Below the pieces are notes generated by a model. It was not told the origin of the DNA, ran no database searches, and saw nothing but the letters and a program-made list of their open reading frames with translations. From Mycobacterium sp. MS1601 (GTDB taxonomy: Bacteria > Actinomycetota > Actinomycetes > Mycobacteriales > Mycobacteriaceae), in the NCBI RefSeq assembly GCF_001984215.1, contig NZ_CP019420.1:1488001-1552000 (forward strand): a DNA stretch of 64,000 bases, given 5' to 3'. Numbering within the stretch: position 1 is the first letter of the stretch; each line of letters starts with the position of its first letter. Positions 1-64,000 of the stretch are shown piece after piece. The translations under genes and the position numbers were made by a program.

Positions 1-740
1 TTGTCGAAGGTTTCATAGAGATACCGGATGCGGTAGCCCAGACCTGCCTGCGCGGTGGTGAACTCCATGGCGATGGTGCCGATCAGGGCGTACACCACGG
101 CCAGCCGCAGGCCGGCGACGATGAACGGACCTGCCGCCGGGATGGCGACGGAGAACAAGACCTGGCGTGGTGAGGCGTTCAGTGAGCGCGCCAGCTTCAT
201 GTACACCGGCCGCATGCCCTTGAGACCGACGGTGGTGTTCAGTGCCATCGGGATGGCCGCCATGATGGTGGCCAGGATGATCACCGACATGGCATTGATA
301 CCGACGAGCACGATCATCACCGGGTAGAACAGCACCAGCGGCACCGCGTAGAACGACACCAGGTACGGCTCGAAGATCCGGCCGATGTAGGGCAGCTTCC
401 AGAACGTCAGGCCCGCGGCCAGGCCCGCCACGGCGCCGAACACCAGCGACACGGCCACCTCCACGCCCGTGCGTGCGGCGTCATCCCAGAACTGGGGCAG
501 CGCCATCTGGGTGGCCAGCTCGGCGAAAACGGTTGACGGAGCGGGTAACACACTCTCGTTCCACAGACCGGCGCGCACCCCGATCTCGCAGACCGCGATG
601 AACGCCACGATCAGCCCGACGGTGGACAGTGCGCTCAGCGCGCCCTTGCTGATCCCGCGCTTGCGCGGCGCCGGTGCGGGCTGGTGCGCCGGCAACGTCT
701 CGGCCGGGAGGTCGTCGGTAGCGACGTACGAGGAGGTCAT
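1..740 (-). CDS. ABC transporter permease, NitT/TauT (SsuC-like) type, partial
   Basis: Inner-membrane permease of a nitrate/sulfonate/taurine-type ABC importer. The translation from the ATG at 740 has a hydrophilic N-terminus ending in RKRG, then repeated membrane segments and the typical binding-protein-dependent permease region (SLNASPRQVLFSVAIPAA and following, the EAA-like loop that contacts the ATPase). The C-terminus lies beyond the window edge. The start overlaps the stop of the ATPase gene as ATGA, so the two are translationally coupled. The substrate cannot be read from the sequence. Confidence 0.9.
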   Translation of the reverse strand, partial: MTSSYVATDDLPAETLPAHQPAPAPRKRGISKGALSALSTVGLIVAFIAVCEIGVRAGLWNESVLPAPSTVFAELATQMALPQFWDDAARTGVEVAVSLVFGAVAGLAAGLTFWKLPYIGRIFEPYLVSFYAVPLVLFYPVMIVLVGINAMSVIILATIMAAIPMALNTTVGLKGMRPVYMKLARSLNASPRQVLFSVAIPAAGPFIVAGLRLAVVYALIGTIAMEFTTAQAGLGYRIRYLYETFD

Positions 741-1537
741 GTCGCGGCGGTCTCCTGTTGCTTGAACCCGCGCATGGATTCGGCCTGCAGCGAACTCCAG
801 ATCCGGTTGTGCAGATCGTTGAACTGCGGCGTGGAGACCACGCTGGCATCGCGGTTCTCGGGCAGGTCGATGTCGACCACATCGATGATGGTGCCCGGGC
901 GGTACGACATCACCCAGACCTGTTGCGACAACAGGATCGCCTCGGAGATGTCGTGGGTGACGAAGACGATGGTCTGGTTGGTGCGTGCCCAGATCTGGCG
1001 TACCTCGGCGCCGAGGAACAGTCGGGTCTGCTGATCGAGTGCCGCGAACGGCTCGTCCATCAGCACCACCTCCGGCTGCACCGCCAGCGTGCGGGCCAGG
1101 GCCACCCGCTGGCGCATACCGCCGGACAACTGCGATGGGTAGGACTTCTCGAAGCCGGCCAGCCCCACCAGATCGATGGCGTCCTTGGCCCGCTTGCGCT
1201 GCTCGGCCTTGTCGACGCCGATCATCTGCATGGCGAACCGGACGTTCTCCTCGACGGTGCGCCACGGCAACGTCGAATCCTCCTGGAAGACAACACCGAT
1301 CTTCGGGTCGGGTCCGGTGACCGGTTTACCCGCCACGCTGACCGATCCGGAGGACGCCTTCTGCAACCCGGCGATCACCGCGAGCAGTGTCGACTTACCG
1401 CAGCCGCTGGGGCCGACGATCGACACGAAACTGGCGTGTGGCACCTGTTGGGTGACGTTCTTGACAGCGGTCACGGTGGCCGCCGCGGTCTCGAAGACAA
1501 CGGATACGTCGTCCATCTGAATGCCTTGCGGCTGCAT
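737..1537 (-). CDS. ABC transporter ATP-binding protein, NitT/TauT type
   Basis: Cytoplasmic ATPase of the importer encoded by its neighbours, 266 aa, normal for the SsuB/TauB family. Walker A is GPSGCGKST (about residues 42-50), the signature is LSGGMRQRVALAR, Walker B is VVLMDEPFAALD and the H-loop is VTHD. The ATG at 1537 has GGAGAA just upstream. The gene ends in an ATGA overlap with the permease and lies 47 bases after the binding-protein gene. The family is clear; the substrate is not. Confidence 0.95.
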   Translation of the reverse strand: MQPQGIQMDDVSVVFETAAATVTAVKNVTQQVPHASFVSIVGPSGCGKSTLLAVIAGLQKASSGSVSVAGKPVTGPDPKIGVVFQEDSTLPWRTVEENVRFAMQMIGVDKAEQRKRAKDAIDLVGLAGFEKSYPSQLSGGMRQRVALARTLAVQPEVVLMDEPFAALDQQTRLFLGAEVRQIWARTNQTIVFVTHDISEAILLSQQVWVMSYRPGTIIDVVDIDLPENRDASVVSTPQFNDLHNRIWSSLQAESMRGFKQQETAAT

Positions 1538-1584
1538 GCTTTTCTCCGATCATCGGCGATGCGATCAGGCTGGGGACAGCCGCG

Positions 1585-2580
1585 TCACAGGGTGGCGCGG
1601 GCGTCCTCGGGCAGGTACTGCTGGTCCAGCACGGTGGCCCAGTCGATTGGCTCGGTGATCTGACCGGCACCGACCATCAGGTTGGAGAGATTCTCCAGAC
1701 CGTCCTTGTCGACCGTCAGCGAGTACCCCTTGGCCAGGTCCGGGGTGGCTGCCAGCGATGCTTTCATGACCTCTTCGCTGACGCCGACCAGCGGGGCAAT
1801 CTCGGCGGCGGCGGCGTCCGGCTCGGCGACCACCCATTCGTTGAGGCGGTCAGCCACCTCGAAGAAGGCCTTGAGGTTGTCCGGGTTGGCTTCGGCGTAG
1901 TCGTTGTTGACCGCCACCAGATCGGCGGGCAGATCGCCCAGGATGTCGCGGGCGTTGACCAGAACCTCGGCGTTCTCCTCGGCTTCCTTGGCCGCGATGA
2001 ACGGCTGCATGGCCCAGCCCGCGGTGATCTGGTCGGCCTTGGCGGCGGTCCAGTTGTCACCCATGCCGCCGACTGCCTGGGCCCGCACACCGAGATCCTT
2101 TTCCAGTCCCTTTACCAGCAGCTCGGTGGACGAACCCGCGGAGCTGAAGCCGAGCACCGAGTTGTTGTCCAGGGTGCGTCCCGGCGGGGCGATCCAGGCG
2201 AAGTCGTTGAGCTGGAACCACGGCGCGATGACCGTCAGGTTGGAGCTGGGCTGCTGAGCGGCCAGCAGGACCGAGGTGTTTCCGGCGATGGCCATATCGG
2301 CGTCGCCGCTGGTGACCACACGCAGCGTGTTGCCGCCACCGCCGCCGGAGAACAGGTCGACCTCCAGGCCCTTCTCCTCGAACCAGCCCTTGTCGATACC
2401 CACCTGCAGGATCGCCATGAAAGGCAGGCTGTCGACGCCGGTGGCCGAGATGCTCAAGGTCTTGTCACCGCTGCCTTCGGCGGCGGTCTCCGGGCCGGCG
2501 GACTCGTCGGCACACGCGGCGGTACCAATGGTGAGCACCGCAGCCAGACCTGCCACGGCACATTTCCTGACGAACGACAT
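1585..2580 (-). CDS. ABC transporter substrate-binding lipoprotein, NitT/TauT (NMT1/SsuA-like)
   Basis: Exported solute-binding protein that delivers substrate to the permease and ATPase downstream. The start at 2580 is preferred over an upstream in-frame ATG because GGAGG lies about 9 bases before it and because it gives a clean signal sequence (MSFVRKCAVAGLAAVLT) with a cysteine at AAC, a plausible though not perfect lipobox. The mature part has the NMT1-type fold signature: GVDSLPFMAILQVGIDKGWFEEKGLEVDL, split in citing as GVDSLPF and GIDKGWFEEKGLEV. Length 331 aa is normal. Ligands of this family include sulfonates, nitrate and pyrimidine precursors. Confidence 0.92.
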   Translation of the reverse strand: MSFVRKCAVAGLAAVLTIGTAACADESAGPETAAEGSGDKTLSISATGVDSLPFMAILQVGIDKGWFEEKGLEVDLFSGGGGGNTLRVVTSGDADMAIAGNTSVLLAAQQPSSNLTVIAPWFQLNDFAWIAPPGRTLDNNSVLGFSSAGSSTELLVKGLEKDLGVRAQAVGGMGDNWTAAKADQITAGWAMQPFIAAKEAEENAEVLVNARDILGDLPADLVAVNNDYAEANPDNLKAFFEVADRLNEWVVAEPDAAAAEIAPLVGVSEEVMKASLAATPDLAKGYSLTVDKDGLENLSNLMVGAGQITEPIDWATVLDQQYLPEDARATL

Positions 2581-2613
2581 TTCAGAACCTCCAGGGTGAA
2601 TTCTTGTGTTCAA

Positions 2614-2892
2614 CTATCCGGCTCGTCGCGAGCCGCATTTGCGGTTTCGCCGTCGTTGGCGACTGATCAACCGCGCGATTTCCAGTCCGACCGCGACACC
2701 GGTCATCGCTGCCGCGGCCGTCAAATTTGTTGGCGCAGTGCTGCTGTCGTGTGTGGCAGACTGCGGTGCCGCCACCGCATCCACTGCGGGCTGGGCCGGT
2801 GACCCGTCTGCGGGGGTCAACGCACGTTTCAGCGCCGGCGGTGCGCCGGGCACACCACTGCCAGGAGAGGGAAACGACGCGCCGGCAGACAT
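2614..2892 (-). CDS. possible small single-pass membrane protein
   Basis: A 92-codon frame that exactly fills the gap between the monooxygenase stop (2895) and the binding-protein start (2580). Codons are strongly GC-ending like the neighbours. The first 55 residues are Pro/Ala/Ser-rich; then comes one hydrophobic segment (LTAAAAMTGVAVGLEIARLI) followed by a basic tail (RRRNRK). I do not recognise a family and the ribosome binding site is weak. It may be a real operon member or chance coding in non-coding DNA. Confidence 0.42.
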   Translation of the reverse strand: MSAGASFPSPGSGVPGAPPALKRALTPADGSPAQPAVDAVAAPQSATHDSSTAPTNLTAAAAMTGVAVGLEIARLISRQRRRNRKCGSRRAG

Positions 2893-2894
2893 CG

Positions 2895-3887
2895 CTACAG
2901 GCCCGCGACAATGTCCGCGAAGGTGCGGATGGTCGTCTCTTTGCTCTGGCCGGGCCGCACGAACGGCACGATCGACACCTGGTTGACGCCCAGGGACTCG
3001 ATCTCCTTCAACCGCTGTGCACATTCATCAGGGGTTCCCGCCAAAGCGAACAAGTCCACCAGTTCGTCGGGCACCAGATCGGCATGCGAGGCCTCGGTGT
3101 CCATGTGGTGGTAATAGTCGTACGACTCGCGGATGCGGTTGATGGCGGCCTCCAGCGCCGGGTCCACCTTGGCGGGCAGCGGCCGGATGGCCACGCGAGA
3201 AACGTGCGCGCGCACCAGATCCCGCGCCTCGGTGCGGTCCGGGCCGATGGCCGTCGGCGTCCACAGCACGATGTGCAGATCATCGAGCGTGCGTCCGCTC
3301 TCCTTGGCGCCCTTCTCGATGGTGGCCAGGGCGGCTTCGATGAAATGTGGTGCGGTGCCGACCAGGACGATCACACCGTCGGCGATGCGGCCCGACATCT
3401 GCAGAATCTTCGGTGCCGATGCCGCGATGTAGATCGGGATGTTCATGGGCTCGGTGAGGTAGTTGAGGTGGTATTCGGCCCCGCTGTTGGGCTCGACCGC
3501 CTTTTCCCCACGGAACAGGGTGCGCAGTTGGCTGATCGACTCTTCCAGCTCGGCCAGCTTCTGCGGCTTGAGACCCATGGTTCGCAACGAGGAATCACCG
3601 GTGCCGATGCCCAAAGCCACACGGCCACCGGTGTATTCGGCCAGGGTGGCCCAGGACGAGGCGAGCAGCGACGGGTGGCGGGTCACTGCGTTGGTGACGC
3701 CGGTACCGAAGATCACCCGCTCGGTGCCCACTGCCGCGGCACCCATGACCGTCGACGACTCGCGCCAGATGTTCTGCGAGTCACCGATCCACACATTGTC
3801 ATAACCCAGGGATTCACACAGATGGACGTAATCGCGCATCGCCCCCACCGGTTCGGTGGGGAAGAGTCCGATTCCTTTACTCAGCAC
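2895..3887 (-). CDS. LLM-class flavin- or F420-dependent oxidoreductase
   Basis: Luciferase-like (TIM-barrel) oxidoreductase of about 330 aa. Visible family features are SLGYDNVWIGDS, the GTGVTNAVTRHP strand region, GGRVALGIGTGDSS, and a C-terminal GTPDECAQRLKEIESLGV that is typical of the F420/FMN branch. I place the start at the GTG at 3887 (AAAGG about 9 bases upstream; residues begin (M)LSKGIGLFPTEP) rather than at an upstream ATG whose extra 32 residues do not resemble the family. It is the first gene of the importer operon, so it probably acts on the imported compound. Cofactor choice is not decidable here. Confidence 0.88.
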   Translation of the reverse strand: MLSKGIGLFPTEPVGAMRDYVHLCESLGYDNVWIGDSQNIWRESSTVMGAAAVGTERVIFGTGVTNAVTRHPSLLASSWATLAEYTGGRVALGIGTGDSSLRTMGLKPQKLAELEESISQLRTLFRGEKAVEPNSGAEYHLNYLTEPMNIPIYIAASAPKILQMSGRIADGVIVLVGTAPHFIEAALATIEKGAKESGRTLDDLHIVLWTPTAIGPDRTEARDLVRAHVSRVAIRPLPAKVDPALEAAINRIRESYDYYHHMDTEASHADLVPDELVDLFALAGTPDECAQRLKEIESLGVNQVSIVPFVRPGQSKETTIRTFADIVAGL

Positions 3888-3962
3888 CTGGTGCAGCCTT
3901 TCTTGCCATCTTTCATGCCACTGTCGGGGACCTGATCCAGCCTGTCCGACTGCCCGATGGCT

Positions 3963-3972
3963 GATACTGTAT
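3963..3972. promoter_or_regulatory. candidate GntR operator, GATACTGTAT
   Basis: ATACTGTAT is a perfect odd-length dyad (ATAC-T-GTAT) in the divergent region between the monooxygenase and the CoxG gene. A near copy, GATACTCTAT, sits at 5862-5871 just upstream of the local GntR gene. FCD-type GntR proteins usually bind short A/T-rich dyads of this kind, so both may be sites for that regulator. This is inference from two copies only. Confidence 0.35.
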
Positions 3973-4052
3973 ATCGGATCCAATCGCCTCGCAGCGTAAC
4001 TGCACGATTCCCTTCACCGCGCCGAAACCCACAGGTCATCGAGGAGACAGCC

Positions 4053-4652
4053 ATGCAGCTGATCAACGAATTCACCGTCGACGCATCGCTGGAGTCGGCC
4101 TGGACGGCTCTCACCGACATCCCCCGGATGGCGTCGTGCATCCCCGGTGCGGAGATCGACGCGGTGGACGGCAGCAACTACGACGGCCGGGTGGCCGTGA
4201 AGGTGGGTCCCGTCGGTCTCACGTTGCAGGGTTCGGCGGTGCTGGTGAGCCAGGACGACGACGCCCACACCATGGTGGTGCGCGGCGCCGCCAAGGACCG
4301 CAAGGGACAGGGCTCGGCCGAGGCCACCATCTCCATCGCGGCACATGCCGACGCCGGGCGCACCGCGGTGGTGGTGACCACCGACCTCGACCTCGGTGGC
4401 CGTATCGCCCAGTTCGGCAGCGGAGTGATCTCCCAGGTCAGCGGACGCATCATCAAGCAATTCGTGAGCCGACTGAACATCATGATCAGCACCGGCGACA
4501 ACCCCGCGGATACCGCGGCGCCGACGTCCGCCCCGACCGCCCTGCCGGCGGCCATCGCCGAGCGAGGGGCACTGGTGCAGGTGGGCGCCACCATGCTGGC
4601 CGGCATCGCGCTGGGCCTCGCCGTAGGGCGGGCCGTCTACACCACCCGCTGA
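4053..4652 (+). CDS. CoxG-like SRPBCC family protein
   Basis: A START/SRPBCC-fold protein of the carbon monoxide dehydrogenase subunit G (CoxG) family. The N-terminal 150 residues have the family pattern (FTVDASLESAWTALTDIPRMASCIPGAE, cited in part as SAWTALTDIPRMASCIPGAE; later KVGPVGLTLQG). The C-terminus ends in a hydrophobic helix (VGATMLAGIALGLAVGRAVY), a possible membrane anchor as in CoxG proteins that recruit the enzyme to the membrane. The ATG at 4053 has GAGGAGA upstream; a longer frame from 3957 lacks this. No coxMSL genes are in the window, so a link to CO oxidation is not shown. Confidence 0.82.
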   Translation: MQLINEFTVDASLESAWTALTDIPRMASCIPGAEIDAVDGSNYDGRVAVKVGPVGLTLQGSAVLVSQDDDAHTMVVRGAAKDRKGQGSAEATISIAAHADAGRTAVVVTTDLDLGGRIAQFGSGVISQVSGRIIKQFVSRLNIMISTGDNPADTAAPTSAPTALPAAIAERGALVQVGATMLAGIALGLAVGRAVYTTR

Positions 4653-4671
4653 CGCAGCCGGCAACCGCGAC

Positions 4672-5135
4672 TCAGCCGCCAACCGCAACGACGAGTTCGA
4701 GTTCCACGCACGCTTGCCCTGGCAGGGACGCAACCCCGATCGCGGTGCGCGCATGCGCGCCGACCTCGCTGCCGAACACGGCCAACAACAGCTCTGAAGC
4801 GCCGTCGATGACACCGGGCTGGCTGTCGAAATCCGGCACGGCCCGCACGTAGCCCCGCAGGTGCAGCACGGCGTTCACCGCGTCCAGCCCCACAGCCGCG
4901 TCGATGGCGCCCAGGAGATTCAGCGCGGCGATGCCCGCCTGTTCCCTGGCCTGGGCCGCTGTCACGTCGTCACCGACCACACCCCGCAGCCCGGGACCCG
5001 CCACGGTGCGGGCGGTGGCACCCGAAACCCAGAGCTGACCGCCGTGCAGTCGGGCCGGAAAGTAGGCCCCTTGGGCGCCGGTGACGGTGGGACCTCGATG
5101 CCGAGTTGGCTGAGCCTGTTGTACGGCGAGGTCAA
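4672..5135 (-). pseudogene. RidA family protein, frameshifted (probably one missing base)
   Basis: RidA/YjgF proteins hydrolyse reactive enamine/imine intermediates. Reading from a TTG at 5135 gives (M)TSPYNRLSQLGIEVPPSPAPKG, a classic RidA N-terminus; the body continues in the other frame from AYFPARLHGGQLWVSGATAR to ELELVVAV. Adding one base to the C run at 5067-5070 (four to five) restores a normal reading frame of about 154 aa. The TTG overlaps the GntR stop as TTGA, which supports the start and indicates coupling. Either a real pseudogene or a homopolymer sequencing error; I favour the latter because two other genes show the same lesion. Confidence 0.8.
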
Positions 5136-5836
5136 GAAGCTGACCCCTGCTCCGATCCGAGGACGGCCTTGAGGTGCTCGATCGAGTGCGAGCGGTGCTG
5201 GCTGTTGAGCGCGACGGCTCGGTCCACATCACCGGCGACCATCGCATCGGTGATCAGAACGTGCTCGCAGTTCACCTTTTCGAGATCCATCAGATCCGAG
5301 TACAGCGGACGATACGGGTCGGCCATGTTCCACAGCTGATTGACTATGCGCTTGGTGCGGGACAGTTCGCTCTGCTCGAAGGTCAGATAGTGGAACCGCC
5401 GGTTCGCGACGCCGACGGCAACCAGATCACCGTCTGCACCCGCACGGTCCATCTCGTCCATCAGCATGCGCATCTCGTCGATGATCCCCGGAGCCACCGG
5501 GATCCGCATGGAGTCGCGGATCAGTTCCTCTTCCAACAGCGTTCTGAGCCGGAAGACCTCGGTGAGTTCTTTCAGACCCAGCTTGACCACGCGATAGCCG
5601 CTGTGCGGCTCATAGGTCACATACTCTTCGGCTTCGAGGCTTTTGAGTGCCTCGCGGATCGGAATACGGGACATTCCAAGCTGTTCGGCCAGCGCCTCCT
5701 GCACGATGGGAGTCCCTGGAGCCAACCGGCCGGAGGTGATGTCGTTGCGCAGCAATTCGACAACCGCCTGCTGGGCCGTCTTGGGCCGGACGAACCCCGA
5801 TCTGGGCTCGTGCGCCTGCCTGGCACGTGTCGGCAC
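5132..5836 (-). CDS. GntR family transcriptional regulator (FCD subfamily)
   Basis: DNA-binding regulator with an N-terminal winged helix (AEQLGMSRIPIREALKSLEA is the recognition region) and an all-helical C-terminal FCD ligand domain (ELTEVFRLRTLLEEELIR, then the metal-site helices with NRRFHYLTFEQS and H residues near EHLKAV). The GTG at 5836 follows AAAGGGGG and gives a normal 234 aa protein; the longer frame adds 79 residues without family similarity. It is translationally coupled to the RidA gene and diverges from the 6-phosphogluconate dehydrogenase gene. Effector unknown. Confidence 0.88.
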   Translation of the reverse strand: MPTRARQAHEPRSGFVRPKTAQQAVVELLRNDITSGRLAPGTPIVQEALAEQLGMSRIPIREALKSLEAEEYVTYEPHSGYRVVKLGLKELTEVFRLRTLLEEELIRDSMRIPVAPGIIDEMRMLMDEMDRAGADGDLVAVGVANRRFHYLTFEQSELSRTKRIVNQLWNMADPYRPLYSDLMDLEKVNCEHVLITDAMVAGDVDRAVALNSQHRSHSIEHLKAVLGSEQGSAS

Positions 5837-5861
5837 GGCGACCCCCTTTCTCAAGCAATTG

Positions 5862-5871
5862 GATACTCTAT
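5862..5871. promoter_or_regulatory. candidate GntR autoregulatory site, GATACTCTAT
   Basis: Near copy (one base different) of the dyad at 3963-3972, placed 26 bases upstream of the GntR start in the divergent region before the 6-phosphogluconate dehydrogenase gene. The position suits autorepression. Speculative. Confidence 0.3.
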
Positions 5872-5996
5872 GCGATAACCGGTCAGGGCGGTGCGTCGAA
5901 GCCAGCAAAGACGCAATGGAGAGCTCCAACCACCGCTTCCCGGGGTCAATAGGATCAGGGCCGACCATCGCTAGTTCGCGACTCTGAGGAGAACAC

Positions 5997-7028
5997 GTGA
6001 CCACTTCGACACCGATGCAGCTCGGAATGGTGGGGTTGGGCAGGATGGGCGCCAACCTCGTCCGCCGCCTCATGGCCGACGGGCATCGATGCGTGGGCTA
6101 CGACGTGAACCCCACTGCGGTGGAAAGGCTGGCCGGCGAAGGCGCCGCCACGGCGACCTCACTCGAGGACTTCGTGAGCAAGCTGGAAACACCCCGCGCC
6201 ATCTGGCTTATGCTGCCCGCCGCCATAGTCGACCGAACCCTCGATGCGCTCGTTCCCCTGCTGGCACCTGACGACATCGTGATCGACGGCGGCAACTCTT
6301 ACTACCGCGACGACATCACCCGGGCTCACAAGCTCGCCGACAACAGCATCCACTACGTCGACTGCGGCACCAGTGGCGGAGTGTGGGGTCTGGAGCGCGG
6401 CTACAGCCTGATGATCGGCGGCGAACCCGAAGTGGTGGACCGGCTGGGCCCCATCTTCAAGTCGATCGCCCCCGGCGCCGCCAGTGCCACCCCGACCCCC
6501 AACCGGAAGCCCGGTGTCGGCACTGCCCAGGACGGGTACCTGCACTGCGGCCCGAGCGGAGCCGGCCACTTCGTGAAGATGGTCCACAACGGAGTCGAGT
6601 ACGGGATGATGGCGGCTATCGCCGAAGGGCTGAGCATCATCAAACATGCGAATGCCGGCACGGTCGACCGGCACATCGACGCCGAGACCACCCCGTTGCG
6701 CGACCCGTGGGCATATCAGTACGACATCAATGTCGGAGAGGTCGCCGAAGTGTGGCGGCGCGGCTCCGTGGTCGGTTCATGGCTGGTGGACCTGATCGCC
6801 GACGCGCTCGCCTGCTCACCCGATCTGGAGCAGTACTCGGGCCAGGTGTCCGACTCCGGCGAGGGGCGCTGGACCGTGCTGGCGGCCGTCGATGAAGGCG
6901 TTCCAGCGCCTGTCATCACCGCCGCACTCAACCAACGGTTCGAATCGCGTCAGCTCGGGCACTTCACCGACCAGGTCCTCTCAGCCATGCGCTCCGAGTT
7001 CGGTGGGCATGCGGAAAAGTCGAGCTGA
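5997..7028 (+). CDS. gnd: 6-phosphogluconate dehydrogenase, decarboxylating (short GndA-like form)
   Basis: Cytosolic oxidative pentose phosphate enzyme converting 6-phosphogluconate to ribulose 5-phosphate with NAD(P)H. The N-terminus carries the Rossmann motif GMVGLGRMGANL; DGGNSYYRD, the substrate region GTSGGVWGLERGYSLMIGG and the catalytic GPSGAGHFVKMVHNGVEYG (Lys and Asn/Glu) are all present. Length 343 aa matches the short bacterial form rather than the 470 aa one. The GTG start has GAGGAGA upstream. It is five bases from zwf, forming a pentose phosphate operon. Confidence 0.95.
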   Translation: MTTSTPMQLGMVGLGRMGANLVRRLMADGHRCVGYDVNPTAVERLAGEGAATATSLEDFVSKLETPRAIWLMLPAAIVDRTLDALVPLLAPDDIVIDGGNSYYRDDITRAHKLADNSIHYVDCGTSGGVWGLERGYSLMIGGEPEVVDRLGPIFKSIAPGAASATPTPNRKPGVGTAQDGYLHCGPSGAGHFVKMVHNGVEYGMMAAIAEGLSIIKHANAGTVDRHIDAETTPLRDPWAYQYDINVGEVAEVWRRGSVVGSWLVDLIADALACSPDLEQYSGQVSDSGEGRWTVLAAVDEGVPAPVITAALNQRFESRQLGHFTDQVLSAMRSEFGGHAEKSS

Positions 7029-7033
7029 CACCG

Positions 7034-8410
7034 ATGAACTCCCACCATGCCGATGTCCTGGTGGTCTTCGGGATCACCGGCGATCTGGCTCGGAAGATGA
7101 CCTTCCGCTCGCTCTACCGATTGGAGCGCCGCGGCCTTCTCACCTGCCCGGTCATCGGTGTGGCGATCGACGACTGGTCCGCTGATGCGCTGCGGGAACA
7201 CGCCCGCGCCGCGATCGAGGCCACTGGCGAACCCGTTGACGAAGACATCTTTGCCCGGTTCGCGACCCGGCTGTCGATGGTGTCAGGTGACTTCTCCGAA
7301 GCTGCGACATACGACAAAGTGGCCTCGGCGATCGCGGGGCGGGCACATCCGGTGTTCTATCTGGAGATACCGCCGAGCCTGTTCGGCCGTGTGGTCGAAG
7401 GGCTGGCCGGTGCCGGATTGACCGAAAACGCCCGCGTGGTGGTGGAAAAGCCGTTCGGGCATGATCTTTCGTCGGCCAAAGCACTCAACGACCAGCTCAG
7501 CGCGCACCTGCGGGAATGGCAGATCTACCGCATCGACCACTTCTTGGGCAAAGAGCCGTCGATGGACATCCGCTACATCCGCTTTTCCAACTCGATCTTC
7601 GAACCGCTGTGGAACCGGGACCGGATAGAGGCAGTGCAAATCACGATGGCCGAGAACTTCGGCGTCGACGATCGTGGCCACTTCTACGATCCGGTCGGTG
7701 CGCTGCGGGACGTGGTGCAGAACCATCTGTTGCAACTCGTCGGATTGATCGCCGCCGAACCCTCCAGCGGCGGCCCGGACGGATTTCGGGACAAGCGCGT
7801 CGAGTTGTTCCGGTCCATCCGGCCAGCGGATCCCACGCGCTACATCCGCGGTCAGTACCAGGGTTACCTCGATGTCAACGGCGTCGCACCGGGCTCACAC
7901 ACCGAAACTTTCGCCGCTCTTGAACTCCGCATCGACAACTGGCGCTGGTCTGGGGTGCCGTTCTTCATCCGCGCCGGCAAGTCACTCCCCGTGCGCGCCA
8001 CCGAGATTCGGGTGATTTTCAAGAGACCACCCGAACTGCCGTTCCTTCCGGCCATCGACGCACCCAACGAGTTGATCTTCCGCATCGACCCCGACGCGGG
8101 AGTGGATCTGGTGCTCAACGCCAAGCAGACAGGCGCCAACGCCGCTCGTCCGGTCAACTTGTCGCTGGTCTTCGCAGACCAGTTGCAAGAGGCGCCCGAG
8201 CCTTACGAGAGACTCCTCGGTGATGCCATGCGCGGGGACTCTGGCCAGTTCATCCGAGAGGACGGAGTCGAGGAGACCTGGCGCGTGGTACAGCCGCTCC
8301 TGGAATCGCCTCCCCCGGTGCAGGTCTATCGGCCAGGCACCTGGGGACCAGCCGCTGCCGACGATCTGGTGGCGGGGTATCCAGCTTGGCGTCAGCCGTG
8401 GCTTCCTTGA
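7034..8410 (+). CDS. zwf: glucose-6-phosphate 1-dehydrogenase
   Basis: Oxidises glucose 6-phosphate to 6-phosphogluconolactone, the step before its upstream neighbour. The N-terminal nucleotide motif is VVFGITGDLARKMTF, followed by EKPFGHDLSSAKALN and the substrate/catalytic motif RIDHFLGKEP with the catalytic His in GHFYDPVGALRD nearby. Length 458 aa is normal. The 3' end overlaps the next gene by 25 bases, so all three genes are likely one transcript. This is the NADP-type enzyme, not the F420-dependent mycobacterial one. Confidence 0.96.
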   Translation: MNSHHADVLVVFGITGDLARKMTFRSLYRLERRGLLTCPVIGVAIDDWSADALREHARAAIEATGEPVDEDIFARFATRLSMVSGDFSEAATYDKVASAIAGRAHPVFYLEIPPSLFGRVVEGLAGAGLTENARVVVEKPFGHDLSSAKALNDQLSAHLREWQIYRIDHFLGKEPSMDIRYIRFSNSIFEPLWNRDRIEAVQITMAENFGVDDRGHFYDPVGALRDVVQNHLLQLVGLIAAEPSSGGPDGFRDKRVELFRSIRPADPTRYIRGQYQGYLDVNGVAPGSHTETFAALELRIDNWRWSGVPFFIRAGKSLPVRATEIRVIFKRPPELPFLPAIDAPNELIFRIDPDAGVDLVLNAKQTGANAARPVNLSLVFADQLQEAPEPYERLLGDAMRGDSGQFIREDGVEETWRVVQPLLESPPPVQVYRPGTWGPAAADDLVAGYPAWRQPWLP

Positions 8411-11070
8411 GCTCTGCTGAGCACCGCCGTCTCGACGAGGCGAAATCCGGTGCGGTGCAGTGGCGCCGATGGGGTACCTACCTCAGCGAGCGGGCCTGGG
8501 GAACAGTTCGGGAAGACTACAGCGCCGATGGGCAGGCGTGGTCCTACTTTCCGTTCGACCACGCCCGCAGCCGGGCCTATCGCTGGAGCGAGGACGGCCT
8601 GGCTGGCTGGTGCGACCTGGACCAGACCATCTGCCTCGGTGTCGCGCTCTGGAATGAACGCGATCCCATCCTCAAAGAACGTCCCTACGGGCTGACCAAC
8701 GCCGACGGCAACCACGGCGAAGACGTCAAAGACTATTGGTTCTACACCGACAACGTGCCGACCCACGCCTACGCCGCGATGGTCTACAAATACCCCCATG
8801 CGGCGTTTCCTTACGAGGATCTGCTGCACACCAACCAATCTCGCGGACCCGATGCGGCCGAGTACGAGCTGTTCGACGCACTTCACGACGAGTGGCTGGC
8901 CCAACGGTACTTCGATGTCGCGGTGTCCTACGCGAAGGACGGCCCCGAAGATGTGTACTGCCGCGTGACTGTGACCAACCGTGGGCCGGAGTCCGCACCG
9001 ATCCACATACTTCCGCAGCTTTGGTACCGCAACACGTGGTCATGGAATATCGGTCAACAGCGACCCCGTATCACCGCGCACGGCACCGGCACCGCACGCA
9101 CCTGGCATCCAGCCCTCGGTGAACGCTGGTTCAGCGTCACCACATCAGACTCAAGCACACCACGACTGCTGTTCTGCGAAAACGAAACCAACAACCAACT
9201 GCTGTTCGGCGCACCGAACACGTCGTCCACCACCAAGGACGGCATCAACGACCACGTAGTCCACGGGATCGCCGGGGCAGTACATCCCACCGAAGGCAGC
9301 AAGGTCGCCGCACACACGACCAGAACTCTGCAGCCGGGCGAGACCTTCACCGTCACTGTCCGTTTCGCGACAGCACCATCCGGCACGGATGCGGACACGG
9401 TACTGGCGACCCGCAAGTCCGAGGCCGACGAGTTCTACGCCGACGTCGCGGCGCCGGATCTCACAGACGACGAACGGCTGGTACAGCGCCAGGCCCTGGC
9501 GGGGTTGCTGTGGTGCAAGCAGTACTACAACTACTCGGTACGCCGCTGGCTCAAGGGTGACCCCGGACAGCCCATCCCACCACAAACCCGCTGGACAGGA
9601 CGCAACAGCCGGTGGCAACACTTTGCCGTCACCGAGGTGATCCTGATGCCCGATGCCTGGGAGTACCCCTGGTTCGCAGCCTGGGATCTCGCGTTTCACT
9701 GCGTGGCGATGGCACTCATCGATCCCGAGTTCGCCAAAGCCCAGATCCTGGTCCTGCAGAGATCCACCGCACAGCACCCGCACGGCCAGATCCCGTCCTA
9801 TGAGTGGAAGTTCGGTGACACCAATCCGCCGGTTCATGCCTGGGCGGCGTGGCAGGTGTATCAACTCGATCGACTGCGCACCGGTGTCGGCGACAGGGAC
9901 TTCCTGGCCAACGCCTACCGCTCGTCCACGCTCAACGCCATGTGGTGGCTCAACCAGCGCGACAGCACCAACCGCGGAGTGTTCGGCGGCGGATTTCTCG
10001 GCATGGACAACATCGGGGTTTTCGATCGCGACGAACCACTACCAACCGGCGGGCAATTGGCACAGGTGGACGGCACAGCGTGGATGGCCGCACTGCTGAT
10101 TCACCTGCTGGAGATGGCGATCGAACTGTCGCACGACGACCCGAGCTACACCTACATGTTCAGCCGCTGGGTGTGGGATATCTGGCTTGTCGCCAACGCG
10201 CTGGAGAAAGGTACCTACCAGGTCAGCTTCTGGAATGACAAGACCGACTTCTACCACGATGTCATCGAGATGCCGGACGGGAGCAGCCGGTCGCTCGAAG
10301 TCTTCTCGATGCAGGCGATCGTGCCACTGTTCGCCGCCGTCGCCATTCCCGTCGGCGCCACCGACGTGATCTCAACCGTCCGGGACAATCTCGACGCGCT
10401 GGCCCGCATCTATGAGCACACCGCCGACGACGTACGGCTGGCGATGAGCGGCGGGGACGGCACCCACGTGATGATCGGCGTCGTGCACCAGGAGCGGCTC
10501 AACTCGATCCTGCGACGCTTACTGGACCCGGAACAGTTCTTGTCCCCCAACGGTATTCGCTCACTGTCGAGGTTTCATCGCGAAAACCCGTACACGTTCC
10601 GCGTAAACGGAACCGACTATCTTGTGGACTACCAGCCCGCCGAATCGGACAGTCGCATGTTCGGCGGGAACTCGAACTGGCGCGGTCCGGTATGGCTGCC
10701 GACGAATTTCCTACTGGTGCAAGCGCTCGACTCCTACGCCCGCTTCTTCGGTGACACCTACCATGTCCCTGACCCAGCTGCCCCCTCCTCTCAGATCACG
10801 CTGGGAGAGGTGGCCGACCGGATGGCGCGAAGACTCAGCGGTCTGGTGGTTCGCGATCCGGCGGGGCGACGACCTGTGTTCGGGAACAACGAGTACTTCC
10901 AGAACGACCCGCACTGGCGTGATCTGGTGCCGTTCCATGAGTATTTCGACGGCGACACCGGCCGTGGTCTGGGTGCCAGCCATCAAACCGGCTGGACCGC
11001 CACCGTAGCGCTACTGCTGCAGTTCAGAGGCAAATTGCATTTTGCCGGTGACGGACCCGCGGCTAGCTGA
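8386..11070 (+). CDS. large GH63-like glucosidase (MGH1-like glycoside hydrolase)
   Basis: An 894 aa protein of the bacterial GH63/mannosyl-oligosaccharide-glucosidase-like family, with an (alpha/alpha)6 barrel predicted in the C-terminal 500 residues. Recognisable segments are the RWTGRNSRWQHF region, WEYPWFAAWDLAFHCVAMAL, YEWKFGDTNPPVHAWA, and GGNSNWRGPVWLPTNFLLV near the C-terminus, where acidic catalytic residues are expected. No signal peptide is visible, so it is probably cytosolic. The start is uncertain: TTG at 8386 or GTG at 8398, both inside zwf. Location behind gnd-zwf suggests it frees glucose from an internal glucoside to feed the pentose phosphate pathway; that is inference. Confidence 0.85.
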   Translation: MASAVASLSSAEHRRLDEAKSGAVQWRRWGTYLSERAWGTVREDYSADGQAWSYFPFDHARSRAYRWSEDGLAGWCDLDQTICLGVALWNERDPILKERPYGLTNADGNHGEDVKDYWFYTDNVPTHAYAAMVYKYPHAAFPYEDLLHTNQSRGPDAAEYELFDALHDEWLAQRYFDVAVSYAKDGPEDVYCRVTVTNRGPESAPIHILPQLWYRNTWSWNIGQQRPRITAHGTGTARTWHPALGERWFSVTTSDSSTPRLLFCENETNNQLLFGAPNTSSTTKDGINDHVVHGIAGAVHPTEGSKVAAHTTRTLQPGETFTVTVRFATAPSGTDADTVLATRKSEADEFYADVAAPDLTDDERLVQRQALAGLLWCKQYYNYSVRRWLKGDPGQPIPPQTRWTGRNSRWQHFAVTEVILMPDAWEYPWFAAWDLAFHCVAMALIDPEFAKAQILVLQRSTAQHPHGQIPSYEWKFGDTNPPVHAWAAWQVYQLDRLRTGVGDRDFLANAYRSSTLNAMWWLNQRDSTNRGVFGGGFLGMDNIGVFDRDEPLPTGGQLAQVDGTAWMAALLIHLLEMAIELSHDDPSYTYMFSRWVWDIWLVANALEKGTYQVSFWNDKTDFYHDVIEMPDGSSRSLEVFSMQAIVPLFAAVAIPVGATDVISTVRDNLDALARIYEHTADDVRLAMSGGDGTHVMIGVVHQERLNSILRRLLDPEQFLSPNGIRSLSRFHRENPYTFRVNGTDYLVDYQPAESDSRMFGGNSNWRGPVWLPTNFLLVQALDSYARFFGDTYHVPDPAAPSSQITLGEVADRMARRLSGLVVRDPAGRRPVFGNNEYFQNDPHWRDLVPFHEYFDGDTGRGLGASHQTGWTATVALLLQFRGKLHFAGDGPAAS

Positions 11071-11076
11071 AACGCC

Positions 11077-11322
11077 TCAGAGGACGCCGATACCGCCACC
11101 CCAGGGCCACATTCCGAACTGTGTCTCCCCCAGCTCACCGGGAGAAGTGGTGAGCTGGGCGTTACCGGGGCTTTGACAGACCGTCGAAGTACCCGAAACG
11201 ATGTTGCCCGCATTCGTGCAGGACGGCATGTCCGGCTCCTCGGCCGATGCCAGGGGTGCAGCCACCGTGCACCCGATCGCACCGGCGGCGAGCAACGTTG
11301 CGACTGTCCAACGCGACTTCAT
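11077..11322 (-). CDS. small secreted protein
   Basis: An 81 aa exported protein: signal peptide MKSRWTVATLLAAGAIGCTVAAPLASA (cleavage near ASA-EE, cited in parts), then a mature part of about 55 residues with two cysteines (PSCTNAG and TVCQSPG) and a Trp/Gly-rich end (MWPWGGGIGVL). AAAGG lies 8 bases before the ATG at 11322, which decides against the longer frame to 11472. I do not know the family. It converges on the glucosidase with a six-base gap. Confidence 0.75.
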   Translation of the reverse strand: MKSRWTVATLLAAGAIGCTVAAPLASAEEPDMPSCTNAGNIVSGTSTVCQSPGNAQLTTSPGELGETQFGMWPWGGGIGVL

Positions 11323-11505
11323 CTTGACGACCTTTGGTTGCATCCGATGATGATAGGCCCTAGATCGAGAACCCTGGAGAACCAGCCCGCGCGCAGCATG
11401 AACCGGCCTCGGCGACACACTGTTCGGGGGCATGCCGGTACCGCTAATCACCTCACTGGCATAGAGTGACATTTCGACCTAACACTCTGCAGGAGGAGCT
11501 GAACG

Positions 11506-11883
11506 ATGTTGCTGACCACCCGTCGAGTAGTTGTTGGTACCGCGGGGAGCTTGGCCGCCGGCATCGTCATCCTCACCTCTGCACAGTCAGCCGTCGCCGA
11601 GCCGGCAGCACCGCCGGCAAACTGCAGTGCTGCCGATCTCGCAGGTGTGGCTGCCGGCGTATCGACAGCAACGTCGGCGTACCTGTTCGCTCATCCTCCG
11701 GTCAACGACTTCTTCACCAGCCTGCAGCCGCTCGGCAATGATCAGAAGCAAGCCAAGGTGGACGAGTACTTCATCGCCAATCCCCAGGTCGCCGGCGAGC
11801 TCAAGGCGATTCGTAAGCCACTACAGGATGTCAAGATTCGGTGCGGCGACACCAATGGCGACGGCGTCGTCGACATTCTCTGA
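11506..11883 (+). CDS. hemophore-related secreted protein (Rv0203/Rv1174c-like)
   Basis: A 125 aa exported protein. The signal peptide includes GSLAAGIVILTSAQSAVA, cleaved before EPAAPP. The mature part has the mycobacterial hemophore-like layout: NCSAADLAGVAAGVS, a helical region with FFTSLQPL, and a second cysteine near the end (KIRCGDTNGDG), so one disulfide. Members of this family bind heme or are secreted relatives of unknown role. GGAGGAG precedes the ATG. No iron box (IdeR) is evident upstream. Confidence 0.75.
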   Translation: MLLTTRRVVVGTAGSLAAGIVILTSAQSAVAEPAAPPANCSAADLAGVAAGVSTATSAYLFAHPPVNDFFTSLQPLGNDQKQAKVDEYFIANPQVAGELKAIRKPLQDVKIRCGDTNGDGVVDIL

Positions 11884-12112
11884 TCCTGGCGTCGCCCGGT
11901 CCGCAGCCCTTGGCTTCGGGCCGTTGGAGTGGCAACGCAACTGTCGGCTTTGTGCAGGTAAGACAACGGGCGCTCCTGGCTCCTGACGGATGCCGCTGAT
12001 TTGCCAGATGTGCTGGACGGCGACTGTGCGGCAGGCCCAAACCGAATGCGGATGCTGCTGCAGAAGTTTGTTGCCATCGCCACTTATCCACAGTCAAGCT
12101 ACGGTGAAGCGC

Positions 12113-13900
12113 GTGGGAAACAACGGCACTGCAAATTTGGGGACCTCCACCGAAGGCGCTTCCACTCCCGCACCAAGCCAACAATCCAGCGAACGCATCC
12201 GGCTGGGTGAGTGGGCAGGCGGCATCGCCGACGAGCCCGCCCACCTCCCGTCGATTCGCATCGGGCGACGCTGGATCAGTTCTGTGTGGCTTGTGCCGCT
12301 GGCACTCGTCGGGTTGATCGTGGGTGTTGCCGTTGCCCAGCATCTGCGACAGTTCGGCTGGATGCAGGACTTCATCCTGCGCTACCCCGGGACAACGGCC
12401 ACCAGAGGCGCCATCGATCCCGGCATCCCGGCCTGGCTGCGGTGGAGCCACCTGTTCAACATCGTGTTCATGATGTTCATCATCCGGGCGGGTCTGCAGA
12501 TCCTGGCTGATCACCCACGCCTGTACCTCAATTCGGGCAGCACCCCCGGCACCGCCTGGTTGCGGTTGCGCGGACCCGTGCCAGCAGATCGGCTGAATCC
12601 GACCGAGCCGGCCCGCGTGTGGACCGCCAAAGACGACTCGGTGTCACTGCCCAAATGGATCGGCATACCCGGGGTGCGTCATACGATCGGCTTGGCCCGC
12701 TGGTGGCACTTCACTTTCGACGCTCTCTGGCTGCTCAACGGAATCATCTTCTATGTATTGCTTTTCACAACCGGACAGTGGCGACGGATCGTGCCGCAGT
12801 CCTGGGACGTGATCCCGAATGCGATATCGACACTGGTGCAGTACCTGTCGTTGGACTTCCCGGCCAATGACGGTTTCGTGGCTTACAACGGGCTGCAATT
12901 GCTTGCCTACTTCCTGACGGTGTTCGTCTTCGCCCCACTGGCCTTCGTCACGGGCATGCTGCAGGCACCGGCAATCGCCGCACGTTTCGGCTTGGGCAGC
13001 GGCCCAGCCAATCGGCAGATCGCCCGCTCGATTCACTTTCTGGTGCTGGCCTGGATGGTGTTTTTCATCGTGGTTCACACCGTCATGGTCTTCAGTACCG
13101 GACTGATCGGGAACTTGAACCACATCGTGTTCGGTACCAACACCCAGTCATACTGGGCGCTGGCGATCTATCTGGTTGCGATGTCGGCCATCGTGGCGTT
13201 GTGGCTCTTGGCCTCGCCCGTCACCATCCGACACCCACGCGCCGTCCAGAAGATCGGCCAAGCGTCGATAGGCCGGATCAAGGGGCTGATGGAGTGGTTT
13301 CATCCCCGCGCCAACTACTCGGAAAAAGACATCTCGCCCTACTTCTGGGCCAACGGCACGCTTCCGACATCCAAGCTCTATCGTCGACTTCAAAGTAGCA
13401 ACTGGGCTGATTACACACTGCGCGTACATGGATTGGTCGAGCATCCCACCGATTTTCCGTACGCCGAACTGCTGGCAATGGACAAACACGAGCAGATAAC
13501 CCAGCACTACTGCATCCAGGGTTGGTCCGGCATCGCCAAATGGGGCGGCGTCCGAATGGCCGACATCGTGCAGATCGTCAAGCCGTTGCCATCGGCCAAA
13601 TGGGTGGTATTCCGTTCCTTTGCCGATGGTTCGGAACCCGGCGGTGGCCGCTACTACGACTGTCACAAGATCGAACACATGCGCCATCCGATGGCCCTCC
13701 TGGCCTACGAGATGAACGATGCGCCGCTATCCGAAACCCACGGGGCACCGTTGCGGTTGCGCAATGAAGTCGAGCTGGGTTTCAAACAGGTCAAGTGGAT
13801 AGAGTCCATCGAGTTCGTCGAGGGCTTCGAGCACATCGGTAAGGGACACGGCGGATACAACGAGGACCACGAGTATTTCGGCTACCGAATGCCGATCTGA
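12113..13900 (+). CDS. cytochrome b561 / sulfite-oxidase-like molybdopterin oxidoreductase fusion
   Basis: A fusion of a membrane cytochrome b561-type domain and a molybdopterin domain. After a hydrophilic leader there are about five membrane segments (SSVWLVPLALVGLIVGVAVA; histidines in RWSHLFNIVFMMFIIRAG, RWWHFTFDALWLLNG and SIHFLVLAWMVFFIVVHTV as heme ligands). From about residue 400 the sulfite oxidase fold follows, with the Mo-binding cysteine in QHYCIQGWSG and the RNEVELGFKQVKWIESIEF end. No twin-arginine signal, so the Mo domain orientation is unclear. Start uncertain: GTG at 12113 (TACGGT seven bases before, leaderless style) or 12104. Confidence 0.85.
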   Translation: MGNNGTANLGTSTEGASTPAPSQQSSERIRLGEWAGGIADEPAHLPSIRIGRRWISSVWLVPLALVGLIVGVAVAQHLRQFGWMQDFILRYPGTTATRGAIDPGIPAWLRWSHLFNIVFMMFIIRAGLQILADHPRLYLNSGSTPGTAWLRLRGPVPADRLNPTEPARVWTAKDDSVSLPKWIGIPGVRHTIGLARWWHFTFDALWLLNGIIFYVLLFTTGQWRRIVPQSWDVIPNAISTLVQYLSLDFPANDGFVAYNGLQLLAYFLTVFVFAPLAFVTGMLQAPAIAARFGLGSGPANRQIARSIHFLVLAWMVFFIVVHTVMVFSTGLIGNLNHIVFGTNTQSYWALAIYLVAMSAIVALWLLASPVTIRHPRAVQKIGQASIGRIKGLMEWFHPRANYSEKDISPYFWANGTLPTSKLYRRLQSSNWADYTLRVHGLVEHPTDFPYAELLAMDKHEQITQHYCIQGWSGIAKWGGVRMADIVQIVKPLPSAKWVVFRSFADGSEPGGGRYYDCHKIEHMRHPMALLAYEMNDAPLSETHGAPLRLRNEVELGFKQVKWIESIEFVEGFEHIGKGHGGYNEDHEYFGYRMPI

Positions 13901-13939
13901 CTCCGCAAGGGCCCGCCGCTGAAGTCGCCGGCCACCATC

Positions 13940-15103
13940 ATGGGGATCACAAAGACAGGGAGTGTCAGAGTTTTGGGTGTGCGAAGCCGCGTATTGGCCG
14001 CGATCGTGTTCTGGCTTGTTCTCGTTTCCGGGACACCGCCGGCCAGCGCAGAACCCGCGCTCGACAGCGATCCACAAACCAAAACCATCGCCGTACACAC
14101 CCTGGAACCGTTTGTGATGAAGAACAGCAGCGGTCAGCTGACCGGCTTCAGTATCGATCTGTGGAACGAGGTCGCGCTGCGGCTCGGTTGGACCACCGAG
14201 TTTGTCGAAACCGCCAATGTCGGAGAGCAGTTGGCAGCCATATCCGATGGGCGCGCCGATGTTGCGGTGGGCGCGATCTCGTTGACCTCCGAACGAGAGC
14301 GATCTTTCGATTTCTCGCAACCGACTCTTGATGCCGGACTTCAGATCATCGTGCCGGTGCATGACACCCGACCGTCGGTCCCCGGCCTCGGTGGCTACCT
14401 CGACCTACTGCTGTCCTGGACGATGCTCGTGTGGCTCAGTGCCGCTGTAGTCGTCAGCATCGTGCCGACTCATGTCTTTTGGCTGATCGAGCGGCGCAGC
14501 AAGAATCCGGTGGTCTCACGATCGTATTTCCCCGGTATCTTCCAATCTTTCGGCTGGGGTATCGGATCGCTGGTTGGACGTCAAAGCACGTCAGCAACAA
14601 GGACTTTCACCAAGGCTCTGGCGATACTATGGGGCTTCGCCGGCATCGTATTCGTCTCGTTCTACACCGCGAACCTCAGCGCCACGCTGACCGTCACCAA
14701 GTTGGACGCAAAGATCACCGGCCCGGCCGACCTGTATGAAAAGTCCGTCGCAACCGTCCGAGACACCACTGCGGCCGCCTACCTACACAACATGGGCATC
14801 GAGGCCACCCAAACCGACACCATCGAAGACGCCTATCACCTGCTTCGCGAAGAGGGTTATGACGCAGTGGTGTTCGACGCGCCGGTACTGCGTTACTACG
14901 TCGCACATCGAGGTGAGGGGGTGGCGGTCATGGCCGGACCGGTCTTCCAGGACGAGAACCAGGGCTTCGTCTTCAACATCAACAGCCCGCTGCGTAAGCC
15001 GATAAATCAGGCGCTGTTCCAAATGCGAGAAGACGGAACATACAACATGATAAAAGAGAAGTGGTTCGGAGACGATGTGGCGACCGCAGGTGACGCTGGC
15101 TGA
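13940..15103 (+). CDS. ionotropic glutamate receptor-like ligand-gated channel
   Basis: A 387 aa protein whose domain order is that of prokaryotic glutamate receptors: signal peptide (ending PPASA), ligand domain half S1 (KTIAVHTLEPFVMKNSSGQ, then LTSERERSFDFSQPT with the carboxylate-binding Arg), TM1 (about 152-178), re-entrant pore helix (GIFQSFGWGIGSLVG), TM2 ending in SFYTANLSATLTV, then half S2 (to about residue 378, with YDAVVFDAPVLRYYV). SFYTANLSATL closely resembles the SYTANLAAF gate of animal receptors. The pore lacks the TVGYG potassium filter of GluR0. Ion and ligand are unknown; amino acids are likely. Confidence 0.82.
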   Translation: MGITKTGSVRVLGVRSRVLAAIVFWLVLVSGTPPASAEPALDSDPQTKTIAVHTLEPFVMKNSSGQLTGFSIDLWNEVALRLGWTTEFVETANVGEQLAAISDGRADVAVGAISLTSERERSFDFSQPTLDAGLQIIVPVHDTRPSVPGLGGYLDLLLSWTMLVWLSAAVVVSIVPTHVFWLIERRSKNPVVSRSYFPGIFQSFGWGIGSLVGRQSTSATRTFTKALAILWGFAGIVFVSFYTANLSATLTVTKLDAKITGPADLYEKSVATVRDTTAAAYLHNMGIEATQTDTIEDAYHLLREEGYDAVVFDAPVLRYYVAHRGEGVAVMAGPVFQDENQGFVFNINSPLRKPINQALFQMREDGTYNMIKEKWFGDDVATAGDAG

Positions 15104-15117
15104 GTTCGCCCGCGCTC

Positions 15118-15537
15118 CTACGCCGGATCACCGCCGGCACCGGAGAGTCTGTTCGCTTGGCCGCGGGTGCGGTACACCAGGACCGCCATCGCAGCGGCCA
15201 CCTCCACCGCGGCAATCACGGTGGCGGTGCCCATCAACCTCGATGGGGTTGTGCCCACGAGCTGAACCGGGACACCGTGCCGGTGGCCTGCACTGCTCAG
15301 GTGCAGGGCCACCATGCCCAGGTTCATCAGCGCCACCAGCATCCACGCGCGGATTGAGCCGGCGCGCCACAGCTCCCACGCACAGAACAGGCACACCCCC
15401 AGCATCGTCGACAAGAGCACGGCCACTGCCAGGGAACCCGCGTGCCCCAGCATCAGCGCATGCAGCACCGCCGAGGCGACTGCCAACAGCGCGCAGACCC
15501 GCCTGGCGGTGAGCACGCACGCGGGCCTTATGGACAT
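15118..15537 (-). CDS. four-helix membrane protein of unknown function
   Basis: A 139 aa protein with four predicted membrane segments (about residues 12-32, 36-56, 63-82 and 102-122) and a short hydrophilic tail. A histidine is found in the first segment (LHALMLGHAGS) and others in VALHLSSAGHRHG; such His-rich small four-helix proteins occur in actinobacteria without a firm role. It converges on the receptor-like gene with a 14-base gap. I do not recognise a named family. Confidence 0.7.
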   Translation of the reverse strand: MSIRPACVLTARRVCALLAVASAVLHALMLGHAGSLAVAVLLSTMLGVCLFCAWELWRAGSIRAWMLVALMNLGMVALHLSSAGHRHGVPVQLVGTTPSRLMGTATVIAAVEVAAAMAVLVYRTRGQANRLSGAGGDPA

Positions 15538-15588
15538 GGCTCAACTGTGGCAGGCCCGGCCGACATCCGCTGGCCGACCGGGGAACTC

Positions 15589-15950
15589 TCAGACTCGGTG
15601 CGCCACCGCCAGCGGCTCGGACACCTTGTCGGTCGAGATCAGACCACGCTTAGGCAGTTCCGGGAACAGCAGTTCGGCGATGTCGGTGAAGGTGTGCGGA
15701 CGGACCGCATGGAAGACGTTCACGCCGGCGATGCCGGCGTCGCGCCATTCCTCCAGTTTGTCGGCCACCTGCTCCGGGGTGCCCACGATTCGGCTGCTGC
15801 GTTCCAAGGCGCGGCCCGGGTCGGCGACCGTGGGGTCATCGGTGCCCGCGGACTCACCCTGTGCCCGAGCGCGAGTTTCTTGGATCAGACTCCGCGCCCA
15901 CGCGGGTTCGGGGCTCGAGATGCACCCCGGGCCACCATGGGAGCGTGAGC
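15589..15950 (-). pseudogene. 3' remnant of a luciferase-like (NtaA-type) monooxygenase gene
   Basis: The last 75 or so codons read RIVGTPEQVADKLEEW...FPELPKRGLISTDKV, which is the C-terminal end of the nitrilotriacetate monooxygenase A / SnaA branch of luciferase-like proteins (usually about 440 aa). The rest of the gene is missing: the HMG-CoA lyase stop lies at 15972. No start codon with a binding site serves this piece. The 5' limit given is approximate. It probably marks a deletion at the end of the operon. Confidence 0.6.
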
Positions 15951-15971
15951 ACGCACCGTCGGCAGTTGCAA

Positions 15972-16877
15972 TCAGCGTGGTTGCAGCGCCGCTGCCACCC
16001 GCGACTGGGTGGGCTTGCCCAAGGCCCGGGTCATCGCGGCCCCCGCGTCGACGACAGCTTCGAGGTTCACACCCGTCTCGATGCCGAGTCCGGTCAGCAT
16101 CCACAGCAGATCCTCGGTGGCCAGGTTTCCCGTGGCCGAGCCGGCAAAAGGGCAGCCGCCGATGCCGCCCGCGGAGGCATCGAACGTGCTGACTCCGGCC
16201 CGCAGTCCGGCGTGCACATTGGCCAGCGCCTGGCCATAGGTGTCGTGAAAGTGCAGCGCCAACCGGCTGACATCGGCGTGCGCTGCGACCAGTGCCGCGA
16301 CATGTCCGGCGGTGCCGACTCCGATGGTGTCGCCCAGCGACACCTCGTAACACCCGGCGTCGAACAGCTCCTGAGACACCGCCGCGACGGCCGACGGTGC
16401 CACAGCCCCTTCCCACGGGTCGCCGAAGCACATCGACACGTAGCCACGCACGGTCAGACCGTTCTCCAGCGCAGCCACGGTGACAGATTGTGCCGCCTCG
16501 ATGGCCGCCGAACGTGTGCTGTTGAGATTGCGCTTGGCGAAAGACTCTGTGGCACTGACAAACACCGCGACCGATCGAGCCCCCGACTCCAGGGCTCGGT
16601 CCAGGCCGCGGCGGTTCGGCACCAGCACCGGATACGGCGTCAGGTCCGGTCCGAGGTTGGCGAGCACCTCGGCGGCATCGGCCAACTGCGGCACCCAGCG
16701 CGGTGAGACGAAGCTCGTCGCCTCCACGATGGGCAGGCCGGCCGCCCGCAGCGCCCGGATGAAGGCGACCTTCTCCCCCGTCGGCACCACGGCTTTCTCG
16801 GCCTGCAGCCCGTCGCGCGCACCCACCTCGTAGACGGTGACGCGGCTGGGTAGTCCCGGCTCCGGGTACACCGTCAT
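15972..16877 (-). CDS. hydroxymethylglutaryl-CoA lyase
   Basis: TIM-barrel lyase that cleaves HMG-CoA to acetyl-CoA and acetoacetate. Family marks are VYEVGARDGLQAEK (catalytic Arg and metal Asp), IVEATSFVSPRWVPQLAD, the SLGDTIGVGT strand, the metal histidines in LALHFHDTYGQALAN, and the signature loop GGIGGCPFAGSATGNLATED with the active-site Cys. About 301 aa, normal. The ATG at 16877 overlaps the TctA-like stop as ATGA. Close homologues act on citramalyl-CoA or other 3-hydroxy-acyl-CoAs, so substrate is not certain. Confidence 0.9.
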   Translation of the reverse strand: MTVYPEPGLPSRVTVYEVGARDGLQAEKAVVPTGEKVAFIRALRAAGLPIVEATSFVSPRWVPQLADAAEVLANLGPDLTPYPVLVPNRRGLDRALESGARSVAVFVSATESFAKRNLNSTRSAAIEAAQSVTVAALENGLTVRGYVSMCFGDPWEGAVAPSAVAAVSQELFDAGCYEVSLGDTIGVGTAGHVAALVAAHADVSRLALHFHDTYGQALANVHAGLRAGVSTFDASAGGIGGCPFAGSATGNLATEDLLWMLTGLGIETGVNLEAVVDAGAAMTRALGKPTQSRVAAALQPR

Positions 16878-18256
16878 CCGAGCAGCACCGGCACCGACAG
16901 CACGGAGACGTAGTACGCCATGCACTGCACGCCGACGTGCATGCCGATCACCTTGTTCATGATTCCGCCCACCAGGCCGACGGTCAGCATGACGATGACA
17001 CCGTAGATCCCGCCCTCGTACATGGCGACGACGAGCACCAAACCGGCGAACGCCCCTATGACGGCCTCATGGGACAACCGTCGAGCCACGAACAGCGCCG
17101 CCTGGCGGGCGTAACGCACCACCAGGGGGTAGGCCACCAGACCGGCCAGCAGTACACCGATGAGACTGAAGATGAGGAATTGCGGCGCGGTGAGCATGGT
17201 GTGCAGGTTGTTCATCTCCTGTCCCTGTCCACCGACGGTGAACACCGGCGGCGCGTTGAACAGCGGTGCGGCGGCGCCGGCGGCGATGGGGCTCAGCGGC
17301 AACCCGATGGCCACCAGCGGGATCAGCGTCTCGGCCAGATAGGTGGAGTCGGTGACACCGTTGCGCACCGAGATCACCCTGGTCAGGCGCTGGTAGGCGT
17401 GTTTGACCCTGGCACCCACGATGTCACCCACCAGGATCGCCATGGCCAGCGGGCTCACCACGAAGGTGAGGCTGGTGGCGGTGGCCGCCACCGCGGTGTC
17501 CCGAGTCTCCTTGCGGTTCAACACCGTCAGCGGGTTCGGCATCCGCCTGCCACCCGACTCGGCCATCTCCGGCGCCAGCCAGAACGTCGGCCGTTTGTCA
17601 CGGACCAGCGAGCGGCGAGTCAGCGGTGACGACAGCCCCACCAGGTCGATGATCATCGGACCGATCGCCAGGCCGACGAAAAAGCTGATGGCCAAGGTCT
17701 TTCCGGTCTGCTCGGCCACAAAGGTGTTCAGACCCGTGATCATGGCCGTCAGCGGCACCAACGCCAGCACCGACGCCCAACGCCCCTTGGACAGATAGGC
17801 GATGACGACGGCGATGACGGGGAACAGGTACGGCACCACGGCGCGCAAGTCGTCGGCCACCGTGGCCAGCAGGCTGGCCGCCCCCACCGCCACGGGTACA
17901 GCGATCAGCGCCGCGATCAGGGCCGCGGAGATCATCTTGCGCAAGGCGATGTGTGGGACACCCAGGCGGCGAAGGTAATTGGCCTCTTCCATCAAGGCGA
18001 TGGCCATGGTGTCGCCCGGGATGCCGAGCAGTGTCGTCGGCACGGCGTGGGTCATGTGTTTGGCGGCGGCGCCGGCGATGAAGAACGCCAGCACGCCGGC
18101 GGGCGGAACACCCAACAGCACCACCGCCAATGTCAGCGGCGCCAGGGTGGCCGTCTCGTCGGTACCCGAGACCAAACCGAGCAGCGAGAAGATGACGGCC
18201 CCGGCCAAGCCGCCGAGCAACGCGGCCATCAGGCCGTCGAAGATCTCGAGTGTCAT
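16874..18256 (-). CDS. TctA-like permease of the tripartite tricarboxylate transporter family
   Basis: A 460 aa integral membrane protein with about 11-12 segments. The duplicated TctA architecture shows in two re-entrant regions: GLVSGTDETATLAPLTLAVV with PTTLLGIPGDTMAIALMEE, and later GVTDSTYLAETLIPLVAIGLP. TctA takes up citrate or other di- and tricarboxylates using a TctC binding protein and TctB; neither is encoded nearby. It overlaps the lyase gene and the 2-TM gene, so it is co-translated with both. The assignment is to a divergent branch. Confidence 0.72.
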   Translation of the reverse strand: MTLEIFDGLMAALLGGLAGAVIFSLLGLVSGTDETATLAPLTLAVVLLGVPPAGVLAFFIAGAAAKHMTHAVPTTLLGIPGDTMAIALMEEANYLRRLGVPHIALRKMISAALIAALIAVPVAVGAASLLATVADDLRAVVPYLFPVIAVVIAYLSKGRWASVLALVPLTAMITGLNTFVAEQTGKTLAISFFVGLAIGPMIIDLVGLSSPLTRRSLVRDKRPTFWLAPEMAESGGRRMPNPLTVLNRKETRDTAVAATATSLTFVVSPLAMAILVGDIVGARVKHAYQRLTRVISVRNGVTDSTYLAETLIPLVAIGLPLSPIAAGAAAPLFNAPPVFTVGGQGQEMNNLHTMLTAPQFLIFSLIGVLLAGLVAYPLVVRYARQAALFVARRLSHEAVIGAFAGLVLVVAMYEGGIYGVIVMLTVGLVGGIMNKVIGMHVGVQCMAYYVSVLSVPVLLG

Positions 18257-18723
18257 GCCTTCTCGTCCACCTTCTGCAGCGCCAGACGGCGTTCGGCCTC
18301 GGCGAACACGTCATAGAGCCCGAGCCTGCGCATCTCGCCGCGTTCGGCTTCACTCAGCGAGGACAGGGTCCCCAGCCCCAGCGGCAGCTGCGCCAGGTCC
18401 ATGGCGGCAGCGATCTGCTCTTCGGGATCGAGTTGCCGCTCGGTCACGATGCGCTTGGGTTTGAAGAACTTCGCGGAGATGACCGCGGCCAGCAGACAGG
18501 CGAACAGCCCCGCCAGCATGGCGTAGGTGCGGGCCAGGTCCTGGTTTTCCATGGTGGTGGAGAACAGGGCGCGGGCGCCGAGGAACGACGGCACCGCCAG
18601 CACCACGCTGAGGGCGACGGCGCTCTTGACGTGGCGTTCATCCACGGTGTCACCCCAGACCTCGACCAGCCGGGAGTCGTCGATGGAGCCCTCGGACCGC
18701 TCCGTTGTTGCTTTGGTCATCAT
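18253..18723 (-). CDS. 2-TM membrane protein of unknown function, possible transporter partner
   Basis: About 156 aa. Two hydrophobic segments (VALSVVLAVPSFLGARALF and YAMLAGLFACLLAAVISAKFF) sit between a charged N-terminal region and a long charged C-terminal helix (SLSEAERGEMRRLGLYDVFAEAERRLALQ). Starts at one of two consecutive ATGs (18723, 18720) after GAGAG; the upstream frame is not credible because it runs into the dehydrogenase gene. The stop overlaps the TctA-like start. It has the genetic position of a TctB but fewer membrane segments; any partnership is inference. Confidence 0.75.
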   Translation of the reverse strand: MMTKATTERSEGSIDDSRLVEVWGDTVDERHVKSAVALSVVLAVPSFLGARALFSTTMENQDLARTYAMLAGLFACLLAAVISAKFFKPKRIVTERQLDPEEQIAAAMDLAQLPLGLGTLSSLSEAERGEMRRLGLYDVFAEAERRLALQKVDEKA

Positions 18724-18730
18724 GTTTCTC

Positions 18731-20202
18731 TCAGGCGATGTCGATGAAAAGAGTTCTGCTGCGGGAATATTCGCGGAGTGCCTCGACGCCCTTCTCGCGG
18801 CCGTAGCCGCTGTCGCGGGTGCCGCCGAACGGCAGTTCCACACCCCCGCCGGGGGCGTAGCCGTTGATGTAGGCCTGCCCGACGTCCAGGGTGCGTGCGG
18901 TGCGCAGCGCTCGGTCGACGTCCTGGCACCACACCGCGGCGGTGAGGCCGTAGCGGCTGTTGTGGGCGGCGGCGACGGCCTCGGCGTCCGAGCCCACCGC
19001 GGTGACCGCCAACAGCGGCCCGAAGACCTCTTCGGCGAACAGTTCGGTGTCCTGGTCCACCGAGTCGAACAGCACCGGCGCCACGAAGTAACCGGTGAGG
19101 CCCTCGGCGTCGGCGGCCCGGGCGGCGATCACCGCACCCGCGGCCTGGGCGCGCTCCGAGAAGCCCTGCACCCTCTTGGCCTGCTGCTCCGAAACCACCG
19201 GTCCCACAGTCGGATCGGACAGACCGTGGCCAAGCGTGGCGGCTTCGAAATAGGGCGCCAGGGCCGCGACCAGCTGACGGTGTAACGACTCGTGCACGAT
19301 GACCCGGGTACCTGCCGTGCAGGTTTGGCCGGCATGCAGCAGCAGGGCGCGGGCAATCACCGGGGCGGCCCGGTCGATGTCGGCGCCTTCGAGAACCAGA
19401 TGGGCGGATTTGCCGCCGAGTTCCAGCAGCGACGGCCGACCGCGTGACGCGCATGCCGCGGCGACCGTGCGCCCGGTGGCCACCGACCCGGTGAACGAGA
19501 TGTGCTCGACGTGCGGATGGGCGGTCAGTGCGGACCCCGCCTCTGCTCCGCCGGGCAGCACGTTGAGAACGCCTGCGGGGAAACCGGCCTCGCGGGCCAG
19601 CCGCGCGTAACTCAATGCCACCAGTGGGGCTTCGTCGGCGGGTTTGACAACTGTGGCGTTACCGACCGCCAGTGCGGCGCCGACCGAGCGGGCGGTGATC
19701 TGCGCCGGGTAGTTCCACGGGATCACGTGACCGGTGACACCGTGCGGCTGGTGCTCGACCACCGCCAGCGAATTCCGGCCCAGCGGGATCGAGTCACCGA
19801 GGAAGCCCTCGACGACGGAACCGTAGAAATCGAAATACCTTGCGGCGGCTTTGATGTCAGCGCGGCCCTGGGCCAGGGGTTTGCCGGTGTCGCGGGTCTC
19901 CAGCCGGGCCAGCACGTCGGCGTCGCGGCGCACCAGGTCGGCAAGCCTGCGCAGCAGGGTGCCGCGTTGACCGGGCGCCAGCGCGCCCCACTCGGGGCTG
20001 CCGACCGCGCGGCGGAAACAGCGTCGTCGACCTCTGAGGCGGTCGCGGATCCGACGGTGGCCAGGGTGTCTGCAGTGGCCGGGTCGATGTTGTCCACCCA
20101 GCGGGTGGGCTCGCGGAGTTCACCGCCGATGTCGAGGGCGAACCGCTGCGGCAACGGCGAGTTGTGGTCGTCCAGCGCAGGACGCAGTACGTCGAGTGTC
20201 AT
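18731..20202 (-). pseudogene. aldehyde dehydrogenase, frameshifted (probably one missing base)
   Basis: NAD(P)-dependent ALDH oxidising an aldehyde to the acid. The N-terminus (MTLDVLRPALDDHNSPL to DDAVSAARSAAP) is in one frame, and the rest from ALAPGQRGTLLRRLADLVRR to SRSRTLFIDIA is in another. Restoring the G run at 19994-19997 from four to five joins them through AAPEWGALAPGQ into a normal protein of about 490 aa. The catalytic set is intact: IPWNYP, LELGGKSAHLV, the nucleophile in AGQTCTAG, and ELPFGGTRDSGYGRE. Lies 9 bases after the alcohol dehydrogenase. Same lesion type as in ridA and the ABC exporter. Confidence 0.88.
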
Positions 20203-20211
20203 AGCCTTCCT

Positions 20212-21324
20212 TCAGGATTCACGGCCGGGACGAATGATCGGCTTGATCTCGTCCATCCGTTTCATGGCGGCCATGGCCTCGGCGAGGTTGTCGAGGCCAT
20301 AGGTGTTGCCGAGCATCCGATTCCAGTCGAAGCGGTGCTGGTAGCGATCGAGAAACTGCATAGCGGTGTGGTAGTCGCCGATCTCACCGCTCATCGAGCC
20401 GATCACGGTGATGCCGCGGGTGACGATGGCCGAGACACTGACCTCCTGTGGTGATCCGCCGAGAGTGCCGAGCATGACGTAACGGCCACCGCGGGCCATC
20501 ATCTGCACACCCTCCGTCATCACACCGGGAGCGCCGGCGAGCTCGAAGGCCACCGAAGCGCCGCGACCGGTGATGCGCTGCACCTCGGCGATGCGCTCGG
20601 CCGGATCGGCCGCGGGGTCCACCGCGACGGTATGGGTGGCGCCCCACTCGCGGGCCAGTTCGAGGCGGTCGGCGGGTCCGCCGACCACGACGAGTCGCCG
20701 CGGCTCGTGCAGCGACAGCATGGCGGTGGCGAACAGGCCCAGCGGTCCGGCGCCCTGCACCACCACGGTGTCGTCGCGGTCGATCCTGCCCGCGAGGTCC
20801 AGCGCCTTGACGACGGTGCGCAGTGCGCAGCTGCCCGCCGACGCCCAGGCCGAGTCGACGCCGTCGGGAATGCGGACGCGGCCGGCACCGGGACGGACGA
20901 TCGCGTACTCGGCGAACGTGCCGGTGAAATGCGGGGCGTCGGCGCAACTGGTCAGGTAGGCGATGTAGCGCTTGGCGCACAGCACGGGCCGGCGCAGCAC
21001 CGTGCACTCATGGCAGTGCCCGCACGGCATGTGCGCCCAGACCACGCGGTCACCGACCGTCAGCTGTTGGCCCACGCTGTCCACCTCGGCGCCGTCACCG
21101 ATCTCGATGATGCGCCCGGCCATCTCATGGCCCAGGATCAGCGGCGGGTCCACCGGCAGCGACAGGTTGCCCTGCCAGGCGTGGACGTCGGAGCCGCATA
21201 CGGTGGCGACGTCGATCTCGACCACGAGCCCACCGGGCGCCGCGCCGGGGCGCGGGTACTCACAGATCTCGAAATCGGCCTTGTAGTCGTACATCACGGC
21301 GGCCCGACCCGTCGGTGTCGTCAT
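20212..21324 (-). CDS. zinc-binding alcohol dehydrogenase (MDR family)
   Basis: Medium-chain dehydrogenase, 370 aa. The catalytic zinc ligands lie in VCGSDVHAWQG and GHEMAGRI, the structural zinc cysteines in CGHCHECTVLRRPVLC, and the cofactor site is VVQGAGPLGLFATAML. It would oxidise a primary or secondary alcohol with NAD(P). The start overlaps the CoA-transferase stop (ATGA) and the aldehyde dehydrogenase follows, a natural alcohol to aldehyde to acid series. Substrate unknown. Confidence 0.92.
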   Translation of the reverse strand: MTTPTGRAAVMYDYKADFEICEYPRPGAAPGGLVVEIDVATVCGSDVHAWQGNLSLPVDPPLILGHEMAGRIIEIGDGAEVDSVGQQLTVGDRVVWAHMPCGHCHECTVLRRPVLCAKRYIAYLTSCADAPHFTGTFAEYAIVRPGAGRVRIPDGVDSAWASAGSCALRTVVKALDLAGRIDRDDTVVVQGAGPLGLFATAMLSLHEPRRLVVVGGPADRLELAREWGATHTVAVDPAADPAERIAEVQRITGRGASVAFELAGAPGVMTEGVQMMARGGRYVMLGTLGGSPQEVSVSAIVTRGITVIGSMSGEIGDYHTAMQFLDRYQHRFDWNRMLGNTYGLDNLAEAMAAMKRMDEIKPIIRPGRES

Positions 21325-22496
21325 ACGCCCTCCTTCATCTGGATGCTCTCACCGATCTCGGCCAGCACAGCATCCGTGTGTTCCCCGAGATCCGGCGCCC
21401 GCCCCAACTCACGTGTTCCGATGGGTCCCAGAGGTGACCGTGGGATCAGCAGTCCGTCGTCGTCGGTGATCAGTCCCAGTGCGGCCGACTGCGCGCTGCG
21501 CGCCGCCTCGGCCGGAGTGCGCACCGGTGCCACCAGAACACGGTGCGCGCGTAAGCGTTCCAGCAGCTCAGCCACGGTGAAGCCGCCGACGGCGTCCTGG
21601 ATGGCAGCGTCGACGTCGTCGCGCGCGCTCACCCGGGCCGCGTTGCCACTCCAGTCGGGACGCCCCAGCGTCGCGCCCGCGTCGAGGGCGGTGACCAGCC
21701 GGGTGAACATGGCGTCGTTGGTGGCGCCCAGCACCACGTGGCCGTCGGACGCGGTGAAGGCGCGATACGGGACGATCGAGGGATGGGCGCTGCCCCAGGC
21801 CTTGGTGGCGCCGCCACCGGCGGAGGTACCGGCGATGACGGTGCCCAGCGCGCTGACCGCGGTGGCGTACAGGGAGACGTCCACGCGTCGTCCGCGTCCT
21901 GTGCGACCCCGCTCGATGAGCGCGGCAAGCACAGCGTTGACCAGGGCCGCTCCGGTGGCGAGATCCACCATCGCGACGCCGAAGCGCACCGGTTCGTCGC
22001 CGGGCTGACCGGTGATGCTCATCAGCCCGGATTCGGCTTCGACGATGACCTCGGTGCCGGCGTCCTGCGCCATCGGGCCGGCGATGCCGAAGCCGGTGAT
22101 GGAGCCGTAGATGACCGAGGGGTGCCGGGCCAGTACGGCCTCGGCGCCGATACCGAGCCGTTCGGTGACACCGGGGCGGAAGTTCTCGACGACGACGTCG
22201 GCGGTGCCGATCAGAGCGTCGACAGCGGCCCGCCCTTGCGCGCTGCTCAGGTCGAGGGCGACGCTGCGCTTGCCGCGGTTGACCGCGTGGAAGTAGGCGC
22301 TGGTGTGCTCGACAAACGGCGGGCCCCAGGCGCGGGTCTCGTCGCCGACCTGCGGCATCTCGATCTTGATGACGTCAGCGCCGAGTTCGGCCAACAGCAT
22401 GGTCGCGTAGGGCCCGGCCAGGACGCGGGTGAAGTCGACGACGCGGATTCCCGCCAGCGGCTGGAAGGTAGCCAGTGGTTGGAGGGTCTGAGTCAT
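21321..22496 (-). CDS. class III (CaiB/BaiF) CoA-transferase
   Basis: Transfers CoA from an acyl-CoA donor to a carboxylic acid. The family start LAGIRVVDFTRVLAGPYATM and LAELGADVIKIE are present, as is the catalytic aspartate in AQDAGTEVIVEAESG-type context (family position near VSYATGAL; assigned by similarity). 391 aa from the ATG at 22496 (GGAG upstream), a normal length; the long upstream extension of the frame runs antisense to the LysR gene and is not real. First gene of the operon: it would activate the acid made by the two dehydrogenases for cleavage by the lyase. Confidence 0.9.
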   Translation of the reverse strand: MTQTLQPLATFQPLAGIRVVDFTRVLAGPYATMLLAELGADVIKIEMPQVGDETRAWGPPFVEHTSAYFHAVNRGKRSVALDLSSAQGRAAVDALIGTADVVVENFRPGVTERLGIGAEAVLARHPSVIYGSITGFGIAGPMAQDAGTEVIVEAESGLMSITGQPGDEPVRFGVAMVDLATGAALVNAVLAALIERGRTGRGRRVDVSLYATAVSALGTVIAGTSAGGGATKAWGSAHPSIVPYRAFTASDGHVVLGATNDAMFTRLVTALDAGATLGRPDWSGNAARVSARDDVDAAIQDAVGGFTVAELLERLRAHRVLVAPVRTPAEAARSAQSAALGLITDDDGLLIPRSPLGPIGTRELGRAPDLGEHTDAVLAEIGESIQMKEGV

Positions 22497-22569
22497 CGGG
22501 GTGGGTCTCCATTCGTTCGCATTTGTGGCCGCGGTCACGATACGAGTGGAATTAATGCGTCCGCACGCT

Positions 22570-22583
22570 ACGATTTGCATCGT
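22570..22583. promoter_or_regulatory. candidate LysR operator in the divergent region
   Basis: Perfect inverted repeat ACGAT-TTGC-ATCGT, 31 bases before the LysR start and 74 before the CoA-transferase start. A second, imperfect dyad (GTGGCCGCGGTCAC) is at 22525-22538. Divergent LysR pairs normally bind such sites to activate the operon and repress their own gene. The T-N11-A core is not exact. Confidence 0.4.
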
Positions 22584-22613
22584 TTGTTGCGTCTGACTCA
22601 TGAATAGGAAGTT

Positions 22614-23507
22614 GTGGACCCCGATCTGAGCCTGCGCGACCTCCGACTCATCCTCGAAGTCGCAGCCCGCCGCTCGTTCACCGATGCCGCCCAGGCCGTG
22701 CACATGTCGCAGAGTGCGCTCAGCCGCGCGGTCAACGACGCGGAACGACGGCTCGGGGCCCGGCTCTTCGAACGCACCACCCGGTCGGTGGAACCCACGG
22801 CCGTCGGCGCCGAGTTCATCCGCATCGGGACGTCGATGCTGGCGCAGTACCAACGCGGCCTGCGCGAATTCGCTTTGTTTCGAGACGGATTCGGCGGTGT
22901 GGTGCGGGTGGCAGCGCTGCCGTCGATCGCGGCCACCGTGCTGCCCGCGCTGGTGGCCACCATGAAGACGGACAACCCCGGCATCGTGATCGACATCGTC
23001 GACACCTTGGCGCACGTGGCCACCGAACAACTGCTGGCCGGGCAGGTCGACTACGCCATCACCGTCGACGAAGGCCTGCCCGACGAGGTCGCGTTCACGC
23101 CGTTGACCAAGGACCGGTTCCACGTGGTGTTCCGCGACGACCATGCCTTTCGGGGGCGACGTCAGGTGGCGTGGCGCGAACTGTCCGGCCAGCCGTTCGT
23201 CAGTTTCGGCGAGGACAGCAGCCTGCGGGCGCTGACCGACGACACCTTCCGGCTAGTGGGCATCACCCCCGAGGTGTCGTTCGAGGCGCAGAACATCGCG
23301 GTGATCGCCGGCCTGGTGTCGTCGGGGCTGGGAGTGGCCGCAGCACCGGCGATGGTGCTGCCGTTGATGTCCTTCGCCGGGCTGAGCACGGCCGAACTGG
23401 TGGAGCCGACGGTCGACCGCGACATCGGCCTGGCGTATGTGCCGGGCCGGTCGCTGTCGCCTGCGGCTCAACAGGTTGCGCAGGCACTGTCGTCACAGCT
23501 GCAGTAG
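22614..23507 (+). CDS. LysR family transcriptional regulator
   Basis: A 297 aa regulator with an N-terminal helix-turn-helix (LRDLRLILEVAARRSF, then AQAVHMSQSALSRAVNDAER, then RLFERTTRSVEPTAVG) and a C-terminal effector domain of the periplasmic-binding type (VRVAALPSIAATVLPAL onward). GTG start just after AGGAAG. Divergent from the CoA-transferase operon, which it probably controls in response to a pathway intermediate. Its 3' end overlaps the convergent acyl-CoA synthetase gene by 15 bases. Confidence 0.92.
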   Translation: MDPDLSLRDLRLILEVAARRSFTDAAQAVHMSQSALSRAVNDAERRLGARLFERTTRSVEPTAVGAEFIRIGTSMLAQYQRGLREFALFRDGFGGVVRVAALPSIAATVLPALVATMKTDNPGIVIDIVDTLAHVATEQLLAGQVDYAITVDEGLPDEVAFTPLTKDRFHVVFRDDHAFRGRRQVAWRELSGQPFVSFGEDSSLRALTDDTFRLVGITPEVSFEAQNIAVIAGLVSSGLGVAAAPAMVLPLMSFAGLSTAELVEPTVDRDIGLAYVPGRSLSPAAQQVAQALSSQLQ

Positions 23508-25091
23508 CCGGGTGCTCTCCTGCCGCATCGCCACCTTGCGCACCTTGCCGGTGACGGTCATGGGGAACTCATCGACAACGTGCACGTAGCGGGGAATCTT
23601 GTAGTGCGCCAACTTGTCTGACGCGAACTCTTTCAGCTTCGCCGCGTCGATGGGCTGGCGTCCCGCGCGCATCCGGATCCACGCACAGATCTCCTCGCCG
23701 TACCTGGCGTCGGGAACGCCGATCACCTGTGCATCCTCGATGTCGGGATGGGTGTAGAGGAACTCCTCGATCTCGCGCGGGTAGACGTTCTCACCGCCGC
23801 GGATGATCATGTCCTTGATGCGGCCCACCACGTCGCAGTAGCCGTCCTCACGCATCACCGCAAGGTCGCCCGTGTGCATCCAACCGTCGGAATCGATTGC
23901 CTGGCTTGTCTTCTCCGGATCCTCCCAGTAACCGAGCATCACCGAGTAACCCCTGGTGCAGAACTCGCCCGGCGCGCCGCGCTCCACCACCTCACCGGTG
24001 TCGGGGTCGACGATCTTGATCTCGACATGCGGATGCGCCCGACCGATCGATGACGTCCGGCGCTCGAGATCGTCGTCGATCAGGGTCTGGCACGACACAG
24101 GGGACGTCTCCGTCATGCCGTAGGCGATGGCCACCTCGGACATGTGCATGTCGGCGACGGCACGTTTCATCACTTCGACCGGACACACCGCACCTGCCAT
24201 GATTCCGGTGCGCAACGAGCTCAGGTCCTTGTTCGCGAAATCAGGGTGTCCCAGCATGGCGATGAACATCGTCGGGACACCGTAAACGCCGTTGCACCTC
24301 TCGGTTTCGATCGCATCCAGGGTGGCTCCCGGATCGAATCCCGGGCCGGGAACAACGATGGTGGCGCCGTGACTGGTACAGCCGAGATTTCCCATCACCA
24401 TGCCGAAGCAGTGGTAGAACGGCACGGGAATACAGAGCTTCTCCCCCGGTTGCAGTGCGATCATCTCGGTCACGAAGAAGCCGTTGTTGAGGATGTTGCG
24501 GTGCGAGAGAGTGGCTCCTTTGGGGAAACCCGTTGTTCCCGACGTGTATTGAATGTTGACCGGGTCGCTGTTACGCAGACTGGCTTTCCGCGAGAGGAAT
24601 TCGTCGTCCGAGACGCCGCGTTCACGAAGACGCCGCCAATCCTCGGTTCCGAGGAAGATCACGTCCTGCAGATCTTGGCCCACCTCGGCCACCATCGCCA
24701 CGTAGTCGGAGGATTTGAAGGATGTCGCGGCGATCAGCGTGCGCACTCCGGACTGCTCCAGCACATAAGACAATTCGTGGGTGCGGTAGGCCGGGTTGAT
24801 GTTCACCAGGATGGCCCCGATCTTGGCCGTCGCGTACTGCACCAGCACCCACTCGGCACAGTTCGGTGACCAGATGCCCACCCGATCGCCCTTGGCGACG
24901 CCCAGGGCCATCAGACCACGGGCCACCACGTCGACCTCGGCATCGAGTTCGGCGTAGGTCCATCGCTTTCCGGCGGCCACGTCCACCAACGCCTCGATGT
25001 CCGGGTGAGCAGCCACGGTGTTCTCGAAGTTCGCCCCGATGGTGGTCTCGAGCACCGGGGTGTCGGTGGGTCCGCAGTCGTGAGACTTCAC
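23493..25091 (-). CDS. acyl-CoA synthetase (AMP-binding, FadD type)
   Basis: Activates a fatty acid to its CoA thioester through an acyl-adenylate. 532 aa. The ATP motif is YTSGTTGFPKGATLSHRN, then YGMTETSPVSCQT, DGWMHTGDLAVM, GRIKDMIIRGGENVYPREIE and the catalytic lysine in MTVTGKVRKVAMR. Its start overlaps the stop of the upstream synthetase (ATGA), so the two are coupled. Chain length preference cannot be read. Confidence 0.93.
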   Translation of the reverse strand: MKSHDCGPTDTPVLETTIGANFENTVAAHPDIEALVDVAAGKRWTYAELDAEVDVVARGLMALGVAKGDRVGIWSPNCAEWVLVQYATAKIGAILVNINPAYRTHELSYVLEQSGVRTLIAATSFKSSDYVAMVAEVGQDLQDVIFLGTEDWRRLRERGVSDDEFLSRKASLRNSDPVNIQYTSGTTGFPKGATLSHRNILNNGFFVTEMIALQPGEKLCIPVPFYHCFGMVMGNLGCTSHGATIVVPGPGFDPGATLDAIETERCNGVYGVPTMFIAMLGHPDFANKDLSSLRTGIMAGAVCPVEVMKRAVADMHMSEVAIAYGMTETSPVSCQTLIDDDLERRTSSIGRAHPHVEIKIVDPDTGEVVERGAPGEFCTRGYSVMLGYWEDPEKTSQAIDSDGWMHTGDLAVMREDGYCDVVGRIKDMIIRGGENVYPREIEEFLYTHPDIEDAQVIGVPDARYGEEICAWIRMRAGRQPIDAAKLKEFASDKLAHYKIPRYVHVVDEFPMTVTGKVRKVAMRQESTRLLQL

Positions 25092-26782
25092 AGCAGGTCC
25101 TCGTAGCGATACTCGCCCTCCATCGAGGTGCCGGTACGGTGCGCATCCTCCTCCCGGCGACGAAGTTCAACCCGGCGGATCTTGCCCGAGATCGTCTTGG
25201 GCAGCTCGAAGAACTCGACCCGCCGCACCTTCAGATAGGGAGCCAGGTTGTCGCGAGCGTGCTCCAGGATCGCCTTGGCTGTTTCCTCGCACGCCTCCCA
25301 GCCCGCCGCCAGCGACACGTACGCCTTCGGCACCGCGAGCCTGGTCTCGTCGGGCTGGGGCACCACCGCAGCTTCGACCACCGCCGGGTGCTCGATCAGC
25401 ACACTCTCCAACTCGAACGGAGACACCTTGTAGTCCGAGGACTTGAACACGTCGTCGGTGCGCCCGATGTAGGTGATGTAGCCGTCCGAGTCGCGGCTGG
25501 CCACGTCACCGGTGTGGTAGTAGCCGCCGGCCATCACCATGGCATTACGCTGCTCGTCTCCGAGGTAACCCGTCATCAGGTTCAGCGGGGTGCGGCTCAG
25601 ATCCAGGCAGATCTCCCCCTCGTCGGCCGGGTCCCCGCTGATCGGATCCACCAGCACCACCGGCACACCGGGCATCGGCCGTCCCATCGAGCCGGCCTTC
25701 ACCGGGGCTCCCGGCGTGTTGCCGATCTGCAGAGTGGTCTCGGTCTGGCCGAAGCCGTCGCGGATGGTCAACCCCCATGCCTTCTCCACCTGGGCGATGA
25801 CATCGGGGTTCAGCGGCTCGCCCGCGCCGAGGATCTCGCGCAGCCCACGGGGTTTGTCCCCGAGGTCGGCCTGGATGAGCATCCGCCACACTGTCGGCGG
25901 CCCACAGAAGGTGTTGACCTGCGCGCGATCCAGCTGGTGCAGCAGGGCCGCGGCGTCGAAGCGGGCGTAGTTGTAGACGAAGATCGTGGCCTCGGCGATC
26001 CACGGCGCAAAAAAACAACTCCAGGCGTGTTTGGCCCAGCCCGGTGAACTGATCGCCAAATGCACGTCACCGGGTTTCACCCCGATCCACGCCATCGTGG
26101 TCAGGTGCCCCACGGCGTAGCTGATCTGGGAGTGCTCCACCAGCTTCGGCTTGCTGGTGGTGCCCGAGGTGAAGTAGATGAGCATCGGGTCATCAACCGT
26201 CGTCACCGTGTCGAAGGTCGCCGGCGCGGTGTCGTAGGCCTCGGCGTAGGTGTGCCAGCCGTCGGCCTCCCCGATCGAGATCCCGGTGTAGTCACCGGCC
26301 ACCTTCTCCAATTCCGGGGCGTCGAACTTGGCGGTGTCGGCAGCGTTCGCGATGACAAACCGGGCGCCGCCGCGCTCGATGCGATCGGTCAGGTCAGCCG
26401 GCCCCAACGCTCCCGTGGTGGGCATGATGATGGCGCCCAGCTTCGCGATGGCCAACATGGACTCCCACAGCTCGACCTGGTTGCCGAGCATCAGGATCAC
26501 CCGGTCGCCCTTGCCGACGCCCTTGTCACGCAGCCAGGTCGCCACCTGGTTGGAGCGCTGCGCCATCTCGGCGAAGGTGACCTTCTGTTCGGAGCCGTCG
26601 GCTTCGACGATCCACAGAGCAGGCCGGTCGTTACCGTCGGCGATCACGTCGAACCAGTCGATGGCCCAGTTGAACGCGCCGGTCAGCCGGGGCCACTCGA
26701 AGGTCTCGAGGGCTTTGTCGTAATCGCCGATGACCTCGACGAGATGGTCGCGCGCACTGCGATACAGATCGGTATTGCTCAT
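25088..26782 (-). CDS. acyl-CoA synthetase (AMP-binding, acetyl/medium-chain type)
   Basis: Second AMP-forming synthetase, 564 aa, closer to the acetyl/medium-chain (AcsA/ACSM) branch: YFTSGTTSKPKLVEHSQIS, SSPGWAKHAWSCFFAPW, DGFGQTETTLQIGNTPG, YYHTGDVASRDSDGYI, GRTDDVFKSSDYKVSPFELE and the C-terminal LPKTISGKIRRVELRRRE with the catalytic lysine. The pair of two different synthetases in one unit suggests two substrates in one pathway, or two steps of one. Divergent from a LuxR/GAF regulator 57 bases away. Confidence 0.93.
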   Translation of the reverse strand: MSNTDLYRSARDHLVEVIGDYDKALETFEWPRLTGAFNWAIDWFDVIADGNDRPALWIVEADGSEQKVTFAEMAQRSNQVATWLRDKGVGKGDRVILMLGNQVELWESMLAIAKLGAIIMPTTGALGPADLTDRIERGGARFVIANAADTAKFDAPELEKVAGDYTGISIGEADGWHTYAEAYDTAPATFDTVTTVDDPMLIYFTSGTTSKPKLVEHSQISYAVGHLTTMAWIGVKPGDVHLAISSPGWAKHAWSCFFAPWIAEATIFVYNYARFDAAALLHQLDRAQVNTFCGPPTVWRMLIQADLGDKPRGLREILGAGEPLNPDVIAQVEKAWGLTIRDGFGQTETTLQIGNTPGAPVKAGSMGRPMPGVPVVLVDPISGDPADEGEICLDLSRTPLNLMTGYLGDEQRNAMVMAGGYYHTGDVASRDSDGYITYIGRTDDVFKSSDYKVSPFELESVLIEHPAVVEAAVVPQPDETRLAVPKAYVSLAAGWEACEETAKAILEHARDNLAPYLKVRRVEFFELPKTISGKIRRVELRRREEDAHRTGTSMEGEYRYEDLL

Positions 26783-26839
26783 ACCAACTAGGATCTACAT
26801 CACACTCACCCGACCACTACCCCGAAAGAGGGTGATTTC

Positions 26840-27667
26840 GTGACCGTGCTGCGACCACGCGACTGTGACGCGGTGCGCGCCGAACTGCGCGGTGTGGCGG
26901 CTCAGACCGCGATGCCGGTGCTGTTCGGCGGTGAGGTGCATGGCGACACCTTGCTGATCACCGAACTGGTGGGCACGCGCACCGTGGGCCTGCGCGGATT
27001 GGCGGTGCGGTCGAGCTCGGGTCTGGGTGGGGCGAGCATGGTCGCAGGCCGGCCGCTGTCGGTGTCGGACTACCGCAACGCCGCCTCGATCACCCATGAC
27101 TACGACGGCCCGGTGCTCAGCGAGGGCATCCACAGTGTGCTGGCCGTACCGGTGGTGGTCGACGGGCAGGCCCGTGCGGTGCTGTACGGGGCGCACCGGG
27201 GCAGCTCTCCGATCGGCGGACGCACCGCCGACGTGATGCTGGCGTCGGCGCGTCGGTTGAGCCGTGAACTTCTCATCCGTGACGAGGTGGACCGCCGGGT
27301 GCGACTGCGAGAAGCTGCGCTGGCCGGCACCGGTGACGAAGGTGTGCGCACCGCCTACGCCGAACTGCGCCGACTGGCCGCCGCAGCGCAGACCCCGACT
27401 CCCGAGCAGCTGTTGGCGCTGGCCGATCAGCTTGCCGGGGCGCTGACGCCACCGAGCGCTTCACCGGGCCGCTCCACACTGAGTGCACGCGAACTGGACG
27501 TACTGGCCCAGGTGGCCCTCGGATGCACTAATGCCGAAGCAGCACAACGACTTTCAATAAAACCAGAGACCGTCAAGAGCTATCTGCGCAGCGCAGGAGC
27601 CAAACTGGGCGCCCGTACCCGCCACGAGGCCGTTTCGAAAGCCAGGTTAGCGGGGATGCTGCCTTAG
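26840..27667 (+). CDS. GAF domain / LuxR-type transcriptional regulator
   Basis: A 275 aa regulator: a GAF-like sensor domain in the first 150 residues (GLRGLAVRSSSGLGGASMVAG, then SVLAVPVVVDGQARAVLYG) and a C-terminal LuxR helix-turn-helix (STLSARELDVLAQVALGCTN, then EAAQRLSIKPETVKSYLRSA). No receiver domain. Starts at a GTG after GAGGG. It probably controls the divergent acyl-CoA synthetase pair and the oxidoreductase that follows; the TAGTG junction with that gene implies coupling. Confidence 0.88.
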   Translation: MTVLRPRDCDAVRAELRGVAAQTAMPVLFGGEVHGDTLLITELVGTRTVGLRGLAVRSSSGLGGASMVAGRPLSVSDYRNAASITHDYDGPVLSEGIHSVLAVPVVVDGQARAVLYGAHRGSSPIGGRTADVMLASARRLSRELLIRDEVDRRVRLREAALAGTGDEGVRTAYAELRRLAAAAQTPTPEQLLALADQLAGALTPPSASPGRSTLSARELDVLAQVALGCTNAEAAQRLSIKPETVKSYLRSAGAKLGARTRHEAVSKARLAGMLP

Positions 27668-29034
27668 TGATCGAGGCGGACTACCTGGTGATTGGCGCAG
27701 GCGCCACAGCTATGGCGTTCGTCGACACCCTGATCAGCGAGACTGCCGCTCGCGTCGTGATGGTGGATCGTCAGGGCCAACCCGGCGGACATTGGAACGC
27801 CGCGTATCCCTTTGTGCGGCTGCATCAGCCGTCGGCCTACTACGGGGTGAACTCGCAGCCGCTCGGCTCCGACACCATCGACACCGACGGTCTCAACGCT
27901 GGGTTCTACGAGTTGGCCGGCGGCCCCGAGGTGTTGGCGTACTTCGATGCCGTGATGCGGCAACGGCTGTTGCCATCCGGACAGGTGTCCTACTTCCCGA
28001 TGTCCGACTACCTCGGTGAACGTCGGTTTCGAACCCTCGGCGGTGACGTCATCGAGGTGGCGGCTGGGCGAGTGGTCGACTCCACGCACGTCGGGGTGAC
28101 CGTGCCGGCGATGCAGCCGCCGCCGTATCCCGTGGTGTCCGCAGTGACGTGCATACCCCCGAATGACCTGCCCCGCATGGCACCCCGCGATCGTTATGTG
28201 ATCGTGGGTGCGGGCAAAACCGCGATGGACAGCTGCTTGTGGTTGCTGCGCCACGGCGTTGCCCCCGAACGGCTGACCTGGATAAAACCCCGCGACGCAT
28301 GGCTGCTGGACCGCGCCGCCATCCAGCCGGGCCGGGAATTCGCCAAGCGGGTGATGGCCGACGTCAGCGCGCAGTTGCGTGCCGTCGAAGCTTCGGCTTC
28401 GGTTCCGGATCTGTTCGAGAAACTGGACGCTGCCGGGTGCCTGCTGCGCGTCGACGAGTCCGTGACCCCGACGATGTACCGGTGTGCCATCGTCTCGGCC
28501 GCCGAGCTCGAACAACTGCGCCGGATCGAGCACGTGGTACGGCTGGGTCGTGTTCAGCGCATTGTCTCGGGAAAGGTTGTTCTGGAACAGGGTTCGATCG
28601 CAGTCGATCATTCGGCGCTGTTCGTCAACTGCAGTTCCGACGGTCTGGGCAGCCGAGGTGTGGCCACCGTGTTCGACGGCGACACCATCACGTTGCAGAC
28701 CGTGCGCACCTGTCAGCCGGTGTTCAGCGCGTCGGTGATCGCGCACGTGGAAGCCACCCACCACGACGATGCGGTGAAGAACTCCTACTGCCGGCCGGTA
28801 CCCAATCCACATGAACCGCTCGACTGGCTGCGGATGATGCTGGCGTACAACAGCAATCAGCTGACCTGGTTCGGCGATCCGGACATGATGGCGTGGCTCG
28901 ATTCGGTACGGCTCAATGTGCTCAGCCATGCCAATGCCGGGGTCAGCGAGCGCGCCAGGGCCAAGATCATCAACATGCTGTCCGCTCAGTTGGTGCGGAC
29001 CAACACCAAGCTCGAGGCACTTCTGGGGCCCTGA
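27667..29034 (+). CDS. FAD-dependent NAD(P)-binding oxidoreductase
   Basis: A 455 aa flavoprotein with an N-terminal FAD dinucleotide motif (DYLVIGAGATAMAFVDTL), GGHWNAAYPFVRLHQPS, and a second nucleotide motif at about residue 177 (DRYVIVGAGKTAMDSCLWLL). The pattern is like flavin-containing monooxygenases, but the typical FMO fingerprint is not complete, so the reaction is open. The GTG start overlaps the regulator stop by one base. Likely made together with the regulator. Confidence 0.8.
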   Translation: MIEADYLVIGAGATAMAFVDTLISETAARVVMVDRQGQPGGHWNAAYPFVRLHQPSAYYGVNSQPLGSDTIDTDGLNAGFYELAGGPEVLAYFDAVMRQRLLPSGQVSYFPMSDYLGERRFRTLGGDVIEVAAGRVVDSTHVGVTVPAMQPPPYPVVSAVTCIPPNDLPRMAPRDRYVIVGAGKTAMDSCLWLLRHGVAPERLTWIKPRDAWLLDRAAIQPGREFAKRVMADVSAQLRAVEASASVPDLFEKLDAAGCLLRVDESVTPTMYRCAIVSAAELEQLRRIEHVVRLGRVQRIVSGKVVLEQGSIAVDHSALFVNCSSDGLGSRGVATVFDGDTITLQTVRTCQPVFSASVIAHVEATHHDDAVKNSYCRPVPNPHEPLDWLRMMLAYNSNQLTWFGDPDMMAWLDSVRLNVLSHANAGVSERARAKIINMLSAQLVRTNTKLEALLGP

Positions 29035-29051
29035 CTGTCACGAGATCGACG

Positions 29052-29936
29052 TTAGGCAGCCAATGTTCGAGTAGACCGCTGCTTTTCGTCGATCTCGCGG
29101 CATCCGCGCCGGCGCAGAGCCTCCCGGACCCTGCGAAGTACGGCAACGGGTTCGTCCTCTTTCACAACGCGGATGACGATCCAACCCAGCTCTTCCAGCA
29201 TGGCGATCCGCCGGATGTCCTTGACGTACTGGCGACGGTGGGCCCGGTGCTGGTCACCGTCGTACTCGAGCGCAACCTTGTACCGTTGCCATCCCATATC
29301 GAGGTAGGCCACGGTGAGGCCGAACTCGTAGACCTGGATCTGCGTACTCGGCCTGGGCAGGCCGTCCCTGACGAGCAGCAACCGCAACCAGGTCTCCTTC
29401 GGCGACTGCGCGCCCGGGTCCACCAAGGGCAGTGCCATCCGCAGGTGCTTGTTGCCGCGGGCGCCGGGATACCGGCTTGCCAGGTCGACGACGTCAGCGG
29501 TGGAAAACCTGGTAGCCCGGGCCAGCGCGTCGAGGCGGGCTATCGCCTCATTCTGGGGAAGGTGGCGTCCCAGGTCGTAGGCCGTGCGCGCAGGAATGGT
29601 CGCGGGCACACCACCCAGGGACACGATCTCGTCCTGCGCGATTCGCTCGTCGCGGATGATCAAGCCCTGCTGCGCTCGCGCACTGGGCATGATGAGTTCG
29701 ACGGCGATGTCGTCCTGGATCCACTTCGCGCCGTGTAACGCTGCTGCGGCCACGCCGGTGATGACCGCCGTTCGGCGCGAGGCGAGGTAGGCCCCTTCGA
29801 TCCTGTCGAACAGGGTGGGCTGACGATTCTTCGGGACGAGCACGTCCCGATACAGCGGCCGGTACCAGCGACGAAGTTCATGGCGGGTCAGCGCCCCACT
29901 GCGAAGCGCCTCGCTCCCGATGAAAACGTGCGACAT
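29052..29936 (-). CDS. DUF559 (Vsr-like nuclease fold) protein with AbiEi-like N-terminus
   Basis: A 294 aa protein of a type common in mycobacteria. The first 90 residues resemble the winged helix of AbiEi-type antitoxins (SGALTRHELRRWYRPLYRDV; a TGVAAAALHGA segment). The last 100 have the DUF559/Vsr fold with YKVALEYDGDQHR and DIRRIAMLEELGWIVIRV, the usual PD-(D/E)xK catalytic core. No partner toxin gene is adjacent, so it is not a recognisable toxin-antitoxin pair. DNA cleavage is possible but unproven for this family. Confidence 0.78.
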   Translation of the reverse strand: MSHVFIGSEALRSGALTRHELRRWYRPLYRDVLVPKNRQPTLFDRIEGAYLASRRTAVITGVAAAALHGAKWIQDDIAVELIMPSARAQQGLIIRDERIAQDEIVSLGGVPATIPARTAYDLGRHLPQNEAIARLDALARATRFSTADVVDLASRYPGARGNKHLRMALPLVDPGAQSPKETWLRLLLVRDGLPRPSTQIQVYEFGLTVAYLDMGWQRYKVALEYDGDQHRAHRRQYVKDIRRIAMLEELGWIVIRVVKEDEPVAVLRRVREALRRRGCREIDEKQRSTRTLAA

Positions 29937-29969
29937 GGGCTCAGTGTGCCCAGTAGCACCGACACATCT

Positions 29970-31787
29970 TCAGGCCAGAGAACGCACCCAAGCCTGGTGC
30001 AGTCCGGCGTAGTGGCCGTCGCCGGCGATGAGGTCGCCCGGAGCGCCGTCCTCGATGATGCGGCCGTGTTCGAGCACCAGCACCCGGTCGGCCACCTCGA
30101 CCGTCGAGAGGCGGTGGGCGATCACCAGAGCGGTGCGGTCGGCCAGCACCGTCTCCAGCGCCTGCTGCACCATCCGCTCGCTCGGGATGTCCAGCGACGA
30201 GGTGGCCTCGTCGAGGATCAGCACAGCGGGATCGGCGAGAAACGCCCGCGCAAAGGCCACCAACTGCCGCTGCCCAGCCGACAGCCGGCCGCCGCGCTTG
30301 GCGACGTCGGTGTCGTAGCCCTGCGGCAGCGCTGTGATGAACCGATCCGCACCAACGGCTTCAGCGGCCGCGCGCACTTCGGCGTCCGTGGCCGACGGCT
30401 TGCCGAAGCGAATGTTGTCGGCGACCGTACCGTCGAACATGAAGTTCTCCTGCGTCACCATCACGACGTGGGTGCGCAGTTCGGTCTGGTCGAGATCCCG
30501 TAAGTCGGTGCCGTCCAGAGTGACCGAACCCGTCGTGGGGTCGTAGAAGCGGGCGATCAGCTTGGCGATGGTGGTCTTACCCGCGCCCGTCGTCCCCACC
30601 AGTGCGACGGTCTGTCCGGCAGGCACCGTCAACTCCAGCCCCGGCAGCACCGGGCGCCCGGGTACGTACTCGAAGGTGACCTCACGCAAGTGCACCTCGC
30701 CCAAGACGTCCGTGAGCTTCAACGGGTGCTCGGGATCGGCGATGGCCGGTTGGGTGGCCAGCACTCCGGCGAGCTTCTCCAACGCCGCAGCCGCGGACTG
30801 GAAGGTGTTGAAGAACTGGGTGATCTCCTGCATGGGCTCGAAGAACATCCGCAGATACAGCAGAAACGCGGCAAGGGTGCCAATGGTCATCTCGCCGTGC
30901 AGCGCCCGGTATCCGCCGTAGAGCAGCACGACGCCGGTGGTGAGATTGCCGACCAGTTTCACGCCGGGCATGAAGATCGCCAGCAGTTTGAACGTGCGCT
31001 CGTTGACGTCCTTGTAGCGGTCGGCGACCTCTTCGAAGATCTCCTGGTTACGCGGTTCGCGGCGGTAGGCCTGCACCGCCTTGATACCGGTCATGGTCTC
31101 GACGAACTGGACGATCACCAGCGCGGCGCTCTCGCGCACCTCGCGGTAGGTCTTCGCCGATTCCGACCGGAACCACGCCGACAGCACAACCAGGATCGGA
31201 AACGCGACCAGGCACATCAGACCGAGACGCCAATCCAGCACCACCAGCAGCACCGCCGTGCCGAACAAGGTCAGCACCGCGGTGATCAGGCTGTCGAAAC
31301 CGTTCTGCAGCATCTCCTGAATGGCGTCGACGTCGTTGGTGGAGCGGCTGACCACCCGACCGGAGGTGTAGCGGTCATGGAAGGCGACGTCGAGGCGGCC
31401 GAAGTGGATGAACAGACGGCGGCGCAGTTCCAGCAGCACACTCTGCCCGATGCGACCGGAGCGACGCAGGAAGAACATCCGGCTGACGGCCTGCACCACC
31501 ACCACACCGCACAACGTGGCGACGATCAGGATCAGCTCACGAGACGAGTTGCCCTCCACGATCGGCGGGATGCCGTGATCGATACCGCGCTGGATCAGGA
31601 TGGGGACGGTAAGGCGTGCGGCGTTCTCGATGACCACCACGACGGCCAGGATGTACACCGCCGTCTTGAATGGCCGCAACAGATCCCACAGCAGGGCCTT
31701 GGCCTCGCGGCGGCGCGGTGCGAACTCATCGATCGGCACCTCGTCCTGCTGGTCGTCGAACTGGCCGCGCCACTGGCTGGTGCTCAT
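29970..31787 (-). CDS. ABC exporter half-transporter (membrane domain plus ATPase), Rv1273c/Rv1272c-type
   Basis: A 605 aa half-transporter: six membrane segments (about residues 45-340) then an ATPase with GTTGAGKTTIAKL, LSAGQRQLVAFARAF, LILDEATSSLD and AHRLSTV. The glutamate after Walker B is present, so this subunit carries the competent catalytic site. Start overlaps the stop of the neighbouring half-transporter (ATGA), and the two probably form a heterodimer. Exported substrate unknown; relatives are called drug or lipid exporters. Confidence 0.9.
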   Translation of the reverse strand: MSTSQWRGQFDDQQDEVPIDEFAPRRREAKALLWDLLRPFKTAVYILAVVVVIENAARLTVPILIQRGIDHGIPPIVEGNSSRELILIVATLCGVVVVQAVSRMFFLRRSGRIGQSVLLELRRRLFIHFGRLDVAFHDRYTSGRVVSRSTNDVDAIQEMLQNGFDSLITAVLTLFGTAVLLVVLDWRLGLMCLVAFPILVVLSAWFRSESAKTYREVRESAALVIVQFVETMTGIKAVQAYRREPRNQEIFEEVADRYKDVNERTFKLLAIFMPGVKLVGNLTTGVVLLYGGYRALHGEMTIGTLAAFLLYLRMFFEPMQEITQFFNTFQSAAAALEKLAGVLATQPAIADPEHPLKLTDVLGEVHLREVTFEYVPGRPVLPGLELTVPAGQTVALVGTTGAGKTTIAKLIARFYDPTTGSVTLDGTDLRDLDQTELRTHVVMVTQENFMFDGTVADNIRFGKPSATDAEVRAAAEAVGADRFITALPQGYDTDVAKRGGRLSAGQRQLVAFARAFLADPAVLILDEATSSLDIPSERMVQQALETVLADRTALVIAHRLSTVEVADRVLVLEHGRIIEDGAPGDLIAGDGHYAGLHQAWVRSLA

Positions 31788-33702
31788 CGCCGCTCTCCTT
31801 CGGCACCGGCGAACTGGCTTGCCGCGCAGGCATCTTCGGTGGCGTGCTCTTCGCAGTGGGCATGCTGCAGCGCAGCCCGCTCGTGATCCCAGTCCCGGTC
31901 CGGCTGGGCGCCGTCGTCCAATTCGTCATCCGCGGCCAACAGGTAGCGGTAGGCGGGGACGGTCTCCAACAACTGTGAGTGGGTGCCGACGTGGGTGACG
32001 GTGCCACGCTGCAGCAGCGCCACCTGATCGGCCAGCAGCACCGTGGACGCGCGGTGCGCGACGATGATGCCGGTGACCGACACCAGTACCCGGCGCAACG
32101 CTTCGGTGACGGCGGCCTCGGTGTGCACGTCGAGTGCCGAGAGGGTGTCGTCGAGCACCAGGATGCGCGGTCCGGCCAGGATGGCGCGGGCCAGCGAAAG
32201 CCGTTGCCGCTGACCGCCGGACAGGCTCATGCCCTGTTCACCGATGCGGGTGTCCAGGCTGTAGGGCAGGTCGTAGACGAATCCGGCGGCGGCGACGTCG
32301 ATGGCCTCTTCCAACTCGGCATCCGAGGCGTCCGACCGCCCCAGCCGAAGGTTCTCGGCCACCGACATGGAGAACAGCGTCGGGTCCTCGAAGGCGGTGG
32401 CGACAGCTTCCCGAAGCGCGGGCAGGCTGAGCTCGCGGATGTCGGTGCCGTCGATCAGGATCTGGCCCTCGGTGACGTCATAGAGCCGCGACAACAGCGC
32501 CGCCAACACCGACTTGCCTGATCCCGTCGCCCCCACCAGCGCCATGGTCTGTCCGGGCTCCACGGTGAGGTTCACGTGCCGCAGCGCCCAGTCGCCGGGG
32601 CAGAATCCGGGAATCGGAAACTGACGTCCACCAGTTCGAGCCGACCTCCGCGGGGTGCGGTGTCCTCGGGGCCGTCGGTGATCTCGCGCGGGGCGTCGAA
32701 GATCTCGGCGATGCGATTGGCCGCGGTGAACGACTCCTGCATCATCGACAGCAGGAATCCCAGTGACGCGATGGGCCAGACCAGCGACAGCATCATCGTG
32801 ATGAACGCGACCAGAGTGCCCATGGTGACCGCACCCGTGCCCGCCGCGTAGGCGCCGAAGCCGAGCACCACGATGAGGGTCAGGTTGGGAATGATTTCCA
32901 GCAGCGTCCAGAACTTCGACGAGACCCCCACCTTGGCGAGCTGGGTTTCGTACAACGCAGTGGCGCGCTCGTCGAACCGGTCGTAGGTGTACTGCTCGCG
33001 GCCGAAGGACTTGACCACGCGGACACCGAGAGCGGACTCCTCGACGTGCGTGGCGACGTGGCCGGCCTGGTCCTGCGCCCGCCGCGACAGCCGGGTGAAC
33101 TCGTGTTCGAAGTGCACGACGGTGAGCGTGATGGGCACGATGGACAGCACCACCACCACACCCAGCGGCCAGTACATGGCCAGCAGGATGCCGGTGACGA
33201 CGACGATCTGGATGGCATTCAAGATCAGGAACACCAGGCCGAACGACAGGAACCGGCGCAGCGACGACAAATCGTTCATCACCCGCGACAGCAGCTGACC
33301 GGACTCCCAGCGGGTGTGGAAGGACATCGGCAACACCTGTAGCCGGGCGTAGAGATCTTTGCGGATATCGGCCTCGACACCCATGGTGGCGCGCGCGACC
33401 AGCCAGCGCCGGATGAACCACAGCACCGCCTCGGTGATGCCGACACCCAGAGCGGCGGTGCCCAGGATCCACAGGCCCTGCTGGTCCTGGTTGCGCACCG
33501 GGCCGTCGATCACGGCCTTGGTCATCAGCGGGATCGAGATGGTGGCGACCAAGCTGAGCAGCGCGATGGTGATCATCGCGACCCAACGCGCCCGGTACGG
33601 CATCAGATAGGGCAGCAGCCGAAGCAGGTCCGAATACGCGCGGCGACGCGACGGCGGACCGGCAATGGCCGGCGCCGAGCGGAGCCCGTCCTGCGCGCGC
33701 AT
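31784..33702 (-). pseudogene. ABC exporter half-transporter, frameshifted (probably one missing base)
   Basis: The membrane domain (MRAQDGLRSAPAIAG, six segments, to VDVSFRFPDS) is in one frame and the ATPase (GDWALRHVNLTVEPGQ to the end) in another. Restoring the G run at 32597-32600 from four to five joins them into one protein of about 639 aa. The ATG at 33702 has GAGGGG 8 bases upstream. The ATPase has GATGSGKSV and LSGGQRQRLSLARAI, but Walker B reads LVLDDTLSALD, with Asp in place of the catalytic Glu: the degenerate site usual in heterodimeric exporters, whose partner is the next gene. Confidence 0.87.
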
Positions 33703-33801
33703 CAAATCACCCCTCAACAAGTCTTAGACCCCAACCCCGACACCAACGAAGAGCACGACCCCCGCATTCCAGATAACCACGACTGTCTAATCAATAACCC
33801 C

Positions 33802-35676
33802 TCAAGCGGCCTGGGTTCCGAACTGCGTCTCGTACAGCTCGGCATACCGGCCGCGGCGGGCCAGCAGCCGCTCGTGGGTGCCGCGTTCGACGATGCGGCC
33901 GTCCTCGACCACCAGGATCCGGTCGGCGGCACGGACCGTGGACAGCCGGTGCGCGATCACCAACGACGTGCGGCCGGCCAGCGCTTCGGAGAGTGCCTGC
34001 TGCACAGCCACTTCCGAGGACGAGTCCAGCGCGGCAGTGGCCTCGTCGAGCACCACCACCCGCGACTTGCCCAGCAGCAGGCGGGCAATGGTCAGCCGTT
34101 GCCGCTGCCCACCGGACAGGCGGTAGCCCCGCTCACCGACCACGGTGTCCAGGCCGTCGGGCATGTCGGCCACCACGTCGGCCAGTCGCGCCCGCCGCAG
34201 GGCGGCCCACAAGTCGTCGTCGCCGGCTTCCGGATTGGCCAGCCGCAGATTGGCGCCGATGGTCTCGTGGAACAGGTGACCGTCCTGGGTGACCAGGCCC
34301 ACGGTGTGGCGCAGGGATTCGGCGGTGAGGTCGCGGACATCGACACCAGCCAGGCGCACTGCCCCGGAGTCCACATCGTAGAGCCGGGCCAGCAGCGACG
34401 CGATGGTGGACTTGCCCGCGCCCGAGGATCCCACCAGGGCGATCATCTGTCCGGGCTCGGCGCGGAAGGAGATGCCGTGCAGCACCTCGTCGCCGCCCCG
34501 GGCATCGAGGACGGCAACCTCTTCCAGCGAGGCCAGCGACACCTTGTCGGCGGAGGGATAGCTGAAGCGGACGTCATCGAATTCCACGGCGACCCCGCCT
34601 TCGGGCACCGGCCTGGCGTCGGGGGCGTCCTGGATGAGCGGCACCAGATCCAGCACCTCGAAGACCCGCTCGAAGCTGACCAGCGCGGAGGCGATCTCGA
34701 TATGGGCGTTGGCCAGCGCGGTCAGCGGCGCGTAGAGCCGGGTGAGCAGCAGGGCCAGGGACACGATGGCGCCGGCCTGCAACGCCCCGCCGATGGCCAG
34801 CACACCGCCGAGGCCGTACACCAGCGCCAGTGCCAGCGCCGACATCAGCGTCAGCGAGTTCATGAAGGTGGCCTGCAGCATCGCGGTCTTCACCCCGATG
34901 TCGCGCACCCGTCCGGCCCGCGTCGCGAACTCCGCGGACTCGGCGGCCGGATTGCCGAAGAGTTTGATCAGCGTGGCGCCGGGAGCGGAGAACCGCTCGG
35001 TCATCTGCGTGTTCATCGTGGCGTTGTGGATCGCGCTCTCCCGGCTCAGCCGAGCCATGGTGCGCCCGATGCGCCGGGCGGGCAGCAGGAACAGCGGCAT
35101 CAGCACCAGCGAGAGCAGCGTGATCTGCCAGGAGATGCTGAGCATCACCACCAGCGTCAACGTCAGCGTCACCAGGTTGGTGACCACCCCGGAGAGGGTG
35201 TCGGAGAAGGCGCGCTGGGCGCCGAGGACGTCATTGCCCAGGCGGCTGACCAGGGCGCCGGTGCGGGTGCGGGTGAAAAACGCCACCGGCATGCGCTGCA
35301 CCTGGTCGAACACCGCGGTGCGCAGGTCCAGGATCAGGCCCTCGCCGATATGTGAGGACAGCCACCGCGTCACCAGGGCCACGGCCGCCTCGGCGACGGC
35401 CACCCCGGCGATCACCAGCGCCAGGACCACCACCACGCCGGTGGCTCCGCCGCGGACGATCTGGTCGACCACCCGGCCGGCCAGCAACGGGGTGGCCACC
35501 GTCAGCAGCGCGCTGAGCACGCTGACGCCGATGAAGACGGCCAGCTTGCGGTGATGCCGGCCGGAGAAGACCCAGATGCGCCTGAGCAGCGATGTGTCGG
35601 CCAACGCACGCAGGTCGGCGCGGTCTGACTTGATCTGCCGGTACAGCGAGTGCCGGGCGACGGTCTCGATGCTCAT
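33802..35676 (-). CDS. ABC exporter half-transporter (MsbA-like)
   Basis: About 624 aa from the ATG at 35676. Six membrane segments (from RKLAVFIGVSVLSALLTVA) and an ATPase with GSSGAGKSTIASLL, LSGGQRQRLTIARLL and VVVLDEATAALD, all canonical, so it may work as a homodimer. The shorter start is preferred since TACGGT lies exactly seven bases before it, a mycobacterial leaderless pattern. It is 99 bases before the frameshifted exporter and may share its transcript. Confidence 0.88.
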   Translation of the reverse strand: MSIETVARHSLYRQIKSDRADLRALADTSLLRRIWVFSGRHHRKLAVFIGVSVLSALLTVATPLLAGRVVDQIVRGGATGVVVVLALVIAGVAVAEAAVALVTRWLSSHIGEGLILDLRTAVFDQVQRMPVAFFTRTRTGALVSRLGNDVLGAQRAFSDTLSGVVTNLVTLTLTLVVMLSISWQITLLSLVLMPLFLLPARRIGRTMARLSRESAIHNATMNTQMTERFSAPGATLIKLFGNPAAESAEFATRAGRVRDIGVKTAMLQATFMNSLTLMSALALALVYGLGGVLAIGGALQAGAIVSLALLLTRLYAPLTALANAHIEIASALVSFERVFEVLDLVPLIQDAPDARPVPEGGVAVEFDDVRFSYPSADKVSLASLEEVAVLDARGGDEVLHGISFRAEPGQMIALVGSSGAGKSTIASLLARLYDVDSGAVRLAGVDVRDLTAESLRHTVGLVTQDGHLFHETIGANLRLANPEAGDDDLWAALRRARLADVVADMPDGLDTVVGERGYRLSGGQRQRLTIARLLLGKSRVVVLDEATAALDSSSEVAVQQALSEALAGRTSLVIAHRLSTVRAADRILVVEDGRIVERGTHERLLARRGRYAELYETQFGTQAA

Positions 35677-35682
35677 GTATTC

Positions 35683-35713
35683 ACCGTAGGACCTGAACAA
35701 ATGTTGAGGTCAA
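35683..35713 (-). promoter_or_regulatory. predicted promoter of the MsbA-like exporter (leaderless)
   Basis: The -10 element TACGGT (35683-35688, TANNNT type) ends six bases before the ATG; a -35-like TTGACC is at 35708-35713 with a long 19-base spacer. Predicted transcription start at the ATG itself. Confidence 0.45.
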
Positions 35714-35794
35714 AGATTCCCGGCGTCGGAATCCCGCACAGGTGAGCAGGGCCGCCACCGCGCCTCCCCGACCCACTGCACTCGATCAGGCAAG

Positions 35795-36505
35795 ATGTCG
35801 GGCATGGACAGTGGTGCGGGCTCACCCCGAGTCTTGGTGGTCGACGACGATGCCGACGTGCTTGCGTCGCTGGAACGCGGGCTCAGACTCTCCGGTTTCG
35901 AGGTCTCCACCGCCGTCGACGGCGCCGAAGCACTGCGCAGCGCCACCGAAACCCGACCTGACGCGATCGTGCTCGACATCAACATGCCCATCCTGGACGG
36001 GGTCTCCGTAGTCACGGCGCTGCGGGCGATGGACAACGACGTGCCGGTGTGTGTGCTCTCGGCGCGCAGCTCGGTCGACGACCGGGTGGCAGGCCTGGAA
36101 GCCGGCGCCGACGACTACCTGGTCAAGCCGTTCGTGCTGGCCGAGCTGGTGGCCCGGGTCAAGGCGCTGCTGCGCCGCCGCGGCGCCACCGCCACGTTCT
36201 CCTCGGAGACCATTGCGGTGGGACCGCTCGAGGTCGACATTCCGGGCCGGCGGGCCCGCGTCAACGGCGTCGACGTCGACCTGACCAAACGTGAATTCGA
36301 CCTGCTGGCCGTCCTGGCCGAGCACAAGACCGCGGTGCTCTCCCGGGCCCAGCTGCTCGAGCTGGTCTGGGGATACGACTTCGCCGCCGACACCAACGTC
36401 GTCGACGTCTTCATCGGCTACCTGCGCCGCAAACTCGAAGCCGGCGGCGCTCCACGGCTGTTGCACACCGTGCGCGGGGTGGGATTCGTGCTCAGGACCC
36501 AGTAG
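35795..36505 (+). CDS. prrA: two-component response regulator PrrA
   Basis: OmpR-type regulator, 236 aa, nearly identical in my memory to M. tuberculosis PrrA. The receiver has the acidic pocket ([18 protein letters not shown]), phosphoacceptor Asp61 in [12 protein letters not shown], and LSARSS; the C-terminal winged helix has [19 protein letters not shown] and [14 protein letters not shown] ending in [11 protein letters not shown]. PrrA is essential in M. tuberculosis and responds to nitrogen and intracellular cues. Eight bases before prrB. Confidence 0.96.
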
Positions 36506-36513
36506 GCGCACCC

Positions 36514-37866
36514 GTGCCGTCGCGGATCCTCACTCGGACGCCCTCGCTGCGGACCAGGGTGGCGTTTGCGACAGCCCTCGGTGCGGCCATCGTGGTCACC
36601 ATCGTCGGCGCCATCGTCTGGGTCGGCATCACCAATGACCGCAAGGAACGCCTGGACCGCCGCCTCGACGAGGCCGCAGGCTTCGCGATCCCCTTCCTGC
36701 CGCGCGGACTCGACGAGATCCCCCGCTCCCCCAACGACGCCGACGCGGTGATCACCGTGCGCCGCGGCAGCGAGGTGAAGTCCACCAGCGACGTGGTGCT
36801 GCCCGAGCTGGGCACCGACTACGCCGACACCGAAGTGGACGGGGTGCGCTACCGGGTCAGGACGGTCGAGATCGCGAGCCCGACCGGTCCGATGTCGGTG
36901 GCCGTCGGCGCCACCTACGACGACACCATCGCCGACACCAACAACCTGCATCGGCGGGTGCTGCTGATCTGCGTGTTCGCCGTCGGCGCGGCGGCAGTGC
37001 TGGGATGGCTGCTGGCAGCGTTCGCGGTGCGGCCGCTGCGCCGGTTGGCGCAGAAGACCCGAACCATCGACGTCGGCGATGACCAGGCCCCCGAGATCGA
37101 GGTGCGCGGCGCTTCCGAAGCGGTGGAGATCGCCGAGGCGATGCGCGGCATGGTCCAGCGGGTCTGGACCGAGCGGGCGCGCACCCAGGAGGCGCTGGCC
37201 TCGGCACGCGACTTCGCGGCGGTGTCGTCGCATGAACTGCGCACCCCGCTGACCGCCATGCGCACCAACCTCGAGGTGTTGACCACCCTGGACATGCCCG
37301 ATGAGCAGCGCAAAGAGGTTCTGCAAGACGTGGTGCGGACCCAGTCGCGCATCGAGTCCACACTGTGGGCGCTGGAACGGCTGGCCCAGGGCGAACTGTC
37401 CACCTCCGACGACCACACCGCTGTCGACATCACCGAATTGCTGGACCGCGCCGCCCACGACGCGATGCGCATCTACCCCGATCTCGAGGTGTCGCTGGAA
37501 CCCGCGCCGACGGTGATCATCGTCGGGTTACCTGCCGGGCTGCGGTTGGCGGTGGACAACGCGATTGCCAACGCCGTGAAACACGGCGGGGCCTCCCATG
37601 TTCAGCTCTCTGCGGTGAGCTCCCGGGCCGGGGTGGAGATCGCCGTCGACGACAACGGGGTGGGGTTGCCCGAGGAAGAACGCGAACTGGTCTTCGAGCG
37701 GTTCTCGCGTGGCTCCACCGCCTCGCATTCCGGCTCCGGCCTGGGGCTGGCCCTCGTCGCGCAGCAGGCCCACTTACACAGCGGGACAGCGAGTTTGGAA
37801 GTCAGCCCGTTGGGTGGGGTCCGGATGATGCTGCGCTTGCCGGGCCCCGGTCCCACCACTCGCTAG
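36514..37866 (+). CDS. prrB: sensor histidine kinase PrrB
   Basis: Membrane sensor kinase partner of PrrA, 450 aa. TM1 is about residues 16-38, a periplasmic region follows, TM2 is about 148-172, then HAMP, the H-box VSSHELRTPLTAMRTNLEVL with His240, and the ATPase boxes DNAIANAVKHGGA, DDNGVGLPEEE and GSGLGLALV. GTG start. It overlaps the convergent FKBP gene by four bases. Confidence 0.95.
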   Translation: MPSRILTRTPSLRTRVAFATALGAAIVVTIVGAIVWVGITNDRKERLDRRLDEAAGFAIPFLPRGLDEIPRSPNDADAVITVRRGSEVKSTSDVVLPELGTDYADTEVDGVRYRVRTVEIASPTGPMSVAVGATYDDTIADTNNLHRRVLLICVFAVGAAAVLGWLLAAFAVRPLRRLAQKTRTIDVGDDQAPEIEVRGASEAVEIAEAMRGMVQRVWTERARTQEALASARDFAAVSSHELRTPLTAMRTNLEVLTTLDMPDEQRKEVLQDVVRTQSRIESTLWALERLAQGELSTSDDHTAVDITELLDRAAHDAMRIYPDLEVSLEPAPTVIIVGLPAGLRLAVDNAIANAVKHGGASHVQLSAVSSRAGVEIAVDDNGVGLPEEERELVFERFSRGSTASHSGSGLGLALVAQQAHLHSGTASLEVSPLGGVRMMLRLPGPGPTTR

Positions 37867-38234
37867 CGGGTGCCGAGCAGGTCGATCACGAAGATGAGCG
37901 TCTTGCCCGACAGGCGGTGCCCACCACCGGCGGGACCGTAGGCCTGCTCCGGCGGGATGGTCAGCTTGCGGCGACCGCCCACCTTCATGCCGGGGATCCC
38001 GTCCTGCCAGCCCGGGATCAGGCCACGCAGGGGGAACTCGATGGACTGGCCACGGTTCCACGAGCTGTCGAACTCCTCGCCCGTGTCGTACTCGACTCCG
38101 AGGTAGTGCACCTCGACGTTGGCGCCGGGAACGGCTTCGGCGCCGTCACCGATCGTGATGTCCTCGATCACCAGCTCGGCGGGGGCGGGGCCGTCGGGAA
38201 ATTCGATCTCCGGTTTTGTGCTCACAGTGCTCAC
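37863..38234 (-). CDS. FKBP-type peptidyl-prolyl cis-trans isomerase
   Basis: A 123 aa single-domain FKBP: VEVHYLGVEYDTGEEFDSSW, LIPGWQDGIPGMKVGGRRKL, IPPEQAYGPAG and IFVIDLLG are the usual conserved blocks. No signal peptide, so cytosolic. Starts at GTG 38234 or at another GTG nine bases inside. It catalyses proline isomerisation in protein folding. Confidence 0.93.
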   Translation of the reverse strand: MSTVSTKPEIEFPDGPAPAELVIEDITIGDGAEAVPGANVEVHYLGVEYDTGEEFDSSWNRGQSIEFPLRGLIPGWQDGIPGMKVGGRRKLTIPPEQAYGPAGGGHRLSGKTLIFVIDLLGTR

Positions 38235-38235
38235 C

Positions 38236-38958
38236 CTACTGGGGTGTCTGAAGCCATTCGGTCGGTCTGAGCAACACGACTTCGGGCACGATGCACGCCG
38301 GTGACAGGCGCGTGGTCATCCGCACCACTTCGGCCACGTCGGTGGGCGCGATCATGGTGTGGGCCGGGATGTCATCGCGGTAGGGGTCGGCCATCGGGGT
38401 GTCCACCACACCGGGGCAGATGGCCGTCGCCCGGATTCCCGAGGTGGACAGCTCGTCGTGCAGCGCTTCGGTGAAGCCGACCACCCCGAACTTGCTGGCC
38501 GAGTAGGCGCCCAGGGTGGACTCGCCGCGCTTGCCGGCGTTGGACGCCGTGTTGATCACCTGCGCGCTCCCCCGCAGGCCCACCGCTTTCCGCAGCATCG
38601 GCATGGCCTTCGCGGTCAGCAGAATCGGTGCGCGCAGGTTGACCGCCAACTGCTCGTCCAAGAAGTCGGCAGTGATGTCGGCAACCGCCCGATGTCCGGC
38701 GATGCCTGCGTTGTTCACCAGGACGTCGAGGGCACCGAACATCTCCTGGTGCCGGGCGACGATGTGGTCCAGGAAGGCCTCGTCGGCCAGTGACCCGGAC
38801 AGGGTCTGCACATCGGCCAGGCCGTCGGCGGCCGCGGCGAGTCTTGCGCCGTCACGACCGACCAGCGTCAGCCCGAACTTCTCCTCACTCAAGACGCGGG
38901 CAACGGCGAAGCCGATTCCGCTGGACGCACCGGTGACGAGGGCACTACGCAATTCCAT
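38236..38958 (-). CDS. short-chain dehydrogenase/reductase (SDR)
   Basis: A 240 aa classical SDR: cofactor motif VTGASSGIGFAVARVL, VNNAGIAG, catalytic Ser in INTASNAGKRG region and the YSASKFGV catalytic Tyr/Lys pair. The ATG at 38958 is supported by a promoter whose -10 box ends exactly six bases upstream, which excludes the longer frame. Substrate unknown. The gene ends one base before the FKBP start. Confidence 0.9.
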   Translation of the reverse strand: MELRSALVTGASSGIGFAVARVLSEEKFGLTLVGRDGARLAAAADGLADVQTLSGSLADEAFLDHIVARHQEMFGALDVLVNNAGIAGHRAVADITADFLDEQLAVNLRAPILLTAKAMPMLRKAVGLRGSAQVINTASNAGKRGESTLGAYSASKFGVVGFTEALHDELSTSGIRATAICPGVVDTPMADPYRDDIPAHTMIAPTDVAEVVRMTTRLSPACIVPEVVLLRPTEWLQTPQ

Positions 38959-38964
38959 CTGCGG

Positions 38965-38993
38965 ATTATCGCCGGTGTCGGGCAGACTGGTCA
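38965..38993 (-). promoter_or_regulatory. predicted SigA-type leaderless promoter of the SDR gene
   Basis: On the minus strand TGACCA (38988-38993), a 17-base spacer and GATAAT (38965-38970), then six bases to the A of the ATG. The geometry is that of mycobacterial leaderless transcripts. It lies back to back with the start of the DUF2630 gene, which itself has no Shine-Dalgarno and a CAGACT element at the same leaderless distance. Confidence 0.6.
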
Positions 38994-38994
38994 G

Positions 38995-39243
38995 GTGGCG
39001 ACAGATCAAGACATTCTCTCCGAAGTGCACAAGCTCGTGGCTGAGGAGAAAGAGCTGCGAGACAAGTTGCAGCACCACGAGATCGACGAGACCGAGGAGC
39101 ACCAGCGGCTGCGTGCGGTCGAGGTCCAACTGGACCAGTGCTGGGACCTGCTGCGGCAGCGGCGCGCACTGCGTGAGACCGGGTCCGATCCGTCGGCCGC
39201 CCAGGTGCGCCCGGCCGACCAGGTTGAGGGCTACCTCGGCTGA
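38995..39243 (+). CDS. DUF2630 family protein
   Basis: An 82 aa acidic/basic helical protein (DILSEVHKLVAEEKELRDKL, RLRAVEVQLDQCWDLLRQRR) of the actinobacterial DUF2630 family, largely coiled coil in prediction. Function unknown. GTG start without a Shine-Dalgarno sequence. It converges on the small exported protein gene with a three-base gap. Confidence 0.88.
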   Translation: MATDQDILSEVHKLVAEEKELRDKLQHHEIDETEEHQRLRAVEVQLDQCWDLLRQRRALRETGSDPSAAQVRPADQVEGYLG

Positions 39244-39246
39244 GCG

Positions 39247-39534
39247 CTACTGCGAGCCGTCGGCCGGGCAGTTGATCATCACGTAGGCCAACGGTGAGGC
39301 GTGCGTGTCGATGCTAGTGACAGTGCATTCCGACAGCGGGATGTTCGACGGCTCGCCCGCGGTGTACTGAGCCTTCACGTCGTAACCCAGCGCGGTGAGG
39401 CTGCGCATGGTGTCACCCGGCGACTCGCTGCCCGCAGGCGGCGGTGGGGGCAGCGTCGGCGACGGCTCCGCCGACGCCGGTGCGGCAGCCGCCAGGATCA
39501 CAGCGGTGGCGGCGACGATCATCCTGACCAGCAA
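39247..39534 (-). CDS. small exported protein, paralogue of its neighbour (operon gene 6)
   Basis: 95 aa: signal peptide (VRMIVAATAVILAAAAPASA), a Pro-rich linker (PSPTLPPPPPAGSESPG) and a domain of about 50 residues with two cysteines (LSECTVTSIDT and VMINCPADGSQ). The upstream gene encodes the same layout at about 50 percent identity by eye, so this is a tandem duplication. It is the last gene of a six-gene unit of exported proteins. Such small mycobacterial proteins have no known function. Confidence 0.85.
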   Translation of the reverse strand: MLVRMIVAATAVILAAAAPASAEPSPTLPPPPPAGSESPGDTMRSLTALGYDVKAQYTAGEPSNIPLSECTVTSIDTHASPLAYVMINCPADGSQ

Positions 39535-39544
39535 CGGTCTCCTC

Positions 39545-39844
39545 CTACTGGGACGTGTCCGGTGGGCAGGAGATCATGATGTACGCCAATGGGGGCGCGT
39601 GCACGTCGATGTTGGTGACCCGGCAGTACTTGAGCGGAATATTGGACGGATAGCCGCTCACCCACTCGATCTCGACGTCGTAGCCCTGCTTGCCCAGCGT
39701 CTCGACTGCATCCATCGGCGCCTGTGTGCCCGCCATCGGCGGGGTGGGCAGCTGAGTCGTCGTGGGGGTGGGATCAGCCGCCGCCGGTGCCGCGGTGATC
39801 ACCAGTGCGACGGCGGCGACCACCCAAGAAACAGGCAGTGTCAC
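39545..39844 (-). CDS. small exported protein, paralogue of its neighbour (operon gene 5)
   Basis: 99 aa: signal peptide to AAPAAA, Pro/Thr-rich linker (DPTPTTTQLPTPPMAG), then a two-cysteine domain (LKYCRVTNIDVHAPPLAYIM, ISCPPDTSQ) matching the next gene. The start overlaps the acidic protein gene stop as ATGA, and the stop is ten bases before its paralogue. Probably a disulfide-bonded envelope protein; no function known. Confidence 0.85.
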   Translation of the reverse strand: MTLPVSWVVAAVALVITAAPAAADPTPTTTQLPTPPMAGTQAPMDAVETLGKQGYDVEIEWVSGYPSNIPLKYCRVTNIDVHAPPLAYIMISCPPDTSQ

Positions 39845-40680
39845 TCGGCGACCGTGGATTCGTCGGCCTCGGGCCCGGCGTTCCCGGTCCCGTTGTCCAC
39901 CGCGGTGGGCACCTCTTCGTCGGCGGGCTCCTGTTCGTCGGTGGATTCCTCTTCGACGGTGGGCTCTTCGTCTGCGGATTCCTCTTCGACGGCGGGCTCT
40001 TCATCGACAGGAGCTTCTTCGGCCGACTGGTCATCGCGGGTGTCGTGCCGATCGGGCTCCGCCTCGCTCGGCGCAGCGGAATCCACACTGGAAACCGCGG
40101 GATCGGAGTCCGCGTCCGGCAACTCGGTGGCGGGCACGTCATCAACGGGCACGTCTTCGATCTGCTCCTCGGGTGTGGTCGCTTCGGCCTTGTCCTCCAC
40201 CGGATGTTGCGCTGACGGCACGGGGATCGGGGCGATCGAGCGGCCCACCAACTTCAAGATGGTGTTGACCGCCTGGATGAGGTTGTTCAACGAGACCACG
40301 ACGTCCTCGGATTGGCCGGTGATCACCTGGAACGGGATACTCACCAGCAGCAGCGGCCCGGCGACAGCAAGATAGGCCGCAGCGCCGATGGCATCCAGGT
40401 AGTCGATCGGGGTCAGCCCGGTGGACGCCGGGTCGGACTCCACAGCTTCGGTGACAACAGGCTGAGCCTGTTGACGATCACCCGAATGAGCAAGCACCAC
40501 TTCGCGGTACACCACCGGCAGCGCCGGCGGCGCGACAAGAGGTGCAGTTGACGCCGTCAACACGACGGACGATCGGTGAGCCGCGGGCGGGTCTGCGGCG
40601 GGCAGCTCCACGCCGCACAGCACCAGACAGGACGCCGCAGCTGCGGAGAGCACGGGCCGAACCAGAATCGTTGCGCGCAT
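39841..40680 (-). CDS. exported protein with acidic Glu-rich C-terminal repeats (operon gene 4)
   Basis: 279 aa: N-terminal signal (RPVLSAAAASCLVLCGVELPA), a central hydrophobic segment (AYLAVAGPLLLVSIPFQVI) and a tail of about 120 residues in which DEEP(A/T)VEEES(A/T)DE-like units repeat (roughly 39880-40030). The tail is disordered and strongly negative. No family recognised. It may bind cations or basic envelope partners; that is a guess. Overlaps the next gene by four bases. Confidence 0.82.
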   Translation of the reverse strand: MRATILVRPVLSAAAASCLVLCGVELPAADPPAAHRSSVVLTASTAPLVAPPALPVVYREVVLAHSGDRQQAQPVVTEAVESDPASTGLTPIDYLDAIGAAAYLAVAGPLLLVSIPFQVITGQSEDVVVSLNNLIQAVNTILKLVGRSIAPIPVPSAQHPVEDKAEATTPEEQIEDVPVDDVPATELPDADSDPAVSSVDSAAPSEAEPDRHDTRDDQSAEEAPVDEEPAVEEESADEEPTVEEESTDEQEPADEEVPTAVDNGTGNAGPEADESTVAE

Positions 40681-40691
40681 GCGGTTTTCTC

Positions 40692-41150
40692 CTAAGGCAG
40701 GGACGGTTCTACGGGCAGTGGTTTACCGACACCCTCGACGGGGTTCTGTCCCAGCAGGCCACCTTCCAGACCGCCGTCCCGGTAGGTGTCGATCAATCGC
40801 TTCAGGTAGTCCAGGCGGGAGACATCGGCGTTCTCCTGACCGGGCGCCACTCCGACGATCACACCGTCACCCGGCGCCGCCGGAGTCTGGTTCTGCGACA
40901 ACAGGTACTGGTTGTTCCAGGGATTCAGGTTCGGCGCTACCGTGGCCGCGGTACCGGGTGCCGACGGTACTGCATGCTGGCCCAGCACATCGGGACCTGT
41001 GATGGGCACCGACGGCCCGTTCTGCTGCAGCGGGAACAACGGACTGGCCGGCGGTGGCGGTGGCGGTGGAACCGGATCAGCATGGGCGGCCGCAGCGGCT
41101 GAGATCCCGATGGCTGCCGAGACCATGGCTGCCATAAGAACTTTCACCAT
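40692..41150 (-). CDS. proline-rich exported protein (operon gene 3)
   Basis: 152 aa from the ATG at 41150, which begins one base after the stop of the MspA-like gene. Signal peptide (MVKVLMAAMVSAAIGISAAA, AHA), then a run of prolines (DPVPPPPPPPASP), an Asn/Gln-rich middle (NLNPWNNQYLLSQNQ) and a helical end (VSRLDYLKRLIDTYRDGGLE). No cysteines in the mature part. Family unknown to me, though similar proteins occur beside MspA-like genes in mycobacteria. Confidence 0.82.
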   Translation of the reverse strand: MVKVLMAAMVSAAIGISAAAAAHADPVPPPPPPPASPLFPLQQNGPSVPITGPDVLGQHAVPSAPGTAATVAPNLNPWNNQYLLSQNQTPAAPGDGVIVGVAPGQENADVSRLDYLKRLIDTYRDGGLEGGLLGQNPVEGVGKPLPVEPSLP

Positions 41151-41151
41151 G

Positions 41152-41799
41152 TCAGACCACCTTCGCCACGCCGTAGTAGGCGACGATGTCATCGGCGGTC
41201 TCGGTGGAGCTAGTCAGGATCGCATACGACCGCAGGAACGACTGACCGACGCAGCCGTCGATCTTGATGTGGATGTCTTTGAGGGTGACGCGAGGAGCAG
41301 TGCCCTCGAAGCTCTTCGTGGTCACCGTCGACGTGATCACCTCACCCGGCTGCGGGAACACCTCCATCTGGGCGGTCACCGGAATGTTGGTGTTGCCCAG
41401 CCCTGTCGGCCCGACTGACGGCTGAAAGCCCACCGAGCCGTTGAGTTTGACCACGTTGAGTTCGATACCGCAGCCGATCTGGTAACCCACCTCGAGGGTG
41501 CCGCCGTCCAGCGCGGCGCTGCCGTTGCCTGCGACGGCGCCGGTGAAGGTGCCGCCCACCAGGTACTCCCGCGACGACGCCGCCGTGGTCAGGGGTGCGA
41601 CGGCCAGCTGGGTCTCCTCCTGGGCGCCAACGGTCAGTTCCCAACCATCAGGTGTGACAACAAATCCCGGAGGATCGGAGACCACCGCACCGCTGGGAGG
41701 TGCAGGAGGCGACACATCGGCGACCGGCTCCGCGGAGACCGGCGGCGCGGCGACAAAGAGCAGCGATACGAAGACCCACCCGGTCAGTGCGATTCTCAT
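41152..41799 (-). CDS. MspA family porin-like protein (operon gene 2)
   Basis: 215 aa exported protein of the MspA family. After the signal peptide (ending PVSA) come TPDGWELTVGAQEETQ, SSREYLVGGTFTGAVAG, GGTLEVGYQIGCGIELN and a C-terminal strand region with IDGCVGQSFLRSYA. MspA forms octameric outer-membrane pores. Unlike MspA itself, this protein has two conserved cysteines (GCGI and DGCVG) that probably form a disulfide. Its start overlaps the upstream paralogue by four bases. Confidence 0.88.
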   Translation of the reverse strand: MRIALTGWVFVSLLFVAAPPVSAEPVADVSPPAPPSGAVVSDPPGFVVTPDGWELTVGAQEETQLAVAPLTTAASSREYLVGGTFTGAVAGNGSAALDGGTLEVGYQIGCGIELNVVKLNGSVGFQPSVGPTGLGNTNIPVTAQMEVFPQPGEVITSTVTTKSFEGTAPRVTLKDIHIKIDGCVGQSFLRSYAILTSSTETADDIVAYYGVAKVV

Positions 41800-42434
41800 A
41801 CGACGGTGACCTGACCGGCGTAAGTGACGATGTCATCGGTGTCGCTGCTCGAGCTCTTGAAGGTCGCATAGGACTGGATGAAGGACTGCCCCACGCAGCC
41901 GTCGACCCTGACCCGGAAACCCGTCACCGTCACCCGCACCTGTTCGCCCTTGACCTCCTTCTGCCCCACCGGCACGGTGGTGACCGTCCCTGGCCGCAGG
42001 TTGACCTTGATCTGTCCGTTGACCGGGAACTGCACTGCCCCGATCACCGCGTTGGAGCCGAATGTCGGTGTGGCTCCTACTGATCCGAGCATCTCCACCG
42101 GACCTCCGATGATGCCGCAGCCAATTCGGTAGCCGACCACCAGCGATCCTCCGCTGAGGGTCGTTGACCCGCCGCCACCGACGGTCCCGGTGAACGTGCC
42201 ACCCACCAGGTACTCCCGTGAGGTCAGTGCTGTCGTCAGCGGTGCGACCGCCACCCGCGTCTCGTCCTTGCCTTCGACCGACAACTCCCACCCGTCCGGC
42301 GTCTGCAGGATGCCGGGGGCCGCGGGAGCAACCGCGCCGTCGGGCGGCGGTAAGGGCTCCGCAATCACTTGGGGCGCAGCACACAACGCCGCCGAAACCG
42401 CGGCCGCAGCCACGGCCGTCGCCCGCATCCGCAT
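41796..42434 (-). CDS. MspA family porin-like protein (operon gene 1)
   Basis: 212 aa paralogue of the next gene: signal peptide to VIA, TPDGWELSVEGKDETR, LTSREYLVGGTFTGTV, GGSLVVGYRIGCGIIGG and VDGCVGQSFIQSYATF. Same two cysteines. GGAGG precedes the ATG by about 11 bases. First gene of the exported-protein operon. The overlapping pair suggests two subunits made in equal amounts, possibly a hetero-oligomeric pore. Confidence 0.88.
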   Translation of the reverse strand: MRMRATAVAAAAVSAALCAAPQVIAEPLPPPDGAVAPAAPGILQTPDGWELSVEGKDETRVAVAPLTTALTSREYLVGGTFTGTVGGGGSTTLSGGSLVVGYRIGCGIIGGPVEMLGSVGATPTFGSNAVIGAVQFPVNGQIKVNLRPGTVTTVPVGQKEVKGEQVRVTVTGFRVRVDGCVGQSFIQSYATFKSSSSDTDDIVTYAGQVTVV

Positions 42435-42607
42435 GTAGATGACGTCCTCCAGAATTCGATTGGCCTAAATCATCGAGGTGACAAATGTCGGGACAGCGAA
42501 CACCCGGAGAACTGTGCGCACACAACCGCCGTCGCTCACTGGTTTCCGGCGTGGCACCGGCAGTTCATCCGCGTGTCAACCACACGACGCCGTCACACCC
42601 GATCGTC

Positions 42608-43093
42608 ATGGACGCCCACGCCGAGATCGAGGAGGTTGCCATCAACGTCGTCACCACAGGGTTGGCCGTGTGTGGGGTCGCCCTGTTGGCCACCGCACCG
42701 GCCGCGGCCGAGCCGGCGCCCGCCGCCGAGGCGGTAGCGGCGTGCACTCGGTTCGCCACGGCCCTCGACATCGCCTCACTGAGTTATCAGGGCTTTGCCA
42801 ACGGCCTCGCCCTGGGCGACGAGCACGGCGATCCCACACTGAACGCCGACAACGAGTCAGGACGGACGGGTCTGCGTCACGCGGTCAGCACCGCGCTGGC
42901 CGCTTCCCGGACGCCCGGGGTGGCGCCGGAGATCTCCGCACCGATGCGCGCCTGGTCGTTCGACGCCACCAAGTTGGTGCTGCTCATGGGATTGCGCGTT
43001 GATGTCGACCGCTACAACTCGGCGGCCACCGAGCTCAACGCACACACCGAGGCAGCACAATCGGCCTGCGCGGCGGCGGGAACGCACGCCTAG
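42608..43093 (+). CDS. exported protein of unknown function
   Basis: 161 aa from the ATG at 42608: a leader with a hydrophobic stretch (VVTTGLAVCGVALLATAPAAA, cut here at 20 residues as VTTGLAVCGVALLATAPAAA) and a helical mature domain with two cysteines (VAACTRFATALDIASLSYQG near the start and QSACAAAGTHA at the end). The layout, Cys at both ends of a helical bundle, resembles other small secreted mycobacterial proteins. The start could be earlier (42485), but the extra residues are not signal-like. Confidence 0.7.
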   Translation: MDAHAEIEEVAINVVTTGLAVCGVALLATAPAAAEPAPAAEAVAACTRFATALDIASLSYQGFANGLALGDEHGDPTLNADNESGRTGLRHAVSTALAASRTPGVAPEISAPMRAWSFDATKLVLLMGLRVDVDRYNSAATELNAHTEAAQSACAAAGTHA

Positions 43094-43102
43094 GTCGACG
43101 CC

Positions 43103-43522
43103 TCAGCCCGAGCTCAACCGGTCCAGGATCCGCCGCAACGCAACGAGGTCGTCACCGGAGAGTGCAACAAGCTCTGCCGGAGCTGGATCCTCGACGGCAT
43201 CGATGTCAGCCAGCACCGCCCTTCCGGCCTCGGTCAGTGATACCAGTTTGGACCGCCGATTCGACGGGTCGATCTCGCGGACCACCAGCCCACGAGACTC
43301 CAGGTCGTTGACAGCCACCGTGGCCGCCGGCGCATCCATCATGGCGTAGTCGGCCACCTGCTTGACCGTGAGAGGCGAGCGCTTCAGGCGGCGAACGATC
43401 CGCACCCGGGAGAACGGCAACCCGGACACCTCGACCACGGCGTGGCGCCAGGTGTCACGGTTGTCGAAGACGAAGCGCAGCAGGCCTTTCCACACTTCCT
43501 CAGCGGTGGGCTCAGCAGACAT
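43103..43522 (-). CDS. MarR family transcriptional regulator
   Basis: 139 aa winged-helix repressor: LPFSRVRIVRRLKRSPLTVK, QVADYAMMDAPAATVAVNDL, ESRGLVVREIDPSNRRSKLV and a C-terminal dimerisation helix (LSGDDLVALRRILDRL). The ATG at 43522 overlaps the transporter gene by 11 bases, so the transporter and its regulator are one operon. The dyad at 44959-44991, over the operon start, is the likely operator. Confidence 0.9.
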   Translation of the reverse strand: MSAEPTAEEVWKGLLRFVFDNRDTWRHAVVEVSGLPFSRVRIVRRLKRSPLTVKQVADYAMMDAPAATVAVNDLESRGLVVREIDPSNRRSKLVSLTEAGRAVLADIDAVEDPAPAELVALSGDDLVALRRILDRLSSG

Positions 43523-44969
43523 GCACCCGCCCTCCCGGCGCCGGCACCTCGCCGATGAGCGGTGCCACCCGGTCGGCCGACCGTTGTGCACGCCCGGATG
43601 TCGAGAACAAGCCCAGTGCCACGATCACCAGTCCGAAGGCAGCCACCACGAACCACAGCGGTCGCGCCGCGGCACCGAAATCGGCATGCGGCGACTCCAA
43701 TGCCGCACCTGCCACCGAGCCACACAGTGCCACACCGATACTCACACCGACCTGTCTGCTGGTGGAGGCCACCGCCGACGCCGCCCCGGCGCGGTCCAAC
43801 GGCATCCCGCTGACCGCGGTGTTGGTGATCGGCGCGTTCACCACCGCAAAGCCGATGCCGAAGAGCGCGAAGATCACCAACACCGCCCAGATAGGGGTGT
43901 CGGACCCGAGGAACGACAGCAGTATCGCCGCCGTCGTCAACAGCACACCCGATGCCAGCAGCGACGGCCTCGGGCCCCAGCGGCCCACCACCCGGCCCGA
44001 CAGAGGCGAAAAGACCAGCGCACCAAGGGCGATCGGCAGGTACAGCAGACCGGTCTCCAGCGCGGTGAAACCGCGGAAGCCCTGCAGATACAGCGCCATC
44101 ATGAACAGGAACGCACCCCAGGACGCGAAGGCGCACATCGCGATGACGGTGGCGGAGGCAAAGGGGATGCTCCGGAAGAAGCGCAGGTCGATGAACGGGT
44201 CGTGGTGACGCGCCTCGTAGCGCAGGAATGCCGCGAAAGCAGCGACGGTGATCACCAGGGCCGCCAGGGTGACGGGGTGAATCCAGCCGAGGCCGGGGCC
44301 TTCGATCAGGACGAAGACGATGCCGAACAGGAATGTGGCGCCGAGGATCTGACCGATGGGGTCCAGTGTGCGCATGGTCGCCGACTTGCTCTGCGGGACG
44401 AACAGCGCCGTCAACACCAATGCCAGCGCACACACCGGCAGGTTGAGCCAGAACACCGCACGCCAGTCGACATACTGGATCAGCGCACCTCCGACGGTCG
44501 GTCCCAACGCCATCGCGATACCGAGCACCCCACCCCACAGTCCGATGGCCCTGGCGCGTTCGACCTTGCCGGTGAACACCGACGTGATGATCGACATCGC
44601 AACGGGATTGAGCATGGACCCACCGATCGCCTGCAGGAAGCGGGCTGCGATCAGCATCTCGATGGTGGGAGCGACGCTGCACAGCAGTGATCCGAGCGCG
44701 AACACCGCCAAGCCGATCTGGAACACACTGCGGCGACCGAATCTGTCCGCGGTGGCACCGGCCAACATCAGCAGAGAGGCCAGCACCAGGGTGTAGACGT
44801 CCAGGGTCCACTGCAGCTGGGTAGCGGACGCGTGGAGGTCGGTACGGATGGTCGGCAGGGCGACGTTGACGATCGTCGCGTCCATCGACACGATCAGCAG
44901 ACTCAGGCAGCAGGAGAACAGAATGACCGCCTTGCGGCGGCCACTGAGCTGCCCAACAGTTGTAGACAC
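43512..44969 (-). CDS. MFS multidrug-type efflux transporter (DHA2 family)
   Basis: 485 aa with about 14 membrane segments, as in the DHA2 drug:H+ antiporters. Motif A is LAGATADRFGRRSVFQ, motif D1-like DATIVNVALPTI is in TM1, and motif C is LGIAMALGPTVGGAL. The GTG at 44969 lies inside a large dyad and appears leaderless (CACAAT seven bases upstream). Expression is probably repressed by the MarR encoded with it until a toxic ligand binds. Confidence 0.92.
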   Translation of the reverse strand: MSTTVGQLSGRRKAVILFSCCLSLLIVSMDATIVNVALPTIRTDLHASATQLQWTLDVYTLVLASLLMLAGATADRFGRRSVFQIGLAVFALGSLLCSVAPTIEMLIAARFLQAIGGSMLNPVAMSIITSVFTGKVERARAIGLWGGVLGIAMALGPTVGGALIQYVDWRAVFWLNLPVCALALVLTALFVPQSKSATMRTLDPIGQILGATFLFGIVFVLIEGPGLGWIHPVTLAALVITVAAFAAFLRYEARHHDPFIDLRFFRSIPFASATVIAMCAFASWGAFLFMMALYLQGFRGFTALETGLLYLPIALGALVFSPLSGRVVGRWGPRPSLLASGVLLTTAAILLSFLGSDTPIWAVLVIFALFGIGFAVVNAPITNTAVSGMPLDRAGAASAVASTSRQVGVSIGVALCGSVAGAALESPHADFGAAARPLWFVVAAFGLVIVALGLFSTSGRAQRSADRVAPLIGEVPAPGGRVHVC

Positions 44970-44991
44970 ACAACTATTGTGAAACTACAAC
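44959..44991. promoter_or_regulatory. nested perfect dyad, probable MarR operator
   Basis: Outer arms GTTGTAG (44959-44965) and CTACAAC (44985-44991) and inner arms CACAA (44969-44973) and TTGTG (44977-44981) are each perfect and share the same centre at 44975. It covers the likely -10 region and start codon of the MFS gene, so a bound repressor would block transcription. No other gene start is closer. Confidence 0.65.
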
Positions 44992-45056
44992 CGTCCTTGG
45001 CGCAAACAAACTGGTCAACGGGGTGTCAGTTCCTTCGTCGCCACATCGGCAACTGT

Positions 45057-46355
<1,299 letters not shown>

Positions 46356-46416
46356 AAGAACCCCTTCTGCGCTCGTCGGCGAAGACGCAAGCTGTCTGTA
46401 CCTAGGAAGGTAGTCG

Positions 46417-47118
46417 CTACGGTGTCGGCCCGCTTGCGGGGGGTTGTTGGATCGGTTGCGAAGTCGATTCCCAAGGTTGCCAAGTTCGAACGAATGTCTG
46501 GTAGGCCGCACTGATACGAGACCGGACCACCTCCAGTTCGATGGGCGGGTGGCCGGGCCGACCCAAGCCGTAACACGCGGCGTTCATCACCGCGGTCCAA
46601 CTCTCGATCACCAGGTGCACGGCATCGTGATCGGTGGGCAGGCCCATCCGCTTGGCGGTGACGACCACGGTGGGGAACCGGTCGGGGTCCACACGGAACG
46701 GAATGGTGGACATCGCCAGATTCGCCGAGGAGTTGACAATCTGGATCAACGCCGCATGCCTGCTGAAGTGCGCGGACACCGACGCAAGGTGCGCGCGCCG
46801 CAGGGCTTCGTACTCGGTGATGCCCAGTGGCTGCGCGGCCAGTTCGGCAGCCACGAACTGAGCGACGTCCTCGATGATCGCCATGATCACCGCGTCCTTG
46901 GTGGGAAAATACCGGCTGAACGTCCGCGGTGACACGTCGGCAGCGTCGGCGATCTGCTCGACGGTGGTGTTGTCGTAGCCCTGACGCAGACACAGCTCGG
47001 CGGCCTTGTCCACCAACGTGGACCGCGTGCGCATTTTTTTGCGCTCCCGCAAACCCGGAGCTCTGCCGCTCACGCCGTCAACCACAGCTGCAATGCTAGC
47101 CGCTGGCTGGATCGCCAC
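46417..47118 (-). CDS. TetR family transcriptional regulator
   Basis: 233 aa. N-terminal helix-turn-helix: LRERKKMRTRSTLVDKAAEL, YDNTTVEQIADAADVSPRTF, SRYFPTKDAVI; C-terminal ligand domain less conserved. The upstream gene, six bases away, has the same layout and about half identical residues, so these are tandem duplicates. They may bind as heterodimers or control different ligands. Targets unknown. Confidence 0.9.
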   Translation of the reverse strand: MAIQPAASIAAVVDGVSGRAPGLRERKKMRTRSTLVDKAAELCLRQGYDNTTVEQIADAADVSPRTFSRYFPTKDAVIMAIIEDVAQFVAAELAAQPLGITEYEALRRAHLASVSAHFSRHAALIQIVNSSANLAMSTIPFRVDPDRFPTVVVTAKRMGLPTDHDAVHLVIESWTAVMNAACYGLGRPGHPPIELEVVRSRISAAYQTFVRTWQPWESTSQPIQQPPASGPTP

Positions 47119-47124
47119 CGACGC

Positions 47125-47769
47125 TCAGCTGGTCAGTTCGGTGGCGATACCGACGAATTCGGCAAACATCGCGTCGATTCTGGAAACCATCAGATCCGGG
47201 CCGAGTGCCAGGCCGTCGCAGTCCACCACGAGGTCCCCGCAGGCAGTGACGATGATGGCCGACCACACCGACATCACCATCCAGACCTTGCGGTCGGCCG
47301 GGTCACCGCCCATACGCTCGGCCAGCGCATGCACGGTGGCCTCGGGCCGGAATTCGGTGGCGGCCGCCTTGAGCGCCGGAGTCGAGTTGATGATGCGCAG
47401 CATCAGCACGATGCGCTCGGTGGTCAGATCCGGCACCGCCCCGTCGGACACAGCCCGCAACACCCTGACATGTGCCTGGTACAGCGCTTCGAGCACCGGC
47501 ACCGAGAGCGGGATGAGGGTCAGCTCGACGGCGATGGCGTCCACCAGGTCCTCCAGCAGCGTCATGACGACGGCGTCCTTGGTGGCGAAGTAGCGGCTGA
47601 AGGTGCGAGGTGAGACGTCAGCGGCGGCCGCGATCTGCTCGACGGTGGTGCGTTCGTAGCCCTGCGTGAGGCAAAGGCTCACGGCGGCGTCGATCAACGT
47701 CGCTCTGGTGCGCTGCTTCTTGCGTTCACGCAGCCCGGGTGCGGCTCCCCCCAGCACGTCCACGGTCAC
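47125..47769 (-). CDS. TetR family transcriptional regulator (tandem paralogue)
   Basis: 214 aa with the HTH LRERKKQRTRATLIDAAVSL, YERTTVEQIAAAADVSPRTF, SRYFATKDAVV, nearly the same as its downstream neighbour, and a diverged ligand domain. GTG start. A dyad at 47774-47789 just upstream is the probable autoregulatory site. Downstream of an MFS transporter gene on the same strand. Confidence 0.9.
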   Translation of the reverse strand: MTVDVLGGAAPGLRERKKQRTRATLIDAAVSLCLTQGYERTTVEQIAAAADVSPRTFSRYFATKDAVVMTLLEDLVDAIAVELTLIPLSVPVLEALYQAHVRVLRAVSDGAVPDLTTERIVLMLRIINSTPALKAAATEFRPEATVHALAERMGGDPADRKVWMVMSVWSAIIVTACGDLVVDCDGLALGPDLMVSRIDAMFAEFVGIATELTS

Positions 47770-47773
47770 GGAT

Positions 47774-47789
47774 CGTAGCCCGCACTACG
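47774..47789. promoter_or_regulatory. candidate TetR operator, CGTAG-N6-CTACG
   Basis: Perfect inverted repeat of five-base arms with a six-base centre (CCCGCA), directly before the GTG of the first TetR gene. Position and size suit autorepression. It lies in the short gap after the upstream MFS gene. Confidence 0.4.
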
Positions 47790-47831
47790 CGGCAGATGTG
47801 GCGAACTGCCGAGATCCGCATTTTGCAGTCG

Positions 47832-49124
47832 TCATAATTTGTCAGTGTCAGCCGGTTTCGGGTTTTGGGGCATGATGCTGACGCGGTAGCGCACGAAGGC
47901 GGGGACCGCCAGCGCCGCGATCACCACACACACGACCACCGCTGCTCCCCCACCCGCGGCGGCGACCGCGGTCCCCATGGACGCCGCGGCGGCACCGTGC
48001 AGAGCGTCGGCGATCCGCGGACCACCGGCGACCACCACGACGAACACCCCCTGCAGCCGGCCCCGCAACTCGTCGGACGCGGCCTGCAGCAGGATCGTGT
48101 TGCGCAGCGCCGAGGACACCATGTCGGCCGCTCCGCCGACGGCCAGACAGCCCACCGCCACCCACAGCAGCGCCCCCGCCTGTCCACCGGCCCAGCCCGC
48201 CGCCACACCGAAGCCAACGATGGCCAGGCCCCAGACGATGATGGCGACCACTACCGCCAGGCCCTGCCTGCGCACCCGCGGCAGCCACCCGGAGAACACA
48301 CCACCGGCCACCGCACCCACCGACATGGCCGCGGCCAGCAGCGCCATCGTGACACCGCCATCGACGGGTCCGCCGAAGTTCTCATGGGCCATCTGCGGGA
48401 ACAACGCCCGCGGCATGCCGAGGATCATCGCGATGAGATCGACGACGAATGACATCAGCACCACGGTGTTGCCGGCCAGGTAGCGGAACCCGTCGAGCAC
48501 CGCCGCGATGCCCAGCGTCGACCCCACCTGAAGCGGCGGCATCGCCGCGAGTCGGAACGTGGCCCAGATGGGCAGCAGACAGGTGATGGCGTCGATGAGA
48601 TACAGCGTGGACAGGTCCACCCAGGCGAGCAGCAGGCCGGCCAGCAGCGGTCCGACGATCGCGCCGAACTGGGTCACGGTGATGTTCAGTGAATTGGCCG
48701 CGGCGATCTGGTCACTGGGCAGGATCCGCGGGATGGCCGCCGATCGGGTTGGCGAGTTCACCGCGTAGAAGGCCTGCTGCAGCGCCAGCAGTCCGAGCAC
48801 CACCCACACGTTGTTCAGATGCAGTGCCGCCTGCACCCACAGCAGCACCGAGGACACCGCCAGACCGCAGGACGCGACGATCAGCAGCAGACGCCGGTCC
48901 ATCGCATCGGCCAGCGCACCGCCCCACAGTCCGAACACGATGAGCGGTACCAGCGCGAACACCCCAGCCAGACCCACGTAGGCCGAGCTCTGCGTCAGCG
49001 CGTAAACCTGAACTGGGACAGCGAAGATGGTGAGGTTGGCACCGATGACGGTGGGGATGCCCGCCCACCACAGCCGGCGGAAGTCGCGATGTCGCAGCGG
49101 CGTCGTGTCAGCGAACAGCCTCAC
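47832..49124 (-). CDS. MFS transporter (EntS/MFS_3-like)
   Basis: 430 aa with about 12 segments. Family marks: [13 protein letters not shown] at the start, [19 protein letters not shown] (motif A), [20 protein letters not shown], and [20 protein letters not shown]. This branch includes the enterobactin exporter EntS, but many members export other compounds. Start overlaps the pdxH stop (ATGA), and the tandem TetR genes follow, which may control it. Confidence 0.9.
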
Positions 49125-49780
49125 GGCTGCAGACGCTCGATCAGCCCGTCAGTGACACGAATTCGGTTGTGCACGCGGTTTTCTCGACCCTGCCAGAACT
49201 CGACCACTTCCGCAGCGATCAGGTAGCCACCCCAGTTCGGGGGTGCTGGCACCTCGGTGTCGCCTGCGAAGCGCTCGGTGACCTCGGCCAGTTGAGCCAG
49301 CAGTTGCGCCCGTGAGCCGATGGGCCTGCTCTGGTGTGAGGCCCAGGCTCCCAGCTGGGAACCACGGGGACGCTTGGACCAGTAGCTCTCGGTGGCAGCG
49401 CGATCGACCTTGGTGACCGGCCCGCGGACGTGCACCTGCCGGCCCAGCTGGTACCAGGGGAACGTCACCGACGCATACGGCGTGGCGGCGAGTTCGTCGC
49501 CCTTGTCGGACTCGTAGTTGGTGAAGAACGAGACCCCGGCCTCGTCGACCCCCTTGCACAGCACCGACCGAGTCACCGGACGGCCGTCGCGCACGGTGGC
49601 CAGCACCATCGCGTTGGGCTCGGCAACACCTGCCTGCTCGGCCTCGGCAATCCATTTGCGCAGCAACACAAGCCATCCGACCGACAGCCAGTCGACATCC
49701 AGGTCGGGACTGCCGTCCTTGCCCACCGAGCCGTACTCCACCCGCATGGCCGCGAGATGCTCGCGTTCCGGTTCCACCAC
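49121..49780 (-). CDS. pdxH: pyridoxamine 5'-phosphate oxidase
   Basis: FMN enzyme that makes pyridoxal 5'-phosphate (vitamin B6). Family blocks: [69 protein letters not shown] region and [15 protein letters not shown]. The first codons are uncertain: GTG 49780 (TACCGT seven bases upstream, leaderless style), the adjacent GTG 49777, or an ATG at 49852. Divergent from citA. Confidence 0.92.
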
Positions 49781-49907
49781 CGGGGTAACGGTACGCCCAG
49801 CTGGTCTCGTCACGGCGGCCGCGACGCCCGCAGACGTCGCGCACCATGTCATCGCCCGTTACCGGCCAGTAGACACAGATGTGCTGGCAGGTGCGACAAT
49901 CGGCGCC

Positions 49908-51035
49908 ATGACTGAGGTGCCCAAGGATTTCGTGCCCGGCTTGGCGGGCGTGGTCGCATTCGAGACCGAGATCGCCGAACCCGACAAGGACGGTGGCGCA
50001 CTCCGGTACCGCGGCGTCGACATCGAGGACCTGGTGGGCGAGCGGGTGACTTTCGGCGACGTGTGGGCGCTGCTGGTCGACGGCGCGTTCGGCCGCGGAC
50101 TGCCGCCCGCCGAACCGTTCCCCCTGCCCATCCACACCGGCGACGTCCGCGTCGACGTCCAGGCCGGACTGGCCATGCTGGCACCCATCTGGGGTTACGC
50201 ACCGCTGCTCGACATCGATGACGAGACTGCCCGCGACCAACTGGCCAGGGCCTCGGTGATGGCGCTGTCCTATGTGGCCCAGTCCGCGCGCGGCATCTAC
50301 CAGCCCGCGGTGCCGCAACGGCTCATCGACGAGTGCACCACCATCACCGCCCGGTTCATGACGCGATGGCAGGGCGAGCCCGACCCGCGCCATATCGAGG
50401 CCATCGACGCGTACTGGGTGTCGGCCGCCGAGCACGGAATGAACGCGTCGACGTTCACCGCCCGGGTGATCGCCTCGACCGGGGCCGACGTGGCCGCCTC
50501 GTTGTCCGGCGCGGTCGGCGCGATGAGCGGGCCGCTGCACGGCGGCGCCCCGGCGCGGGTGATCCCGATGCTCACCGAAGCCGAGCGCACCGGTGACGCC
50601 CGGTCGGTGATCACCGGGATCCTGGACCGTAAAGAGAAGCTGATGGGATTCGGGCACCGGGTCTACCGCGCCGAGGATCCGCGTGCCCGGGTGCTGCGAG
50701 CGACGGCCAAGCGCCTGGACGCCCCGCGCTACGAGGCGGCCGCGGCGCTGGAGCAGGCCGCGCTGACCGAGTTGCGTGAGCGTCGCCCGGACCGCGCCAT
50801 CGAGACAAATGTCGAGTTCTGGGCGGCCGTCATCCTCGACTTCGCGAAGGTGCCGCCAACGATGATGCCCGCGATGTTCACCTGCGGACGGACCGCGGGG
50901 TGGTGCGCCCACATCCTCGAGCAGAAGCGCTTGGGCAAGCTGGTGCGGCCGTCGGCGATCTACGTCGGACCCGAGCCCCGGCGGCCCGAGTCGGTGCCCG
51001 GCTGGGACACCGTGGTGCGGGGCGCGATGAGTTGA
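49908..51035 (+). CDS. citA: second citrate synthase (CitA-type)
   Basis: 375 aa, matching M. tuberculosis CitA rather than GltA2. Catalytic blocks are AMSGPLHGGAPARVI, EKLMGFGHRVYRAEDPRA and the Asp near NVEFWAAVILDFA. The ATG at 49908 lies in GACAAT-N7-ATG context without a Shine-Dalgarno; the longer frame runs antisense to pdxH. Paralogue of gltA about 4 kb away. In mycobacteria citA and gltA2 sit close, which fits. Confidence 0.94.
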   Translation: MTEVPKDFVPGLAGVVAFETEIAEPDKDGGALRYRGVDIEDLVGERVTFGDVWALLVDGAFGRGLPPAEPFPLPIHTGDVRVDVQAGLAMLAPIWGYAPLLDIDDETARDQLARASVMALSYVAQSARGIYQPAVPQRLIDECTTITARFMTRWQGEPDPRHIEAIDAYWVSAAEHGMNASTFTARVIASTGADVAASLSGAVGAMSGPLHGGAPARVIPMLTEAERTGDARSVITGILDRKEKLMGFGHRVYRAEDPRARVLRATAKRLDAPRYEAAAALEQAALTELRERRPDRAIETNVEFWAAVILDFAKVPPTMMPAMFTCGRTAGWCAHILEQKRLGKLVRPSAIYVGPEPRRPESVPGWDTVVRGAMS

Positions 51036-51086
51036 CGCGGCACCTTCGGTCTGTACCTGCAACAGTCACCGACCGAAGGAGCCACC

Positions 51087-51533
51087 ATGGCCATCGAAGT
51101 CCACCCCGTCCTGGTGCCCCATCTCGTCGTCGACGACGCCGCAGCGGCCATCGACTTCTACGTCAAAGCGTTCGGGGCCACCGAACTGATCCGGCTGCCC
51201 GGACCCGGGGGCAAGCTGGCGCACGCGGCCGTGCAGATCAACGGCTTCATGGTGATGCTCAACGACGACTTCCCGGAGATGACCGACGGGAAGTCGATGA
51301 CACCGACCGCGCTGGGTGGCACTCCGGTGACGCTGCACCTGACCGTCACCGACGTCGAATCCTGGTTCCAGCGCGCGGTCGACGCGGGAGCCACCGTGGT
51401 GGCGCCCCTGGCGGACCAGTTCTGGGGCGACCGGTACGGCGTGGTGCGAGATCCCTTCGGGCATCAGTGGTCACTCGCCCAGCCGGTGCGAGAGGTCGAC
51501 ATGGCCGAGCTGGTGAAGTCGATGAGCCAGTGA
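51087..51533 (+). CDS. VOC/glyoxalase family protein
   Basis: 148 aa, one vicinal-oxygen-chelate domain pair: VPHLVVDDAAAAIDFYVKAF, GATELIRLPGPGGKLAHAA, LHLTVTDVESWFQRAVDAGA and DPFGHQWSLAQP. Like PhnB/Rv0887c-type proteins it may bind metal or small toxins, but the metal ligands are not clearly all kept. Strong GGAG before the ATG. Downstream of citA on the same strand. Confidence 0.88.
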   Translation: MAIEVHPVLVPHLVVDDAAAAIDFYVKAFGATELIRLPGPGGKLAHAAVQINGFMVMLNDDFPEMTDGKSMTPTALGGTPVTLHLTVTDVESWFQRAVDAGATVVAPLADQFWGDRYGVVRDPFGHQWSLAQPVREVDMAELVKSMSQ

Positions 51534-51578
51534 GTACCCGGCTGCGTGCTGTGGTCCTACCTCTAGCAAGCTAGGGGT

Positions 51579-52373
51579 ATGCACCACGTCATCGAACTGC
51601 AGGATGTGACCTTCCGACGCAACGGTAAACAGATCCTCGACGGCATCTCCTTCGCCGTCGCCGAGGGAGAGCACTGGGCGTTGCTGGGCCCCAACGGCGC
51701 GGGCAAGACAACCATCCTGGGCTTCTGCGGCGCCGAGACGTTTCCCACCTCGGGGACGGTGCGGGTGCTGGGCGGCCACCTCGGCAAGGTCGAACTGGCC
51801 AAACTGCGCAAGACCATCGGACACGTCAACCCGCGCCACCCGCTGGACTTCCCGCTGCGGCTGCGGGAGGTGGTGATGACCGGTGTCACCGGAACCATCG
51901 ACATTCCGATGCGCTGGGAACCCACCGCCGAGGACGTGGCTCGGGTGGATTCTCTGGTGGACACCCTCGGGCTGCGGCACCGGGCCGAGGAACGGTGGCC
52001 CACACTGTCGCAGGGTGAACGAGGGCGCGCGCTGATCGCCCGAGCCCTGGTGGGCCGGCCCCAGCTGCTGCTGCTCGACGAACCCTCGACAGGCCTGGAT
52101 CTGGCCGCCCGTGAGCAGATGCTCGAGACCGTGGACGCCCTGGTGCACAGCCACCCCGAGTTGGCGTCGATCACGGTGACCCACCACCTCGAGGAACTGC
52201 CCGTCACCACCACACACGTGCTGTTGCTCGCCGAGGGCCGGATAGTCGCCCAGGGACCCATCGAGACGACACTGACCAGCGCGGCGGTCTCGGAAGCCTT
52301 CGCCCATCCGGTGGAGGTGCGCTCCGACGGCGGCCGGTGGACGGCCCGCGCCGCCCGAACAGCCGACCGCTGA
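51579..52373 (+). CDS. stand-alone ABC ATP-binding protein
   Basis: 264 aa ATPase with Walker A GPNGAGKTTIL, signature LSQGERGRALIARAL, Walker B LLLLDEPSTGLDL and the H-loop VTHH. The signature LSQGER is typical of the ModF/YlmA branch of cytoplasmic ABC proteins. No permease gene is near, so it may not be part of a transporter. Short gap from the VOC gene. Confidence 0.88.
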   Translation: MHHVIELQDVTFRRNGKQILDGISFAVAEGEHWALLGPNGAGKTTILGFCGAETFPTSGTVRVLGGHLGKVELAKLRKTIGHVNPRHPLDFPLRLREVVMTGVTGTIDIPMRWEPTAEDVARVDSLVDTLGLRHRAEERWPTLSQGERGRALIARALVGRPQLLLLDEPSTGLDLAAREQMLETVDALVHSHPELASITVTHHLEELPVTTTHVLLLAEGRIVAQGPIETTLTSAAVSEAFAHPVEVRSDGGRWTARAARTADR

Positions 52374-52376
52374 CCC

Positions 52377-53456
52377 TCAGCGCGCCGTGTCTGCGATCAA
52401 CAGATCGACAACGTCACTGAGGCGGCCGCGCCGCCGCATCGCCATGCGTTGCCGGGCCGCCGAGCTTCCTTGTGAGAGTTGTTGCTGCACAAGGCTGTAG
52501 ACCTGTTCCCAATCGCCGGCAGCAGTCAGTTGTGCCCTGAGCATCACCACGAGATCGGTCACCACCGCGTGCGCCGCCCGGGCTGTCGGCACTCCGGCAT
52601 CAACCAGGACACCCTCCAACCCGGAGCGGGCGGCACGCCACAGCGCCGCGCGCCCCAGCGGCGCCGGCACCGAAAGTTGTGGCAGCCCCTGCCGCAGCCC
52701 GTCGAGTTCACGTTCGACCAGCGCGCGAAACAGCCCGGCGATCAGCACGATGGTGTCCGTCGACGGACAGCTGTCGCAGATCCGCAGTTCCAGGGTGGGT
52801 GCCGAATTGGCCGGTCGCACATCGAAATACGCCATACCGGAGTCGGATATCACCCCGGTGGCAACCAAGTCTGCGATCAGCCGGTCGTAGGCTGCCGCGC
52901 TGTCCACCGGCGCCGCGGGCCCAGCGGTTGGCCAGCGCTGCCACACCAGCGTGCGGCCGCTCGCGTAGCCAGTGTCGGTGCCGTCGGCACGGAACGGCGA
53001 GCTGGCACTGACGGCCAGCAAGGTGGGCAGGTACGGCGTCACCCGTTGTGCGACCAGCACCGCGTCATCTCGGTCCTCGACCCCGACGTGCACCTGGGTC
53101 CCACAGATCAACTGTTCGCGTGCCAGCAGTTGGTAGTCGGCGAGCATCCGGCGGTATCGAGCGGTGGCGGTGACCTGCAATTCGGCCAGCAGCGCCAACG
53201 GAACCGACCCGGCGGCCACCACCCCGATGCCCGCGGCCGCCGCCGCGGCGATGAGCGTGCGACGGTGGAATTTCAGATCGCGGCGCAGGGCGTCGAGCGT
53301 GGTGACGACATCGCTGTTGGTCTCGACCACACACTGCTGGAGTTCGGCGACATAACTCGGCGACAGATGCGACAGCAGTTCGGGCGCACGACCGGTCAAC
53401 CGCCTGGTGTCGAGGTCAACCAGGTGGAATTCTTCCTCCACACCCAGGGTTCGCAT
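52377..53456 (-). CDS. carboxylate-amine ligase, GCS2 (YbdK-like) family
   Basis: 359 aa of the glutamate-cysteine ligase 2 family: TLGVEEEFHLVDLDTRRLT, VETNSDVVTTLDALRRDL, CGTQVHVGVEDRDDAVLV and LELRICDSCPSTDTIVLIAG. YbdK has weak gamma-glutamylcysteine activity; mycobacteria use mycothiol, so the true role is unclear. Ends three bases from the ABC ATPase (convergent). Confidence 0.9.
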   Translation of the reverse strand: MRTLGVEEEFHLVDLDTRRLTGRAPELLSHLSPSYVAELQQCVVETNSDVVTTLDALRRDLKFHRRTLIAAAAAAGIGVVAAGSVPLALLAELQVTATARYRRMLADYQLLAREQLICGTQVHVGVEDRDDAVLVAQRVTPYLPTLLAVSASSPFRADGTDTGYASGRTLVWQRWPTAGPAAPVDSAAAYDRLIADLVATGVISDSGMAYFDVRPANSAPTLELRICDSCPSTDTIVLIAGLFRALVERELDGLRQGLPQLSVPAPLGRAALWRAARSGLEGVLVDAGVPTARAAHAVVTDLVVMLRAQLTAAGDWEQVYSLVQQQLSQGSSAARQRMAMRRRGRLSDVVDLLIADTAR

Positions 53457-53580
53457 CTCGTCCTTCTCCCCGAAATGTACCTCCTGGCCGGCAGCTGAAA
53501 CTCAAACCTCACCGGATCCTCAGAATGGCTGCTGTACAAGCGATTTCGGTACATCCGTCACCAGGATAGGCGCAGCGGAC

Positions 53581-53598
53581 ACATAGCCCACTCATAGC
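53581..53598. promoter_or_regulatory. candidate PhoP-like direct-repeat box
   Basis: ACATAGC-CCAC-TCATAGC: two seven-base direct repeats with a four-base gap, the same geometry as the M. tuberculosis PhoP box (TCACAGC-N4-TCACAGC), with two and one mismatches. It lies 66 bases upstream of the exported Gly/Pro-rich protein gene. Could also serve another OmpR-type regulator such as PrrA. Confidence 0.35.
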
Positions 53599-53615
53599 CG
53601 ACGCTCCTAGCGTCG
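53599..53615. repeat. perfect 7-3-7 inverted repeat before an exported protein gene
   Basis: CGACGCT-CCT-AGCGTCG, 49 bases upstream of the start codon and directly after the direct-repeat box. It could be a dyad operator or a small RNA hairpin in the leader. It is not followed by T-runs, so it is not a usual terminator. Confidence 0.5.
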
Positions 53616-53663
53616 AAGAGTCGGGGTCAATCGGACGACATCGCTCGAAACAGGAGTGAGACG

Positions 53664-54065
53664 ATGAACCTGAAGAGAAGCATTGCAACCTTGTCTCTGG
53701 CCGCTGCTGTGACCGCCGGCATGATCGGCGCCGGATCCGGCGTGGCGATCGCGGAGCCGGGCGGCTGCGGACCGCATGCCTGCGGTGGACCGCCTTCGGC
53801 AGGTCCGCCCCCGCCCCAGGGAGGCCCGGGACGCGAGTGGCCGGGCCAGGGGCCTCCGCCTCCGGAACACCCGGGCGGCTTCCACGATGCGCCGTGGGGC
53901 TGGGGACCGCCGCCTCGCGCCGGTTGGCGCGGCCCGCTTCCTCCCCCGGGCGGCGTGTGGAACGCGGGACCGGTGAACTACTGGGGATACAACGTGCAGC
54001 CGGTCTGGAACCCCGGTTTCGCCCAGTGGGGCTTCTGGCTCTTCGGAGTCTGGATCCAGCTCTGA
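53664..54065 (+). CDS. exported Gly/Pro-rich small protein
   Basis: 133 aa: signal peptide (MNLKRSIATLSLAAAVTAGM, to GVAIA) then a mature part of low complexity, rich in Pro, Gly and Trp (PPSAGPPPPQGGPGREWPG) ending in an aromatic segment (NYWGYNVQPVWNPGFAQWGF). Two cysteines near the mature N-terminus (GGCGPHACGG). GGAG before the ATG. Many mycobacteria encode such proteins, of unknown function. Confidence 0.82.
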   Translation: MNLKRSIATLSLAAAVTAGMIGAGSGVAIAEPGGCGPHACGGPPSAGPPPPQGGPGREWPGQGPPPPEHPGGFHDAPWGWGPPPRAGWRGPLPPPGGVWNAGPVNYWGYNVQPVWNPGFAQWGFWLFGVWIQL

Positions 54066-54073
54066 GCTGGTTT

Positions 54074-55714
54074 TCAGCCGCGCAGCATCGACATCAGGCG
54101 TTGTCGCGCAGTCGGTTTCGGAGCGCCGGCCGCGACAGCCAGCATGTCGGCGATATCGGTGAATTTGCCACGCGGCCGGCCGGTGGCCTCACCCCTGGCG
54201 ATCTCGGCGGTGTCGATCGCCCGCCATCCGGCCGCGTCCACCACCTCGGGTTGCCTACTGCGCACCACCCGGTCCAGACCCCGCCCCGTGGGGTCGGAGA
54301 GCTTGCCGTTGTTGTAGTCGGCAACCAAGCGCTCCACGGTTTGCAGGGCACATGACTTGTTGGTGCCGATGAAGCCGGTGGGGCCGCGTTTGATCCAGCC
54401 CGCCACGTACACCCCGGGGCTCACCCGCCCGTCGTCGTTGGGTACCACCGCAGCCTGGTCGTCGAAAGGCAGTCCGTCCACCGGCGTGCCCCGGTAGCCG
54501 ATGGACGTGAGCACCAGCCCGGCGTCCAAGGCATCGGCACCGTCGAATTCGATGCCCGTGACCCGTGTTTCACCCAGTACCCGCACCGGCGTCCGCCCGT
54601 AGACGAACCGGATACGCGGTCTGGTGATCGGCGCGGCACTGTCGTCGAGTTTGGTCAGGATCTCCAGCTTGGCGCGGGTCAGTGGGTCACGCTCGGTCTC
54701 GAGATCACGCTGCACCCACCGGTGGTCGTCGGAGTCGAGCACCACCGCGTTGGTGGCGGTCAGCCCGATCAGCTCCGGCAGCGTGAACGCCGAGGCAGCC
54801 GGTCCGCGGCGCGCGGCGATGACGACCTCGCGAACCTTCGAGGCGCGCAGCACCTCCAGTGCGTGGTCGGCGATGTCCGTGCGGGCCAGCGTGTCAGGGT
54901 CGGTGGTCAGGATGCGCGCGACGTCCAGGGCGACGTTGCCGTTGCCGATCACCACCACCCGATCTGCGCTGAGATCAACAGAGAGTGTGGCGAAGTCGGG
55001 ATGCCCGTTGAACCAGGCCACCAGTTCGGTGGCCGTCGCGGTGCCGGGAAGATCCATCCCGGGAATGTCGAGCCTGCGGTCTTCTGCGGCACCCACGGCG
55101 TAGAGCACCGCGTGGTGGTGTGCCATCAGGTCGGCGTGGGTCAGGTGCTTGCCGATGTCGACGTTGAGATACATCGAGAAGCCGCGGTGGCCGGCGATCC
55201 GGTCGAACAGCGCGGTGACGCGCTTGGTGCTCTGATGGTCCGGTGCGACCCCGGCGCGCACCAAACCGTAAGGGGTGGGCAATTTTTCGAACATGTTGAC
55301 GCGCACGCCGGGCTGGGTCAGCAGCTCGTCGGCGGCATACATCGCCGCCGGACCCGACCCAACGATGGCCACGGTCAGGGGGCTGGCGCCCTGCCGGACA
55401 GCCGGCGCCGGGATCACCGGAGCCAGCTTGGAGGTGGGCGGCAGCTTCTGCCCCTTGGGCCGCGGCGGATAAAAAGCAGCGTTGAGTTCGACGAACGGCA
55501 GTTGCTCGGGGCGCAGCTTCGAATCCGGAGCGATGGCACCCACCGGGCACGCGCTGACGCAGGCGCCGCAGTCCACGCAGGCGTCCGGGTCGATGTAGAG
55601 CATCTCGGCGGTGGCGAAGCCCGGTTCATCCGGCGACGGATGGATGCAGTTGACCGGGCACGCGAAGACACAGGACCCGTCGCTGCAACACGACTGGGTG
55701 ATCACGTGAGGCAT
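54074..55714 (-). CDS. fprB: ferredoxin-NADP reductase with N-terminal ferredoxin domain
   Basis: 546 aa. The first 70 residues are a 7Fe/8Fe-type ferredoxin (SCCSDGSCVFACPVNCIHP, then CVDCGACVSACPVGAI). The rest is an adrenodoxin-reductase-like flavoprotein: FAD motif TVAIVGSGPAAMYAADELL, NADP motif VVIGNGNVALDVARIL, and the GWIKRGPTGFIGTNK signature. It passes electrons from NADPH to iron-sulfur partners. The ATG at 55714 follows the stop of the diiron gene by four bases, so the reductase probably feeds that oxygenase. Confidence 0.94.
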   Translation of the reverse strand: MPHVITQSCCSDGSCVFACPVNCIHPSPDEPGFATAEMLYIDPDACVDCGACVSACPVGAIAPDSKLRPEQLPFVELNAAFYPPRPKGQKLPPTSKLAPVIPAPAVRQGASPLTVAIVGSGPAAMYAADELLTQPGVRVNMFEKLPTPYGLVRAGVAPDHQSTKRVTALFDRIAGHRGFSMYLNVDIGKHLTHADLMAHHHAVLYAVGAAEDRRLDIPGMDLPGTATATELVAWFNGHPDFATLSVDLSADRVVVIGNGNVALDVARILTTDPDTLARTDIADHALEVLRASKVREVVIAARRGPAASAFTLPELIGLTATNAVVLDSDDHRWVQRDLETERDPLTRAKLEILTKLDDSAAPITRPRIRFVYGRTPVRVLGETRVTGIEFDGADALDAGLVLTSIGYRGTPVDGLPFDDQAAVVPNDDGRVSPGVYVAGWIKRGPTGFIGTNKSCALQTVERLVADYNNGKLSDPTGRGLDRVVRSRQPEVVDAAGWRAIDTAEIARGEATGRPRGKFTDIADMLAVAAGAPKPTARQRLMSMLRG

Positions 55715-55718
55715 GAGC

Positions 55719-56765
55719 TCAGGCCGGAACGGACTCGGGCTGCTGGGTCGGCAGATGCGCACGCTGCGGTTCGCTGCGGTAGCGCGACGGTGCGCCGTTG
55801 ATCTTGCACAGCCGCCAGATCAACCGGGCGACCGGGTTCATCAGTCCGGTTTCCTGGCAGAGCATGCGGACGTCGCCGAACATGTCCCGCAGCATCTGCC
55901 GCGACTCCGGCGCAGAGAAGAACACGTCCTTTTTCACCGACCGCGGGATGTCGAATTCTTTCCAGAAGGCCCGCGGCGGCACCAGGATGGCCTGGCACAG
56001 CACCCGCATGATGATCGGGACGTGCAGCGACAGCCAGAACCGCTTGCGCGGAGGCATGTGCGGGACACGCTTGCGCAGGTACTCGTGGGCGAAGGAGATG
56101 TGCCGTGCTTCCTCGGCCACGTGGATGGCCATGACGCGCTCCATGATCGGGTGCAGCGACCTGCCTTCGCGCAGCACGCTCTTCTGCGTGTGATCGATGG
56201 GCTCCTCGCCGGCGAGCACACCGAAGAAAAAGACAATGGGCAGCGGCCCTGCGGCCAAGGGGATGAACTGCGAGAGCCACTTGAGCATCCGGGGCATACC
56301 GGGAACGTCGGCGCCGATCCGGTTCACCATCTCCTGGAACATCATGGTGTGGTTGCACTCTTCGACCGACTCGTGCAGGCAGTAGCGATACTCCGGCGAG
56401 CCGTTGGGCACCCAGAAGGCGTAGTTCATCAGGCCGCGGATCAGAATCGACTCGAAGTGCAGGCCGACTTTGGCGACGTTGGCCTGGCGCCACATCCCGA
56501 TCTCGATCTGCCGTTCCCGCGACTGCGCCTGGTACCACGGGTGCCTGCCGAACGGGTCCGTGGCGGGCAGGATCCAGCGCTGGTCATCGGGAATCACCGC
56601 AAACTCCGGGGAATCCCAGTCGATGTCGGTGTAAGGGTTGAAGTTCCGCCGCACCGACCCCTCGGACAGTGTGGTGAGCATGTCGACGTAGGGCTGATCG
56701 TCGCGCACATCCATGTTTTTGCGCCAGCGCCGGATGATGCGCGTCCGAGCGGTCTTGACAGCCAT
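55719..56765 (-). CDS. diiron oxygenase (AurF-like; Rv0885 homologue)
   Basis: 348 aa of the AurF/p-aminobenzoate N-oxygenase-like diiron family. Iron ligands lie in LHFESILIRG, CLHESVEECNHTMMFQEM (two ExxH-type elements) and HVAEEARHISFAHEYL. A membrane-like stretch (FIPLAAGPLPIVFFFGVLAG) is in the middle. Start at the ATG 56765 (AGAGG upstream). Divergent from serC across a CRP-like site; electrons probably come from the reductase encoded next. Substrate unknown. Confidence 0.88.
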   Translation of the reverse strand: MAVKTARTRIIRRWRKNMDVRDDQPYVDMLTTLSEGSVRRNFNPYTDIDWDSPEFAVIPDDQRWILPATDPFGRHPWYQAQSRERQIEIGMWRQANVAKVGLHFESILIRGLMNYAFWVPNGSPEYRYCLHESVEECNHTMMFQEMVNRIGADVPGMPRMLKWLSQFIPLAAGPLPIVFFFGVLAGEEPIDHTQKSVLREGRSLHPIMERVMAIHVAEEARHISFAHEYLRKRVPHMPPRKRFWLSLHVPIIMRVLCQAILVPPRAFWKEFDIPRSVKKDVFFSAPESRQMLRDMFGDVRMLCQETGLMNPVARLIWRLCKINGAPSRYRSEPQRAHLPTQQPESVPA

Positions 56766-56885
56766 ATCGAATCCTCTCAAGAGGTTTACATTCGCACGCT
56801 TGCTGTCCAACAACAGTACCCGCGGTCCCAGGATTCAACCAGGACTTTGTCCGCAGTGTGGCCCAGCCAGGTTATTTACATCACA

Positions 56886-56901
56886 TGTGATACAGATCAC
56901 T
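56886..56901. promoter_or_regulatory. CRP/cAMP receptor protein-like site
   Basis: TGTGA-TACAGA-TCACT, one base from the mycobacterial CRP (Rv3676) consensus TGTGA-N6-TCACA. An overlapping perfect palindrome TCACATGTGA is at 56881-56890. It lies 49 bases before serC and 120 from the diiron gene start. In M. tuberculosis CRP activates serC, so the same control is likely here. Confidence 0.7.
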
Positions 56902-56937
56902 ATGTCGGCCGCGGAAATTACCCCTCGGCAGACCGAA

Positions 56938-58068
<1,131 letters not shown>

Positions 58069-58172
58069 CCTATCAGTTCGAACAACCCCCGCGTGTCTGC
58101 GCGGCGGGCGGTCTGAACTGCCGTAAGGTGCGGGGCAATCGGGCCCGGCGCGGTGGCCCCAAGGAGGTCGTC

Positions 58173-59027
58173 ATGCGAGATCTGAAAGTGGTCGGACTCG
58201 ATGTCGACGGTCGGCACATCCTGCTCGGAGACGACTCCTTGAGCTCCCAGTCGCCCGCGTCGGACACCTTCCGCCTGCGTATCAACGACAAACTGAGGGC
58301 GGCGGTGCGCGGCGACAAGGCTCGCCTGGACCAAACTCAGATGGACATCGAGGTCACCAGCGTGCTGCGCCCCAAGGACATCCAGGCCAGGATCCGTGCC
58401 GGGGCATCGGTGGAGCAGCTCGCCAAGAGCGCCGGCGTCGAAATCTCCCGCGTCGAGCGGTTCGCGCACCCGGTGCTGCTGGAGCGTGCCCGCGCCGCCG
58501 AACTGGCCGGTGCGGCCCATCCGGTGCTGGCCGACGGCCCCTCGGTACTGACGCTGATCGAGACCGTCACCACCTCCCTGGTGGCCCGTGGCCTCAGCAC
58601 GGAGGCCACCAGCTGGGACGCCTGGCGCAACGAGGACGGCCGCTGGACCGTTCAGCTGGCGTGGAAGGCGGGACGCTCGGACAACGTGGCGCACTTCCGC
58701 TTCACCCCCGGCGCCCACGGCGGCACGATCACCGCAGCCGACGATGCCGCCAGCGAGTTGATCGATCCCCACTTCGACCGGCCGCTGCGTTCAGTGGCCC
58801 CGTTGGCACAGCTGGACTTCGACGCCGCGGTCGAGGCACCCGTCGCCCCGACACCCAAACCGGCACCCAAGCCGACTCCCGAGCCCGCGAAGGCCGCTCA
58901 ACAGGAACCCGCCCAGGCCCCAAAGCCTGAGCCCACCCAGCGTCCCGCTCGGGCCCGTAAGGCCAAGCCGTCCGTACCCGCCTGGGAGGACGTGTTGCTC
59001 GGGGTCCGCTCCAGCGGCGACCGCTGA
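58173..59027 (+). CDS. sepH: SepH, cell division protein (DUF3071)
   Basis: 284 aa. SepH promotes FtsZ assembly in actinobacteria. N-terminal half: LKVVGLDVDGRHILLGDD, IEVTSVLRPKDIQARIRAG, and the helix-turn-helix-like VEQLAKSAGVEISRVERFAH. The C-terminal 90 residues are a disordered Pro/Ala/Lys linker (PTPKPAPKPTPEPAK) ending in VPAWEDVLLGVRS. AAGGAGG directs the ATG at 58173; the upstream frame is not credible. Confidence 0.92.
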   Translation: MRDLKVVGLDVDGRHILLGDDSLSSQSPASDTFRLRINDKLRAAVRGDKARLDQTQMDIEVTSVLRPKDIQARIRAGASVEQLAKSAGVEISRVERFAHPVLLERARAAELAGAAHPVLADGPSVLTLIETVTTSLVARGLSTEATSWDAWRNEDGRWTVQLAWKAGRSDNVAHFRFTPGAHGGTITAADDAASELIDPHFDRPLRSVAPLAQLDFDAAVEAPVAPTPKPAPKPTPEPAKAAQQEPAQAPKPEPTQRPARARKAKPSVPAWEDVLLGVRSSGDR

Positions 59028-59303
59028 TCAGCGGCCTGCGGCCACCAGACCCAACAGCGATATCCAACCGACGGCCACACCGGCCCCCACACCCAGCGCG
59101 AACCAGCGCACCACCGGTTTGTGCCGCCATCCCCAGACCGTCGGAGCCAGCCCACCGACGGCCACCAGGTTCAGACCGACGGCCAACAGCAGGTGCACCC
59201 GGATCAGGCCCAGGCTCAGCACCACCACGGCAGCGCCGGTGACGGCGGCGACAAAGGCTGCCACGGTGAGGCCGGTGGCCCAGGGGGTCGAGTCGTCGAT
59301 CAC
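59028..59303 (-). CDS. DUF2537 membrane protein
   Basis: 91 aa with three or four membrane segments (LTVAAFVAAVTGAAVVVLS, LLLAVGLNLVAVGGLAP, VRWFALGVGAGVAVGWISLL). Actinobacterial DUF2537 (Rv0882-like). Ends next to the convergent sepH gene, and starts nine bases after the methyltransferase stop, as in M. tuberculosis. Function unknown. Confidence 0.82.
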   Translation of the reverse strand: MIDDSTPWATGLTVAAFVAAVTGAAVVVLSLGLIRVHLLLAVGLNLVAVGGLAPTVWGWRHKPVVRWFALGVGAGVAVGWISLLGLVAAGR

Positions 59304-59312
59304 GCTCGGAGC

Positions 59313-60122
59313 TTAAACCCGGGCACGCTCGTAGAACGCCAGCGCCGCGGCCGTCGCCACATTGAGAGAATCCGTCCCCCGCGCCATCGGGATGCGCACC
59401 CGCACGTCGCTGGCGCGCATGGTCGACTCGCGAAGGCCGGGCCCCTCGGCGCCCACCAGAATGGCCAGCCGCTGATCCGCCAGTGCCGGTACCGCCTCCG
59501 ACAGCGCCAGGGCCTTGGCATCTGGCGTCATGGACAGCAGCCGAAAGTGATTGTCGCGCAATATGTTCAGATCACCAGGCCAGCTCTCGGCCTTGGCGAA
59601 CGGCACCAGCAGGGCATGGCCCATCGACACCCGCACGGCGCGCCGGTACAGCGGGTCGGCGCACCCGGCGCCGAACACCACCGCGTCCACGTCCAACCCC
59701 GCGGCGTTGCGGAAGATGGACCCGAGATTCTCGTGGTCGTTGACCCCCTCGAGAACCGCGATGGTGCGAGCACCTTCGATCACCTGCGCCACCGTGAGCT
59801 CGGGCGGTCGGCGCGCTGCGGCCAGCACACCGCGATTGAGATGGAAGCCGACCACCTCAGCCATCACCTCGGCGCTGGTGCGGTAGCAGGGCACGTCGAC
59901 ACCGGCAAGGTCGGCTGCCAGTTCCTCGAAGCGCCGGGCGGTGCCCAGCAGCGCATGCGGGGTGAACCTGGACGCCAGCATGCGTTGCGCCACCAGGACA
60001 CCCTCGGCGATCACCAGGCCTTTGCCGCTGGGCAGATCGGGGCGGCGGTCGATGCTGTTGAGGTCGCGGAAATCGTCCAAACGCGAGTCGGACGGATCCT
60101 CCAGGTCAATGAACGTCGACAA
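59313..60122 (-). CDS. TrmH/SpoU family RNA methyltransferase
   Basis: 269 aa. The SPOUT knot motifs are present: VLEGVNDHENLGSIFRNAAG (motif 1), AILVGAEGPGLRESTM (motif 2) and VRIPMARGTDSLNVATAAAL (motif 3), which bind SAM in a trefoil knot. Methylates ribose in tRNA or rRNA; the exact target is not readable. Downstream of the MarR gene by nine bases. Confidence 0.93.
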   Translation of the reverse strand: MSTFIDLEDPSDSRLDDFRDLNSIDRRPDLPSGKGLVIAEGVLVAQRMLASRFTPHALLGTARRFEELAADLAGVDVPCYRTSAEVMAEVVGFHLNRGVLAAARRPPELTVAQVIEGARTIAVLEGVNDHENLGSIFRNAAGLDVDAVVFGAGCADPLYRRAVRVSMGHALLVPFAKAESWPGDLNILRDNHFRLLSMTPDAKALALSEAVPALADQRLAILVGAEGPGLRESTMRASDVRVRIPMARGTDSLNVATAAALAFYERARV

Positions 60123-60131
60123 GCGCGCGGC

Positions 60132-60563
60132 TCACGCACCTTCTTCGACGATGGCCGACATCAGATCGGCCGCGCGTTTGAGGGTCACGCGTTGATCATG
60201 GTCGAGTTCGGCCAGTTTGCGCTGCAGCCACTCCTGGCTGGCGCGCCGCTCGGATTCCACCAAGTCCACGCCGGCGTCGGACACCGACACCAATACCTGC
60301 CTGCCGTCCACCGGATGCGCGGTGCGGGCCACCAAACCCAGCTCGGCCAACGACGCCACCACTCGCGTCATCGACGGTGGACGCACCCGTTCGCGGACGG
60401 CGAGGGCGCCGGGTGTCATGGCGCCTTCCTTGTGCAGGGTGGCCAATGCGGACAGCTGTGACATCGACACCGGGGATTCAGGACGACGGAACCGTAATTG
60501 ACGAGCCATCCGAACAATTGCGAGCGACAGGTCACTGGCCAGACGGTGATCGACGTCTTTCAC
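60132..60563 (-). CDS. MarR family transcriptional regulator
   Basis: 143 aa (Rv0880-like): [60 protein letters not shown], and the wing [19 protein letters not shown] start preceded by TATCGT seven bases upstream, a leaderless pattern. Known relatives respond to stress. Likely autoregulated. Confidence 0.92.
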
Positions 60564-60655
60564 ATCGCAAACGATACGACAGGGGCGACAATAAGTTCGG
60601 GCAAACCCACCTGAGCCACGTCACACACCGGCGCGGTCGACTAGTTTGGACCTCG

Positions 60656-60931
60656 ATGACTTCCGAACAACGGGCCGCTGCGCAGCCTCCCCCGCTGCCG
60701 CCGGGACTCCTGGAGCCGTGGCGGGTGATCGCGGTCGGGGCCGCCGCATGGGTGGTGGTCACGGTTCTGTCGTTCACCATCTCCGCACTGCACGAGTGGC
60801 GACCGATCAGCATCGCCGGGCTGGCCACCGGTGTGGTGGGCACGTTGATCTTCCTGTGGCAGCGCAGCGCCGCTCAGCGTGGTGCACGTGGAGCGCAAAC
60901 AGGCCTGACCATCCGCGACAACCGCACCTGA
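60656..60931 (+). CDS. DUF2530 membrane protein
   Basis: 91 aa: a Pro-rich start (QPPPLPPGLLEPWRVI), two membrane segments (VGAAAWVVVTVLSFTISAL and ISIAGLATGVVGTLIFLWQ) and a basic tail (RSAAQRGARGAQTG). Actinobacterial DUF2530 family (Rv0879c-like), function unknown. A TAGTTT element lies shortly before the ATG. Confidence 0.85.
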   Translation: MTSEQRAAAQPPPLPPGLLEPWRVIAVGAAAWVVVTVLSFTISALHEWRPISIAGLATGVVGTLIFLWQRSAAQRGARGAQTGLTIRDNRT

Positions 60932-60947
60932 GAGTGCGCCTAGCAAA

Positions 60948-61796
60948 CTATTCGGCTGATCCGGCCTCGGCCGCGACCGGGTTCTGCGCCACGTCGATGA
61001 GACCGTCGTCGTACGGGTCGAACTGGGGCGAACCGGCACCTGCGGGCGCCGGAGTGTCCGAGTGCGCTCCGCACCCGTAGGAGAAGTCCACCACGTGTCC
61101 GTCGGCGGCCATCTCGTTGGCGCACACCCCGAACATCACCCCGAGCGCACCCGCCAGCGGAAGGTAGAACCCACAGTCCCGGCAGACCCGCTTGGTCGAC
61201 CTCGCCATCGCCGACTCCGGCCCGTAGTCACCGTCATGCCAGCGCTGGGCGGCGTCGTCGCGCCCCCACTGACCGAGCACCTGGCGCCGGCCCAGGCCGA
61301 TCTCGGCGGCGGTCTCGTCGATCTCGGGATCACCGGTGAGCAGAAAGCCCGGCACCAGGCGAGGATCACCGGCAGGCGGGGCCAGCAGGTCACCCGGGCT
61401 GAGGTCGCCGGGGCGCACCCGCTGATCCCACGGCACCCACTGCGGCGCCAGTAACGCCGTCGGGCCTGGGACCAGCACCACTTCGCTGATCGTCACGTGA
61501 TCGGCACCCGGGTAGGCGGCCACCACCACAGCCCACTGCCAACCCCGGTATCCGGCCAGATCGGCCAGGAACCGGTGGGTGGCGGAGGTGGGATCCTCAT
61601 GTGTGACGCCGAGGTATTCACCGACCGAGCCGCCGCTGGACTCCTCCACCGCTGCCCGCGCGACGTCGACTGCGCCGGTGAGCAGGGACGCCAGAGGACC
61701 CGACGCCGGCGTATTGTCGGCCCGGAATTCGGTGGTGTCCACGGTTTCGGTGGTGTGAGTGGTTTCGGTGGCTTCGGTCATGCTGTCCATCGCCAC
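60948..61796 (-). CDS. DUF3027 family protein
   Basis: 282 aa. Actinobacterial DUF3027: a conserved globular part (GDYGPESAMARSTKRVC) with a cysteine-rich region near the C-terminus (CRDCGFYLPL, GVCANEMAADGHVVDFS, YGCGAHS) that suggests a zinc site, plus acidic tails. The start is GTG 61796 or the ATG at 61790 or 61781. Function unknown. Divergent from the MFS gene. Confidence 0.85.
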   Translation of the reverse strand: MAMDSMTEATETTHTTETVDTTEFRADNTPASGPLASLLTGAVDVARAAVEESSGGSVGEYLGVTHEDPTSATHRFLADLAGYRGWQWAVVVAAYPGADHVTISEVVLVPGPTALLAPQWVPWDQRVRPGDLSPGDLLAPPAGDPRLVPGFLLTGDPEIDETAAEIGLGRRQVLGQWGRDDAAQRWHDGDYGPESAMARSTKRVCRDCGFYLPLAGALGVMFGVCANEMAADGHVVDFSYGCGAHSDTPAPAGAGSPQFDPYDDGLIDVAQNPVAAEAGSAE

Positions 61797-61878
61797 TCAT
61801 AGTGCCTGAACCAGCCCACATGAGCCACACCGGTAAGCCATCCGACCGCCACTGCACCCATAGGGAACAATCGACGCT

Positions 61879-63531
61879 GTGTCGGAGCGGCGGCGTGACC
61901 AACAGAGCCCTGGGCCGGACCGCCGCCGTCCGCACCAGCACGGCGAGCACCCGGGAATGGCCAACTACCCCAGCGAGGAACCCGGCTACCGCCAGACCCG
62001 CCGAAGCACTCCCACTCCGAGCGCCAACCGGTATCTGCCGCCGCTCGGCGAGGAACCGGCTGAGCCGGCACCAACCGATCCGCCACGCAGACGCACCGAT
62101 CCAGCGGACCGCATCACGGTGACCAGAGCCGCCAGGCAGCGCAGCCGCGAGATGGGCTCGGCCGTGTACGGCCTGGTGCACCGAGCCGCCACCGCTGACG
62201 GCGCCGACAAGTCCGGACTGACGGCGCTGACCTGGCCTACGGTGGCCAACTTCGCCGTCGACGCCGCGATGGCCGTCGCACTGGCCAACACCTTGTTCTT
62301 CGCGGCTGCCTCCGGCGAGAGCAAGGGCAAGGTGGCGCTGTACCTGTTGATCACCATTGCCCCGTTCGCGGTCATCGCGCCGCTCATCGGACCCGCGCTG
62401 GACCGGCTGCAGCACGGGCGTCGGGTGGCCCTGGCCCTGTCCTTCGGCCTGCGCACCGTGCTGGCGTTGCTGCTGATCGCCAACTACGACGGCGCCACCG
62501 GCAGCTTCCCGTCCTGGGTGCTCTATCCGTGCGCGCTGGGCATGATGGTGCTCTCCAAATCCTTCTCGGTGCTGCGCAGCGCCGTGACACCGCGCGTGAT
62601 GCCGCCGACCATCGATCTGGTGCGGGTGAACTCCCGACTGACCATGTTCGGGTTGTTGGGTGGCACCATCGTCGGTGGAGGTATCGCCGCCGGGGTCGAG
62701 TACGCCTGCACCAGGCTGCTGGGTGCCCCCGGAGCGCTGTTCGTGGTGGTGGGCGTCAGCCTGGCCGGCGCCTGGCTGGCCATGCAGATCCCCAGCTGGG
62801 TCGAGGTCACCGCAGGAGAGGTGCCCACGACCCTGAGCTACCACGACCACAGCGGTGTTTCCCGGGAGTCGGCGGCACCGGCCAGTTCGCTGCGACAACC
62901 ACTGGGCCGCAACATCATCACGTCACTGTGGGGCAACTGCACCATCAAGGCGATGGTCGGCTTCCTGTTCCTGTACCCAGCGTTCGTGGCGAAGTCGCAC
63001 GACGCCAGCGGATTGGAGCAGCTGGCGATGCTGGGCCTGATCGGTGCGGCCGCCGGAATTGGCAACTTTGCGGGCAACTTCACCGCGGCGCGCCTCAAAC
63101 TGGGGCGACCGTCGGTGCTGGTGGTCCGCTGCACCATCGCGGTGTGTGCGGCGGCACTGGCCGCCGCCGTCGCCGGCACCCTGGTGGTGGTGGCCATCGC
63201 CGCGCTGATCACCTCCGGCGCCAGCGCCATCGCGAAGGCCTCGCTGGACGCCTCTCTGCAGGACGATCTTCCCGAGGAATCGCGGGCCTCGGCCTTCGGC
63301 CGGTCGGAGTCGGTGCTGCAGCTGGCCTGGGTCCTGGGCGGAGCCATCGGAGTACTGGTCTACACCGACCTCTGGGTAGGGTTCACCGCGATCACTGCCC
63401 TGCTGATCCCGCTGCTGGCCCAGACCGTCGTCAGTTTCCGCGGCAACTCACTGATCCCCGGCTTCGGCGGCAACCGACCGGTGATGGTTGAACAGGAGAC
63501 GGTGGATCACACGGTGGTGACCAGGAAGTGA
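61879..63531 (+). CDS. MFS transporter (Rv0876c-like)
   Basis: 550 aa. A long hydrophilic N-terminal region (about 100 residues, Arg/Pro-rich) precedes about 12 segments (WPTVANFAVDAAMAVALANTL onward, cut at 20: WPTVANFAVDAAMAVALANT). GPALDRLQHGRRVALALSFG resembles motif A; KSFSVLRSAVTPRVMPP is characteristic of this actinobacterial branch. No substrate is known. GTG start. It shares GTGA with the next gene, so they are coupled. Confidence 0.88.
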   Translation: MSERRRDQQSPGPDRRRPHQHGEHPGMANYPSEEPGYRQTRRSTPTPSANRYLPPLGEEPAEPAPTDPPRRRTDPADRITVTRAARQRSREMGSAVYGLVHRAATADGADKSGLTALTWPTVANFAVDAAMAVALANTLFFAAASGESKGKVALYLLITIAPFAVIAPLIGPALDRLQHGRRVALALSFGLRTVLALLLIANYDGATGSFPSWVLYPCALGMMVLSKSFSVLRSAVTPRVMPPTIDLVRVNSRLTMFGLLGGTIVGGGIAAGVEYACTRLLGAPGALFVVVGVSLAGAWLAMQIPSWVEVTAGEVPTTLSYHDHSGVSRESAAPASSLRQPLGRNIITSLWGNCTIKAMVGFLFLYPAFVAKSHDASGLEQLAMLGLIGAAAGIGNFAGNFTAARLKLGRPSVLVVRCTIAVCAAALAAAVAGTLVVVAIAALITSGASAIAKASLDASLQDDLPEESRASAFGRSESVLQLAWVLGGAIGVLVYTDLWVGFTAITALLIPLLAQTVVSFRGNSLIPGFGGNRPVMVEQETVDHTVVTRK

Positions 63532-64000
63532 AACGAACGATCGCGGCGGCCACCGCCGCCGCTGTGGTGCTGGCCTCTGCGGGTACCGGCACGCTGGCGT
63601 GGGCCCTGACCCGGGGTGAAGGAGGCGGCCACGGGCTCCCGGAGATCAGCGCGTTCACCGGCGGACAGCTGATCCGCGTCGGTCCGTTCCTGTACTGCAA
63701 TGTGCTGGACCTCAACGACTGCGCGACTCCACAGAGTCAAGGTGAGTTGCGGGTGACCGAGCGCAATCGGGTACAGCTGTCAGTCCCCGAAGCCATTGCC
63801 GCGGCGCCGTGGCGGCTCATGGTGGTCTACGAGAATCCCGACAACACCACCATCAGCACCTTCCGACCGGACAGCCGGCTGTCGGCGACCATTCCGACGG
63901 TGGATCCCCAGCGTGGCCGCGCGACGGGTCTTGCGGTGCAGTTGCTGACGCTGGTGACCGACGGCAACGACGAGATCCGCGAGGTCCCGCACGCCGAGTG
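63528..64000 (+). CDS. DUF2771 family exported protein, partial
   Basis: The first 157 residues are inside the window; the 3' end is not. Signal or anchor (TIAAATAAAVVLASAGTGTL), then a domain with cysteines (FLYCNVLDLNDCATP) and beta-rich sequence (APWRLMVVYENPDNTTISTF). Matches the actinobacterial DUF2771 family (Rv0875c-like), which follows the MFS gene in M. tuberculosis too. Function unknown. Confidence 0.85.
   Translation, partial: MKRTIAAATAAAVVLASAGTGTLAWALTRGEGGGHGLPEISAFTGGQLIRVGPFLYCNVLDLNDCATPQSQGELRVTERNRVQLSVPEAIAAAPWRLMVVYENPDNTTISTFRPDSRLSATIPTVDPQRGRATGLAVQLLTLVTDGNDEIREVPHAE

What the first reader, a model, noticed from the sequence alone, without database searches (positions are those of the whole stretch)
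15972..22496. Operon that could degrade mevalonate through 3-hydroxy-3-methylglutarate
CoA-transferase, alcohol dehydrogenase, aldehyde dehydrogenase, TctA-like permease and HMG-CoA lyase are tightly coupled (several ATGA overlaps) under a divergent LysR. Mevalonate is a primary alcohol; oxidation by ADH and ALDH would give 3-hydroxy-3-methylglutarate, CoA transfer would give HMG-CoA, and the lyase would split it to acetyl-CoA and acetoacetate. The known bacterial route (Pseudomonas mevalonii) uses a CoA-dependent HMG-CoA reductase instead, so this would be a different path. Other 3-hydroxy acids (citramalate type) remain possible.
Basis: partly seen in the sequence, partly recalled or inferred. 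Interest (0 to 1): 0.72.

Follow-up and report, generated by a model that had tools for sequence, protein, structure and literature searches.

The report
Reductase-free mevalonate breakdown operon
An actinobacterium carries a gene cluster that probably breaks down mevalonate by ordinary oxidation steps instead of the textbook reductase enzyme, and it points to a candidate mevalonate importer, but in this particular genome one of the genes looks broken.

Summary
The ALDH frame is broken in this assembly; it is open in the six other loci. Of 28 loci examined, 21 have HMGR and 7 have CoAT+ADH+ALDH, none both, none neither. The operon's lyases group with lyases of HMGR loci, apart from 19 sampled others. 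The window genome holds one locus of each kind. CoAT+ADH+ALDH thus appear to replace HMGR: mevalonate -> mevaldate -> HMG -> HMG-CoA -> acetyl-CoA + acetoacetate. HMGR was not detected in four of seven operon-bearing genomes. No substrate is shown; HMG alone, (S)-mevalonate or a related alcohol remain possible. Eight searches of an open-access library listed no paper on this route. New variant of a known kind; the permease family is a candidate natural mevalonate importer.

The parts
21321..22496 (-). Family III (CaiB/BaiF) CoA-transferase, 391 aa; proposed to load CoA on HMG
   Evidence: PF02515 E 1.8e-112; best NCBIfam model succinate-glutarate CoA-transferase, 308 bits against a cut-off of 750, so only a relative; closest solved structures 4ed9 (named only CaiB/BaiF family) and succinate--hydroxymethylglutarate CoA-transferase 9br7. 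Asp178, which I take as the nucleophile (mapping recalled), is kept in 121 of 121 aligned sequences, the window plus the best 120 of 4685 hits.
20212..21324 (-). Zinc-dependent medium-chain alcohol dehydrogenase, 370 aa; proposed mevalonate -> mevaldate
   Evidence: PF08240, PF00107; best NCBIfam hits below cut-off. Start overlaps CoAT stop (ATGA).
18731..20202 (-). Aldehyde dehydrogenase, reading frame broken once (about 20.05-19.95 kb); proposed mevaldate -> HMG
   Evidence: Three-frame reading; C-terminal 400-aa piece PF00171 E 2.6e-127. One open frame of 495 aa or more covers the gene in each of the six other loci; full-length relatives up to 92% identical exist.
18253..18723 (-). Small membrane protein, 156 aa, two hydrophobic stretches; permease partner, TctB-like by position only
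   Evidence: No Pfam or NCBIfam match. 12 invariant columns among 13 aligned sequences from both types of locus. Hydropathy estimate.
16874..18256 (-). TctA-type permease, 460 aa; proposed importer of mevalonate and/or HMG
   Evidence: PF01970 67 vs 29 bits. 56-57% identical paralogue in the same genome beside HMGR. Tree of 28.
15972..16877 (-). HMG-CoA lyase, 301 aa (ATG at 16877; the longer frame starts at 16925)
   Evidence: NF004283 over cut-off; aligns along its length with solved HMG-CoA lyases 2ftp and 2cw6; 11 of 11 checked residues kept; trees.
22614..23507 (+). Divergent LysR-type regulator, 297 aa
   Evidence: PF00126 and PF03466; 60-82% identical counterpart beside CoAT in the six other loci.
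22576..22591 (.). Possible LysR binding site, TGCA-N8-TGC(A/G), in the LysR/CoAT gap
   Evidence: Picked by eye in the alignment of seven LysR/CoAT gaps: present in 5 of 7 (window, L090, L119, L120, L121); the left half is not kept in L122 and L123. No chance estimate made.
15589..15972 (-). C-terminal remnant of an NtaA/DmoA-type FMN monooxygenase after the lyase; probably not part of the operon
   Evidence: TIGR03860, profile positions 326-416 of 422, 51.5 bits, below its cut-off; no tblastn match in the loci tabulated.

Best explanation
The operon is a mevalonate (and HMG) breakdown cassette in which CoA-transferase + alcohol dehydrogenase + aldehyde dehydrogenase replace degradative HMG-CoA reductase. 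TctA and its small partner import mevalonate or HMG; ADH oxidises the C5 alcohol to mevaldate; ALDH makes HMG; the CoA-transferase loads CoA from a donor such as succinyl-CoA or acetyl-CoA; the lyase splits HMG-CoA into acetyl-CoA and acetoacetate; LysR senses substrate or an intermediate. Shown here: gene content, conservation, exclusivity with HMGR in the loci examined, kinship of permease and lyase. Inferred: substrates, order of steps, donor, direction of transport. In the window's own copy the ALDH is frame-broken, so this copy may run only from HMG, or need another ALDH, unless the break is an assembly error.
For: 28 of 30 permease places found were examined: 21 with HMGR, 7 (window included) with CoAT+ADH+ALDH at 68-90% identity, none both or neither (window; places). 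Permease tree: the two context types are the two sides of one branch, SH-aLRT 100. Lyase tree: the 7 operon lyases plus one HMGR-locus lyase 100/99, plus a second 100/98, within a 21-row set of operon and HMGR-locus lyases 97/90, apart from 19 sampled other lyases; 15 of those 19 lie in loci with matches to carboxylase subunits that I take as leucine-type (lists). Own HMGR passes TIGR00532 'degradative'. HMGR not detected in 4 of 7 operon-bearing genomes. IspF over cut-off in 7 of 7, mevalonate kinase in 0 of 7, so mevalonate is unlikely to be an own biosynthetic intermediate. CoAT's nearest informatively named solved relative is succinate--hydroxymethylglutarate CoA-transferase. Lyase residues kept.
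Against: No biochemical or growth evidence. Three of seven genomes, the window's among them, also have HMGR: redundancy, or a different substrate. The operon's permeases form a long-stemmed branch (about 0.9 changes per column), which could mean changed specificity. The ADH matches no NCBIfam equivalog over cut-off; its best models (phosphonate-associated ADH, threonine dehydrogenase) give no hint of mevalonate. One operon (L119) carries genes of a sugar-type ABC importer and a cupin between CoAT and ADH, and L120 a similar-looking block, which might suggest a neutral or sugar-like substrate. CoAT has Thr148 where SUGCT has Tyr. Of seven positions peculiar to the operon's lyases, one (246) lies in the loop between Cys242 and Asn251, two of the checked residues. 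The window's ALDH is broken. Loci sampled are few, 24 of 28 actinobacterial.
Confidence: 0.57

Rival explanations
1. The physiological substrate is HMG itself (free 3-hydroxy-3-methylglutarate or its esters): permease + CoAT + lyase do the job, and ADH/ALDH serve a side substrate.
For: CoAT and lyase are enough for HMG. Free HMG is a real bacterial substrate: Snodgrassella alvi consumes it and the first two steps are unannotated in its genome, although there it speeded growth on citrate and was not a sole carbon source (PMC11343714, passages seen). In the window the ALDH is broken while the other genes are open.
Against: ADH and ALDH are neighbours inside the operon in 7 of 7 loci.
Confidence: 0.17
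2. A stereochemical or chemical relative of mevalonate, such as (S)-mevalonate or mevalonolactone: HMG is achiral, so an oxidative route could take either enantiomer, while HMGR takes only (R)-mevalonate.
For: Explains why three of seven genomes keep both systems and the extra importer genes in L119. The enantiomer argument is chemistry from general knowledge.
Against: (S)-mevalonate is not known to me as a natural product; in four of seven genomes only the oxidative operon was found.
Confidence: 0.12
3. A different branched alcohol or acid, the lyase having been recruited from a mevalonate locus for a new 3-hydroxyacyl-CoA.
For: Long stem of the operon's permease branch; sugar-type importer genes and cupin in L119; Tyr-to-Thr difference in CoAT; one lyase position peculiar to the operon (246) lies in the loop between two checked residues.
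Against: All 11 checked HMG-CoA lyase residues kept in 7 of 7.
Confidence: 0.11
4. In this strain the operon is decaying and not used. This is about the window's copy only and does not exclude any of the readings above.
For: ALDH frame broken; monooxygenase remnant directly behind the lyase.
Against: The other genes are open frames of the expected length; one frame break may be an assembly error; does not bear on the six other loci.
Confidence: 0.35

Closest known systems
Degradative HMG-CoA reductase/lyase route of Pseudomonas mevalonii type (mvaA-mvaB; recalled)
   Same: HMG-CoA lyase that groups with the lyases of actinobacterial HMGR loci, same permease pair family, same proposed end products.
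   Different: No HMGR in the operon; CoAT+ADH+ALDH instead; LysR instead of the GAF/PucR-type regulator matched beside HMGR in 17 of 17 actinobacterial HMGR-permease loci. P. mevalonii's own locus was not examined.
SUGCT, succinate--hydroxymethylglutarate CoA-transferase
   Same: Family III CoA-transferase; 9br7 is the best informatively named solved relative.
   Different: Far below the NCBIfam succinate-glutarate equivalog cut-off (308 vs 750 bits); Thr148 in place of Tyr.
Tripartite tricarboxylate transporter (TctABC)
   Same: TctA domain.
   Different: The small partner has no Pfam or NCBIfam match; no binding-protein (TctC) gene in the operon.
Leucine/isovalerate catabolism (liu/MCC type)
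   Same: Ends in HMG-CoA lyase.
   Different: No carboxylase subunits among the operon's proteins; the lyase groups with HMGR-locus lyases.

Membership tests
P. mevalonii-type mevalonate catabolic operon | Degradative HMG-CoA reductase in the operon | tested here: not met
   No HMGR match in the six other operon loci; in the window's genome the only HMGR match is elsewhere. HMGR lies elsewhere in 3 of 7 genomes.
P. mevalonii-type mevalonate catabolic operon | HMG-CoA lyase of the same lineage as in HMGR loci | tested here: met
   Groups with actinobacterial HMGR-locus lyases, 100/98 and 97/90; three alphaproteobacterial HMGR-locus lyases lie further out.
P. mevalonii-type mevalonate catabolic operon | Growth on mevalonate | not testable with these tools
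   No experiment possible.
HMG-CoA lyase | Family model over cut-off | tested here: met
   NF004283 360 vs 246 bits.
HMG-CoA lyase | Catalytic residues (human R41, D42, E72, H233, H235, C266, N275; numbers recalled) | tested here: met
   All kept in 7 of 7 operon lyases.
HMG-CoA lyase | HMG-CoA cleaving activity | not testable with these tools
   Needs an assay.
Family III CoA-transferase | Domain and catalytic Asp | tested here: met
   PF02515; Asp178 in 121 of 121 aligned; mapping to the known nucleophile is recalled.
Succinate-glutarate CoA-transferase equivalog (SUGCT-like) | Equivalog model NF052585 over cut-off | tested here: not met
   308 vs 750 bits.
Tripartite tricarboxylate transporter | TctA subunit | tested here: met
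   PF01970 67 vs 29 bits.
Tripartite tricarboxylate transporter | TctB and periplasmic TctC | tested here: not met
   Small partner has no Pfam or NCBIfam match; no binding-protein gene in the operon. A TctC elsewhere in the genome was not sought.

The most novel reading that the evidence does not exclude
A reductase-free, oxidative route of mevalonate catabolism through free HMG, present as a self-contained cassette in several actinobacterial genera, with a dedicated TctA-type importer: candidate genes for a bacterial mevalonate dehydrogenase, a mevaldate dehydrogenase, an HMG-forming CoA-transferase step and a natural mevalonate importer.
Probability: 0.45. Interest if true: 0.7.

Novelty: new variant of a known kind. 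Interest (0 to 1): 0.56.

Why it matters
If true, mevalonate is degraded by a second chemistry that needs no HMG-CoA reductase and may not be limited to one enantiomer. The permease family shared by both kinds of locus is a directly testable candidate for a natural mevalonate importer; [quoted passage not shown] It also offers candidate genes for bacterial use of free HMG, reported for Snodgrassella alvi with the first two steps unannotated (PMC11343714, passages).

Tried and rejected
Citramalate-type substrate: set aside, because the lyase is over the HMG-CoA lyase cut-off, only weakly matches citramalate/isopropylmalate-type models, and keeps the checked residues.

Odd catalytic residue in CoAT: I first took Glu149 as the position of the catalytic Asp and noted this in the notebook; on rechecking against recalled racemase and formyl-CoA transferase numbering, the nucleophile maps to Asp178, kept in 121 of 121 (correction noted). 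Claim withdrawn; only the Tyr-to-Thr148 difference remains.

Conserved operator: a notebook entry says 7 of 7; on recount the TGCA-N8-TGC(A/G) site is in 5 of 7. A TCAC block further from LysR is in 7 of 7.

CoAT as a route to more operons: a draw of 325 genomes of the class gave one further genome (61% identical, one stop reported inside the match); its locus L136 has the CoAT gene about 7 kb from an HMGR-lyase pair cut by the contig start, with no ADH, ALDH or permease hit. Not counted among the 28, because it has no permease match.

Genomes with the window-type operon were found only by permease searches.

Literature: eight searches (one search was on SUGCT only) listed no paper on this route; older subscription papers on mevalonate-using soil actinomycetes (recalled, not seen) are not in the library and could bear on it.

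Not used: structure prediction and fold search; they would not decide the substrate.
Full report
What is there. On the minus strand, 22496 down to 15972, lie a family III CoA-transferase (CoAT), a zinc ADH, an ALDH, a small gene, a TctA-type permease and an HMG-CoA lyase; a LysR gene diverges at 22614-23507. CoAT/ADH, small gene/TctA and TctA/lyase overlap by ATGA; the remaining gaps are 9 and 7 bases. The small gene (156 aa, two hydrophobic stretches) was not in the finding. The lyase most likely starts at 16877.

The ALDH is broken in this assembly. Its N-terminal part is open from 20202, the rest is open in another frame down to 18731, and the switch lies roughly at 20.05-19.95 kb. The six other operons examined each have one open frame of 495 aa or more over the gene, and full-length relatives up to 92% identical exist in the protein collection.

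The surprise. In the window's own genome the only other match to the permease at E <= 1e-20 (57%) sits in a locus with HMG-CoA reductase, another HMG-CoA lyase and another small partner gene. That reductase passes NCBIfam TIGR00532, 'degradative' (430 vs 260 bits). Plasmids of Lichenicola, Roseomonas and Rhizobium carry the same kind of permease and an annotated hypothetical protein beside a gene annotated as degradative HMGR, with an annotated HMG-CoA lyase; a Burkholderia plasmid stretch without annotation has HMGR, small-partner and permease matches.

Exclusivity. Permease searches (the genome sets overlap, and only the best few candidates per genome are scored) gave 30 distinct places: 24 in genomes and 6 on plasmids. 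I examined 28 (four of the six plasmids); a few have one short flank at a contig end. Test: tblastn matches at E <= 1e-15 within 11 kb of the permease. In 21, HMGR is in the locus; in 7 (window, L090, L119-L123) CoAT, ADH and ALDH are, at 68-90% identity to the window's; none has both or neither (for 27 loci, labels also; the window). One HMGR locus (L127) has a distant CoAT relative (39%); none of the 21 has an ADH or ALDH match. An HMG-CoA lyase is in the locus in 14 of the 21 and 7 of the 7. On the permease tree the two kinds are the two sides of one branch (SH-aLRT 100; quick method). The tree is unrooted, the operon's side has a long stem (about 0.9), and three HMGR-side rows are long, so which kind is older is open.

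The lyase. In a careful tree of 43 lyases (7 operon, 17 HMGR-locus, 19 taken as every fourth of the 76 others), the 7 operon lyases form a set with one HMGR-locus lyase (100/99) and a second (100/98), inside a 21-row set of operon and HMGR-locus lyases (97/90); the 19 others form their own set (90/80). The quick tree of all 100 agrees: 97 and 98 for the 8- and 9-row sets, 93 for the 21-row set, 69 for the others as one group. Three alphaproteobacterial HMGR-locus lyases lie outside both. A tree joining the operon lyases with the others against all HMGR-locus lyases was rejected (p-AU 4e-8), though the outlying rows may drive part of that. 59 of the 80 loci hold matches of at least 45% to the carboxylase subunits beside the lyase of L006, which I take as leucine-type 3-methylcrotonyl-CoA carboxylase from gene order and recall; 21 of 80 do not, some being HMGR loci or short contigs; among the 19 sampled others it is 15. 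All 11 checked residues are kept in the 7 operon lyases (human numbering recalled); of seven positions peculiar to them, one (246) lies in the loop between two checked residues.

Whole genomes. HMGR is found in 3 of 7 operon-bearing genomes (window, G1128, G1273) and not in 4 (G670, G1111, G1227, G1388). In G1128 and G1273 the HMGR locus has no permease of this family nearby (rows L131, L132), and the operon's permease is the only one found in those genomes (four candidates scored each). IspF is over cut-off in 7 of 7 and mevalonate kinase in 0 of 7, although all seven have weaker matches to the kinase model, up to 95 bits against 163. So these bacteria probably make isoprenoids by the MEP route and mevalonate would be a nutrient.

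Distribution. Of 297 sampled genomes of the window's genus (its own included), two carry the operon-type permease and one other only the HMGR type; of 341 in the family of Nocardioides sp. Root190, five carry the operon type and four the HMGR type. A draw from the phylum gave 2 of 396 genomes with any permease of the family, one from the class 9 of 394. In the protein collection, permease, ALDH and CoAT relatives each name Nocardia callitridis and Amycolatopsis endophytica with the same longest-contig lengths, suggesting the operon there too. None of six proteins from the window's surroundings matches near the other six operons, so it behaves as a cassette. I take the window genus to be Mycobacterium in the wide sense from names of close protein relatives (Mycolicibacterium murale, Mycobacterium sp. 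djl-10); this is inference.

CoA-transferase. The best informatively named solved relative is succinate--hydroxymethylglutarate CoA-transferase (9br7), known as SUGCT, which converts glutarate to glutaryl-CoA (PMC7426296, passages). The window protein is far below the equivalog cut-off for succinate-glutarate CoA-transferase, so its acceptor is not settled by family. Asp178, which I take as the nucleophile (recalled mapping), is kept in 121 of 121 aligned sequences, and Thr148 replaces the Tyr of SUGCT in 121 of 121 (window plus the best 120 of 4685 hits).

Mechanism proposed. Import by TctA plus partner; mevalonate -> mevaldate (ADH) -> HMG (ALDH) -> HMG-CoA (CoAT) -> acetyl-CoA + acetoacetate (lyase). 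The gene set would be a functional stand-in for HMGR. Because free HMG is achiral, such a route could in principle accept (S)- as well as (R)-mevalonate; this may explain why some genomes keep both systems, and is speculation. CoA loading before oxidation is not excluded.

Regulation. Of seven LysR/CoAT gaps, five share a TGCA-N8-TGC(A/G) site close to the LysR start; L122 and L123 keep only its right half; a TCAC block is in all seven. The site was picked by eye with no chance estimate. All 17 actinobacterial HMGR-permease loci have instead a match to the GAF/PucR-type regulator.

Against. No experiment; the ADH has no informative family; L119 carries between CoAT and ADH a sugar-type ABC permease, a binding protein and a cupin (Pfam) and an ATPase recognised by eye in its translation, and L120 a similar-looking block judged from ORFs. 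The substrate in those may be broader or different. The window copy may not be functional.

Literature. Eight searches listed no report of this route; I read passages of PMC11343714, PMC4020792, PMC12405511 and PMC7426296, and only listings otherwise. PMC4020792 treats the NAD-type mevaldate reductase (EC 1.1.1.32) as having sequences and the NADPH type (EC 1.1.1.33) as an orphan, so 'first sequence' claims for the ADH would need care.

Verdict. Real, conserved, and better supported than a reader of raw sequence could know: most likely a reductase-free variant of mevalonate/HMG catabolism, with the substrate still to be shown.

Noticed in passing
G000:C1:3958000-3977900 (L084), about 8878-14962: The same genome has a complete HMGR-type mevalonate catabolic locus: GAF/PucR-type regulator, degradative HMGR, HMG-CoA lyase, small membrane protein, TctA-type permease.
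   Followed up: yes
window 18731-20202: ALDH frame broken once in this assembly; open in the six other operons.
   Followed up: partly
window 15589-15972: C-terminal remnant of an NtaA/DmoA-type FMN monooxygenase directly behind the lyase.
   Followed up: no
L119 13521-17800 and L120 13178-17420: L119 has sugar-type ABC importer genes and a cupin inserted between CoAT and ADH; L120 has a similar-looking block judged from ORFs only.
   Followed up: partly
L037, L131, L136: A second, distant family III CoA-transferase (32-33% identical to the window's) lies near HMGR and lyase in these three loci, perhaps another way to use free HMG.
   Followed up: no
L136 8053-9192: A 61% identical CoAT relative about 7 kb from an HMGR-lyase pair, without ADH, ALDH or permease hits nearby.
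   Followed up: partly
window 23493-27667: Behind LysR: two AMP-forming acyl-CoA ligases and a LuxR-type regulator whose best model is RamA of acetate metabolism (192 bits, below the cut-off of 500).
   Followed up: no
G670:C35:57234-58178; G1227:C21:47204-48064; G1388:C14:14837-15697: Full-length matches to the mevalonate kinase model at 86-95 bits, below the cut-off of 163, in three genomes without detected HMGR; identity not examined.
   Followed up: no
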